NCBI GenBank assembly: GCA_025403435.1
Contig: JAJQZP010000045.1
Location: 372,001 to 436,000 of the forward strand
Direction: 5' to 3'
Source of the DNA: Artocarpus heterophyllus
Lineage: Eukaryota; Streptophyta; Magnoliopsida; Rosales; Moraceae
DNA length: 64,000 nucleotides
The position numbers and the translations under genes were made by a program. This document shows positions 1 to 64,000 of this stretch, in pieces. Under the pieces are notes generated by a model. It did no database searches. It was not told where the DNA came from and saw only the letters and a list, made by a program, of their open reading frames with translations. Every line of letters begins with the position of its first letter. Positions within the stretch are counted from its first letter, which is position 1.

Positions 1-1647
1 CTCTTGTAAATTCATAACAGAATCACTAGGAATTGTTAATTTCTTTATTCTAGTATATTGTTGTAATGTTGTATCAAAATTTTCCTTAGGAATATCTTGT
101 TCAACTAGGCATTCAACACTTTAAGGTATTTCCTAGACAATTTTATCTACTAGATTATTACCAAAAATTTGTGGAACTTTAGCGATCAATTGTCAAACAC
201 TTGTTTGAACTTAAGGAGTGTTGTGAATAACAACCAATTAGTCACTTGAGCAGAAAAATTAAGCATCAAAATGATCTTTCTTAGAAACAATGTTCTATAA
301 TAGATCGCTCCCACTAATCAAGTCATTTTCAAGAAACTTTATATTTTTTGATTCTACAATTTTAGTGCTATGAGATGGACAATAGAATCTGTATCATTTA
401 GACCTTTTGATATATCCAATAAAATACCCACTAGTGGTCCTTGGATCTAGTTTCTTTTCTTGTGGGTTATAAACTCTTACTTTAGATGGGCATTCTAAAT
501 GTGTATATGTCGCAAACTTAGTTTCCAAACTTTTCACAGTTCAAATGGTGTATTTGGGACAACCTTAGTTGGAACTCAGTTTAATATATACACAGCCATT
601 TTAAGAGTTTCAATCCACAAGGATTCAGTTAGTTTGGAGTGACTATGCGTACTCCTCACCATTTTCAATAAAGCTTGGTTTCTTTTTTCTATCACACCAT
701 TCTGTTTTAGAACTGAGGATGGTGTACTAGGTAATTATCTCATGTTCTTGAAGAAACTTTAAATGGATTGGGTGCTTGTCCATTCTTAGTGTATCTTCCA
801 TAATATTTTCCACATCTGTCTGTTATCACAAACTTAATTTGCCTTCTGCATTGTTTCTCTACTTTAGCTTTAAAAAACTTAAAAGCATCTAACACTTCGT
901 TCTTGTTATGAAGCAAGTAGAGATACAAGTATCGTGAGTAATCATCTATGAAAGAGATAAATTATTATGAATTATACGAGTCTATGTCTGGACAAAAAAA
1001 TGTTTGAATGTATGATTTCTAATATGTCTGCACTCCTCTTAGCATCTTTCTAAGACCTATTGGTCTCCTTTCCCTTAATATAGTCTATACAAGTGTTATC
1101 GTTAGTAAAATTAAAGTATAAAATACTCCATCATTTACTCTTCCTTTAATTCTCTCTAGGGAGATTTGTCTCAATTTTCAGTACCACAATATAGAGAAAT
1201 CTTCATTCATAACACAACGTTTTACTCTAATGTGAACATGCATAGCATCATAAGTAGTATCATTTTACAAATTAACCGAGAAAAGACCATCAGACAATGT
1301 ACCATTTCCAACAAGATCAGTTTGAACAAACTAAAAACTGAATGAAATCCTAAGGGTATAAGTTTTGAAACCAAAATTAAATTTGTAGAGAAACTAGGAA
1401 TATACAAGGTCTTTTTCAAATTTAAAATAAAACTACTACTTAAAATTAAAGCGCCAGTTCCAATTGCCTCCACATGTGAACATATCTTGTTTCTTGAATA
1501 GATGCTTTGTTCACATCCTACTAGTAGCCTTAGGTTTTGCATATCTTATAAGGTATTCAAAATATGGATTGTATAATCAAAATCAATCCACCATGTGTTA
1601 TGATTAATATCCATCATATTAGATTCATAACAAACAAATGAGATTCA

Positions 1648-1682
<35 letters not shown>

Positions 1683-2300
1683 TCTTTTCTTGTACTGTCA
1701 ATAAAACTTTCACTCATTTTTAATATCAGCCTCTCTTCTTCCTAAATACACATGGTCATAAGTTCATTAATTGACTATTTTATCCTTATGTATATTGCAA
1801 AATATTTGAAGAGTTCATACTGTTGTGAAAAAGTGATTAATATATAGTGTACAAGGAAAAATTTAGATATATCAATCTTAAGTATCTTTAATTGAGCCGC
1901 AGTGTTCCTTGTCTCTAGGATATGTTCACGTACATCTTTGACGCGGTGAGCCTCTAACGATGTAAATTTTATTATGAGGGTGCTCATTGGCGCTTTATCT
2001 GATGATGCAAAATGCTCATCAGCGGCTTTCAGTAATGCCTTGACATTTTTATGCTGATCGACGAAACTTCTAATACTAGTAGAAATATGGGTCTTTATGA
2101 ACATCATATGCAGGCGATAGATTGTTTATAAGAAGCCATTTCATCTGCATCGCTAGTGTTAGTAATAATAAGTTCATCTTTTCTAATAGCTTAAACTATT
2201 TCCATCCATCCAAGAAAAACAAAAATTCTCTCTTTCCATATTTTATAATTGTCCCCTCTAAGTTTAGAAATTTTACATGTAATGTCAAAGTAATTTGCAG
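1..2300 (-). pseudogene. Decayed Ty1/copia gag-pol (5' two-thirds)
   Basis: Read on the minus strand from high to low coordinates, the pieces occur in copia order. First comes a gag region of UBN2/copia type (about 2300-1775), frame-broken near 2110. Next is the gag-pre-integrase stretch (1542-1222; an HVEAIGTG segment, then LYIPSFSTNLILVSKL). Then come integrase-core fragments (928-740, with YLYLLHNKNEVLDAFKFFKA) and further integrase at about 700-250 (SLWIETLKMAVYILN, YNPQEKKLDPR). Several stops and frameshifts separate them, so no functional polyprotein remains. Reverse transcriptase and RNase H would lie left of position 1. No LTR was delimited. Assignment to copia rests on the order protease, integrase, then RT and on these motifs. 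The sublineage is not settled. Confidence 0.85.
1646..1681. repeat. (TTA)n microsatellite
   Basis: About ten near-perfect ATT/TTA triplets within the copia remnant. Confidence 0.9.
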
Positions 2301-3788
2301 GTCGCTAGGCTGCGTTAAAAATTATGTGCTTGCATTTCATAATTTTTGAGACTAATAAACTTATATCATGTTTTACTAATGAAAATCATGATTCAAAAAT
2401 TATGAATCTAGTAATATAAAACTTGCCTGGGGCTAAAGTTCTAATTTAATTAGATTCACTTAACTTTATGATAAAACTATCAAATTATGTCTATTTTCTT
2501 AATCCCTGTGGGTAAATTAAGAAATATAATTTCATATTCTATCCTAATTAACTATAGAAAAATAATAAAAATTCTTGTGGGATAAAATTTATTATATCTA
2601 TTATGATTAATTATAAATAATGTAATTTTCTATATTTGATCTAAACTACTTAATATATATTTTTCTAAAATTAAAGCTGCTTCGATTAAACTCTAATTAA
2701 TTAAAATTATATGAATCACTAAACATTTATTCTAAATTTTGTTCATAAATAAATTGCAAATAACATAAAGCAATTTTAATAAATATGAACTAATAACCAA
2801 TAATTTATGTAATAATATTCATAATGCATAAATTACAATTAGGACTTGCAAATTTTAAGAATATTTTTTTAGGGATGGTCTTCTATCCAGTATCATTTCT
2901 CATCTCCACAGCTCGTCGAACCATTGGATTAGAAACGGATGGATGAGATCACATGAAGGATAAGCTAAAAATAATACCATGTACCTGTAGGTACTTTCTA
3001 ACAGCCTTTTCAATTAAAAAATGGTAAAAGAATGAATTTTTAAATATAACGCGGCATAAACTTTGTATGACAATGTAAGACATTGCCCCAAGATAACGTA
3101 ACTAGCAGCCAGATAATGTGTATCGTTAGTAAGACAAGTTTGTCGCCTTTTTGTCGTTGAATTAGTAAAGTACTAATTCGAATTAAAACAAATTGATCTC
3201 CCTGTCTCAAATATGATTATTTCCTTCTCATGTTCTTCAATCTTATTGGCCCAATATCTTCATGCCACCGTGAGTAAACAACAAAACTTAATTATTTGAT
3301 GAACCTTAATTCTCATAATCCACGTCCCATTCATTTTGCTTCGTTATGCACTATAAATTTTCCTCTTCTTTGTACAAGACTGTATTGTATTTGATGCTAC
3401 TTGGTGAACACTGTGTCTATTTTTGTTATATTTATCTTTTTACAAGTTACACGAGTGATGTGCGTTGTTACCATGTAGTGCAACTATCAAAACTCAAAAT
3501 TCTTTGTCGTGTTTATTCATTTTTTATTTTCAATAATTTAAGAGATTAATTTGAAAATCAATCCGTGATACACAAGCATTAAGCATATTAGAAGATATAA
3601 TTCAACAGTGTTACACATATTGTGTGATTGTGTTGCATATTTTATGCATTTGTTTACACTATGGTCACCATTAATTACCTTTTGTTTAACGTCCATTTTG
3701 CATGATTTTTTAATGACATATTTCATCATTTAGTTCATTCGAAGCTACCATTCAATTGAGCCATTACACCGTTCAATTGAATTTATGG
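2301..3788. other. AT-rich intergenic stretch, nothing recognised
   Basis: Very AT-rich DNA. The only open frames are short and unlike known proteins. The LTR of the left-hand copia copy may lie at its start, but no clear ends were found. Confidence 0.5.
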
Positions 3789-3954
3789 GGTGTTTAACAA
3801 GCAAGGTTAGAACCAACTTTTTAGTTCAAAACACTATAGTATATAAAAGCTTTAAATTTACACTGTAGTAATTTTTTACTTTTTACTGAGCATGCAAGAG
3901 CTTTAGACTATTCTCTAACTAAAAAGTTGGTTCTAACCATACTTGCCAAACACA
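3789..3954. mobile_element. MITE with ~38-bp terminal inverted repeats
   Basis: The left end (GGTGTTTAACAAGCAAGG, then TTAGAACCAACTTTTTAGTT) is mirrored at the right end (AACTAAAAAGTTGGTTCTAA, then CCATACTTGCCAAACAC). The middle is AT-rich and non-coding, with the CACTGTAGTAA-type motif also seen in the 38-kb cluster. No clean target duplication was seen, so the superfamily (perhaps hAT) is open. Confidence 0.7.
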
Positions 3955-4642
3955 CTGTTAATAACACTTTTCTGCTCAGGGCTATCACCTATCCCACCTG
4001 CCATACTTGGACAATATCATATATAAGTTAAATATGTGGCTTTCTTTTTGCTTCTATTACTGTAATTGTCCCTTACACTTTGGTGTCGTTTCCAGTCTGG
4101 TGCCAGATTGGAGACCTCGTTTATTTGTTTATTTATTCACTTGTTTTTGAAACAACAATCCTAATAACGTTACACCAAATTTAGACTTTAGCATAATAGT
4201 TATAATAGTTTCACCAACATATTTGCTTGAACAGTTACTTCAAGGCATTTGTATCTTTAGAACGATACAAATGCCTTTTAATTATCATCTAATTCATTTC
4301 GAAAGTACTTAGCGAGTCATTAGAACGAAGTTAACAAACTAACTTAAATCTTCTTTAGGTGGCACTAAAAGTTACCTTTATCTAGAGTTTCAGTTAATTA
4401 AATGTCTCATATCGTAATATATATAAGTTTTAAGTTCAAAAGAAATAAAAGTCTTCAAGCTTAATACAGTTAAAAATATCTTTAAGACCTTAAAAATATA
4501 TTTGACATTTCAAACTACTTGGACAAACTTAATGCGAAAACATATGTGCATGGTGATATCTAATCTCACTTCCTCCATAGTCTGGCTTCAGTCAACCCAA
4601 CATCTCAGCTAAAGTATAGGCTTCTTATTTGCATCACCTACA
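3955..4642. other. Intergenic stretch, nothing recognised
   Basis: No coding signal, RNA gene or transposon end was recognised between the MITE and the CACTA-type terminus. Confidence 0.5.
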
Positions 4643-5863
4643 CACTACTACAAACATGGCCTTCTACAACGGTTTAAAACTATCGCAGAAAACTTTCACG
4701 ACGATTAAAAAACCGTCATGTAAGCCTCCGTCGTGATACAAAAGATAGCTTACACGACCTTGTTTACTGTTGTAGAATGTTGGTTTTGTAAGGACCGGAG
4801 GCGTTATATATGAATCTTAAAAAGAAGCTTACACGACAGTTTTTACTAAAAACTGTCATTTAAAATTAGTGTGGCAGAAAGCTTACACGACTTTTTTTTT
4901 TTTTTTTGTGAAAACCCTCATGTAAGCTTTGGTAAAAAAAAAAAAAAGAAGCTAAGATATAACTTTGTGTCCAAGCAGCTTGATAAGCACAAATTCTCAA
5001 TATATCGATTCCTTATTTCTTAATCTTTATTTGCAAATCACACAATTCATTGCTAAAAAAAGACATAGACTACAAAATACAAAAAAAAAAAAAAAAGAAA
5101 AGAGAGAGAATATATCTAATAAAAATGAGCATTCTTCCCATCAATCCTCCGTGCTTTTCCTCCAAGCTTGGACTCGACAAGAAGTTCGGGAGTGGGAGCA
5201 GCAACGGCAGGGGGAGGTTCTCGATTCGAGATGGTGAAGGAGGCCTTAAGAGTTGAGGGGCTGGTTCAAGTGAGTGCATGGGGATCCTCCTCGGACTCTC
5301 CATAGCCGTAATCGCTGAGAACGGTACTGATGTTCTTCAATGCAAAAAAAGAAAAAATGTAGTGATGTGAAGTGAAGAAAGTGTGAGAAACTGAGAAAGA
5401 AAATGAATTTTTTGCTTTTTTTCTTTTGGAGATCGTAAGGTGCTTTAGAGAGAGGAAGAGGAGAGAGAGTTAGAGAGAGATGAGTTTATGCATAGTGTCT
5501 AGATTTTGGTTTTTTAGAGCCGAAGGAGATAGAGAAATTAATAAAGGGGAATAACCTCTGATTTGAAATTTGAAACAAAAAATTAAGTGGAAAAATCTAG
5601 TTTAAAATTTAAATATGAATTACACGACAATTTTTGTTAGAAACCGTCATGTAACATATGATTTTACATGACAGTTTTTAACAAAAACTCTTGTGCAAGG
5701 CTAGTTTAAATTTTAAACTTCAAATTTCTCACTCAACTTGAAATTGGAACAACAAGTTAAAGCAGGAAATTTAGAATTTGAAATTTGAAATTTGAAATTT
5801 GAAATTTAAACCATGTTTACACGACGGTTTTAACTAGGATTACATGACGGCTTTCTTATCTAC
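4643..5863. mobile_element. Truncated CACTA (En/Spm-type) non-autonomous element
   Basis: It begins CACTACTACAAA, the typical plant CACTA terminus. A subterminal field follows of degenerate repeats of the form TACACGACRGTTTT and AAACCGTCATGTAA in both orientations (4660-4935 and 5625-5850). The opposite terminus (TTTGTAGTAGTG) is absent. At about 5863 the sequence passes into a family-A LTR whose first ~160 bases are missing, so a deletion probably fused the two. There is no transposase. The centre holds a coding-like fragment (5125-5345). Confidence 0.7.
5125..5345 (-). pseudogene. Coding-like fragment inside CACTA element
   Basis: On the minus strand a frame runs about 70 codons and would be open but for one TGA. 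It is rich in Ser, Pro and acidic residues (segments SDYGYGESEEDPH and ISNREPPPAVAAPTPELL). Base composition (GC-richer) differs from the flanking element. This is what a transduplicated host exon carried by a CACTA element would look like. I do not recognise the parent gene. Confidence 0.3.
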
Positions 5864-7576
5864 AACTAGAGAAGAACGTCTGGAAAAAGCCTCAACCAAT
5901 TGGTCTTTCTTACTATTCTCTTTCCACGATCGAAATACAGGTGGTCGCACATCGTACAGTTTTTCCTCCAATGACCTCTCCTTCCAACCACTTGAGAAAA
6001 CTAAAAGCTAAGGTTTCAAATGTTAAACAATAACTCTGTAGGAGTTTCACAGTTTCTTTCTTTAAAATACTCTCTCTATACTTCTTAAATGATACGAGGA
6101 ACAAAGAAAAATAATTCTCTTTATATGGTAGTGGAATTTGGGTTAATCCCTATCAGATTACGCTTCAAAATTCGAGTCTGGATTAACTTCTGATAAAAAA
6201 CACGTCAAAAAATGCGTAACAGGATTATTGCACGGTCGGCCTATAGAACTCATGCATTGGCCTGCTGAACTAGCTGCATCCACCTGCTGAACTCAACAAT
6301 AGGCCTATCGACCGAGCAATAATTTGGATATCTTAGAATATCTTATTTCATAAGTGAATCTTAGGTAGAACCTCAGTTTTAATTCAAATAACCTAATAAA
6401 GAAGTTATCTGATTAAAACAGTCATATGCAGATAATCTCATATCAAATAAAATATTATCCAAATAATTTAACATTTTTATCTTGAATTAATCTACAAAAT
6501 TAATTCAACCGAAAGACCAACATATATTATTAAATCCAATCTATTGAATTTCATTCAAGCTAATAATTAACATAAGTCATGAATATATAAGAAAAACATG
6601 TAGTATCGTTACAGGAATTATTATAAGCCAGCAAATGGGACCTGATTTACAAATATAGATCAAGCTCCTATAATTATAAAATAACAAATCCTAGACACAT
6701 ATATTTTATAATTATCAACTCTAACGCTATTCCACTATAAGCTTACAGCTGCACTCTCGAACTATATAGAATTACGAAGTTCCAATAAGCTAATCATCCA
6801 TGACATATCGTAATGTGTAACATCCCCAAAAGATATTCATAATTGGCTTAAGGATAAAATCTGTTTTACCTTATCAATTATTTTTATCTCATGTTACTAT
6901 CTATAAATAGTATACTATTCGGTTACACCTATGTATCCAAATATTTTAGTGCTCTAGTCTTCCAATTACAGGATAATGCCTATAAGAGAATATTATTAAC
7001 TCTACAAAAGAGCTATAGAATCCATACTTATGAATAACAAACTTACGTCAATCAAGAGTCATGTCTCCAACGTATCGGTATAAGTACCTTCATCTAATTC
7101 AGGATGTCAGCCTTTGATATATCAAAAGATATAAGTCAAGAATACGGGCCCATTAATTCATTTCAGGATTAAGATGCAACACATATGATTGTCTAAAGTG
7201 GATTGATTTAAATAAACGGAGTTAGTAATCAAATCAATTCAACTTTTTATCTCAATTCAATTTATCATCACTTATAACAATATACCAATGTTTGTATCCA
7301 TAGAGTCCCACTCTGATGACCAAGATAAGTCATCTTCCGGTAGGGACGTAGACAATATAACAATCTTAACATAAATAAAGGGCCCGGCTTTATTCACTTG
7401 ATTGCGGACCTTATCATTTAGACTATCACCTTTAAAATTTTTGTCTTCCGCATAATCTGTCAATCATATGCATGATCTTAAAGTTTTAGACTAACAGTCT
7501 CAGACTTTTGTCTACTTATCATATATTCAACATAAATAAACATAAAGAAGACAACATTTGATATTTGAAAATAAAT
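5864..7576. mobile_element. Family-A solo LTR, copy 1, left segment
   Basis: Aligns throughout with 23757-25000 and then 34109-34690 (copy 2). Shared blocks include CTCTCCTTCCAACCA, GTATCGTTACAGGA and GAGCTGCACTCTCGAACT, and near the right end CTTCCGCATAATC. Its first ~160 bases are missing, replaced by the CACTA-type DNA. It is interrupted at TAAAT (7572-7576) by the 8.2-kb element and resumes at 15796. No internal retrotransposon region adjoins it, so it is a solo LTR. The parent family is not identified. Confidence 0.75.
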
Positions 7577-9552
7577 TGTGACACCCGTTATTCTTCTAAC
7601 GGGTATTGAGGTAATTAAATTAATTTTTAATGTATAAAAAAAAATTGCTTCATTTAAATTTATTTTATAATATTTATTTTTATCTATTTTTAAATTTTTT
7701 TAAAATTCTCCTATATTTATTTAGTATGATTACTAAAAAGCCTTAGAACTTTTAATAAATCTCAAAAATGTCATATTGGCATTATGTGTGTTAAAGTCTT
7801 TAGATGAGACATAAGGATATCTTTTCCAACTACTCTTGACCCTCATTTTCTTTATTTCCTCCGTGACATGCTTCAACATGTCTCCTCTATAATTGTTTCT
7901 ATCATTTCTCTTCAAAGACTTCATCTTTTCTTCCTTTCTCTTCGACGGTTCCCACACTCTTCTTCTCATTTCTTTGCTGAAGCAAAATACTTAGAGAACT
8001 TCTTCAAGGCAGCCATAAAAATCAGCCACCATCACCTTCATTTGAGCAAGAATTTCAGTCATACCGAAGTAAAGGAACCTGTTTTGAAGCCATTTCAAGC
8101 TTCCAACTAACCATAATCCGAGGTTAGAATCTTATGAACAAATTTAGTCTTTCATTTATAAATTTTCTTTTATACTAAAGGATTATTCAAATTTGCGTTC
8201 TTAAACCTAAGTATATGTTTGTTGCTATTTTGGAGCATATGTATGAAGTCTAAGTGTATATGCCCTAGACAGAAAATTTATATTGTTAAACTTTGTAATA
8301 CCTCTATGGGCAGTGGTTATTTCTTGAAATTCTAAGATTAAATTAAAATAAATTTTATGAATGTAGTTGTATGTTGTGCTTTAGTTTTAATTGTCCTTAT
8401 GCACGCCTTAGGATCAAGGGAGTATGGAGCTAACGTTAATTGATTCCAGGATTAAGAGACTGTTGATAAGCTTAAAAGGTAGGGATTCTATTACTCATCT
8501 TTTGTGAGGTTTTTATAGAATTAAAATTGATTGTTTTGCCGCAATATATCTATATCTATGTTGAACTGATATTATATGAGTATCACATATGAAACTATGA
8601 CATGGACTCGTCTTGTATTGTACGGCGAGGAACATAATGAATTGACACATGTTATAAATTGAGAAGCATGGTTAGGAAAACTGACTATATTAATAATGAT
8701 TTAATATAGAGAAATGGTGAGACATGAAGAGGGCGACGGTTACGTCCTTGGGCATGAATACCCTAAAAGGTAAAATAGGGGGAAGGCGATGACGCTTCCT
8801 TGGGTTGAAAGTCCCAGAACACACTGTACAGGAATCGATTTGGTGAGGACTCGGGGCTTGATGTCCCCTCACCGGAACACCCTTGGAATGTTTATAGGGT
8901 GATCAAGTGCGCCCATTTGGGTTTCGATGAGTTGAGTGATACTCAATTTAACATGGATACCTAGGAACAATGATGATTGGTAATATTTGTATAAATGTGT
9001 AATTATGACACTTGGTAATGATTAACTACGGTATCCATAAGATGTGATCATAATAAACCTCATAATCTGGAATATGATGTAACTTATTAACCATGCAGAT
9101 TTTAATGTGGTAATGATAAAAACCTAAAGGTGAGTAATGGCTTTCTCTACTGAGCATAGTGTTGCTCATACCCTTATGTTTATATCTTTTCAGGACTCAC
9201 TAAGTGTGAGGTGGCTACGAGAAATATAGTTGAGGAAGTGATGTAACTATATTACATTGGGACTGCTTCAATCGTTGAGAATGTTCTTCATGATAATGTA
9301 AGCATCAATTGTTACTTTCTGTGACTGTATTACAATGTGTTGAGGGTTAAAATGATGATGACAACAGTTTATATTATTAAATTTAAGGTGCTACATTAAA
9401 ACTGTGGTTTATTTGTCGTTTATATTTTTATTTTTGAGTTGAGAGTTTTCATTTAAGTCCCGGGCAAATTTTATTTTTAAGGTTTTACTTTTATTATTTA
9501 TTTTTATTTTATCTCATTAAAAAACTGTTAACCCCCACATAGGGGCGTTACA
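7577..9552 (+). repeat. 5' LTR of the LOG-carrying element
   Basis: Starts TGTGACACCCG and ends GGGGCGTTACA. The start contains a perfect 8-bp inverted repeat, ACCCGTTA / TAACGGGT, around a TTCTTC loop (7583-7604). Small open frames within it (about 60-80 codons) recur identically in the right LTR, show no family resemblance and are regarded as chance. Confidence 0.95.
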
Positions 9553-9559
9553 GAATTTT

Positions 9560-9572
9560 TGGTATCAGAGCC
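9560..9572 (+). promoter_or_regulatory. Primer binding site, initiator-Met tRNA
   Basis: TGGTATCAGAGCC is complementary to the 3' end of plant initiator tRNA-Met. It lies 7 nt after the left LTR, as expected for minus-strand priming. Confidence 0.9.
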
Positions 9573-11040
9573 TAGGTTCGGTTAACCTAGGGAGTGTAGC
9601 ACCACTTTAAAAAAATATATTTTTGAGATGGTTTTGAAGCTGAATTTTCATTGTCATCATCAAAATGAACCTTCACATTGATTTATACAGTCTAGAAGGA
9701 TGTAACATGGAAAGGCCATAGAATGAAAATACTTATGGTTATATGAGTACAATAATTATATAGAAGGAAAGTATTAATAGTTATAAGGGAATGATAATTA
9801 TATGGAATGAGTTTATATGTAGAATGCTTATGAGAGATTCGTATAATATTAGGATCTATAAGCATATCTAATTCGTATAAACGATGAGAAATTCGTGTAG
9901 ATACGAGGATTTAAGAGCCTTTTGTCTCGTGAAAAACAATAAGAAATATAAGGCTTGACTTATTGATTTTAAAGTTTGACATAGATATGCCAAATTTTTC
10001 GTAATTGATTCAAACCTAAGTAATGATTATGTGTGGATTCGATGGAGCACATAAGTGTCAATAACTTTTCTTAAAAGTTCTATTTATTTGAGGAATATGA
10101 TATAAGTTGGGAATCATGGTATTGAATCTTGAGAGAGATAAATGTTAGACTTTTGGTCTGTTGAGACTGTGTAAAGTCTAGAATGCATGAATCTCAAAAT
10201 TGGAATATTTCGTTACGTACATTGTATTTAAGTGTATCAGTGAATCTTTTGGTTACTTAAGGTTTTGTTATATGAGGAAATTATATATTGTATAAGTAGA
10301 ATTGTGGGGATTGTAGATGTTCTTAAGTAGTAACATCAAGTGTCTTTGTTCGTTGATATGGTCTACGTTGAAAGACGTAAATCGTATTGATTTCAAGGTT
10401 AGTCGCATTCTAAACCCTTGGTAGTAATGATGATGAATCCATTGATAGATGTTGAGTATTAGGAATAACATATGGGTGTATGCATTGTTCAATAAGGTTT
10501 TGATTAAAACAAAATTATTTGAGTTGCTGGAAGATTGTGTTGTTATGAAATGATTTTAAATATCATTCAGGAAGATCCTTGTTGTCGTTAAATTAGATTT
10601 GTTGTTCATAGTTAACTTTATCTATAGTGGGCTTTAAATTGAGTTTAAGATTTATACAAATTGGTTTTCAATTTTATGTTTGTTATTTAACTCGTTCTAA
10701 ATGTGTTAAGGCCGAAACAACCTGACCATTTTCAACTAAGAACATTTGGGCCTAGTTCAAATCTTAAATCAGTTTGATTCACACTGTCTCTCTCACGTGA
10801 TCTCTATACGTGTCATATACAGTGGTTTAATCATTGTTTACATATACGTTTACTGTGCATAGGAGCTTATTTCTCCGAGTTCACTTTTTCTCTCTTAATT
10901 TGTTATTTTCTCTCTAAATCGCAAATCCTCTTCTTTTTCATTAGAAATTCTTCTTTTCCTCTAAAAGAAGAAGGAATTCTAGGATTCTGCAATTTACTAT
11001 CTTAATTTTTCCTTTCTATTTACTCTTCTTTCATCTCATC
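9573..11040 (+). other. Long leader of the LOG-carrying element
   Basis: About 1.47 kb without a plausible gene. No gag remnant could be recognised. The last ~250 bases are pyrimidine-rich, like a plant 5' leader. They contain a perfect 10-bp stem (TTCTTCTTTT / AAAAGAAGAA, 5-nt loop, 10948-10972) about 70 nt upstream of the first gene. Confidence 0.7.
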
Positions 11041-11562
11041 ATGGACCCAAAGTACCAACACCTGAGAAAGTATTTCCCATCACTCTCCCAAAAGATTCTC
11101 AGAAAGAAATACAAGGCTAGAATTACTCGGTTGTGGATTCTTATGCGTTTTGGTATCCCTTGTGATGTGAGAATGTTAATAGAGGGGAAAATCCGTCCGA
11201 GTGACTTTAGTCAAGATGTCGGTTTACCAGGAACAGGTACCAGTCGTAGTGCAATGAAAAGAAGAGCTCGTGCCATCGTGGTCACTTGTAACAAATGTGG
11301 AAGACAAAATTGTAACGGTAAATGTACTTCACCTGGTTATATGTCAACGAATAGAGAGGATAAAATAAGGTTTTGTAGGGAAGGACTTTCAAAGGAGAAC
11401 TTGGATAGCATCAATCCTCCTCTCCACGGTCACCCTAGTGGATATGTTCAAGGAGCTATTTTTAAACTCTGGCCTAAATTTTATACAGAAAGACAACGCC
11501 TCAGGAATATGGTATTTTTAGATCCTGTTTGTCAAGCCATAAGAAAACTGGATGGGGAATAA
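11041..11562 (+). CDS. Arg/Cys-rich putative nucleic-acid-binding protein (carlavirus NABP-like)
   Basis: 173 aa from ATG, ending in TAA; intact. The N-terminal third is strongly basic (residues 9-30), followed by a hydrophobic stretch with IPCDV (39-43). Then come a Gly/Ser hinge (61-70), a basic patch KRRAR (73-77) and a four-cysteine cluster C83-x2-C86-x4-C91-x3-C95. After it sits PGYMSTN (98-104) with a downstream Phe and Gly. The order of hydrophobic PxDV segment, KRRAR patch, Cys cluster and PG-x-S-x-N tail resembles the small Cys-rich nucleic-acid-binding proteins of carlaviruses (Betaflexiviridae), some of which are RNA-silencing suppressors. The Cys spacing is shorter than in those. 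The cluster also resembles a retroviral zinc knuckle (CX2CX4HX4C) with His replaced, so a divergent nucleocapsid-like origin is the alternative. RNA or DNA binding is inferred from charge and Cys pattern. Homology needs a profile search. Confidence 0.6.
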   Translation: MDPKYQHLRKYFPSLSQKILRKKYKARITRLWILMRFGIPCDVRMLIEGKIRPSDFSQDVGLPGTGTSRSAMKRRARAIVVTCNKCGRQNCNGKCTSPGYMSTNREDKIRFCREGLSKENLDSINPPLHGHPSGYVQGAIFKLWPKFYTERQRLRNMVFLDPVCQAIRKLDGE

Positions 11563-12207
11563 GTCATCGCCCTATAAAGGTTATTTAGTCTTTACTTATT
11601 TGAAGCAGTTTTAGCTGATGTTCAACAGTTTGTGTTTTTCTTTTACTCAGAATATTTGCTTTTGTGTTTGAAATAATTGTGATTATTAGATTGATACAGT
11701 AAGTGTTAATATCTTATTTAATTTATGATTTTCTTAAATATATATATATAATAAAATATATTATCTTATCAGACACGTTACATACGGTACAGTAATATGT
11801 TTGAATTTTGAAAAGCTTATCCAGATATTTCAAGATTTGTGTCTCAAATTTCAAAAGTTCTACAGTATTTGTCGTTTATATTAAATTTCTAGACTCGGTG
11901 TATATTTGTCAAAAAGTCTACAGTTGTGTCAAGAGGGTCTTCTGTCGAATTGTTCTCAATTGTCAAAAGTTATACAATTAGAGTCTAATCTTTTTCAAAA
12001 AGTAAATCAGATTTTCTGTAAACTATCAATCACCTTATCTTACTTTCTTATCTGCACAAGATTTTGTTTAAATCTTTGGATTACCTTTTCATTACCTACT
12101 CGTCTATCTCTTTAGCCCTTTTTGTATATTTCTCATCTTTAAAATCTCATGTAGAACCCGAAGTCTAAGTGGAGCAGACATTAAGCAACCACTTCTATAA
12201 ACCAAAT
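11563..12207 (+). other. Spacer between the two cargo genes, possible intron
   Basis: 645 bases, mostly very AT-rich, with no supported gene. A donor-like CA|GTAAGT (intron would start at 11699) and a pyrimidine-rich acceptor ending CTCATGTAG (AG at 12153-12154) would bound a 456-nt AT-rich plant-type intron ending 53 nt before the LOG start codon. Splicing is inferred only. Confidence 0.35.
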
Positions 12208-12858
12208 ATGTCTACCTCCCAGTCCACGAAGAAAATAAAGAATGTCTGTGTCTTTTGTGGTTCCAGCTTTGGAAAAGATAAAGCTTATTTAGAAGCTGCA
12301 AATCACTTAGGGCAAGTCCTAGCACACAAGAAGATTAACATAATCTATGGGGGTGGTAGTATAAAAATGATGGTAAATATGGCACTAGCAGCTAGGTCTA
12401 GCGACGCTACTGATGTAAGAATTTGGCCTCATATTCCAGTTGAAGGAAACCTTTGTAAGGAAGCCATAGGTAAGGGAGAAGGAGTCAGGAGTATCCCTAT
12501 AAATTTTAAAGACATAATCTACAATTCTGATGCTTTTATAGCATTACCTGGTGGTCTAGGTACTCTTGAGGAAATATTTATAGTTGCTTGTGGGCAATTG
12601 TTGGGCTTTTATTCCAAACCTTTGGGTCTGCTGAACGTAAAGGGTTTTTATGACGGTCTTTTGAAATTTCTAGATTACGCTGTGGAAGAAAACATCACTA
12701 CAGAATCGGAGAGACAAATCTTTGTCACTGCTTCAACAGCTGAGGAATTGATAGATAAAATGCAAATCACACATCTAGAATCCGACACTGCAACATCCAA
12801 GCTTGAATGGGAAAGGGAAAGCCGAGAGCGGCCAATTGATTTGAATCTCCATCTGTAA
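12208..12858 (+). CDS. LOG-family cytokinin riboside 5'-monophosphate phosphoribohydrolase homologue, retrotransposon-borne
   Basis: 216 aa, close to the usual 200-225. The start is the ATG at 12208, since an in-frame stop lies at 12166. LOG enzymes release active cytokinin bases from nucleoside monophosphates in the cytosol and nucleus. Visible family features: VCVFCGSS (13-20), IIYGGGSI (45-52), FIALPGGLGTLEE (110-122, the signature), KPLGLLNVKGFYDGLL and RQIFVTASTAEELI. There are differences. The IGLMG normally after YGGGS is KMMVN, and the usual MHERKAEM helix before SDxFIALPGG reads INFKDIIYN, so the conserved Arg is not in place; the segment between (about 66-100) is hardly alignable. 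The gene has no introns, whereas plant LOG genes have several, so it was captured from mRNA. The open frame is intact, so loss, change or retention of activity are all possible. Confidence 0.88.
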   Translation: MSTSQSTKKIKNVCVFCGSSFGKDKAYLEAANHLGQVLAHKKINIIYGGGSIKMMVNMALAARSSDATDVRIWPHIPVEGNLCKEAIGKGEGVRSIPINFKDIIYNSDAFIALPGGLGTLEEIFIVACGQLLGFYSKPLGLLNVKGFYDGLLKFLDYAVEENITTESERQIFVTASTAEELIDKMQITHLESDTATSKLEWERESRERPIDLNLHL

Positions 12859-13798
12859 TCTTTTTGTTTTATCTTTGGCATGTAGGCATGTGTGTCCGTA
12901 TTTCGTGTGTTACGAATAACCGTTTGCCTTGTATTCTGTGTTTCTTGTGGTACGTTGTTGTTCAATCTTTTAGATTCATTGAGCCTAATGCCGGGATGGC
13001 TGGATACGGAGTACTTGATGCTCTCGAAACGCATCCTTCTTAAGGTCCGATCTTTTGTTTATCGATGTTTTTGTATTCTATAAGCATGCATGATATGGAT
13101 AGCTGGTATACGGAGTGCCTTGTACTCTCGAAACGTATCCGTATTATGTTTGTAATGTGTAATATTCTGTTAATATTATGTGGAAGTACCAGAGTCAGTT
13201 ATGGGGATATTCCATATGAAATATGAGTATATTATTTGGATTGAATGTTTGTTTCATGAGGATAGCTGTTTAATGAAAAATATGTCGGGTATGTTTGCAA
13301 CTCTGAGATTCCGTTTAATATCTCTATGAGTAAGTTTAATGTATAGTTTTGAATAAAAGTGTTTGTGATATATGTTTTATGATTATGTTTTAGTTTATTA
13401 GTTGAGGTATGAAATCAAATATATTTGACTTTTCCTTACTCAAAAAGGAAAAGGAACCTAAAGATGAAGTATATAAAATTTCTCTAGCAATCTCCTTAAA
13501 TGTGATTGTAAATCACAGTCCATGGACAATGAAGGACTGGAATCATGGTATGATAAATATGTATGCCTGATCAGATTCTTAGACTATTATACGGTGTTAC
13601 AAGTTGAAACTTGTCAGAAATACTCTCATTGAGGGATTTAGGAGTAAGATTTATTATGCAAGTAAATAAGTGGAGATACGATAACTTAAATTTGGAGGAC
13701 AAACAACATTAACGGTTTAGACTCAGAATTGGAATCATAGTGGAATCATAATTTTTACTAGTATTACTAGAATTGAAATTTCGAGGACGAAATTTCTT
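12859..13798 (+). other. 3' region of the element with two tandem hairpins
   Basis: No supported gene. Two similar ~35-nt stem-loops occur 103 bp apart at 13002-13036 and 13105-13140. Both carry ACGGAG, a 9-nt spacer, then CTCTCGAAACG followed by GCATCC or GTATCC. The stems pair through ATACG/CG-ATCC-type ends plus GAG/CTC. Confidence 0.6.
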
Positions 13799-13813
13799 TA
13801 AGGGGGGTAGAGC
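13799..13813 (+). promoter_or_regulatory. Polypurine tract of the LOG-carrying element
   Basis: TAAGGGGGGTAGAGC directly before the right LTR, the expected plus-strand priming site. The AATTTCGAGGACGAAATTT motif just upstream is typical of chromoviruses. Confidence 0.85.
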
Positions 13814-15790
13814 TGTGACACCCGTTATTCTTCTAACGGGTATTGAGGTAATTAAATTAATTTTTAATGTATAAAAAAAAAATTGCTTCATTTAAATTTA
13901 TTTTATAATATTTATTTTTATCTATTTTTAAATTTTTTTAAAATTCTCCTATATTTATTTAGTATGATTACTAAAAAGCCTTAGAACTTTTAATAAATCT
14001 CAAAAATGTCATATTGGCATTATGTGTGTTAAAGTCTTTAGATGAGACATAAGGATATCTTTTCCAACTACTCTTGACCCTCATTTTCTTTATTTCCTCC
14101 GTGACATGCTTCAACATGTCTCCTCTATAATTGTTTCTATCATTTCTCTTCAAAGACTTCATCTTTTCTTCCTTTCTCTTCGACGGTTCCCACACTCTTC
14201 TTCTCATTTCTTTGCTGAAGCAAAATACTTAGAGAACTTCTTCAAGGCAGCCATAAAAATCAGCCACCATCACCTTCATTTGAGCAAGAATTTCAGTCAT
14301 ACCGAAGTAAAGGAACCTGTTTTGAAGCCATTTCAAGCTTCCAACTAACCATAATCCGAGGTTAGAATCTTATGAACAAATTTAGTCTTTCATTTATAAA
14401 TTTTCTTTTATACTAAAGGATTATTCAAATTTGCGTTCTTAAACCTAAGTATATGTTTGTTGCTATTTTGGAGCATATGTATGAAGTCTAAGTGTATATG
14501 CCCTAGACAGAAAATTTATATTGTTAAACTTTGTAATACCTCTATGGGCAGTGGTTATTTCTTGAAATTCTAAGATTAAATTAAAATAAATTTTATGAAT
14601 GTAGTTGTATGTTGTGCTTTAGTTTTAATTGTCCTTATGCACGCCTTAGGATCAAGGGAGTATGGAGCTAACGTTAATTGATTCCAGGATTAAGAGACTG
14701 TTGATAAGCTTAAAAGGTAGGGATTCTATTACTCATCTTTTGTGAGGTTTTTATAGAATTAAAATTGATTGTTTTGCCGCAATATATCTATATCTATGTT
14801 GAACTGATATTATATGAGTATCACATATGAAACTATGACATGGACTCGTCTTGTATTGTACGGCGAGGAACATAATGAATTGACACATGTTATAAATTGA
14901 GAAGCATGGTTAGGAAAACTGACTATATTAATAATGATTTAATATAGAGAAATGGTGAGACATGAAGAGGGCGACGGTTACGTCCTTGGGCATGAATACC
15001 CTAAAAGGTAAAATAGGGGGAAGGCGATGACGCTTCCTTGGGTTGAAAGTCCCAGAACACACTGTACAGGAATCGATTTGGTGAGGACTCGGGGCTTGAT
15101 GTCCCCTCACCGGAACACCCTTGGAATGTTTATAGGGTGATCAAGTGCGCCCATTTGGGTTTCGATGAGTTGAGTGATACTCAATTTAACATGGATACCT
15201 AGGAACAATGATGATTGGTAATATTTGTATAAATGTGTAATTATGACACTTGGTAATGATTAACTACGGTATCCATAAGATGTGATCATAATAAACCTCA
15301 TAATCTGGAATATGATGTAACTTATTAACCATGCAGATTTTAATGTGGTAATGATAAAAACCTAAAGGTGAGTAATGGCTTTCTCTACTGAGCATAGTGT
15401 TGCTCATACCCTTATGTTTATATCTTTTCAGGACTCACTAAGTGTGAGGTGGCTACGAGAAATATAGTTGAGGAAGTGATGTAACTATATTACATTGGGA
15501 CTGCTTCAATCGTTGAGAATGTTCTTCATGATAATGTAAGCATCAATTGTTACTTTCTGTGACTGTATTACAATGTGTTGAGGGTTAAAATGATGATGAC
15601 AACAGTTTATATTATTAAATTTAAGGTGCTACATTAAAACTGTGGTTTATTTGTCGTTTATATTTTTATTTTTGAGTTGAGAGTTTTCATTTAAGTCCCG
15701 GGCAAATTTTATTTTTAAGGTTTTACTTTTATTATTTATTTTTATTTTATCTCATTAAAAAACTGTTAACCCCCATATAGGGGCGTTACA
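13814..15790 (+). repeat. 3' LTR of the LOG-carrying element
   Basis: Same as 7577-9552 apart from one extra A in the A-run near 13870 and T for C in the final CCCCCATATAGG block, as far as I could compare by eye. Confidence 0.95.
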
Positions 15791-15795
15791 TAAAT

Positions 15796-15866
15796 AAACT
15801 CTTTATTAATTCAATGTCTCTAAAAACTTATTACATCATTTAATCCTTAGGGCATCTAATCTAACA
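15796..15866. mobile_element. Family-A solo LTR, copy 1, right end
   Basis: Continues copy 1 after the TAAAT duplication and ends ATCTAATCTAACA, matching copy 2's end (GAATATCTAACA at 34711-34722). Confidence 0.75.
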
Positions 15867-16935
15867 AAGGCGTCATTAACATCACACCACCCGTCGCACC
15901 AACCATTGCACCTGCCATCGTCATCCATTGAATCCCAATAACAAGTAGGTATTTACATTTTGAGCGTATTAAAAAAAATTGTCAATTGCAGAATAGTTTG
16001 GTTTTAATGGTTGGACTTGTATGGTGCAAACAACTTTGAATGCAAACTTGCTAGCCGATTCAAATGCTCAAAATGCTTTTATTTTATTTTATTTTATTTT
16101 TGCCTCGACGATTTTTTTTAACCTACAAATTCTGAACTTTGTCTTTCACCATGATAAACAGTATTAATATTATACATTACACGATGATAGTTATGTTGCA
16201 AGATCATTTTGCATCTTTTCAAAAGGGAAAAAATAAATAAAAATTGACATTTATGACTATAAAATTGTTTGTATAGAATGTGATCACAATACTTTGTTTT
16301 TTTAAGGTATTGGCTTCTACTATTCTATTGTAACATTTTACGGTCTAAATTTAGCATTTTTGCTTTCTTTCTTAAGCCGTCATCGTTTTTTGTTTTCATT
16401 TGTGTTGCATCTATTTTATCATTTTTGTTTTCTAAAGACTTTTCTGAATCAGGCCTCAAATGAGTTAAATTGAAAATGCTAGTCTAGGACTCGTAGGATT
16501 GCAAATATCTAGTTAAGAGTAATAATAAAAACTTTCAATATGAGCTAGATATTTCAATTAAGCAATAATGAAAATGAGAAAAAATGCAAACCAAATCATT
16601 TTGGTACCATTAATCCCAACAATTAGGATATATCACCTCGAGTAAATTTTGTGAAAGAAATTGTTTTCTCAAAAGTTAAAAAAGTATATTCGAAAAAATA
16701 CAGGTATAATGCACTAGATGTTAATATAACTCCCTTAAAAAGAACATATCTAATAGGAAAACAGCAAAATATACCAATGGGAGAATTTTGAACCTCATGA
16801 CCATAATATTGTATGTATAGAAAATGAACTCATTCTTTTGTTTCTGTGCTATGGCTTGTTTACTTGGAGTCATCATTTTCAAAATAGAATTTGGTAAAGG
16901 TGTTGTTACATTTTACACCATATTGCATTACCTTA
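15867..16935. other. Intergenic stretch, nothing recognised
   Basis: AT-rich, no coding signal. It may include the outer end of the MULE that follows. Confidence 0.4.
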
Positions 16936-16937
16936 TG

Positions 16938-17520
16938 ATATAAATAGAATGAGTTTTCTCTCCTGTTTTAGTTAATCCTAGTTATAGGTTTAAACAAACG
17001 ACAAATAAAAAGACAATGAATGACTACTGGGTTGCCTAGGCTTATTTGGTTCAAACGACCAAAATAGTTTTCGAACGACCACAAAAAACCGAGGAACAAC
17101 CATAAGGTCATTCAGTCTTATGTTTCTTTATATGACGTAGTTTTTTTTTTTTTTTTGAAGGGTGTGATTTGTTAAAAGTAAATTAAAATACGGTATAACA
17201 AAATTATATTAGTATACTTTCACATCCCATCATTTGGATAAAATGCGATTTCTCTTATTTTATAGTTGATCCTAGTTATAGGCTTCAACGAACAAACAAC
17301 GAATAAAAGACAACAAACGACTTGTAGGACGCTTGGCTTATTTGATTTGAACGACCACAAGAAATCTAGGAACGACCACAGTTCGTTCAGTCTTGTGTTT
17401 TTTTATATGGCATATATTTGTTTGTTTTGTTTTAAAGTTGTGTTTTGTTAAAAGTAAATTAAAATATGGTAGAATAATGTTAAATTAGTAAATTTTCACA
17501 GTGCCTACACAACACTGTAG
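16938..17520. repeat. Two-unit ~298-bp tandem duplication, probable MULE subterminal region
   Basis: Unit 1 (about 16938-17235) and unit 2 (about 17236-17520) share TCCTAGTTATAGG, GCTTATTTG, GAACGACCACA and TTTGTTAAAAGTAAATTAAA. The GAACGACC motif recurs near 21390-21445 in the other orientation (GGTCGTTC) and in direct form (GAACGACCAAGGTCG). This suggests the two ends of one Mutator-like element. Confidence 0.6.
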
Positions 17521-17734
17521 TTGTCAAATGATGAACTATTTTTTTTTTTTTATTCATTCATATGTTGAGTAGAATTTACATGGAACTTATTTTGGAAGCT
17601 TACTTTCAAGCAAAGTCACAGTACGTCAAGTTTAAACGTCATTAGTAACATTAATAAATGGTTGTCAGCAAGTGACAAAAGACTGTTTTAAAGCCATCCT
17701 CAGTTAGGTCGTTTATTAGACTTACCAACCACCG

Positions 17735-18235
17735 GGTAATTTTTTGGAGCGTACTTGTACATTACTTATTGTTGCGAAAAGTTAAATGTAAAAAGACCAA
17801 TGATTTGTGGTTCTCGGTAGAGGGCAAACCATTGAGGTTTTCTCTCAATGAGTTTGACTTAAGAAAACTTAATGGCACAATAAAAGTGGTGTAAAAGTGC
17901 AACATGTAGCTAATAAATTAGAGGAGTTGAGCAAAATACGTACTAAGATCGAGGATAAAGTGAAGTTGACTTTCGCATACATGTTAGTTGGCTTCTTAAT
18001 ATGTAAAGACAAGAAGAAGTTAATTGATAATTCTTGGTTCTAGGTTACCAATGACCTCACATTCTTCAATAGTTATCCCTGGGGGAAGGAATGTTATGAT
18101 TGTACACTGGACTACCAAAAGAAAGACTTTGTAAAAATGTGGACAACAAGGTGCAGTGACGAAAGAATAGATCATGAACAATACAATCTTTTCGCGGATA
18201 TTTCAAGTAAGGTTTTTGATATGGACTTATCCTTT
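17735..18235 (+). pseudogene. DUF1985 fragment (MULE-associated)
   Basis: The plus-strand translation gives LVHYLLLRKVKCKKTNDLWF, then EGKPLRFSLNEFDLRKLNG. After a stop and shift it gives KVKLTFAYMLVGFLICKDKK and FNSYPWGKECYDCTLDYQKK. This is the order of the plant DUF1985 domain, often found with Ulp1-type protease genes carried by MULEs. Stops break the frame and no Ulp1 catalytic region follows. Confidence 0.65.
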
Positions 18236-18569
18236 TTCAACTTTTATTCTTTTCGAATTAAATATAATTTATTAATTTGTTCTTGAAACATTTCTAAAAT
18301 TAGAGTAATAAAATTAGAACGACCTTAAGTAACCTCGGCGTAACCCCCTCACGACCATATTAATACAAAAAAACCAAGAATCAAAGCCTTGTAAAGTTCT
18401 CTTAGCTTAATACAACATTCCTTTTAAAGTTCTCCTTGTTCTCTCTTGTGTTCTAGACAAGTGTGTGAGTGAGTGTGAGTGAGTTATGCTGACTTAGCAT
18501 CGGGACAATGCTAAGGCTGCACAAATAGCTTTGGAGAAAGTAAACTCGTGACAATATGCCAACATCCAA
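18236..18569. other. Non-coding gap between DUF1985 and transposase remnants
   Basis: No gene seen. Contains a GTGAGTGAGTGTGAGTGAG microrepeat at about 18464-18484. Confidence 0.4.
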
Positions 18570-21090
18570 AACTCTACAAATTAATATTCAAAATACAACA
18601 TATATACGAGGAACCAGTGTCTAGCGATTGGCAATGTCCCGCTGCCATTGTGGCATGTATGCATGGAATCTTATCTATGTCCAACACCTGACAGTGGCAT
18701 GTCTTTTTCGCCAAATTCACTATAGTATCTATGCGTTGATCGATGTCTTGAAAATCCTTTCCAGTTCCATACATCACGTTGTACTCATTCTCATTAAGTG
18801 AGAGTACGATTAATGAACCTGCCTCATCCCTTCTTTTTCTGAGTTTTCCCCCCCTCCTTGACGTAAGTGGCGTATTCACTGCCAAAGCATCCCAATGCCG
18901 AGCCCAAAACCACTTTCCCATCTTCATGAGGATAAAATCGAGCGTGGTAGTTACGGGAAATTCTCTTGCCTCAAGCATAATGTTATTCACACTTTTAACT
19001 GTCTTAGTTGTTATAACTTCGTACTTATTGCCTTTGAAATGAGCTCAGTACCACTTTTCGAACTTGACCTCCTCCTGTAAATACTTAGCAACCCATGGAT
19101 ATCTTATGCGAATCTCAAATAAGTGCTTCCTAAACACTTTAATAGAATATGCTTCTGTTGGAATTGAAGTACAACTCTTAAATCTAGACTAATGTTCTCT
19201 TAAATCTAGACTTAATGTTCTAAATGATGTGATAGTAGCATGCTCCATGATACGCCATAGGATAAACACGCCTAACGGCATTCTCAGTACTTTGATTCCT
19301 GTTAGAAATGAAACATAGTTCCGAACTATCTAGTATAAACTCTTTTAGCTTCGTCAAGAACTAAGTCCCCGATGCGTTGGTCTCAACGCCAACAAGCCCC
19401 ATGCAATTGGGTAACTATGGTAGCTACCATCTTGTGTGGACACTACTACTAACGCTCCTTTGTGTTTGGTTTTCATCCATGATGCATCTATACCAAATAT
19501 TTTTCTCATGTATCTGAACCCTCTTATGACAACCACTAAAGCCATAAAAAATATATATATATACTTGAACTTGTTTTCTTAATCAATGTCAATGTGTATG
19601 ATAGTGCTTGGATTTACTTGTTTAGGCAAGTGACAACATGCGAGGAGCATGACGAAACTGTACTGTGGCCTCCCTCTCATCATATTTTAAGCAAATTGTT
19701 TTCTTTTGCATGCCTTCTAATAACTAACTTGAACTTTCATTCCTCACACGTGAATTCTATGAGACATTATAGGTTGAGAGGCTTCTTGTTGCTCTTATAG
19801 TGTCCTTGCAATCGAGCTTTAATCACACGACTGGATGCTTGCCTATGATTGATCTATCGATGCATCAATGAGTAGTGTGAACACCATTATATTGCCAAAT
19901 GACAAAGGCATTTGCATGTGGCATTTGTCTTGCACATAATCGCCATGAGCAATATTTATTAACACACTCAACTTCCTTCAATTTTTTTGTTGACTTTTTT
20001 AACTTTATTTCAAACTTTCCATTAATGGTAACAAGGCTCAAATTATGATTCAATTCTTCTTTACTCCCAGTGTGTTGACCCATCATTAAATTGGATCCAT
20101 AGGGTCTCCCACTTTTAACTTTATCAATGAATTAAATCCTGTAACATTCCTTGAAGATTAAAATGTTGACAAGGATTATTGGGAAATTTCTCAATTACAT
20201 CATGACGTCCTTTGGGTAAACCAACAGCTTCATTGGATACTTTCTCATGCATTGTTTCCTCTGGAGTTAAATTGGACCTAGTGATTGGTGCTGGATTGAT
20301 ATTGGTTATCTGTTCAACAATTTGTAATGCGTGTTTATCATGACAAAACTATCATTTTCAATTTACAATGCAATTGATGGACCTTCTTCCATGATCCGAA
20401 ACCTAAATTAATCATCATAGAAGCCTCTTTCTTACAAAATTAACATCACTGTCAAAATCATCAGAATCATCATCACCGACATATATTGCTTTCCCTTTCC
20501 TTTTTGTTAAAATATGGTGACCCGAATTCAGTTTAGCCCAACCCGAAAAGCTCACGGTACAACAAATTGTGGTGAAAAATAAAAGTGAGATTTTTCATGA
20601 TATCTGTGGTGGTAGCGGAGGGATAGGGCCTATCGGCCCAATCCCGTAGCCCACCACTAATCTCGCAGGTGGTGCGGGGCTCCGCCCTCGCGGTACGGAC
20701 CGTTGTTGTTGGGCCGTTTAGTTTATGTTTTTGGCCCATAGGGTTTTGTCTATACCTATATATATATATGATGTATTGCGTTAAGTCTTGATTATTAGTG
20801 AATTTTGAACCTCCTTAATGCCTCTATTGTAATCTTCACGAGTTTAGTGATTTTCTTCTTTTCTGTTTGTGGTTTTTTCTCGTTTTGGATTTCCACGTAA
20901 ATTCTTTGCGTGTTTTTGTTTTTTGTTTCTATTGCATTAATTTTGCAACACCTTTCTTATTGTTCTCCTTAACCACAACATAAATAGCAATTGTCTTCTG
21001 ATTTTCATATAGAAACATAAGATCATTGACATCCGAATCACAAGAAATAAGGTTTGGGGCAATCTTACTAAACATATCACCAACACGTTT
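18570..21090 (-). pseudogene. Mutator-like (MULE) transposase, decayed
   Basis: Fragments in correct order on the minus strand. The N-terminal part is at about 21090-20951, continuing at 20504-20400 (KTIAIYVVVKENNKK). A MuDR N-terminal zinc-binding domain follows (20086-19865; KLKEVECVNKYCSWRLCARQ). Then comes the transposase core (19545-19354; KIFGIDASWMKTKHKGALVV and YPIAWGLL), and last a SWIM zinc finger (18990-18574; CHCQVLDIDKIPCIHATMAA). Frameshifts and stops separate the pieces, and a 446-bp solo LTR splits the N-terminal part. It lies head-to-head with the DUF1985 remnant, an arrangement consistent with a two-gene MULE. Not functional. Confidence 0.8.
20505..20950 (-). mobile_element. 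Small solo LTR (446 bp) inserted in the MULE transposase
   Basis: Starts TGTTAAAATATGG and ends TTTTGCAACA. The flanking five bases on the minus strand read AAAGG and AAAAG, a duplication with one mismatch. Removing it rejoins a Lys-rich part of the transposase. The internal layout (GGGTTTTGTCTATACC, then TTTCTCGTTTTGGATTTCCA) is that of a plant copia-type LTR with promoter and R-U5, which would read left to right (plus strand). I give the strand of the split gene with low weight. Confidence 0.65.
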
Positions 21091-22619
21091 ATGTGTTATT
21101 TCAATTACTTACTCACGTTGGTTAATATAGGCTCTTTCATATATTGTACCCACCAATTATGGAAATGTTGTGCTCCTATCAATCCTAAAATTCTTGGTCA
21201 AATACTTCCAAACTATACCCAAGAACCGCTATCTACCTTTTTCTATTCACCATTGTACTCTAAAAAAAAAAGGAGCCATACCTCTAATGAATTTAAAATA
21301 AAATTGTTAAAAATATATAAAAAAACAAATAGACCAAAATTAAAAAAGAAATTGGTCACAAACAAATGTATATAGAAATAGTTAGAGACTTTGGGTCGTT
21401 CTTCCGATGGTGGTCGCGTGTAACCACTTTGAACGACCAAGGTCGTTTGCACGATTAAGATTCAGCCACTTTAATCGTGCGTGACCAGTCATCTTTAACC
21501 TTGGGACTGCAACTCATCCAACTATATTTTAATCTCTAAACTTATTCTTTTTCATTAAAAGTAATGTGTAGGCTAAATATACTGCTATCATTTCAAATAA
21601 ATGTAAAAAATAAAAAAATTAAAGAGATTTGAGTAAAAAAAAATATAAAATAAAAAAACTTGACGATTTTGTTTTTCAAATGGATGCTTTTGCTATAATT
21701 TCTCTCTTCAAAGCACATAACAATGCGATACAAAATTCCTCAAAACTCTATAGATCTATGATGAACTCTGGGAGAATGATTCATTGCCGGCGTGAAAAAA
21801 AATCAGTGAAATAGATTAAAGTCATGAACGTGGATTGGGTTGGGTTGGGTTAGGTTGGGGGAAGAGGATTTGGGAAGAACGTGAGATTTTTTTTCTCAAA
21901 ACTCTCATCACCCTGTATAAATGAGTCCTTCAGGCTTTATTTAACTTATATTTTTTAATAGAAGTCATTTTACAAAATATAATTTTTGGAAAGTTACTTT
22001 CATAATAAAACTTTTTATTTAGATCATTTTTACAGTTGACTTGTTCCAAAAATAGCAGATTAGTTCTCAGGGCGTTGATTATTATGCATGTTAGGATGAT
22101 TGTATCGACCGTTGTTTTGTTTCACAAAACCATACTAAATAAGTAAGCTTCTAAATTGCAGAAGGCATTGGTTTAAATGTCTTTTATTTTTTCGTTCTCA
22201 TGGTCTTTTTTTTGGACACCAAGCTTTCAGTGGCATGTCCTTGGAGTGCATATTAGATCTTTTGAGACATTTACTATAAAGCCTACGCTTTTATGTGGTT
22301 GGTTTATTCATTTATTTATTTTGATTGTCATTGATTATTTTTTTTCGTTTCATAAATTTCTCAGTTGTTAAAATTGGACAATGAGGTAGTGTGGATGGTA
22401 TTCTTGTGCTCTTGAGCAATGAGCTGTGATGGCAGATGTACAAACTTCATTTGTTGTTCTTGATGCAATTTTTTTTTTGGACAAGTTCATAATTTATAAT
22501 TTTTATTTTTTTGAACAAGGACCTGGTTTGCAAACGTTAATGAACAACATAGCAAGTTTTATGTTTTTGAGTGTCGATATCATCCTTTTTTTTTTCCTCT
22601 ATGAGATTTTTTAATTCTA
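21091..22619. other. Intergenic/MULE-end stretch
   Basis: 21091-21240 may still hold degraded MULE N-terminal coding sequence. 21390-21490 has GGTCGTTC/GAACGACC motifs like the 17-kb repeats. From 21500 to 22619 I see only AT-rich DNA and a GGGTTGGGTTGGGTTAGG run at about 21836-21855, with no gene. Confidence 0.4.
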
Positions 22620-22895
22620 GATTTTAGCAGGTTCTATGATGAAACCTAGCGGGTTCTATGCTAGAACCTGGCAAGTTTTACGACAAAAACTAGCAAGTTC
22701 TGTTCTGGTGCCCTGCAGCAACGATTGGAGGCAGTCTGTATGTCTTTGTTTTAGAGAAAATATAAAAAAAACTTGGTAGGTTTCCATTTTGGCTCCCCAC
22801 GTCAGTTACCAGAAACAATTAGTATTTTTTTGTTTAAAGAAAATATGAGCAAGCCTCATAGGTTCTTGCTCCAAAACCTACTAGGTTACGATCTT
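22620..22895. repeat. Imperfect ~104-bp tandem repeats, left part
   Basis: Degenerate units beginning with GT-x-x-GTATTTCTTTGTTTxAAAGAAAA. Each contains the palindromes GAACCTACTAGGTTC and AAACCTACTAGGTTA. The array continues at 23346-23593 and 34723-35207. Confidence 0.7.
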
Positions 22896-22898
22896 GTA

Positions 22899-23345
22899 GA
22901 GGGTTTTTGGTCCCCGGTCGAAACCTAGCGGGTCCCTCAAACGTATTGCTTGGGAAGCCTGAGGAGCCCCTGCTCGGATTTGCCTCCTGTGAGAGGAGCG
23001 CATCTCTTGGGATTCGAACTAGTGACCACTCGTATAAGAGGGCCTTACGTCCTATCCCAGGTACCAAATTCGAACCTGTGACCACCCATATAAGAGGGCC
23101 TTAAATCCTATCCCAAGTACCAGTCCAAATGACCAATTAATCTCAGGTACCAATGCAACTGACCAGTTAGATTGGAACCTAGGATAGGACTCAAGGCCCT
23201 CTTATACAAGTGGTCACAAGTTCGAATCCCAGGGGACGTGCTCCCCCCGCGGGAGGCAAATCCAAGCAAAGGCTCCTTAGGCTTCTCCGACAATACGTTC
23301 GAGGGACCTGCCAGACTCTAGCCGTGGGACAAAAAACCCTCAACA
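22899..23345. mobile_element. Inverted-repeat (foldback) element with Pol III B-box-like motif
   Basis: The left arm (22899-23063) and right arm (23173-23345) are about 165-170-bp imperfect inverted copies. Shared blocks include GGGTTTTTTGTCC, ACGTATTG, GATTTGCCTCC, GGGATTCGAAC and TATAAGAGGGCC. A third partial copy of the inner part lies at 23069-23125 in direct orientation. Each arm carries a GTTCGAATCCC-like B box, as in tRNA-derived SINEs. It sits inside the 104-bp repeat array. It could be a fold-back MITE or a head-to-head SINE pair. Confidence 0.7.
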
Positions 23346-23593
23346 ACTCCGATACTTGGCGCTGACGACCGAAAATAGTTGGTATTTCTTTGTTTTGAAT
23401 GAAATATGAGGGAACCAAATAAATTCCCTCTTTAGAACCTATCAGGTTATGCTTCGGCACCCCACACCGGCTATCGAAGGCTGTTGGTATTTCTTTCTTT
23501 CAAAAAAAAATATGAGGGAACCTAGTAGGTTTCTGCTCTAAAACCTATCAAGTTAAACTTCGGCACCCCACGACGGCAACTGAAGGTGGTTAG
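23346..23593. repeat. 104-bp tandem repeats, middle part
   Basis: Two further units (starting at about 23368 and 23482) with GTTGGTATTTCTTT and GAGGGAACC. Ends at GTTAG, where family-A copy 2 is inserted. Confidence 0.75.
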
Positions 23594-25000
23594 TGTTGGA
23601 AAATCGGTGCGCAACGAAATTTTAAAAATTTTATATATATCAGAGTAATTTTCAAAACACAAGTTTGACATGCTATATGTATAAATTAGACAGATCTTAC
23701 TAACCTTTGTGTATCGAAAAACCTCCGCAACCTGTGAAGAGAAGTAACGTTCCAGAAGAGCATCAACCAAATGGCCTTCTTTACTATTCTCAATCCACAA
23801 CCGGAGTGAGTGTGGGCTCACACGTACAGCTCTTTCACCGGTGACTCTCCTTCCAACCAATCGAGAGAACCCAAAGCTAGTGTTCGTGATTTATGAACAA
23901 AAGCTCTCAGGGAGTTTTCAGATGCTTACCAGAAAAGTATCACTCTTAATCTCTCAATTGATCTGAGTAACTCATGAGACTCACTCCCTTTATATAACGA
24001 TTGCTCCTAGGGTCAGTCCTTATCAGATTAGGTCTCAAAAACTCGAAACAGAATTAAGTTCAGATCAATATCTGATAAGATCCTCGTGAAAATGCGTAAT
24101 CTTATTGGTTGCTAATCGGCAGGCCGAACAGGCCCCATCGGCAAGCCGAACACGTAGATTGGCAGGCCAAACTTTTGCGTAAATATCTTCGTGAATCTTT
24201 TATTTTCCACACGAGATTCTATAGGATAAAGTCTTAGTTTTGATTCAAATAACCCAATAGAAAAGTTATCTGATCAAAACAAACTTTATCAAGATAATCT
24301 CTAAGAAAATAAATCAATTCACAATTATTCTACAAGTTTATCTTGCTTTAATTTATCCAATTAAATCAATCGATAAATAGACAAGAATCATCCTATCCCA
24401 ATAATTCAACAAGTTTATCTTAAATTAATTTTATTACAAAATTAATTTGATCAATAAACAGACATGAATTATTTGATTCTTTCAAATTTTAAACCAATCT
24501 GATAAATCCGACATAAGCCACCAATTATTGAAAAAGCACGCCGTATCGTTACAGGATTTTGTGAGCTAGCAAAGGGGACCAAAATGGACCTATAAAGTTC
24601 AAGCTCACGATAATTATGAAACCCAATATCCCAGATATACGTTTCACAATTATCAACTCCAACGCTGCTCCACTAAAAGCTTAGAGCTGCACTCTCGAAC
24701 TTTATAGAATTACGAAGCCCGTAAAGCTAAGTCTCCATGACATATCATAGTGTATCGTATCCCCATATGAAAATCCATAATCGGCTTAAGGACAAGTTCT
24801 GTCTTACCTTCCTGATTATTTTTATCTTACGTTCCATTATCTCACCATCAGAAAACTTACTATCCAAAGATAGTATACCATTCGGTTACACCTATGTATC
24901 CAAATGGTTGAGCGCTCTAGTTTTCTAATTACAGGACTACGCATATAAGAGGATATCATTACTCATAAAGAGGAGCTATGGATTCTATATCTATGAATAA
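23594..25000. mobile_element. Family-A solo LTR, copy 2, left segment
   Basis: Begins TGTTGGAAAATCGG at 23594 and is interrupted at AATAA (24996-25000) by the Athila-type element. It resumes at 34114 and ends ATCTAACA at 34722. The flanks GTTAG / GTTGG are a five-base target duplication with one mismatch. The ends TG...CA with inverted TGTT/AACA, and the lack of internal sequence, mark a ~2.0-kb solo LTR. It shares long blocks with copy 1 at 5864-7576 and 15796-15866. Confidence 0.85.
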
Positions 25001-26280
25001 TGATAACTCTAGTTTAGAGAGTTATTTGGCCACTTTTAATTAACAAATATTACTATGTTTTTGAGAAAAATTACATGAAACATCCAACTTTTTCATAAAA
25101 GCATGATTTTATTGATGTAGGTTGAGGAAAGAAAGAAAACAAAACAAAAGGGAGCAAAAGCACAAGAAATCCGAGACCAACCTTGTTGGCAGAGCTGAAG
25201 CGCCGCGGCGCCCAAAGAGCAGCGCCGCGGCGCCCAAGGGAAGTGCAAGAACGCTTGGCAGAAACTCAGCGCCGCGGCGCTGGGGAAGGAGCGCCGCAGC
25301 GCTGGAAGAGAAGGGCCGCGGCGCCAGAGTGATCCTGAACCACGATTTTTGGACGCAAAACAAAGGATTTGTTATCTTAAGAGTAGTATAAATAGAATAG
25401 TATGGGGTAGTTAGGTTATCAGTTAATTTTGAAGAGCGTTGTTTATTTTTCTTAGGAGCCGTCAAGCATTCCGGAGTAAGAAGTGAAGAATTGGTGACAG
25501 AATTTCTTGCTCTCTTAACTCTTGATGTTTGATTCAATTAAATTTTCAGATTTTATTACTTTTTCAATTATGTTCTAATTTTCTTAGTTAGGGCTATGAT
25601 GTAACCTAATCATGACGATGTGAATTTCATATTTATGCACCATAATTGATTTTATTCATGTGAGTTATGTGTTATTATGTTTAATGCTTTTAAATGATTA
25701 GCTACCATTTAAATGATCTGATGTGCATGTTCAAAACTGAGAAGGGAGAATTATGCAAATGCTTCATCTAACATATAACCATGAATTAAATATGGATAGA
25801 GATATACGATATTATTTGTGTGGCTTCATTTGGAAAGTTCATGAATCCTAATGCATTCTGATTTATTTAAATTCACATAGAGATATAGTGAGTTAATAAA
25901 CTGAGTAGGTTTGCTATACCTAGAGATAGGATAGTAAATAATTTAGGAATTTCCGTCATCACATGTGTATTATTGATTGGGTTGCGTAATTTTATGAAAT
26001 TCATATCTAGTGATTATGGTGAAATCAAATGCCTTAACGCCTTGTCTTATTGAAGTATCTTTTGAGATTGATTGCAATTTTTATTTTTAATTTAGTACTT
26101 TAGTTCAGTAATTTATTCAATCACAACCTCATATGATCAACTAGATAAACCTTAGAGTTAATCTAATTTTAGTACTTAGTTAGATTATTATACAACAGTC
26201 CCTGTGAGACGATACTCTTACTCACTATTGTATTACTTGATCGATAACGTGCACTTGCGTTAGTGGATTTTATGCGAACA
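25001..26280 (+). repeat. 5' LTR of the Athila-type element
   Basis: TGATAACTC...GCGAACA. The U3 has five GCGCCGCGGCGC-type palindromes between 25200 and 25326, followed by a TATA box (AGTATAAATAGAATAG near 25384). It lacks a 45-bp block, containing one more palindrome, that is present in the right LTR. Confidence 0.95.
25384..25399 (+). promoter_or_regulatory. LTR TATA box
   Basis: GTATAAATAGAATAG, about 60 bases after the GC-palindrome array. It is the likely Pol II promoter of the genomic RNA, and the same site occurs in the right LTR near 33214. Confidence 0.6.
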
Positions 26281-26286
26281 AGTTTT

Positions 26287-26304
26287 TGGCGCCGTTGCCG
26301 GGGA
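26287..26304 (+). promoter_or_regulatory. Primer binding site, tRNA-Asp
   Basis: TGGCGCCGTTGCCGGGGA, complementary to the 3' 18 nt of plant tRNA-Asp(GTC) including CCA. It starts six bases after the left LTR. Confidence 0.92.
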
Positions 26305-26402
26305 CTACTTGTTTAATACTAATTAATATTAATACCGGATAACCCTTGATTTAATCTAGTTTCTTTTATTTTGTTCATTTTTTTTTAGGAGTGCGTTGGT
26401 GT

Positions 26403-27470
26403 ATGAGAAGAACTAAACAAGGGGAACTTGTTAAGTTTGATTCAGAAATCGAGCGTACTTTCAAAAGACTGTTAAGAGAACAGAGAAATCGCACTGAGAA
26501 AATGGCGGATGCAGGTGAAGCTGAAAACCCTCGCCGACTTTTGAGAGATTATGCAGCACCAACTGTTCAAGGTGCCACTTCAAGCATTAGGAGGCCAGCT
26601 ATTCAAGCAAACAACTTTGAGATCAAGCCATCTCTCATCCAAATGATTCAACAATTGGTGCAATTTAGTGGGCTACCTTGTGATGATCCAAACGCCCACA
26701 TTGATGCATTTCTCGAAATCTGTGACACTATTAAATTTAATGGAGTGTCAGATGATGCAGTTAGACTGAGATTGTTCCCATTCTCGCTGAGGGATAAAGC
26801 CAAGAATTGGCTCACATCTCTTCCTGCAGGATCAATCACCACCTGGGATACTATGGCCCAAAAATTCCTCGGTAAGTTTTTCCCTCCAGCAAAATCTGCA
26901 AAAATGCGTAACGATATCACTAATTTCTTGCAGATGGATAATGAGTCGTTATACGAAGCATGGGAAAGATTCAAGGAGCTGCTAAGGAGGTGCCCACATC
27001 ATGGATTACCAGTCTGGATGCAGGTACAAACTTTTTATAATGGGTCTAGTGCAAGTATCCGGGCTACTATTGATGCAGCTGCAGGTGGGACATTAAATAA
27101 TAAAACACCTGAGGAGGCTTTTGATCTAATAGAAGAGATGGCATCAAACAACTATTAGTGGCCTACTGAAAGGCTACAAACTAGGAGAACGGTAGGAGTT
27201 CATGAAGTGGATGCATTATCTGCACTCACAGCTCAATTTGAAGCACTTAACAGAAAGATAGACCATATGAGTGCTTCAGCTATGAAAATTCAGAATGCCG
27301 TATGTGAATTTTGTGGTGGAGGACATGCCGGCAATGAATGCCAGGTAGGTAACAATTTTGCTCAACCTTCTGAAAATGCTAATTTTGTTGGAAATTTTAA
27401 CAGGTCACAAAATAATCCTTATTCCAACACTTACAACCCGGGGTGGCGAAATCATCCGAATTTTCATGGG
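26403..27470 (+). pseudogene. Athila gag, with premature stop
   Basis: First ATG at 26403; a frame opening at a GTG at 26391 is not needed. Codons up to 27158 encode a retrotransposon Gag domain of Athila type (PSLIQMIQQLVQFSGLPCDD, RLRLFPFSLRDKAKNWLTSL, ESLYEAWERFKELLRRCPHH). A TAG at 27156-27158 then interrupts, apparently one substitution from CAG. The same frame continues through a region with a CEFCGGGHAGNEC zinc knuckle (C-x2-C-x3-H-x4-C, about 27304-27342) to the deletion junction. Gag would form the particle and bind the RNA genome; the stop removes the knuckle. Confidence 0.88.
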
Positions 27471-29382
27471 GCATGCTGGATTTTATAGGCGATTTATAAA
27501 AGATTTTTCAAAAATTGCTAGACCTTTGTCTAACTTGTTGGTTAAAGATGCCCCGTTTGTGTTTTCTGATGAATGCTTGCAGGCCTTTAACACTTTGAAA
27601 GAAAAGCTTGTGTCAGCACCTATCATGGCAGCGCCTGATTGGGATTTACCTTTTGAGCTCATGTGTGATGCAAGTGATTCAGCAGTTGGAGCAGTGCTGG
27701 GCCAACGAAAGAACAAAATTTTTCAAACTATATATTACGCTAGTCGAACCTTGTCGGGAGAACAACTGAATTACACAACTACAGAAAAGGAACTTCTGGC
27801 GGTAGTTTTTGCTTTTGATAAATTTCGTTCGTATTTGATTGGTTCAAAAGTAGTTGTTTACTCTGATCATTCTGCTCTGAAATACTTACTTGAAAAGAAG
27901 GAATCCAAGCCCAGGTTAATCAGGTGGATATTGTTGCTTCAAGAGTTTGATTTGGAGATCAAGGATAAAAAGGGAACTGAGAACCTAGTTGCAGATCACT
28001 TATCCAGAATTCCCAATCATGATGAAGTGGGCAGCCCAATTCTGGAGGAATTCCCTGATGAGCAGGTATTCTCTATCAAATCCCCACGAGTCCCCTGGTA
28101 TGTTGATTTGGTAAATTTTTTAGCAAGTAATGTTCTACCCCCTAATTTGTCATATCAACAAAAGAAAAAATTCTTTTCTGATGTTAAACACTATTTTTGG
28201 GAAGACCCTTTCTTGTTTAAAATTTGCACAGATCAGGTGATAAGAAGATGTGTTTCTGAGGACGAAATGGTAAGCATTTTACAACTTTGTCATGATGGGG
28301 AGGCTGGTGGTCATTTTAGTGGTTCTAAAACTGCTGCTAAAGTATTACAATCAGGTTTCTATTGGCCCACACTTTTTAAAGATGCACATTTCTATGTAGC
28401 CTCATGTGATCGATGTCAAAGAATGGGAAATATTTCTAGGAAAAATGAGATGCCTTTAAACAACATTCTTGTGTGTGAACTATTTGATGTTTGGGGTATT
28501 GATTTCATGGGACCATTTCCACCTTCATTTGGTAATGAATACATTTTAGTAGCCGTTGAGTACGTATCTAAGTGGGTAGAAGCAGCTGCTGTACCAACAA
28601 ATGACACTAAGGTCGTGGTCAAATTTCTGAAAAGGAACATTTTTTCCCGATTTGGCACCCCTAGGGCAATCATAAGTGATCAAGGGTCGCATTTCAGTAG
28701 TAAGCAATTTGAGGCACTCTTGGGAAAATATGGGGTTACACATAAGGTGACACTAGCATATCATCCTCAGACTAGTGGTCAAGTGGAAATTTCAAATAGG
28801 GAAATCAAGAGGATTTTGGAGAAGACAGTAAATGCCTCTAGGAAGGATTGGTCTATTAAGTTAGATGATGCACTTTGGGCATACAGGACTGCATTCAAAA
28901 CTCCCATCGGGATGTCCCCTTTCAGGCTAGTTTTTGGAAAAGCATGTCACCTGCCAGTGGAACTAGAACATAAGGCTTATTGGGCAACTAAATGTTTGAA
29001 TTTTGATGCGCAGTTGACAGGTGAGGCTAGGTTGCTGCAACTAAATGAGCTGGATGAATTTCGGCTTGATGCTTATGAGAATGCAAAGCTTTACAAGGAG
29101 AAAACGAAAAGATGGCATGATAAGCACATTCTCAGAAAAGAATTTGTAGTTGGTCAACAGGTCTTGCTCTATAACTCTCGCCTTAAATTGTTTCCAGGTA
29201 AGCTGAAATCTAGGTGGTCAGGACCATTTACAGTAACACAAGTCTTTCCATCTGGAGCAATAGAGGTGGCACATGATACCAAAGGCAAATTTAAGGTCAA
29301 TGGTCAGCGCTTGAAGCCCTACTTTGGAGGTGGAGTTAACAGGAATAAAAACACCATCGAATTACAAGCTCCTACCAAGTGA
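27467..29382 (+). pseudogene. Athila pol remnant: RT thumb, RNase H and integrase
   Basis: The open frame begins abruptly at [20 protein letters not shown], the connection region after the RT active site, in a frame different from gag. Protease and the RT catalytic part (YxDD) have been deleted between gag and here. Downstream domains are whole. RNase H keeps [22 protein letters not shown] and ADHLSR. Integrase keeps the HHCC motif (H...H...CDRC), the catalytic Asp in GIDFMGP, the Asp in SDQGSHF and the Glu in [11 protein letters not shown]-terminal domain follows ([20 protein letters not shown]). The frame ends TGA at 29382. It cannot make reverse transcriptase, so mobility depended on another element. 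Confidence 0.9.
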
Positions 29383-30184
29383 CATTGAGACAGTCTAGCT
29401 GAAGACAATAAAGCAAGCGCTTCTTGGGAGGCAACCCAAGCATTTTCTTATTTATCATCTTCAAAATAAAAAAAAAAAATAATAAATAAATAATTTAGGT
29501 TATTTTTGTTTAACATTATCATTTTGTTTTGCAGGAGTCGAAGTCAATAAGGGAGCATCAAAACAAAAAAATCGCTGGTAAACTGTTTTTCTTGGCAGAG
29601 TCCAAGCGCCGCAGCCCTCAATTGAGAGCGTCGCAGCGCAGTTTTGGAGAATGAAAATCTCGTTGGCAGAAGGAAAGCGCCGCGGCGCTATAACATCAGC
29701 GCCGTGGCGCCATGAAAAAAAAAAGGCAGAACGACAGCGCCGCAGCGCTGTGTGCGTGATTCCCAAAAAAAAAAAAAAGGGTGGCTTTAAACCGAACAAT
29801 CCCTCTTTCTTTCCCTCATTCCCACCATTTACTTTCTCTCTCTACAACAAAACTCTTCTCTCCCACTTCTTCTTCTCCTCCTTCTCTCTAGAAAATTTTG
29901 CCATCCTCATCCTCCAACGTTGTGGCTGCCATCTCCTTTCAGTTCGTCTTTCTCTTCAAGTAAGTTGCCTCCTTGTCATATCTTTGAGTATTTTTATTTA
30001 ATTTTTGTTATTTTTATTTTGTTTATTATTTCATATTTGTGTGATTATTTTTTTTTCTTTAATTTGCACTTGTTAGGTTTTCTTTCATGATTCTAGTTAG
30101 ATTTTGATATAGGTGGTTTTTGGTAAGTGAAATTTTGACGGTGTTAGGTTCTACTCTTTAACGTGTGTGCCATACAAAAAAAAA
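29383..30184 (+). promoter_or_regulatory. Inter-ORF region with GC palindromes and leader-like tract
   Basis: Holds five more GCGCCGCGGCGC-type palindromes (29606-29750), each following TTGGCAGA or ACGACA-type context as in the LTR U3. Next come CTTTAAACC (TATA-like, about 29784), a pyrimidine-rich leader (29795-29900) and a GTAAGT donor-like site near 29960. It looks like a second promoter module for the 3' ORF; this is inferred. Confidence 0.45.
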
Positions 30185-31230
30185 ATGGCTTCTAAGCGCA
30201 CACGAACTGTAGCTTCATCATCCACCCCATATACTCGGTTTGTGAGTGAGGCCGCAAGAAAAAGACATAATACTGCCATTGTTAAAAAAACTGTAGTACC
30301 GGAGCGGGGTTTAGACTTTAGCGATGGTTTTTCTACCTTTTTTTTAATATGGTTATGCAAAGAGGATGGAGCAAATTTCTCGAGCAACCCGAGGCGGCTG
30401 TAGTTCCACTTGTCCGGGAATTTTATGCCAATGTTCCAGAGCACACTAACCTCCAGGTAAGTGTCCGAGGTAAGATGGTTCGTTTTGATAAAACAACCAT
30501 CAACAGGTATTATGGGCTTCGAAATATTGATAATGATGATTATTATGAATACCTCAATGAACATTTGGATTTTGAGGAAGTTCTTGGCACCATAGCCACT
30601 GCAGGCACCACATGGAAATTAACACGGGGAGGCGAAGCGGTGTCGTTTCCCTCCTCTGCGTTAAACAGGGAGTACAAAGCGTGGTTGTATTTTATTGCGT
30701 CGAAATTAATGCCTGTCATGCATTTTTCTGATGTTACCAAGGACAGAGCTGCCTTGTTATTTGCTATTGTTACAGGTAAAACTATTGATGTGGGAAACGT
30801 AATCCAAGACAGTATTCTGAGAACTGCTATGGGTTCCACGACTGGTGGTTTGGGTCACTCTTCCCTCATCACACGCTTATGCCTCGACGCCGGAGTCCCA
30901 TTCGACCAAGAGGAAGAATTATTGCAACCCATGAAAATCATTAACAAAAAGGTCGTGGGAAGCTTCAGAGACCAAGAAGTACGCCCTCCGATTCGGCAAG
31001 ACACTGGTGCCTCCGCCTCGAGCCAACCCCCTCAGCCCGAACAAGTCACTCCCATAGCTCAACCGCCTGCTGTCCCTGCCCCTGAGTTACCAATCAGTGA
31101 TCGCTTGCGTCGTTTGGAATTGGGCCTAGAATATAATATTGCCATGACGCGGGCAATTGCTCGACACTTAGGCATGGATGAATCTCAACTTCCACCTTCA
31201 CCGCATTTTCCTGATCACTCTGAGCCTTAA
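30185..31230 (+). pseudogene. Athila 3' ORF (putative plant transposon protein), frameshifted
   Basis: ATG at 30185 (MASKRTRTVASSSTPYTRFV) starts one frame that runs to a T-run at about 30338-30345. The family-like continuation (MQRGWSKFLEQPEAAVVPLV, then REFYANV, VRGKMVRFDKTTINRYY) is in the next frame, to TAA at 31230. One base gained or lost in the homopolymer explains the break. The C-terminal half has a Pro/Gln-rich linker (about residues 214-245 of the second part) and a final helix (ISDRLRRLELGLEYNIAMTR). This ORF occupies the position of the env-like ORF of Athila elements, but I see no signal peptide or membrane segment. Its function is unknown. Confidence 0.75.
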
Positions 31231-32766
31231 TTTCACTTGCCATTTTTATTTCATTATTTCGGTTTTCTTTTCATTCTCAATTTCTTAAGGTTTTTGTTTT
31301 GTTTGTTTTCCTTGTTGTCCAGATCACTTCTCGGAGTTCCCATGGCTGCACAAGTTCAATTGGCCTCATTTGTTATTCAGGGGGTTTCCTTACCTTTTCT
31401 TCTTTATTTATACATTGAGGGCAATGCTTTATTTAGTTTGGGGGGGGAAACAAAAATTTTTGTTTGTTAAAACTTGTGTTCACCCTTTTTTTTTGAAACT
31501 TGAAGTGATACATTCCTGCATTGATGAATCTGGATATGATTGAATCCTTTATTTGGATGTCTTAAAATTTGTAGGAGGTATGAATTTTGTCTAAACTTGT
31601 GATGGATTTGTTGTTTAATTCTAATTCTGAATTTATGATCTATTTCTTGAGCACAAAAATCCTGAATTTTTGAATTGTGTGTATGTCCATTAATGTTCAC
31701 CCATGTTTTAGAATTCATCTGATTTTCTCTCGAGGCGAAATCCTAGGCTACATCTGACTGAAAACATGATTTAGGCCATTTTTGGATCGTTTGAGCCGTT
31801 CAAGCCAACCTTGGTTAAATATCCCTAGTCACCTTGTTGAGCCTTGATGCATTAACCATTCTTTATTTTTCACCCACATTTGTTAACCCAGCCAATCATT
31901 TTTACCTTGTCCCACATCTCGTAAACATGTTGATTTCTAAAGAAGGTAAGCGTATTTTGGGAGGTAGAATGGAGCAAGGGAGTTGTTGAGTTGTTTCTTG
32001 AAGCATAGAAGTTTTTGAGCCTTACGTTGTATTAATTTTGCTACTTAAGGATCTTATTAGTTTTCATATGATTTTATTCAAAAAAAAAAATGAAATGAAA
32101 AAAAAAAAAAAAAAAACACAACAACAACACAACCAGAAAAAAAAAAAAAAAAAGGATGAAACAACAACAGTGAGTGACTAAGAAAATGAAAGTGCATAAT
32201 TGAGTGCAGTTGAGGGCGATGGAGTGAGTTTGGGGATAGGGTCTAAATTGATCAGAAGTTGGATGGCTTGAAGAGAAGGGTAAATGTTGATTGTGCAGTT
32301 GAAGTGGTTTAAGGGTATACAACCAAGAGTGATTCTAATTGGAGTCTAGAAATCAACATGGGAGGGGTGAATTGAGCCTAAAATTTACTTTTATCTTACC
32401 TCTAGCCCAGCCTGACGTTACAAGCTTAATAAAGCCCTAATGATTTTTAGTTGGATGACTAGCCTACATTAGTGGAGAAAGAAATGAAAGGTGAACCTAT
32501 GAAACATGTTTCTGTGCACAACTCATCAAAGCTTCTCAGAGTAATGTGGATGTTACTGAACTGCATACAATTTGAAAAGAATGGATAACACACACACACG
32601 GGTCATGAAATTAGAATTAGTCTTAACCAGCAAATCGATCTCACTGTTTGGATGGAATTTGTTCTTTTCTGTGAATTGTAAGATGGAAAAATTTTGGAGG
32701 ACATCTTGAAGGATTTATTGGTCCATGTTTGTGTTACTTCTTGATTTTGCTCGAGGACTAGCAAAA
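31231..32766 (+). other. Athila 3' non-coding region
   Basis: Contains ACATTGAGGGCAATG followed by TTTAGTTTGGGGGGGGAAAC (31415-31451), a second polypurine-like tract usual in this lineage. An A-rich low-complexity run lies at 32080-32165. No gene. Confidence 0.7.
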
Positions 32767-32783
32767 GTTAGTTTGGGGGGTTT
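32767..32783 (+). promoter_or_regulatory. Polypurine tract of the Athila element
   Basis: TTAGTTTGGGGGGTTT immediately before the right LTR. Confidence 0.8.
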
Positions 32784-34108
32784 TGATAACTCTAGTTTAG
32801 AGAGTTATTTGGCCACTTTTAATTAACAAATATTACTATGTTTTTGAGAAAAATTACATGAAACATCCAACTTTTTCATAAAAGCATGATTTTATTGATG
32901 TAGGTTGAGGAAAAAAAGAAAACAAAACAAAAGGGAGCAAAAGCACAAGAAATCCGAGACCAACCTTGTTGGCAGAGCTGAAGCGCCGCGGCGCCCAAAG
33001 AGCAGCGCCGCGGCACCCAAGGGAAGTGCAAGAACGCTTGGCAGAAACTCAGCGCCGCGGCGCTGGGGAAGGAGCGCCGCGGCGCTACGGCGGAAAAGAA
33101 GAGAAAAACAGAGAAGAAGCGCCGCAGCGCTGGAAGAGAAGGGCCGCGGCGCCAGAGTGATCCTGAACCACGATTTTTGGACGCAAAACAAAGGATTTGT
33201 TAACTTAAGAGTAGTATAAATAGAATAGTATGGGGTAGTTAGGTTATCAGTTAATTTTGGAGAGCGTTGTTTATTTTTCTTAGGAGCCGTCAAGCATTCC
33301 GGAGTAAGAAGTGAAGAATTGGTGACAGAATTTCTTGCTCTCTTAACTCTTGATGTTTGATTCAATTAAATTTTCAGATTTTATTTCTTTTTCAATTATG
33401 TTCTAATTTTCTTAGTTAGGGCTATGATGTAACCTAATCATGACGATGTGAATTTCATATTTATGCACCATAATTGATTTTATTCATGTGAGTTATGTGT
33501 TATTATGTTTAATGCTTTTAAATGATTAGCTACCATTTAAATGATCTGATGTGCATGTTCAAAACTGAGAAGGGAGAATTATGCAAATGCTTCATCTAAC
33601 ATATAACCATGAATTAAATATGGATAGAGATATACGATATTATTTGTGTGGCTTCATTTGGAAAGTTCATGAATCCTAATGCATTCTGATTTATTTAAAT
33701 TCACATAGAGATATAGTGAGTTAATAAACTGAGTAGGTTTGCTATACCTAGAGATAGGATAGTAAATAATTTAGGAATTTCCGTCATCACATGTGTATTA
33801 TTGATTGGGTTGCGTAATTTTATGAAATTCATATCTAGTGATTATGGTGAAATCAAATGCCTTAACGCCTTGTCTTATTGAAGTATCTTTTGAGATTGAT
33901 TGCAATTTTTATTTTTAATTTAGTACTTTAGTTCAGTAATTTATTCAATCACAACCTCATATGATCAACTAGATAAACCTTAGAGTTAATCTAATTTTAG
34001 TACTTAGTTAGATTATTATACAACAGTCCCTGTGAGACGATACTCTTACTCACTATTGTATTACTTGATCGATAACGTGCACTTGCGTTAGTGGATTTTA
34101 TGCGAACA
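32784..34108 (+). repeat. 3' LTR of the Athila-type element
   Basis: As the left LTR but with an additional 45-bp block in the GC-palindrome array (about 33086-33130), giving six palindromes. Confidence 0.95.
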
Positions 34109-34722
34109 AATAACAAGTCTACGCTATCAAGAGTCATGCCTCCAACGTACCGACATGCATACTACTATAGAAACGTGGGTGTCACCCTTTGGTACATCAA
34201 AAGACACAAGTCGAGACAACAGACCCATTATTCATCTCAAGATTAAGATACAATACAAATGACTGTCTAAAGTGAATCGATTTGCCGAGACAGAATTATT
34301 AATCCAAATCAATTCACTTTATGTCCCGATCTAACACATTGTCACCTATGACAACGTGCTAATGTTTCTATTCACAGAGTCCAACTCCAATGGTCAAGAC
34401 AAACCATCTCCCTAAAGGGATATAGACAACATAACAATCTTTACATGAATAAAGCGCCCAACTTTATTCCCTCGATTGCGGATCATATGTTTTAGACCGT
34501 CACCTTAAGAATCGTGTCTTCCGCATAATCAGTCCATTATATGCTCAATTCTTAAGGTTTAGACCGACAGTCTCAGACTACTGTTTGCTTAACATATATT
34601 CAATAAATATGAACGTAAAGAGGACAAGATTTGATATATATAAATGAATAAATTCTTTATTGACAAAAATATCTCAAAAAACGTATTGCATTTTTTACTC
34701 CTTATGGCATGAATATCTAACA
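34109..34722. mobile_element. Family-A solo LTR, copy 2, right segment
   Basis: Starts with the AATAA duplication and continues copy 2 (ATCAAGAGTCATGCCTCCAA, CTTCCGCATAATCAG) to ATCTAACA. Followed by GTTGG and the 104-bp tandem repeats. Confidence 0.85.
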
Positions 34723-35207
34723 GTTGGTATTTCTTTTTTCAAAGAAAATATAAGAGAACCTAATAGGTTCCTAATCTAGAACTTACCAAGTTATGCTCCA
34801 GCACCTCACGCCAAGGACTGAAGTCGGTTGGTATTCCTTTGTTTCGACGAAATTATAAGGGAACCTACTAGGTTCCTACTTCGTAACCTACTAGGTTACA
34901 CTCCGACAGCCTAGACCAACGGCTAGATGTGGTTAGTATTTCTTTATTTTAAAGAAAATATAAGGGAACCTGATGGGTTCCTGCTCTGGAACCTACCAAG
35001 TTACACTCCAACACCTTGCGCTGGCGACCGAAGGCAGCTTATGTTTCTTAATTTCAAAGAAAATACAAGGGAACCTGGTAGATTCCTATTCCAGAACCTG
35101 TTAAGTTATGCTTTGATACCCCATGTTGGTGAATGGAAGTGGGTGGGTTCCACTTCGGAACCTACTAGGTTACGCTTTGGCATCTCATACTGGTGATTGG
35201 AGTAATC
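34723..35207. repeat. 104-105-bp tandem repeats, right part
   Basis: Four units (starting 34723, 34827, 34932, 35037) and a partial fifth (35143-35207). Each has GTATTTCTTT, GGGAACCTACTAGGTTCCT and GTAACCTACTAGGTTACG-like palindromes and a closing GACTGAAG. Confidence 0.85.
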
Positions 35208-37160
35208 TACTATATGAAAGAGTGAGAAGGAAGGTGTTTGGACTTTTAATAAATCATCTTTTCTAATTAAAGGAGGAATGGTAACTTAGACTTTTAATAA
35301 ATCACATTTTTTAATTAAATGGACAGTTTTGAAAAGTAATTTTGAAGATGACAGTCTTGAAAAGGTGCTCATTTAGAGGGGATGTTCCCATGCTTTACCT
35401 TAGCGGCTCTCAATGATGATTTAGGCCCACAAGGCCCATTTCGTCTTATTCAAAGAACATGGCTTGATTTCTTATGGATAATATCCTAGTCTAGAAATAT
35501 TTGGACCAAAACTTAAGGATCGGCCTTGGTTTGACAATTTTATCCTCGAGGTCAAATGACTGTTTTATCCTTAGTGGGTTTTAAACAATCTATCTTTACA
35601 GTATTGAAGCATTATTTGAGATATAAACTACCCTAAAGTACGTGGTGCTAAAACATAAAACTCAATGTTCGTTATCACAGTTTTGCCGTTATAGTAAGAA
35701 AATGACTGTTTTGCCCTTGTACTAAGAAACGTGACCATTTTACCCCAATGATTCTTAAATCCCCTAAATGGCTCCAACTTTGACTTCAACATGTCTTCTC
35801 TATCCTAAATAAATTTTGGAACACATTCCCACTGTCCTAACGAGTAATTTCTTTCGTTTTCTTTTTTGCTCAAAATGTAAAATTTTGATAATTCTTCCCT
35901 TATGATTGACCAAAAACCATTTTGTAGTATTTGATTTTTTTTTTTTTTAAGAATGAATAAAATTCTATAAAGGTCTAGTGGTTGATTCTAAAGTTTTGGA
36001 CATGTTTTTGTTGTTTTTCCGGTAAGGCCATATCAGGTGTAAAGTTACAACTTTGTCTCTAATCCGACTTTGGAAAAACTTTATTCATGAACACTGTTGT
36101 TTTGGAGAGATCTAAAACTCTGTGGCTTTGACCTAAGGCAGCTTCCCATTTTAAAAGGGTATTTTGGGCATTTTATTCTCAAGCCTAATTTTGGCCAAAA
36201 AGACACTACTAACCCCACTCTTTTTTTTAAGTTCTTTATCAAAATTATTCTACTCACTTTGAAATATAATCTTCATGTTTTGACCAATACCACGTTATGC
36301 TTCAAAGTGATCCGTATTTCAAGAATCGTTTTTAGTGCGTAAAAGGACATTTTATACATTATCTAAGTTTCGTTGTTTTAACTTTCTTGGCTACCTTTTT
36401 GACCATACACAAACGTTGTATAACCACAAAACAATACAGTAATTCACACCATGTCAATTCTTTTTCATACCAAACCATAATTTTCATGCCATTTAACCAT
36501 AAAGTTCACATTTTTAAATACTTATGTTAGATTTGTAAAGTTTTATGCATTGAAAATTAAAACCGATCATCAACATCAAAAGGCAACTTAAAACCATCAT
36601 TTAAACATGTTTAAAGACAAATCCAAACATACATTATAAAACCCTAGAGACCTATAACACCTTTCAACTCAAAATAGCACATAGTACAAGCTTTTTCAAA
36701 ATAGCACATAGTACAAGCTTTTTTAAAAATGGTACCGTAACCAAGCTCTCTACTTTGGATTGGTTTGGCTTCTTTAAATTTCTTTGATTTTTTGGACAAT
36801 CTTGAAACTTGTATTCCTTTAAGAAATCAAAATCTTAGATTCAAGAACTAAAACTTAAGTTTCATAAACTAACAAAAGAATTATTATCTTCTACCGAATT
36901 ACTACGCACTACTTTGTCTAAGCTTCAAAGCTTAGATTTGGGGGGTTCTTAAAGGCTTGGTGGGTGAAAATTTTGAGAAGGTTTCCTTGTGTAGGTTACG
37001 CTGCAGCTAGGAGGGAAGGAGGGAAGGAGAAGAGTTTTTTTTTTTTTTTGGCTTACAGGAGCAATTTTGAACTCTATTCGGTAGGTATGGAGGTTGGTAG
37101 GGAGAAAAAAAAAAGAAAAAATAAAATAAAACTACCTCTAAAGTCCCCTATTTATAGCTA
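35208..37160 (-). other. Repeat-like intergenic DNA, possible decayed LTR on minus strand
   Basis: No gene. A 28-bp direct repeat (AAAATAGCACATAGTACAAG core) lies at 36668-36722. A minus-strand CTATAAATAGGGGAC TATA box at about 37144-37158, with a pyrimidine-rich stretch downstream on that strand, is what an LTR promoter would show. No LTR ends were found. Confidence 0.3.
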
Positions 37161-38272
37161 GATATCCTTTAGGTTTGAATGTATTTTTTTTTTAGAGAAA
37201 TATAAGGGAATGGCAAGATTTAAAACCTATTTTAAAAAAAAAACATAACATAACAGTTCCAAAAAATTTTCTTTAATTGATTTATACACACTTTTTAGCT
37301 ATAATTTTCACCCTTGTCGAAGGAATTTTCTTTAGCTCTTTTTTTTTTTCAAATTTTTAAGAAACTAAAATGTACTCTTTTTTTCCTTATAAATCAAAAG
37401 TTTTGAGTATTTCAACATTAACTGGATCTTAATTGAATTAGTCATTTATATACATAATGTTTTATTTTTTAATAAAGATTAAAAATTAGGATAAGATTAC
37501 AAATATTAATAAAAAGGAACAACTATTATGAGGAATGCCAAAATTCCTCATTGTTGAGACATTTTTTCTTTTTGCGGTTGGATGAAAAATCAATGATTTA
37601 AAATTATATCTTTATAAAAACAAATATAGACCTAATTTCATTTGATAATAATATCTTTTAATCCAATAGTTATAAAAATATAGAAAAAAACTCATAAAAT
37701 TTTTTTAAAAAAAAGTTGAGCAGTTGAGGAATTTAATGGCTAGGAAGGGAAGAGGGGATATCCTATTGCATGGAGGTGAATGGGTCGCAACCCTTGACAT
37801 TGCCATCTGTAGGTCGTGAAAATAATCGTAATGGTGTGACAATGAATCACAACCTATGGTGGTTGCAAGCATTGCCGCTGTAGGGTCTCGAAAACAAGCG
37901 CAACGGAATCGCGACCTTGGCGACCCCAAAGATTGTGACGTTAACAACCTCTATTGCAATGCCTCCACCTGGGGAAGTCTGACCTTGCGACCCTCATAGA
38001 GTCACAATAAATGGTGGTTTTGATGTGTCCCGATAAATTTGCGATGTTGTCGCGATGGGTTGGGTGGGACGGTAGGAGGGTGGGGCTACTTACTTACGCT
38101 TGTTTTTGTTTTTGATTGCTGTTTTTCCTAGATTTAGTCCTTTTATATATATATAGATAAAACCAGTGATTGTGATTTAATGTTTTTGAATCAATAATTA
38201 ATATTAAAAGGAGTATTTTTTTTATTTACATCAAAAGTTAACTGAGCTAAGTTTAGATGGTGTTAATTTAGA
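37161..38272. other. Intergenic stretch, nothing recognised
   Basis: Poly-T/A tracts and a GC-richer patch (37740-38100) whose short frames have no family resemblance. Confidence 0.4.
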
Positions 38273-38432
38273 GGGTGTTTGGCAGTGGTGGGAACCACTT
38301 AGTTCCCACTACAATCTCAGTTATGAATAGTGTAAAGCTCTCACATACTACAGTAATAATAAAAAAATATGCTACAGTATAAAACTCTCACATGTTACAG
38401 TAAAAGTGGTTCCCATCACCTTTACAAACACC
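38273..38432. mobile_element. MITE
   Basis: Ends GGGTGTTTGGCAGTGGTGGG / CCCATCACCTTTACAAACACC are imperfect inverted repeats. The interior has the tandem motif AGCTCTCACATACTACAGTAA, also seen in neighbouring copies. Confidence 0.7.
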
Positions 38433-38616
38433 ATATTAATTAGTTTCAATAAGAGATTTCTATGTTATTTTTTAAAAATATAAAGGTGCTAGTGTAATTA
38501 ACCTAAAAATTTATTGAGAACATAATTCAAACTAAGAGTTTGAATCAAAATTGGTTTAAACTATAATTTTGTGGTCTAAACTACAAGGTGTTTAGAAAGT
38601 GTGGCTATAATTGATA

Positions 38617-38960
38617 AGGTGTTCGACATGATGGTTAGAATTGTTTTTACTATAGCATGTGAGAGCTTTACATTATAGTAACTTTTTTTATTTTTACTGT
38701 AGCATATGAGAGTTCAAACTGTTCATAACTGAAAAATTGGTTTAGACTACCCTCGCTAAACAGCCTTTGAAACTTTTAAAGTAAAAGCTATAACATATGG
38801 GAGCTTTATACTGTAGCTCATTTTTTTAAATCATTATAGCATATGAGAGCTTTTACACTATAAAAACTAAAAGTTTTAATCAAAACTAATTTTATCAAAC
38901 ATCCTTTTAGATTCCCAAACGCCCTATTGATAGTTTAAACTAAGATTGATGGCTTCGTTT
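38617..38960. mobile_element. One or two further MITE copies of the same family
   Basis: GGTGTTCGACATGATGGTTAG near 38619 faces CTACCCTCGCTAAACAGCC near 38745-38765. A second, weaker copy (38765-38925) follows, with CATATGGGAGCTTTATACTG and CCAAACGCCC. All share the ACTATAGCATGTGAGAGCTT core. Confidence 0.55.
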
Positions 38961-39689
38961 GATAAATCCAATTGGAACTAACTATTAGAGTGTAAATTCC
39001 CTTATACTATAGTATAAAATAAAAGAATTTTACAATTTTTTAACTGTCACATGCTATAATATTTTTGTTCCAACTTATAATAGCATCAAACACTTACAAA
39101 TTTAATTTTGCACAAGAGAAAAAAAAAAGAAAAATAAAAAACTAGAACGACAGGACGGGACAGGAAGGGCAAAACGGCATGGATGAGTGTGCGTCCCCAG
39201 TGACAATAATTAAAGGAGGCAAAATGGGAAATGATTACGGCGGGAGTGATGGGGAGCACAAGAATGATGAGGGAAGAAAGTCCTCTCTTCCTCCGACTTT
39301 GCCATTGCCCTTTTGAGCTTTGGCCCCATTTCTCCCAATTTCAATCTCAAATAATGACTCCAAAACAACTGGCGGTGCAAATTAATAACAAAAACAATAA
39401 CCCCCCTCGATTAAAATTTCTAATAATTAATATGTATTAATCAAACCTTCTGTATTTAAATAAAACGGGAAGTTCTTACAGTAATCATATCACAGCCCAT
39501 CAAATTTCCTCAAAATATATTAAAAAGGAAATACAAATAATTTTTGCGTAAAATAATATGCAGATTCTTTGGCTTTGAATAAATGTTCATGTCCTGTCGG
39601 ACATAATTGGTTTATTTATTTATTTGCTCTCAGAAAGAAATTAAAAACAAAAGACAAATGGTATAGAAAAAACTTTCTTGCATGCTCGT
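38961..39689. other. BSK upstream region
   Basis: AT-rich promoter-side DNA. No gene, and no clear TATA box assigned. Confidence 0.4.
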
Positions 39690-40578
39690 CTGAGTCCTCT
39701 CTTTTTCTCTTCTTCTTCTTCTTCTCCTTTTTCTCTATAGATCTTGAGCTTGAGCTTCACTGCTTTTTCCAAATTGGGTTTAACTAATTTCTACCTTTTG
39801 TTTTCTTTTTCTGAGACTGAAGCTTTATTGATTGGATCGAGAAAGGAGATTGGTTGTTTGAAAAAGTCCCAAAAAGGGGTCTTGCCCATCAAAGAAGAAG
39901 CTTAAGAGCTCTTTTTTCACGGGTTTTTGAGTCAGTTGAGAAACTTTTGGGTACTGGTTTTTGGGTTTTGGAATCTGGGTCGTGCTATTTTCTCTGAATT
40001 CAGCTTCACCAGATTGGCTCGAAAGGCTTTTAAGGGGAGGGGGAGAGAGAGCGAGAGAAAGAATTAAAGGTTTTAACGTTAAAAGGTATCATATTATAAA
40101 TCAATTTAAGTTATTGCCATTTGATTCAATCTGACTTTTGCATTTATTGCTTTATTGTTCATTTAGTTTCAGCTATGACTTATGATTTAGCAACTATTAC
40201 TAATTCATAGCATGGAGAAAAACTGGGTGTACCAAAAGTGTTGCTTAGAGAAAAAGAAAGGTGACCAGTTTGAATAATAGCCTGCAGATTAAGTTGGGTT
40301 CCTAATTGAATCAGTAGTTGTTAATCCATGTGAAATTTTGTGCAGATCAAATTATCCTCAGTTAAGTGTACATTGTCTTGGGCCTCATTGAAAAGAATAG
40401 CTAACTTTTATTATTTTTTTCCTTGGCATTTTTTTATTCTGGGAATAGATAAAAGTATTCAGTGTCGGAAGCCTTGTGCATTGGATGTGGAATTGTTGTT
40501 AGTTTAGTTCAGACTAGCACCGTCTTGAAAAGGGATTGACTGATAGTAAAAAGGCATTGATCGTTTTAGATTACTAAG
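39690..40578 (+). promoter_or_regulatory. Probable 5' leader of the BSK gene with a leader intron
   Basis: A pyrimidine-rich tract (CTCTTTTTCTCTTCTTCTTC, about 39700-39735) suggests the start of transcription. A donor AAAAG|GTATCA at 40087 and an acceptor TTAGTTCAG near 40512 would define a leader intron of about 425 bases, as is common in this gene family. Exact ends are inferred. Confidence 0.45.
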
Positions 40579-44990
<4,412 letters not shown>

Positions 44991-45403
44991 CAATGCCCGG
45001 GTTCAAATGTTTTTTGACTTGCCATGAAAGGCAGACAAGGCTTCATTTGATACCATTGAAATGCCATAGAAAAGCATTTCTTGAAGAGTCCTTGGAGAGA
45101 ACTATTTTTAGGAGCAGTGTGTATTTTTGCCATTTTTCTAGTGGGGCTTTATTCTATTTTATTTATAATGATTATAATTATTATTTTTTTGCTTATTCTT
45201 TGTACGATTTGATTTCTTTTATTGTGTATGTGAGGATACCATGAATGCATTTTTTTATCCAAAAAAAAAATTGTAAAACGTGAGTTGAAGTTGAAAAGTT
45301 GTCCACAAGCTTGTAATTTTTGTACAGATACGACGCACGACTTTTTGTTTTGCTCTTCTTGCTGATGAGATATTTATTGCTTTTTAAGACTTTTATCTGT
45401 TCA

Positions 45404-45405
45404 TC

Positions 45406-45451
<46 letters not shown>

Positions 45452-45452
45452 G
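45404..45452. repeat. (CT)n-(TA)n compound microsatellite
   Basis: About thirteen CT units followed by TGTG and nine TA units, just beyond the BSK 3' end. Confidence 0.9.
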
Positions 45453-46005
45453 CATGTATGTGTATCTCACTCCGATACACATATTAATAATTTTTGCAAT
45501 ATTACCTCCGCGCTCAAAAATGCCTACCCTTCAAGAACACCATCATACTTTTGAGATCATCAAGTTTAAAAATTTTAGGGTTGGGTGGTAAAGATTTTAT
45601 TTATGGTAGGAAGAATAGTGAACTGGCAGTTAATAGAGACCTAAAATATGATTTCAAAAGGAATAAAGAGAGAGAAAGCAAAAGAGACCTAAAATATGAT
45701 TTCAAAAGGGGGAGAGGGAGAGAGAGAGAGAGAGAGATGAATAAAATCACAGAAATGTTCGTGTCCATGAACATAATTTTCAGATAAATGGCTAAAAAAA
45801 TAAATAAAAATAGCAAAAAAAATTTTGAAAACAAAAAAGAAAATCATGAATATATAATTTTTTTAATTTACTTATGTGTTCAATAAGAGTTAACGAATCA
45901 AGATCTGCCCTCTCATTTTCCTGTCCTATATTGGCTGCCCCTTAATAAAATTTTAATACCTAAATAAATTGCATAATTACTTATAATAATTAGATCCTAT
46001 TATGT
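45453..46005. other. Intergenic stretch
   Basis: Contains a short direct duplication (GACCTAAAATATGATTTCAA at 45637 and 45688) and a GA-rich run (45705-45737). No gene. Confidence 0.5.
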
Positions 46006-46013
46006 GTTTAGGT

Positions 46014-46581
46014 TAGAGCCGGTAATTTCGGACATGGCACGATGACAAGATATGAAAACGACACGAGATAAACCAGTTTGAACCGCATGTTTATTAATTG
46101 GGTCATAAATGGGTTGGCATGAATAACACGAAAATAAACAGTCTGGATTCGTGCTAACACGTCTAACACGCCTTAACACGTTTAATTAAACGGCTGTAAA
46201 CATGTCGACATGGCACGACACGACCCGCCCGTTTATAATATATTTAAACTTAAAAATAAAAATATTTGAAATATTTGGTAGTAGGTTAGTATTAATTAGA
46301 TATTGTGTTTTTATTAATTTTCTTTATTGGCTTTTTTTAATTTTTTTAATTTTTAGTTAATTGGGTCGTAAACGTGCCATATGCGTATTGTTATTGTGTC
46401 AACCCGTTACGACCCGTTTAGTAATTGTGTTAATCGTGTCACGCCGTGTTACGTGTGCCATAAGTAGGTCGTGTTCGTGTTTGCATTTCTAACACGTTTG
46501 TTAATTGTGTCGTGTTTGTGTTCGGCTTAAACATGTCGTGTTGTAAATGTGCTGACACGAACACGAATTTTGCCACCCCTA
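46014..46581. mobile_element. Non-autonomous hAT element
   Basis: 568 bp with a perfect 8-bp target duplication GTTTAGGT (46006-46013 and 46582-46589). The ends TAGAGCCGGTAATTTCG / CGAATTTTGCCACCCCTA are imperfect inverted repeats. The interior is dense in ACACG, ACACGAC and CGTGT motifs and is non-coding. Confidence 0.88.
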
Positions 46582-46659
46582 GTTTAGGTTGTTAAGTTTG
46601 AATGTTGTATCGAATAGTGGAGGGACAACCAATGGGACAGAAAAATAGAAACAGCAGAT

Positions 46660-49075
46660 CTCGATTCATGTATTACCTTTCCTTTGAGATTAACTTTTAT
46701 TTTCACAATTTTAAATGGTAAGAATTTTTTTAGTAGGAAGTCTTGCAGTTCATTAATCTACGTCTCCAAAAGAGACCTGAAAAATGATTTAACGTGTTTA
46801 TTTAAAAAATCATTTAAAATTTGCTTATTAAAAAAATGAAATCTTAGGAAAGTTAAGTTTAGTGAACTTCTTTGATTGTTGATTACTGCTAGTATAGTAA
46901 AAACATTAAAAAAAAAAAAAAAAGGATGAAAACTAATTCTAGTCTAGTTGGTAAGTGTATGGTGAGTTAAGGAAAATTTCAATTTAGGAAACCACTATCT
47001 TCTTATTAAAAAATAAAATACAAATACAAATAATAATTTTTTAGTGAGTATTTTTTGCTAGAACTTTGAGAGTCCTTGAAGAAAAAAAAAAAAAAAAGGT
47101 ATTACCTTGCCTTTAAGATTAACTGTTATTTTGACAATTTTACAATGGAAAGAATTTTGTTTAGTAGGGATTCTTTCAGTTCATTAATCCATGTCCTTAA
47201 AAGAGACTTAAATATGATTTAACGTGTTTATTAAGAAAATAGTTTAAAAATTTGCTTATTAAAAAAACAAAATCTTAGAAAAGTTAAGTTTAGTGAACAT
47301 CTTTGATTGCCGATTGCTGCTAGTATAGTTAAAAAAAAGAAAAGAAAAGAGAAGAAAAGTGATTCTAGTCTTAGTTGGTAAGAGTATGGTGAGTAAGGTT
47401 CCAATCTGGGAAACAACTATCTTTTTATTAAAAAAATAAAAATATTTTCATCAAATAATATTTTTTTAATGAGTATTTTTGCTAAAACTTTGAGAGTCCT
47501 TGAAAAAAGTGTCAATTAAAAAGTGCTTATTGGTGGAAAAAGGAGAAAAAAATTAGTCATGCAGTTCATTAATCTACGGCTTCAAAAGATACCTAAATAT
47601 AATTTAACGTGTTTATTTAAAAATTTTTAAAAATTTGCTTATTAAAAAAACCAAATCTTAGAAAAGTTCAGTTTAGTGAACTTCTTTGATTGCCGATTGC
47701 TGCTAATATAGTACCAAAAAAAAAAAAAAGAAGAAGAAAAGAAAGAAGAAAACTGATTGTAGTCTAGTTGGTAAGCGTATGGTGAGTTAAGTAAAGTTCC
47801 ACTTTAAGAAACAACTATTTTCTTATTAAAAATAAAAAAAAAATATTTTCATCGTATAATAATTTTTTTAATAAGTATTTTTGTTAGAACTTTGAGAATC
47901 CTTGAAAAAAAAAAAAGTATTACCTTGCCTTTGAGTTTAACTGTTATTTTGACTTTCAAAATTTGCTTATTAAAAAACAAAATGTTAGAAAAGTTAAGTT
48001 TAGTAAACTTCTTTGATTGCCGATTACTGCTAGTGTAGTCAAAAAAAAGAAAAGAAAAGAAAAAAAGACTGATTCTAGTCTTGGTTGGTAAGAGTACGGT
48101 GAGTTAGATATAGTTTCAATCTAGGAAACAACTATCTTCTCATTAAAAAAATAAAAATAAAAATAAAAATAAAAATAAAAATATTTTCATCAAATAATAA
48201 TTTTTTAATGAGTATTTTTGCTAAAACTTTGAGAGTCCTTGAAAAAAAAAAAGTGTCAATTAAAAAGTGCTTATTGGTGAAAAAAGGAAAAAAAATAAAT
48301 TAGTCTTGCAGTTTATTGATCTACGTCTCCAAAAGAGACCTAAAATATGATTTAACGTGTTTATTAAAGAATCATTTAAAAATTGCTTATTAAAAAAACA
48401 AAATCTTAGAAAAGTTAAGTTTAGTAAACTTCTTGTATTGTCGATTGCTGCTAGTATAGTAAAAAAAAAAAATTATAGTTTAGTTGGTAAGGGTATGATG
48501 AGTTAAGTAACGTTCCAATTTAGGAAACAACTGTATTCTTATTAAAAAATAAAAAGAAAAATGTTTTCATCAAATAATAATTTTTTAATGAGTATTTTTG
48601 CTAGAACTTTGAGAGTCCTCTCAAAAAAAAATTTTACCTTCGCTTTGAGATTAAATGTTATTTGATAATTTTAAAATGGTAAGAATTTTGTTTAAGAGGG
48701 AGTTTTCCAGTTCATTAATCTATGTCTTTAAAAGAGACCTAAAATATGATTTTACTTGTTTATTAAAAAATAGTTTAAAAATTTGCTTATTAAAAAAAAC
48801 AAAATCTTAAGAAAGTTAAGTTTAGTGAACTTCTTTGATTGCCGATTGCTACCAGTATAGTTAACAAAAAAAAAAAAAAAAACAAAAAAAGAGAAGAAAA
48901 GAAAAGTGATTCTAGTCTTAGTTGGCAAGGGTATAGTGCCTTACTAAGTTCCAATCTGGAAACAACTATCTTCTTATTAAAAAAATAAATATAAAAATAT
49001 TTTCATCAAATAATTTTTTTAATGGGTATTTTTGCTAAACTTTAAGAGTCTTGAAAAAAAATAAAGTCAATTAAA
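46660..49075. repeat. Six-unit tandem array, 325-430-bp period
   Basis: The anchor TGATTGCCGATTGCTGCTAG (or close variants) recurs at about 46872, 47302, 47685, 48012, 48433 and 48834. Every unit repeats the order AAGAGACCTAAAATATGATT, GAAAAGTTAAGTTTAGTGAA, the anchor, a poly-A/GA run, TCTAGTCTAGTTGGTAAG, a CCAATCTGGGAAACAAC-like motif, and GAACTTTGAGAGTCCTTG. Unit lengths differ because two alternative spacers occur (TATTACCTTGCCTTTGAG or GTGTCAATTAAAAAGTGC types). No coding capacity. Confidence 0.85.
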
Positions 49076-49837
49076 AAGTAGGGTTAATGAGACAATTAGC
49101 TCAATTACATTTATTAAATTAAAATATGACTCTAATTCGTAAAAATTCTACAAATGTCTCATAATGATATCATTAAAATTATTTATATATAATTATATAA
49201 TACAATATATAGTATTATTAAAATAATTATTATATCATTAAAGATATTTTAAATATTATGTTAGATTTGAATTTCATAATAATAATTTAGATAAATATTG
49301 TAATTTTTTTTTTAAAAAAGTGCTTATTGAAGGAAAAAGAAAGAAAAAAAAAATTAGTAGACTGAGGGCCCAACCGGGTCCAGCGAGCCATGGCCCAAAG
49401 CTGTAAAAACTTACAAAGTGCAACGACTGGCCTCCGAGAAAGAAGAAATGTGAATTACTTTGATGCCCTTACTTGGAGAATGTGAGCAATCGAGCTTAAC
49501 CAACCCTTTTGTCCCCTTTTCTTGGGGGTAATTTAGAGTGTGCCTGTGCAAAGGGTTTCAGAAAGTTAGTATCTATTTGAAACATGTTATATGTGAAAGG
49601 GTTTTTTTTTTTTTTTGGGATCAGATATAAGAGATGGCTTGCAGGAGAAAACATGTTGGGTATTGGTAAGAAAATAGGAAAAATCATGAATGGTGTTATG
49701 GTAAATTAAAGAAAAAGAAAATTACATAACGGCAAGTGAGCAAAACTGTTTCAAATATCAATATTTTAAATAAAAGTCCAGAAGTTTAAATGCTTTTGAA
49801 ATTAAAAATAATGCATGTAATTAGAACAGACATTAAT
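49076..49837. other. Intergenic stretch
   Basis: AT-rich. A small GC-richer block (49365-49440) contains GGGCCCAACCGGGTCC. No gene. Confidence 0.4.
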
Positions 49838-52800
49838 TGTAAGGACCAAGAAAATCTTAGAAGTAAATAATGTAATTTATATATTAAAGTTGAGGATTTT
49901 CTTGAAAAATATCAGGTGTGAATTTTGTTATTGAAGGATTTATGGAATTAATATAAATATTTCAAAATTCTATGGAAAATGTTCAAGTTAAAATTACTAA
50001 TTTTCATGATTGAATAATTCAGTTGATAATTTCCACTGCAATTTAAGGCAGAAGAAATTGCTATTCATAAATAACTTGAGAATTTAAATTATAAGAATTT
50101 TCAAGTACAGTACAGTATTAATAATATACAACTCTAAAGTAAAGTAAAACCCTTAATTGCCTATTAGTTAAATTCAGAGTCATGCGAATAGCATTGTTGG
50201 TAAAACAAAACAAAAAAAAAAAAGCCATCTGAGTTCAAGAATTGACATTGTCAAGAATGTGTCAATACTGAGGTAGAACATAGAAAAATGTCAATTTTAT
50301 AATTACACGGTCTAGAAATGATTTTTAAATCAAAAAATCTAATTTATTACGCGATTTAAAATTTATCAATATTAACATATACTGATATTAGTCTTAGACT
50401 GTGTTGAGCAAACCCAACAACACTAAAAATTCCTGAAAGCTAGTTAGTTTCTTTCAAGCAGATAAAACTTCATCTGCTTTCCCTAGATCAAGGGATCTTA
50501 TGCGTAAAGTGGTATGGCAAAGAGACAAAATGTGATGGGAATAGTTAAAAGCATGGGCAAGTAAGGTGCATAACATGGAGTGCATTTGATGAAAATTTTC
50601 CTCTCTTTTTCACTTAGGATTGGTGCCAACTACTAGGAGGAAGTAATCAAAGTTTTGTCACATTTCAGTGTTCATGAAACACTTCAAGAAAAAGAAATTA
50701 AGTAAAAAAGTTAATCAAGTTTAGACTTATGTCTACAAATGACCCATCCTCTTCAAAGCTTTATTTTTCTCTTCTTCTTCCAAAATTTCTACAAGCTAAA
50801 ACCTGTTCCTTTTTCTCCCTTTCTCACAAGAAATTTCTCTCTCACCTATTAGTAAATCACTAGCCAAAAATCAAACTAAGGAGGAAATTTTGGTTGGATC
50901 ACTCAAGAGGAAGATTCTTCAAGGGTATATTATCTAAACTCTCATCTTTAAATTTAAACAAAAAAATATAGTTTTGGGTCCTATTTTAAGAGAAGTTAGC
51001 ATGTAATAATTTTTATTTATGTTTATGTTATGCTTATAGTGAGTTTCTATTGATGTAGCTTAATCTTATGTGTGTCAAGCATGAAAAAGTTTAGATTTAG
51101 GTTATGTCTTATTTTATTTGACACTAAAATAGATACTTTAGAGATTTAGTTTACTATTATGTAGTTTGGGTATAAAAAAGATTAGATTTAAGATTTGGGT
51201 TTATGTTTAGAAGGATTTTTCACTCTCTTAAACTAAAAAAAAAAACACTTTAAAGACTATTTTTAAAGTATTTTAAAACTTGGGAATGTTTAAGTCACTG
51301 CAACATTAAAGACTATATATAGGAAGATATTAAAAACCGGAATCTTGGCTCTAAAACGACATTTTTAGTATCTGTTTTTAAGTTGTCCAACAAGGTCACG
51401 ATGAGGTTGTAAAGGAGTCGTGACCTGGTTTGTAACATCGATAGCGAATGACTTATATGTTCTGTTTATGTTTGTCTTTTTCTATTTCAAAGCTTTGAAC
51501 ATCATTTTTAATAGTTTAATGAGACTTTCATAGCAACTACCATATGATTGGTAGTTGTTATCAACACTTTTTCATTAAGTGTTGCACATAAAGTTGCAAC
51601 TTGGGTTGTGGCCTCAAGTGGGCAAAGTGCGTTCTGTTTAAAAGCCTATTCAGTTTTTACTTCTTAGAGTTGAAATCCTTTGGTTTATTATTTAGATTGA
51701 TTCTATAAAAATTGTAAATGCAATTGGCAATGATTTTTTGAAATTTTCATTGAAGTCGTATATGGTGCTGCGACATGGGTTACAATCCTCAATAATATGG
51801 ATTTCAACTGCCTTTGTTTTTATAAACCTATGGTTTACTGCATTCTTAAGGCCTTTATAACAATTGCAATACAAGTTATAATGGTTTTAAAATTAACAAA
51901 AGCTTAAAATAAATTTTAGAAGCCAATAAGCTAGGCCACTACTTTACGAAGCTGTAATTGGGTCCAACATTCATACCAACTCAAAAGCTACGTTTAAATC
52001 AAAGTTCAATCGTTTAAACATTTTCAATGTCATAGACATGTTTAGACATGAGTAGGCCTTATTTAACTACAAGCCCAACAATGATAATAAAGGGGAAGAT
52101 AGTTAATAAGTTAATTTAGTTATCAACTCTAAGCACGGTTAGTAAAGACAATTAAGATAAATAAAATTATAAGGATTAAATCAATAAATCCCCGAAATAA
52201 ACATGGTGATATTACGGTCCTTTAAATAAAAGAAAATATTGTTAGGAAAGGATTTAGTTCTTTTACTATTATGTTAAGTTTAATAATGTAAGATACGCTA
52301 TGTTGTACTTTTAATAGGTATTTTCTTCCAGAATCTAAGAATAGACAATAGGAAATTTTGACGAGTTAGTGATTTCTACTACTAGAATCAAGTAAGTAAG
52401 AATCTCGCATACAACACAAATAATTTCAAATAAAATAATTCACATGTTTTATAAAAATCATAAATATACGTTTATGTCTATGCGATGCCGTGTCATATTG
52501 CATAAATGTTAATAAGCTCAATGAAACCTAAAAGGAATAAGTTAAGTGAGTGTCGTACCAATCTCTCGACCTACAGGGAGGCTTATGTTATGGTAAAGAT
52601 AATTTATGTCTATGCCATGCCATGTCATATTGCATAATTTATGTTTATGCCTATGCAATGCCATGTCATATTGCATAAATGTTAATAAGCTCAACGAAAC
52701 CTAAAAAGATTAAGTTAAGTGAGTGCCGTATCAACCTCTTGACCTACGAGGAGGCTCCTGTTACGGTAAAGATAATTTAGATCACGGTTTGTTAGGGACC

Positions 52801-53379
52801 TTGCAAACCCTAAGTTCCTGATGATTGACGCAACCAGAATGAATATTCGGCCCCATAGGTTTCGTAAGATATATTCATAAATAGCATAACAAGCTCATGC
52901 ATATATAATTATACATATTCTCAAATGGCTTGCAAGTTATAGTTTCTACTTGCTAAGCGAAAGCTCACATAAGTATGTTCGTGTTATAGGTAAACAACCT
53001 CTTTAGTAAGATTTGATGGATGATGGTACAGTGACAGATGATTGTGGAGATGGGGAGTAGATAACACGCATATTTTATTCTGCACTTAGTTTTTGTTAAT
53101 TTAACCTTTTTAATTGAGCATAAGTAGTATTGCTAAAATTGTGTATGTATATTTTTGTTGACCAATGTTATAGCTTTGCAGCTTTAGTCCATATGATTTT
53201 CGGACCTCTACACTAATACATTATGCTATAATATTTGTTACAACAATAGTAAAGTGGTTTAAGCAAAGTTAATCGATAAAGATTTAAAAATATACCTTAC
53301 CAACGTCGAAGTTATAATTATATTTCCAAAAATTTAAGTAAACTAGTTAAGTAACGGCCACATAGGTAGGGTCATTATA
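49838..53379 (+). mobile_element. Probable decayed gypsy (chromovirus-like) solo LTR
   Basis: Starts TGTAAGGACCAAG and ends near AACGGCCACATAGGTAGGG (GTCATTATA). The interior has features usual in chromovirus LTRs: a pyrimidine-rich leader-like zone (50760-50840), GCTTGCAAGTTATAG, CTTGCTAAGCGAAAGCTCAC and a late GTTATAGGTAAACAA. No coding sequence. A tandem duplication lies at 52460-52790. I found no convincing target duplication, so the limits are tentative. Confidence 0.45.
52455..52790. repeat. Two-copy ~170-bp tandem duplication
   Basis: Both copies run ATGCCATGTCATATTGCATA, AATGTTAATAAGCTCAA, TTAAGTGAGTG-CGTA-CAA, GACCTAC and GGAGGCT. They start at about 52475 and 52650. Confidence 0.75.
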
Positions 53380-54000
53380 CCAATTACAATTATTTTAAAA
53401 TTAACACACTAATTAATTAAATTTAACATATATAATACTGTTTAAAATTAATGGATGCTACAGTAAGTCTGTGTTTGGTTATGTTCCTTAACAAGTAAGG
53501 TTAAAGATGTAAACTCTAATCCTATATTTTATAACAACTTATGAGAGCATATCTCTTTTCATTGAAAAAAAAGAACCTCTCATTATTAATTGATATTACA
53601 ATTTTTAAGGACCTATAAATCCAACTCAAGAGTTGGTCCAAATATGAACACAGTTTTTCTTTCTCATTTCCTTGCCAATATATGAAAACAGTCTACTTTC
53701 TCATTTCCGTTTGGAAACTATTTCCGACTAACGCACCTGTGCAAATGCAAGAAAACGTTTCCAAAACGGTACCAAATGAATCTTGGAAGGTGACCTAACT
53801 TTTCGAGTAACTGTTGTTGCTTGGACCTTGATTTCCTAGTTTAGGCCTATTATCGGCAGCAGATGCAATTAAACTATCCAAGTGACTGTAATATCCAATC
53901 AGAAATCAAATACTATCCCAGTTAAACGTTCTAGATTCATCCAATAGATTCAGCCATGAGTTGATTGCTCAGTTTACTATTTGCCATGAATTTATCTAGA
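53380..54000. other. Intergenic stretch, possible MITE remnant
   Basis: 53465-53665 has GTGTTTGGTTATGTTCC and a distant ACTCAAGAGTTGGTCCAAAT, weakly like the MITEs above. Otherwise nothing, and the end of the TTL transcript probably lies near 54000. Confidence 0.35.
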
Positions 54001-54220
54001 TCACATCAACCTTAGTTCACTCAATCTTATTGAATGTAGCAAAGTCCAAGGAGTAAAACATATAACATGAGAATCGCGTTTGTTGCAAAAGAAACTATTA
54101 TTCTCTTTAGGATTTGTCTCAGATTGACAAAGCAGCTCTCTGAACAACAACAAAGTTTTAAGTACTTTAAACAAAGTTACAACTGATAAATTACTGGTTG
54201 ACTGAAGCAACACAAAGGTT

Positions 54221-56981
54221 CTAACTTCCACGGTACGTGGTGAAAGAGAACGGTGACAGCAGCAGCGGAACATGAAAATGCTCTGACTTCTGTAACTCTG
54301 TGATTTCAAACACAATAGAGACATATGGATAGAACCCTCCAGGGCAATATTTACCTGTGTTGAAGCTTATCCTGTATATTCCTGGATCCACGGCGTTGAC
54401 TATGCTCATCAACTGACCACTTCGTCCGTCATTATTTGTAACTGAAGACCCCTGAATAACCCAACCACCCATATCTAGATTTCCAAATGTGGGACGAGGC
54501 TGAGGGCCCTTCCAAACTTCTAACTGTACCTCAATTCCGGCACCGGGAGATCCTTGAGAAACATCCAATACATGGGTTGTAATGGGTGGACGGGTTCTGG
54601 TTGGACTTTGCTGTGTTTTCCTAACCGAAGATTCTGAGGCAGGAGTTAGATGCCCTCCAACAATGCTTATACGATCTTCTAGAGTTGAAGTAATAAAGAA
54701 ATTTATTCACAGAGGAGCTAATGAAGCATATTAGCAATGCACAAAAGTTTTCAAATGCCAGTGCTAGGAAGAATTCTAAAAGAAGTTTCATAATATCTTC
54801 AAGAAAATGATAACAATGAAAATTAGCTAGGAAAAATATAAGAAGTAACAGGGTCACCCTTATTTTTTCTCTCCTTTTTGGGGAAAAAAAGAAGAAGAAC
54901 AATCCGATTCAGGTATTAAGAAAAAAAGACACAAGGAATTCTTCTAGAATAACTTGTTTTCATTCTCTAACACAATGTATACGAACTTGGAAAGCCATGG
55001 CTCGATCTCCACTGATTTCCTATGTATAAACTTGCTGCTATATATGTTTAAAAGCAAGGAACTTCTTATCAATCAGTTAAAGATCAAGGTTTTAGCACAT
55101 TCACACAAAAGTTTATAACTTCAGTTGGTATTGTGACAAGTATAAAATAGTACTCATGGAGGGGGAGAAACTTAAATAGATCACTCAAAGTGAAAAGATT
55201 GGACTTAAAATTGATATACAAGATCTAAATCAAAATAAAGGTTACTGGACAAAGAAGGTATTGCAATATGTGATAACAAGATAAAGGAGCATAAGCAATC
55301 AAACTTTCAAACAAATTTTTCATAATGGAAACTGCAAAATCTGTTTGAGAGAGAACTTAGTTTACCTTCAGCTTTCTTCGAGGCGGGGTCAGGATACTGA
55401 TCGCCTGTTGAACAAGCTTTGGTTTTAGTCGAAACGAGCTTTGCGAGACGCAGCTCCGTTATCTTCATCTGTTCCCGAGCTGCAATCTCAAACTCAACTA
55501 TAGGCCTATTTGGGTAGCGTTTCTGCAAAAGAAAAGAAAATACTACCTTGAGAAACTTAAGCATAAATCTCCTTAGCAGTTACCAATAGCAGGCTATCGT
55601 TTTCAGGTGCATATTCTTTCTTCAACAAAAGCACCTTTATAGACCTCTGTTTGGCAAATAATAATCATGAATTGCCCTTTCTCTTACAGAAAACTACAAA
55701 ATCTCAAACATCCAGCATAAACAAAAGTACAAAACAACTAACAAGTACAGAGATACATGTTGGTACATCATCACACACTTAACAAGCATTATATCACTGA
55801 GAACAACTCTGTCATGCTAATCATTTTTCTGTCTTAATAAAACTTCAATGTAATTGACCTAAATCTTATCAGTCCAAAGTGTGCACCTTCAATTCAGCAA
55901 GTATTTCATCGGTGCTCCTCCCGGATGCACATATAATAAATATGAATCCAAACTTCTCCTTATAGCGAGCATTCCAATCAGAAAGCTCCTGAAAAGACCA
56001 GACCAACCAGAATCAATCAACCAAAAAGGGTATTTAACAAACTTTCCTAGTGCCCTTTAATCAAAGGAAAAAAACCAAAAAGTATTTCTTGAATCCTAAG
56101 AGAATACAACAAATACCCTCAAGTTTAAACTAATTAAGAAAGCATCAACCAATGTTTTTTGAACCACCCAAAATGTATTCTAAAAATTTTTCTTGTACTA
56201 AGTCCTCGTCAAACTGACAAAGAAAATAGACCAAGCTGCCCTAAGACCACCCCCGAATTGATGCTTGTCTATATGTCAAAAGAGAACAACTGAGTTTGAC
56301 CATAATTCAATGTGCAGGGATATTTAGGTGACTCAAAAACACAGTGATACTTTTTTTTTAGTAAGTTAAAACTATAAACATTTTTGTCATATTTTGATGA
56401 AACTCGAGGGATACTTTTCACATATCTCCTCTATCAAATGCAAATCGTTGATTTTTTTTTTTTTTTTTTTGCTAACCAAACATTGATACCGCTTAATTAA
56501 TAAGGAAATTCTAGAAGTGGGTTCAAAGCAACACTAACCTGTAAGCTAGAACTAGTAGCAGTTGCAAAAGCAGTCGATTGCTCGCCTTTACTCCATCTAC
56601 AAAAATCCAATATGTGCTAATAAATCAATTTCCAATCATCGAGAACCTCATATTTCAGTAATGGGTAATTGAGAAAACTAAAGATTTGTATTGAAATTTC
56701 ACTGACAACGAAAAAGAAAGAGAGAGATAGAGAGAGAGAAGAAGGATAAGAAAACTCAACTGGGCAGACATGAAGTGAGAAGAAGAGGAAGGAGATTGTC
56801 CGATCGGAGGATGAGCAGAGAAAGCTTGGAGCCAACCATTGACGTCGACTTTATTAAACCAGATATCTCGAGCAGCAACGATGGCTTCCTCAAGGGAAGA
56901 GAAAGGACAGGCCTTCGCCATTTCTTGGGCGAATCTCCTGCTTCGGCAGCATGCCAGGAATTCCTCTTCCTCAAACTCCAT
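54221..56981 (-). CDS. TTL: Allantoin synthase (OHCU decarboxylase-HIU hydrolase fusion, transthyretin-like protein)
   Basis: Five exons on the minus strand: 56981-56761, 56596-56539, 55988-55887, 55522-55366, 54678-54221. They give 331 aa with consistent phases and GT-AG introns. The start is the ATG giving MEFEEEEF; the open frame extends upstream only to a TTG. The N-terminal OHCU decarboxylase domain (about 1-165) carries the catalytic-type His57 in SAHPPIG, plus FGFIFIICASGRS and RPIVEFEIAAREQMKITELR. The C-terminal HIU hydrolase domain (about 212-331) has THVLDVSQGSPGAG, GIYRISFNTGKY and the terminal YRGS. Between them, RISIVGGHL (182-190) fits the PTS2 peroxisomal signal. The protein performs the last two steps from 5-hydroxyisourate to S-allantoin in purine catabolism. 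The Arabidopsis orthologue also binds BRI1, an incidental link to the BSK gene 9 kb away. Confidence 0.94.
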
Positions 56982-57218
56982 CGTGTTTTTCCTTCCCAAA
57001 TTCCTCCGACTCCACTCTAGTCACCCTCCTCTCAGGATTCTATCAAATTCAATAATTAATAAATGGGGAGCCTAATTCCAGTGCTACACATTTATTATCC
57101 TACTTTGTTGCGTACCCTATTTTTGGCCCAAACTCGTGTGATTTACAGGCGGTTTAGAACCTAGGTTAAAAGAGTTTGACAGAGTAATAACTGAGATTAA
57201 TTTAAATTAAGAAAATGG
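56982..57218 (-). promoter_or_regulatory. TTL upstream region
   Basis: Promoter side of TTL, shortened to about 240 bp by the hAT element beyond it. No TATA box was assigned. Confidence 0.3.
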
Positions 57219-57226
57219 TTTTATAG

Positions 57227-58053
57227 TAGGGATGAATGACGGACGGTTTGATGGTTTTTGGACAGGTGCGGTGCGGTTTTTTTAGATGGCGGGTTGGCAA
57301 TTAACCAAGCAGCAAACCGCCCACCACATGGCGGGCGGTTTTGGTTTGGTTTTGAGTGGTTGCGGGCGGGTTGAGGCGGTTTAGACCTATGCTATTGCCC
57401 AATGTAATTTTTTGGACCGTTTTTTTAGAAAGTGAAGAAAATTTGTAGAAAATATAAGATGATAATACATGAAGCATTCCTAACAAGTTTGATGCTTAAA
57501 GACAATGACGATATTCAAAAGTACAAATTAAGAAACATAATCATTCACTGCAACAAGAAACATCAACTACATATAAAGTGATAAACAAAGTCAAGAGTCC
57601 ATAAAAATTAAAGCCTATTCACTGGGTTCGAAAATAATAGAATGCTACAAATGAAATGATGAACAAAGTCAAGTGTTTTTTTTCTTTTAGGGCTTTCTCT
57701 ACTAACTTACTTGATTTGAATTTTGATCACTTCACAAAATAATAGGAGAATTTTCAGTTTCTAATATGTCAAGAGGCAGCCGAGCCCATGCTTGAAGTGT
57801 TGGATTGTTCAATCATCTCTAAAATAAGAACAAAATCAAATAAATGATAAGTTTTTTAAAAAAAAATAGAGGCGGGCGGGTGCGGGTTGAACCCGCCCTT
57901 AAAAACTTAAAACCAAATCCGCCCACCGAATATATCGGTGGGCGGTTTGATCCCGTCCACCAGTGGGTTGCTAACGTAAATCGGCTTTTTTTGAGATGGG
58001 CGGGCGCGGACGTGGGCGGTTGGCGGTTGCGGGGCGGTTTTTGTACAGCCCTA
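57227..58053. mobile_element. Non-autonomous hAT element
   Basis: 827 bp with a perfect 8-bp target duplication TTTTATAG (57219-57226 and 58054-58061). The ends TAGGGATGAATGACGGACGG / GGTTTTTGTACAGCCCTA are imperfect inverted repeats. Inner arms are rich in GGCGGGCGG and GCGGTT blocks in both orientations. No transposase. Confidence 0.9.
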
Positions 58054-58061
58054 TTTTATAG

Positions 58062-60144
58062 GGGTTAAAATCTTTGAAATTTAAACTTTAATTTTTAAGT
58101 TTATATGGTTTGAACTATTTTCTACCATAAAAACTATTTTTATTTTCATTTTTTCTTTTTATAAATTATATTTTTACAAATACTAGTTCTTATTTTAAAT
58201 TTGATATGATGTTTTATTCTCGTTTTAAACCAAACACCAGCTCAAAACCATCATTTAAACCACACAGTAAATAAAGTTCTAAACCACACTATTTTAAACT
58301 CACATACCAAACGAACCAAACTTTATTCACTTTTTTCTAAGAACTAGCGCAGGGGACTAAGTTTATGCGTGCGTGTTAAGATTTAATTATTGTGTTATTA
58401 TTTATTTAATTTATTTATTAAACAAAATTCTTGGTTGGTTAGTTAATACACAACTAACATACGATTACACATTAAAAATATGAAAATCTTGCTTGGTTAG
58501 TTAAATAGAAGCACATATGAAAATATCTATTTCAATAGTACATGCAGGAAATAAAGAATTAGGGTTAATTAAACCGACATCGCTTGTATTTTGCCAAAAC
58601 AATAGAGACACCCTCTTAATCACATCTAATTACACCAATACCCTCATGGACTTAACTCTAGCAGTTTTTTATGTAAAATTACAAAAATACCCCTTATAGT
58701 CTTAGTCACTGATTCAGGAACACTAAATCACATCCAACTTATTTGATTTATATATATATATATATATAAAAGTCCAAATCTGCCATAAAAAACTTACAAC
58801 TCTCACCTAACCAGCCCACCCTCCACTATCACCCCATTGCTAGCCAACCCGAGTGACCCCACCTTTGGGCCCAACGACACTTATGAGAACTCCACTGAAC
58901 ACCGGGCCTAATTCCCTCCCCCTCAATCGCACCTAGCCACCCCGTCTCTTGCCCTAGGTCAGCTCTAACCCTATCATCCCCCTCGAAACCCCCGTCAACC
59001 CCTAGCCTACCACTCTCATCAGCCCTTAACCCCTGATCTACCATCACCCCTCACCACGCTCGCGCCCTTTTCCTTGTGCTCCTCTAAATTGAGAGAGACA
59101 ATGAATGAGGCATTTTTTTAATTTTTGATATTTTTATTTTGACCTTTTTAATGTTTTATACCGATTTTTTACTTTTTATTTTTTATTCATTTTCTATTTT
59201 ATTATAAGTTTTATTCCTTTATGAAAAAATAGAACATTAAGATCATAATTACTGAATGCAATAAAATCTAGTTTGTCTTAGAATACTCAAAATTACTAAT
59301 TTATAAGGAAAAACACATGCTAATTTATTGAAAATTAGAGGAAAAAAAAAGGTATCAAGGAAATTCTTTTCCATAGAGTGAAAAGTATGGCTAAAATGTC
59401 TAACAATTAAACTCATTTTTATGTCAAATAAGAGTAAAAACATCATTTCAAATAACATATATAGTTAAAATCACTTTTCATGCATGGAGGGGCATTTTTT
59501 GTATTTTATAAAAATGTATCAGTCAAATATTGCTTTCACGGTCAATTAATACAAAGATGTCTCTATAATTTTTATTTTTTTTTGTAAAGTTAGGGGGTGT
59601 TGACGTAATTAATTTTGGTCAAGTAGATGTCTTCATTGGCTTGGCAAAACAAAAGGGGTGTTAGTATAATTAAGCTGAGAAATTATTACATACGAGGGGT
59701 AAATTAAAAGAAAAAAGTTTTCATCATTGAAGGTGAAGAATAAAGTATTTTGATTGTTTATACGAGAACAAACAAATGAGACTGAGAAAGAAAAGTAAAA
59801 GAAGCAATATATATATATATATATATATGGTTTTTTCTACAATCTCTTTAATGGGAGGTCCCTCCAACATATATAACATGTAGAAGAAAAAATATAAAAT
59901 GACAATCATCAAACATAGCATCAACATTTGATTGACATAACACCAAAAAATAAAGCAATCCAAAGATTATGCTACGTAGTTTTAATATCCAGAAACCTTA
60001 TAGTCCTAGCTGTATCTGAATGAAACCCATCATCCAAAAAATAAATTAAAAAAAATACAGCAAAAAAAATTGCTTCCTCCCAATCCTTTATGGGATGAAA
60101 CGAGAAGTTGCTAATTGCACCTCAGATGTGTAATTATTAGTACT
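58062..60144. other. Intergenic stretch, no supported gene
   Basis: Includes TA microsatellites (58750-58770, 59809-59828) and a C-rich block at 58805-59070. The open frames in that block are low-complexity Gly/Asp or Pro-rich and show no family. Confidence 0.45.
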
Positions 60145-60620
60145 TGTAATACCCGTAATTTTAATTAATTAATTCTCCTAATTTGATATGATTGGTGTAA
60201 ATTTTAATTTAATTGTTCTAAAATTGCAAAATAGCCCCTGGCCAATCCTCCTCTGCCGTTCATGTGGTATAACTATGCTCCAAAGCCTTAAAATACTAAA
60301 TTTCCAACCCCAAGAATCAGACTTTGCTAAACAATGTCACATGCTTTCTCTTTCCTTATTATTTTAAAATTCCACACTCATTAGACGTATTTTCTCTCCC
60401 TCCATCTTTTTATCTAGGCCATCCTTGCTCTCTCTCAGTCTCTTTAAAATTTTCAGACCATAAATACCCAAATAAATTCAGAAATAAACTTCCTCTTTGG
60501 TTTTGAACCCTTCTCAAATCAAGAATTCAAGGTTTGGCCAAACTTAGAGTTTTTTTTTTTCAATTATTTGAGGTAGGGTTTTTAACCAAAAAAAATATGG
60601 TTGCCTTTCTCTTTTCCTTG
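60145..60620 (+). mobile_element. Possible chromovirus-like LTR fragment
   Basis: Begins TGTAATACCCGTAATTTTAA, close to the TGTGACACCCG start of the 7.6-kb LTR. A CT-rich zone (60385-60440) follows. No right end, primer site or partner was found. Confidence 0.3.
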
Positions 60621-62500
60621 AATCCGAAATTTGAAGGATATATTGCACAATAAATCTCTTTACTAAGATTTGAGCCTTATGATGTTGCAAAAGTGGGCCC
60701 AACCTAGCCCAGCCCACTAATATTTTTGAATAGGGTTGTGTCTTGAGTAGTGACGGGCCATTCTGGCCCGGCCCATCACTGTATCAGGACGGGCCTGGGT
60801 TGGCCCACGAGGCCTGACCCATTATTGCATCACTAAAACAAAACATATCTATACCATACCAAATATCAAAACAAATCCATAACCAAAAAAAAATAAAGAA
60901 ATAAAACCCATAAAGTTTGAGAAGACAAAAATTCACTTGCTCAATCTGACACAACAAATCCAAGAAATGTTATGTGAAAGAGAAGAAAAGAACTGAACAT
61001 GAAGCATATTTTTAGATGAGGAAGAATCAAATAAAATAAAAGGAAGCTGACTTCCATTATAGCATAAAGGAACTAACTTTCGTTAATATTAAGGCCTTTC
61101 ATTTTAGTCCCAAAAGAAAAAGAAGTGACTTTGAGCAAGAAAATGCTCCATTGACCTCACGGTAGTAGTCTTGGCAGTTATGAAGGGCATATGGAGAGGA
61201 AAGTTTTCTCTTTTTTTTTTTTTTTTTTGCTATTTTGAAGATGGGTTTCGAGAGAAAACGTGGGGTTTAAGCTTTGCTATTAATTTCCCTGGCTGGTCGA
61301 GTCTGTCCAGGTGCACGTAGAGACATATCCGGGGTGTTTGCTTGCCCGTTTAAGCTTGAGCCGACTCAAAACACAAGCATTGTAGAGCAACGTCCAAACA
61401 TGAGTCATTTTGTTGAAAATCAAACGGCATTTCGTTCTTTGGAAAAGACTCCTTGTACCTTTTTTTTTTGGAAAATTAGTAAAAATACACAATTCACGTA
61501 TGTACTTAGACATAGTGTCTGGTGGACATCATTTAAAGGTAATAGGTTACATGTTCAAGGAGTCTTTTTCATGGCAAAAAAAAAAAAAAGAGGAAAAATA
61601 TCATATTTTTGTAACTTTTTAAAAGTATATATCAGCTTTTAAAAATATTTGTAATAAATGTCATATTTACATAGTAAATTTCGTAACTAAGAAATATTTA
61701 CATTGTAAATAAGAGGTTAAATACATTATTTGTATTATAAATAAACAATAAGAATTATTTACACTATCAAAAATAAATAAATTATTTACACCATAAATTT
61801 AACATTGATTATAATTATTTCAAAACAAATTATTTACTACAATTTGTTTTGAAAAAGTAAGTGGGCCACCCAACAAACACAATGCCATGTACGAAAAATT
61901 TTGGTCGAACAAGGCACAACATGAGGTTATATTGCGCTGAGCTAAACACAACATAAGATGGTAGGCTATGCATGGCTTATAGTTTTAAACATATAAATTA
62001 GGTACGACATGACACGACAAAAAATACAAGGATAATCACCACAAGACACTGTTTAAAAAAAAAATTCCCCCCAAGACATTTCCAATTTGGAAATTCTTCA
62101 AATAACCTTTCACAAAGAAGGAGAATGAAAGAGTAAAATTCGATAATTAATTTAAAAAAAAAAAACTAAACATAACCTATTAATTTCCCATCTTTGCAAT
62201 TGTGTCATTTACTTCTAATAATTCCCCCACTTAATTCAATGGTGCCACTGCTTATTTGTTTCTTTTTTTAATTTTAAATCAATCGCATGCCCACATATCA
62301 TTTAACGAATTAACGACATTGGAAAGCTTACGTCAACTAAAAGATGCTTCTCATCTCCTTTTGAAAAAATAATCCAATTTCATCTTTTTTTCTCCTTTGA
62401 AACTTTAGGAAAGAGGATTTGAACTCTTATGGTGATGTTGAGTATAAAATTACTATTAAATTATACTTGCAGACAGAAAAAATGAGAAGCATAACACTTT
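60621..62500. other. Intergenic stretch, no supported gene
   Basis: 60690-60830 holds GGGCCCAACC / GGGCCTGGGTTGGCCC inverted motifs, like an eroded hAT-type element. 61620-61850 is a run of TTATTTACA-type short repeats. Nothing else recognised. Confidence 0.4.
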
Positions 62501-62854
62501 CCAACAAAAAAAAAGAGAGAGAAACATACGCCGTTTTCACAAAAAAATGATGAGAAATTTTAAATGTATAAGCAACATACGACTTATCACTTGAACAACC
62601 AAAAAGAAAATTCACAGGTCGTTATATAGACAGAGGAGAAAACATTATTTTTAAACTACATGTCGTTTACCATTTGACAGCATTCAAATGTCGTTTTTCA
62701 AAAGAAACGACATCAAATCTCACTTCTCCAACTTTTCCCAGTCTTTCTAAAACTAAAACCTTCTTCCCAAGCTAAGTTTTTCCTTTTTTTTTTCTTCCTC
62801 ACAAAAGGTTCAAAAAGAGTCTCAAAAGGGGTAAAAAAAAAAAAAAAAAGAAGC
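62501..62854 (+). promoter_or_regulatory. Promoter and leader side of the right-edge gene
   Basis: AT-rich, then a CTTTTTTTTTTCTTCCTC tract and a poly-A run just before the start codon. No specific site is supported. Confidence 0.3.
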
Positions 62855-62971
62855 ATGATGAACCCACGAACAGACAAGCTTGTTAGGAGGACGACAGTGG
62901 TGGCTACAATCACCGCCTCTTACTTTCTCTTAACCGCAGACTATGGCCCCGAACCCAATGCTCTTGACCCC
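62855..62971 (+). CDS. Small conserved plant protein, first exon (partial gene)
   Basis: 39 codons from ATG at 62855 (a second ATG follows at once) to a GTAAGC donor at 62972: MMNPRTDKLVRRTTVVATIT, then ASYFLLTADYGPEPNALDP. It fits the start of a short, widely conserved plant protein of unknown function, with a basic N terminus, a probable single membrane helix (about 14-28) and the invariant-looking ADYGPEPN. The phase is 0 at the donor. I found no following exon up to 64000, so the rest probably lies to the right. The identification is from memory of the family pattern and has no functional content. Confidence 0.6.
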
Positions 62972-64000
62972 GTAAGCTGCTCTTTTTTTTTTATTATTTA
63001 TCCTTAACTAAATAACTAATCTTTAATTCTTCCGTTTTGATTATTCTTAAATCTTCTTGTTTTGAAGGAAAAAAAAAATGTTGAAATTGAGTTAGAAACA
63101 TTTAAAGATGATTTACAAGCTGGAATTTCAATCTGTACCCTGCCATTTTTTTCGATTGGGGTATAGAGTTTTTGGAGAGCATATTTTGATGCTAGGATTT
63201 TTGGTCATTGCAGTTTGGCTTTTTTTATTGTAGTATTCTTCTGAGCTCCTTCTTAAGCATTGAGCTTTATTTGAAGATTTTCATTTGTTGCATTTTCTTG
63301 TCTTTGTTAGAATTTTCAGCTCGGCTTGAATCTTCATTTTTTACCCTTTTCATTATTTTTGGTTTCTTTTTCTAGGAAGTTGGTTCTTCTTCGTACGACT
63401 GATATTGGTTTTTGGAAAGAGAATGGAATTCTAATTACTGATCACAATTGGCAAGTTGTGTATATGCAGTGATATAAATGTCTAGCATCCATAAATTTTG
63501 AGGCAACTTCTTGTTGTGTGTTATTATTATTATTACTATTATTATTATTTGTTAAATGAAAGATAGGAGGCATCATCGGGAGCTCAAACACATCACGACT
63601 ATGTTGTCACCTGCTCGACGAACCCATCCGGCACAAATATTAGTGAGGGTATTTGCAAAATGAATATCATTTGAACATGTTCTTTGTGTGAAAACCCAAT
63701 TGGCTAGGAGATTATTGAGGAGAAAAAAAGGCTAGGAAGCATAAATAGTAAAAAGCTTGAGAGATCAAAGAAAAAATGGCTTCTGATGCAATAAGAAGCA
63801 GGCCGCTTTTTCCATTAGGTGGTGGAAGATAAGATCTTGGTGTGAAATATTGCTTCCAGTGGTTCACCACTTTATTTATGATGTTCTTCCCTTGTAAGTG
63901 GAATTTTTGATGTTGGGCTGAAGAAATATTCTTACTTTTTAGGTACCTGGTACATCACAATTATGCAGATATGATTAGCTTAATTACGCATGAAGAAAGG
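62972..64000 (+). other. Probable first intron of the right-edge gene
   Basis: T-rich intron-like sequence with a (TTA)n microsatellite near 63523-63550. No second exon recognised. Confidence 0.45.

Follow-up and report, generated by a model that had tools for sequence, protein, structure and literature searches.

Retrotransposons are usually viewed as dependent on gag and pol. LTR retrotransposons with an extra ORF of the LOG/YgdH type were reportedly described in Citrus and Populus by Steinbauerova et al. in 2011. According to the accessible part of PMC9289625, which cites that study, LOG-type ORFs in LTR elements were thus already in print, and the majority of additional ORFs in plant elements have no known domain. 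Viral cysteine-rich proteins (CRPs) suppress silencing, and the CRP of chrysanthemum virus B additionally works as a transcription factor that induces hyperplasia (PMC12172455, accessible part). In the enzyme CgLOG, Arg99 is catalytic, roles have been assigned to the prenyl-pocket residues, and active-site alanine mutants, S19A excepted, were almost inactive (PMC4979012, accessible part).

The 64-kb stretch of DNA analyzed here (the window) contains, at positions 7577-15790, a young LTR retrotransposon with two intact genes; a single substitution and one single-base indel separate its LTRs. The element had been described in the first-pass annotation as a complete LTR element with a TAAAT duplication, a Met-type primer site and a polypurine tract, and each of these parts was located:

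7572..7576, unstranded: target-site duplication TAAAT, 5' copy
7577..9552, plus strand: 5' LTR, 1976 bp
9560..9571, plus strand: primer-binding site TGGTATCAGAGC, presumably of the initiator tRNA-Met type
11041..11562, plus strand: CRP gene, 173-aa carlavirus-type cysteine-rich protein (by homology)
11257..11271, plus strand: basic KRRAR motif, residues 73-77, conserved in the family
11287..11325, plus strand: Cys cluster C83, C86, C91, C95
12208..12858, plus strand: LOG-fold gene, 216 aa
12364..12375, plus strand: KMMV, replacing GLMG of other LOGs, residues 53-56
12502..12504, plus strand: Asn99, replacing the catalytic Arg (role from PMC4979012, accessible part)
12547..12573, plus strand: PGGLGTLEE, the retained PGGxGTxxE motif, with Glu122
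12838..12855, plus strand: C-terminal DLNLHL, containing an LxLxL (EAR-type) motif
13799..13813 (approximate bounds), plus strand: polypurine-tract region AAGGGGGG, directly 5' of the 3' LTR
13814..15790, plus strand: 3' LTR, 1977 bp
15791..15795, unstranded: target-site duplication TAAAT, 3' copy

Among ATG-started frames of at least 100 aa, these two genes are the only ones on the plus strand of the element; a third frame, of 119 aa, runs antisense across the 3' end of LOG. An Athila element with gag, pol and ORF3 is also present in the window. Neither these three sequences nor the gag and protease sequences from a related element, used as tblastn queries, matched anything inside the element at E 1e-3. 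The frame list and the tblastn search together rule out a recognizable gag or pol, whose absence the first reading of the sequence had noted, and the element is therefore classed as non-autonomous.

A primer site of the tRNA-Met type is that expected of (Tekay-like) chromoviruses, and non-chromoviruses do not use it (PMC6317226); it is not decisive, because Ty1/copia elements have such sites too. Between the primer site and the CRP start there are 36 ATGs, so that CRP and LOG would be poorly translated from a full-length LTR transcript, unless splicing or an internal promoter is involved.

The host genome (985 Mb) contains at least 150 copies, the window included, in which LOG is at least 98% identical. 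Among the matches listed, again with the window included, all 150 LOG matches scored showed 98-100% identity (149 of them free of internal stops), and all 40 DNA matches scored for the region 11000-12000 showed 99-100% identity. Both frames, CRP and LOG, were intact in 32 of the 35 other copies that were read. The cargo arrangement is identical in copies across many contigs, which makes an assembly artefact unlikely; near-identical copies on many contigs rule out both an artefact and a single-copy capture. The element is not a one-off capture, and none of the grounds on which the first-pass annotation would have abandoned its proposal (a single copy, neutral decay of the genes, an artefact) was encountered.

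By homology, the first ORF is a member of the carlavirus-type cysteine-rich nucleic-acid-binding proteins. At E 0.01, PF01623 was detected in 31 of the 32 members of the CRP family and PF05515 in 28 of the 32, which places the family in Carla_C4/Viral_NABP by Pfam; the protein of the window itself scores below the curated cut-offs (17.1 versus 23 and 13.3 versus 20.9, respectively). The protein labelled "zinc-finger protein" in the first-pass annotation, encoded by an intact 173-aa gene, is thus assigned by homology to a plant-virus CRP family. The predicted CRP structure was poor (pLDDT 54.5) and unsuitable for a fold search. Matches of the CRP to KduD (NCBIfam; E 0.0004, with a score of 20 where the cut-off is 430) and to a PDB dehydrogenase (E 0.017) were judged to be due to chance, and scans of IMG/VR with CRP and with LOG as queries confirmed no relatives. 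A protease suspected by eye ahead of the Orobanche CRP P0241 was rejected, as no Pfam protease was found at E up to 1.

The second gene is a LOG homologue, as first annotated: it has the LOG fold and the PGGxGTxxE motif, and exceeds the cut-off of TIGR00730. It remains below the cut-off of the cytokinin equivalog NF058542. Asn occupies the position of Arg99 of CgLOG, and the prenyl-pocket residues Met96, His97, Lys100, Glu125 and Trp129 are replaced by Ile, Pro, Phe, Ile and Gly, respectively; the catalytic Arg and all five pocket residues are lost in the window and in 35/35 other copies. For the absence of the Arg from all of these copies, the protein is filed as a LOG homologue and not as a LOG enzyme, and the claim that it releases cytokinin is, given the active-site loss, unsupported for the family of the window. 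On the A branch, LOG codons 45-106 accumulated 34 nonsynonymous and 12 synonymous changes, versus 17 and 15 elsewhere. Compensating frameshifts do not explain the altered active site, as the window and group D align in frame and gap-free. In related elements that keep the Arg and the Glu, LOG may still be an enzyme.

Of the EAR consensus forms, LxLxL is the more frequent, and it is through such a motif that the effector HaRxL21 binds TOPLESS (PMC9956375, accessible part). The C-terminus LNLHL, which conforms to the EAR sequence definition (LxLxL or DLNx(x)P), was present in 35/35 other copies. Among the matches listed, 87 of 120 LOG relatives, which are not independent of one another, carry LxLxL within the last 14 residues (1.7% expected by shuffling), with one further occurrence elsewhere in their 24,616 residues; the frequency is taken from these 120 proteins, a separate 18-protein set being unsuitable as 16 were picked for having LxLxL. 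The motif is missing in the other 33, including Xanthoceras proteins whose MHERK motif is intact. Group A and the single full-length group C protein have the strict LxLxL, while group D has DLNLSM and group B DLSL.

Between groups A and C, dN/dS was 0.16 for CRP (dS 1.05) and 0.27 for LOG (dS 0.89): both genes are under purifying selection between groups, in agreement with a cargo kept by selection. Within the family (35 copies), CRP variants shared by at least two copies had a synonymous:nonsynonymous ratio of 17:7 (pN/pS 0.11) and singletons one of 5:17 (pN/pS 0.90; shared versus singleton, Fisher p 0.0014), which points to constraint during replication and neutrality afterwards. For LOG there was no such difference (shared 6:4, singleton 12:7; Fisher p 1.0), an estimate skewed by the choice of 28 of the 35 copies for their LOG match; the remaining seven gave 4 synonymous and 1 nonsynonymous shared variants, and 4 and 5 singletons, respectively (p 0.30). 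The comparison between copies proposed at the outset revealed constraint on shared CRP variants, but not the corresponding contrast for LOG.

Group B is decaying: stop-free frames were found in 6/21 cases for CRP and 17/24 for LOG, with pooled pN/pS of 0.52 and 0.42, respectively. The CRP count is based on 21 of the 24 copies, since L061 was dropped (gaps) and L057 and L065 gave no CRP match in the stretch.

The two genes also occur together outside the family of the window. Among the matches listed, a CRP frame lies close upstream of LOG at 28 of 30 divergent loci, and about 2.6 kb upstream at one of the two exceptions (L065). The pair was found in three divergent element groups of the same genome and is therefore not a new acquisition of this element. 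Group B has an Athila-type gag, a protease and an Asp-type primer site in addition to CRP. In cotton, protein P0229 consists of CRP followed by a C-terminal piece of LOG (E 2e-7), so that the pair adjoins there as well.

On our analysis, these observations describe a long-lived module carried by retrotransposons, which likely works against silencing by the host or alters host transcription. The element has been amplified recently as a non-autonomous LTR retrotransposon with a conserved module of CRP and Arg-less LOG-fold protein, and we tentatively favor the reading that this module acts on the host nucleus (silencing, transcription) and not via cytokinin release. Both proteins would be made from the LTR or an internal promoter. 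As in its viral relatives, CRP would bind nucleic acid through the basic motif and the Cys cluster, and would weaken RNA silencing or function as a transcription factor. The LOG fold could serve as a scaffold or ligand sensor, with the LxLxL tail engaging TOPLESS-type co-repressors. Together the proteins would increase the amount of RNA made from the element, for which a putative autonomous element would supply gag and pol in trans. Weighing against this reading are the lack of a strict LxLxL in groups B and D and in 33 of the listed LOG relatives, the Pfam scores below cut-off and the poor structural model of the window's CRP, the missing shared/singleton contrast for LOG, the decay of both genes in group B and the 36 ATGs ahead of CRP. 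The host-manipulating role suggested in the first-pass annotation is supported as a possibility, by homology only. A more far-reaching version, possible but doubtful, is a transposon counter-defence module in which a silencing suppressor of viral type is joined by a former hormone enzyme that now recruits co-repressors; the module would have moved between unrelated LTR lineages throughout the eudicots and would have caused bursts like that of the window family.

A rather unlikely alternative is that CRP acts in cis, coating the element RNA and bringing it into helper-element particles in place of a gag nucleocapsid, with the LOG-fold protein as an accessory. The nucleic-acid binding ascribed to the family by homology, the failure of tblastn to find gag in the element and the constraint on CRP in replicating lineages, expected of a cis-acting protein, are all consistent with this; but in group B CRP coexists with the element's own gag and protease, and it is therefore not simply a gag substitute, and LOG would be left unexplained.

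It is improbable that the two genes are passengers, captured long ago and riding a successful LTR backbone without benefit, their intact frames reflecting the youth of the burst. LTRs one substitution apart in about 1976 bp, the decaying copies of group B, the neutral appearance of singleton CRP variants and the lack of a shared/singleton contrast for LOG would fit, yet this explanation is already strained by the dN/dS values between groups at dS near 1, by the low pN/pS of shared CRP variants, and by the co-occurrence of the pair in distinct element groups and cotton. Just as improbable is a reading in which the LOG-fold protein has kept its cytokinin-releasing activity and CRP promotes growth as a transcription factor, the pair driving cell division and thereby germline transmission; against it stand the replaced active-site residues in all copies read and the nonsynonymous changes on the A branch.

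Here the sole genes of a retrotransposon are two extra genes, conserved between element groups and paired across different primer sites, and both families have host-manipulating relatives. If the proposed functions are true, transposons would possess effectors akin to those of viruses and pathogens, and exchange of CRP between RNA viruses and retrotransposons, in either direction, would become a testable question. If the counter-defence reading holds, plant retrotransposons would carry their own virus-like effector pairs.

LOG genes in LTR elements are already known, whereas the CRP pairing, the LxLxL tail and the enzyme loss were not met in the literature searched. No report of an LTR retrotransposon with a carlavirus-type CRP, or of a LOG protein with an EAR motif, was recognized in that literature, which is thin on subscription journals.

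Like the LOG/YgdH extra-ORF elements, the element carries a LOG-type ORF in repeated LTR-element copies; theirs lies inside Gypsy-type LTR elements, and group B has an Athila-type gag and an Asp-type primer site. It differs from them in its tRNA-Met-type primer site, the absence of gag and pol, the pairing of LOG with a viral-type CRP and the loss of the catalytic Arg. Orchid Ty3/gypsy elements with an m6A demethylase domain likewise retain through replication an extra domain of a class shared with plant RNA viruses, although the domain is another one and its enzyme activity was demonstrated (PMC9289625, accessible part). The CRPs of carlaviruses, allexiviruses and mandariviruses (PF01623, PF05515) resemble those of the elements in Pfam match, basic motif and Cys cluster; the plant family, encoded in plant chromosomes, is mostly 178-185 aa long (window 173) and has extra conserved N- and C-terminal parts. 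With plant LOG enzymes (structures 2a33 and 1ydh) the element LOG shares the fold, PGGxGTxxE and 34-41% identity in structural alignment, but it has Arg99 changed to Asn, GLMG to KMMV and the prenyl pocket replaced, and adds the C-terminal LxLxL in an intronless frame. Finally, the EAR-motif pathogen effectors HaRxL21 and Nkd1, and reportedly Jsi1, offer a parallel in their EAR-type motif or TOPLESS binding and in the host-manipulating role proposed here; those effectors are secreted by pathogens, whereas the present putative effector is transposon-encoded.

The first-pass annotation described a complete LTR retrotransposon without gag or pol but with two intact genes, and our analysis confirmed this structure. 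The features concerned are the following.

7577-15790: complete LTR element (LOG element)
11041-11562, plus strand: gene of a 173-aa cysteine-rich protein (CRP)
12208-12858, plus strand: gene of a 216-aa LOG-fold protein
26287: Asp-type primer site of the Athila element
26355-27158: gag of the Athila element
27349-29382: RNase H/integrase of the Athila element
30322-31230: Transposase_32-type ORF of the Athila element

Between the LTRs of the LOG element (1976 and 1977 bp) there is a single substitution, plus one indel within an A-run. TAAAT flanks the element on either side, TGGTATCAGAGC lies after the 5' LTR and AAGGGGGG before the 3' LTR. With a substitution rate of approx. 1.3e-8 per site and year, the single LTR change dates the insertion to some tens of thousands of years ago. 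The interior holds two open frames (173 and 216 aa), and no match anywhere in the element was obtained at E 1e-3 with gag, pol and ORF3 of the Athila element of the window, or with the gag or the protease of a related element, as queries.

The Athila-type element (25001-34109; LTRs 96.2% alike) sits within an older repeat, a relative of which adjoins the LOG element (6456-7576). An Rfam snoR71 match (26901-27007, minus strand; 52 bits, over the gathering score) lies antisense within its gag frame; the snoR71 family may include retrotransposon sequence among its members. Tandem-like repeats with units of approx. 400 bp, 73-83% alike, occupy positions 46670-49079.

The LOG element belongs to a large family whose genes are mostly intact. 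In the 985-Mb host genome, DNA of positions 11000-12000 has at least 40 matches including the window itself (1970 candidates at first look), all 40 scored at 99-100% identity, and the LOG protein at least 150, likewise including the window (6093 candidates at first look), all 150 scored at 98-100% identity and 149 of them free of internal stops. At the DNA level both genes were intact in 32 of 35 other copies, a sample picked by similarity to the window and hence biased towards intact ones. Of the remaining three, one had a stop in the CRP, another lacked the CRP, and the third had an insertion in LOG.

A second genome search, with the ordinary LOG P0131 as query, gave at least 150 further scored places (43-51% identity; 116 of 150 without internal stop). 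At 28 of 30 divergent loci fetched, a CRP frame lay close upstream on the same strand; at L065 it was approx. 2.6 kb upstream, beyond the fetched stretch, and at L057 none was seen. These loci fell into groups B (24), C (3) and D (3). Group D represents the same element type as that of the window, with older LTRs (96.5% alike in the one copy read); its CRPs are 93-95% and its LOGs 68.5-69.4% identical to those of the window. The corresponding values for group C are 72-75% (where full length) and 60-62%. Around the two genes, 3.6 kb is common to the group C copies at 94-96% (L070), and neither LTRs nor a primer site were recognised in them. Noncoding stretches of the window between CRP and LOG (11849-11976) and behind LOG (12859-13155) align with group C at approx. 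73-78%, as if conservation reached past the coding parts.

The end repeats of group B are 96.2% alike across 1.2 kb or more, and its genes run in the order gag (PF03732), protease (PF13650), CRP, LOG. Its gag is 40% identical to the Athila gag of the window, and the Athila pol gave no match at E 1e-3 in three 9-kb group B stretches. Its primer site, TGGCGCCGTTGTCGGG, is unlike that of the LOG element. Because non-chromoviruses are described in PMC6317226 as not using tRNA-Met primers, the CRP-LOG module would be present in at least two LTR lineages, provided that the primer sites are correctly read. In cotton, database protein P0229 joins a CRP to a LOG C-terminal piece (E 2e-7). The longest contig has 8723 bases in both LOG cluster P0051 and CRP cluster P0146, which suggests, but does not prove, that they lie on one and the same contig. 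The pair is old and common to several elements.

Between group A, the near-identical family of the LOG element, and group C (L048), dN/dS was 0.16 for CRP (dS 1.05) and 0.27 for LOG (dS 0.89); between groups A and D it was 0.13-0.29 and 0.43-0.44. Since the A-D dS of LOG (0.42-0.46) far exceeds that of CRP (0.07-0.18), recombination between elements is indicated, and the differing synonymous distances of the two genes (L071, L052, L060 and L067 versus the window) would be a sign of module shuffling. Within group A, CRP variants common to several copies comprised 17 synonymous and 7 nonsynonymous changes (pN/pS 0.11), singletons 5 and 17 (pN/pS 0.90; Fisher p 0.0014), a pattern expected of a gene that is neutral once inserted and under constraint while replicating. 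LOG lacked this contrast, with synonymous to nonsynonymous counts of 6:4 for common variants and 12:7 for singletons (p 1.0) in a sample biased to good LOG matches. Constraint is weaker in group B (pooled pN/pS 0.52 for CRP, 0.42 for LOG), where many CRP frames are broken (6 of 21 without stop; LOG 17 of 24).

The best Pfam matches of the 173-aa protein, Viral_NABP (E 0.0058) and Carla_C4 (E 0.083), are both under the curated cut-offs, and its assignment to a carlavirus-type CRP family resident in plant chromosomes therefore relies on family-wide matches. PF01623 is annotated in 14 of 15 homologues, and among 32 family members scanned at E 0.01, 31 matched Carla_C4 and 28 Viral_NABP. A profile search returned 1094 proteins at E <=0.01, the best 120 including relatives from Populus, Xanthoceras, Acer, Hibiscus, Gossypium, Rhamnella and Orobanche. 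The conserved order is a basic KRRA stretch, a Cys cluster, and the NREDKI and HPSG blocks.

The LOG-fold protein ends in RPIDLNLHL, as in all 35 other copies. LxLxL, according to PMC9956375 the commoner and mostly C-terminal EAR consensus, occurs in the last 14 residues of 87 of 120 LOG relatives (the best of 5260, many closely similar to each other) versus 1.7% with shuffled residues, and once outside the tail in 24,616 residues. Among these 120 it is missing from monocot LOGs P0131-P0135, and also from Xanthoceras proteins whose MHERK motif is intact; ordinary LOGs have no such tail. The C-termini of groups D (DLNLSM) and B (DLSL) are not strict LxLxL, which counts against the EAR reading.

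The LOG element is non-autonomous yet successful, and the two proteins that it encodes are conserved. Gag and pol would be supplied in trans by a helper element, the CRP may act on silencing or transcription, and the LOG-fold protein could act via its tail. The main rival explanation is that the CRP works in cis, packaging the element RNA. The 36 ATGs that precede the CRP start from the primer site onwards point to splicing or to the use of an internal promoter, if the CRP is expressed.

For Citrus and Populus, LTR elements with LOG/YgdH domains have been reported (PMC9289625, citing Steinbauerova et al. 2011), and they share this feature with the element of the window. Our literature search surfaced no report of a CRP in an LTR element or of an EAR tail on LOG. 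Some pathogen effectors bind TOPLESS via LxLxL (PMC9956375), and the LOG tail has this motif in common with them. Viral CRPs are described as suppressors of RNA silencing and as pathogenicity factors, and the one from chrysanthemum virus B also as a transcription factor that induces hyperplasia (PMC12172455); the CRP of the window, as judged from its sequence, is of the same family, encoded in a plant chromosome.
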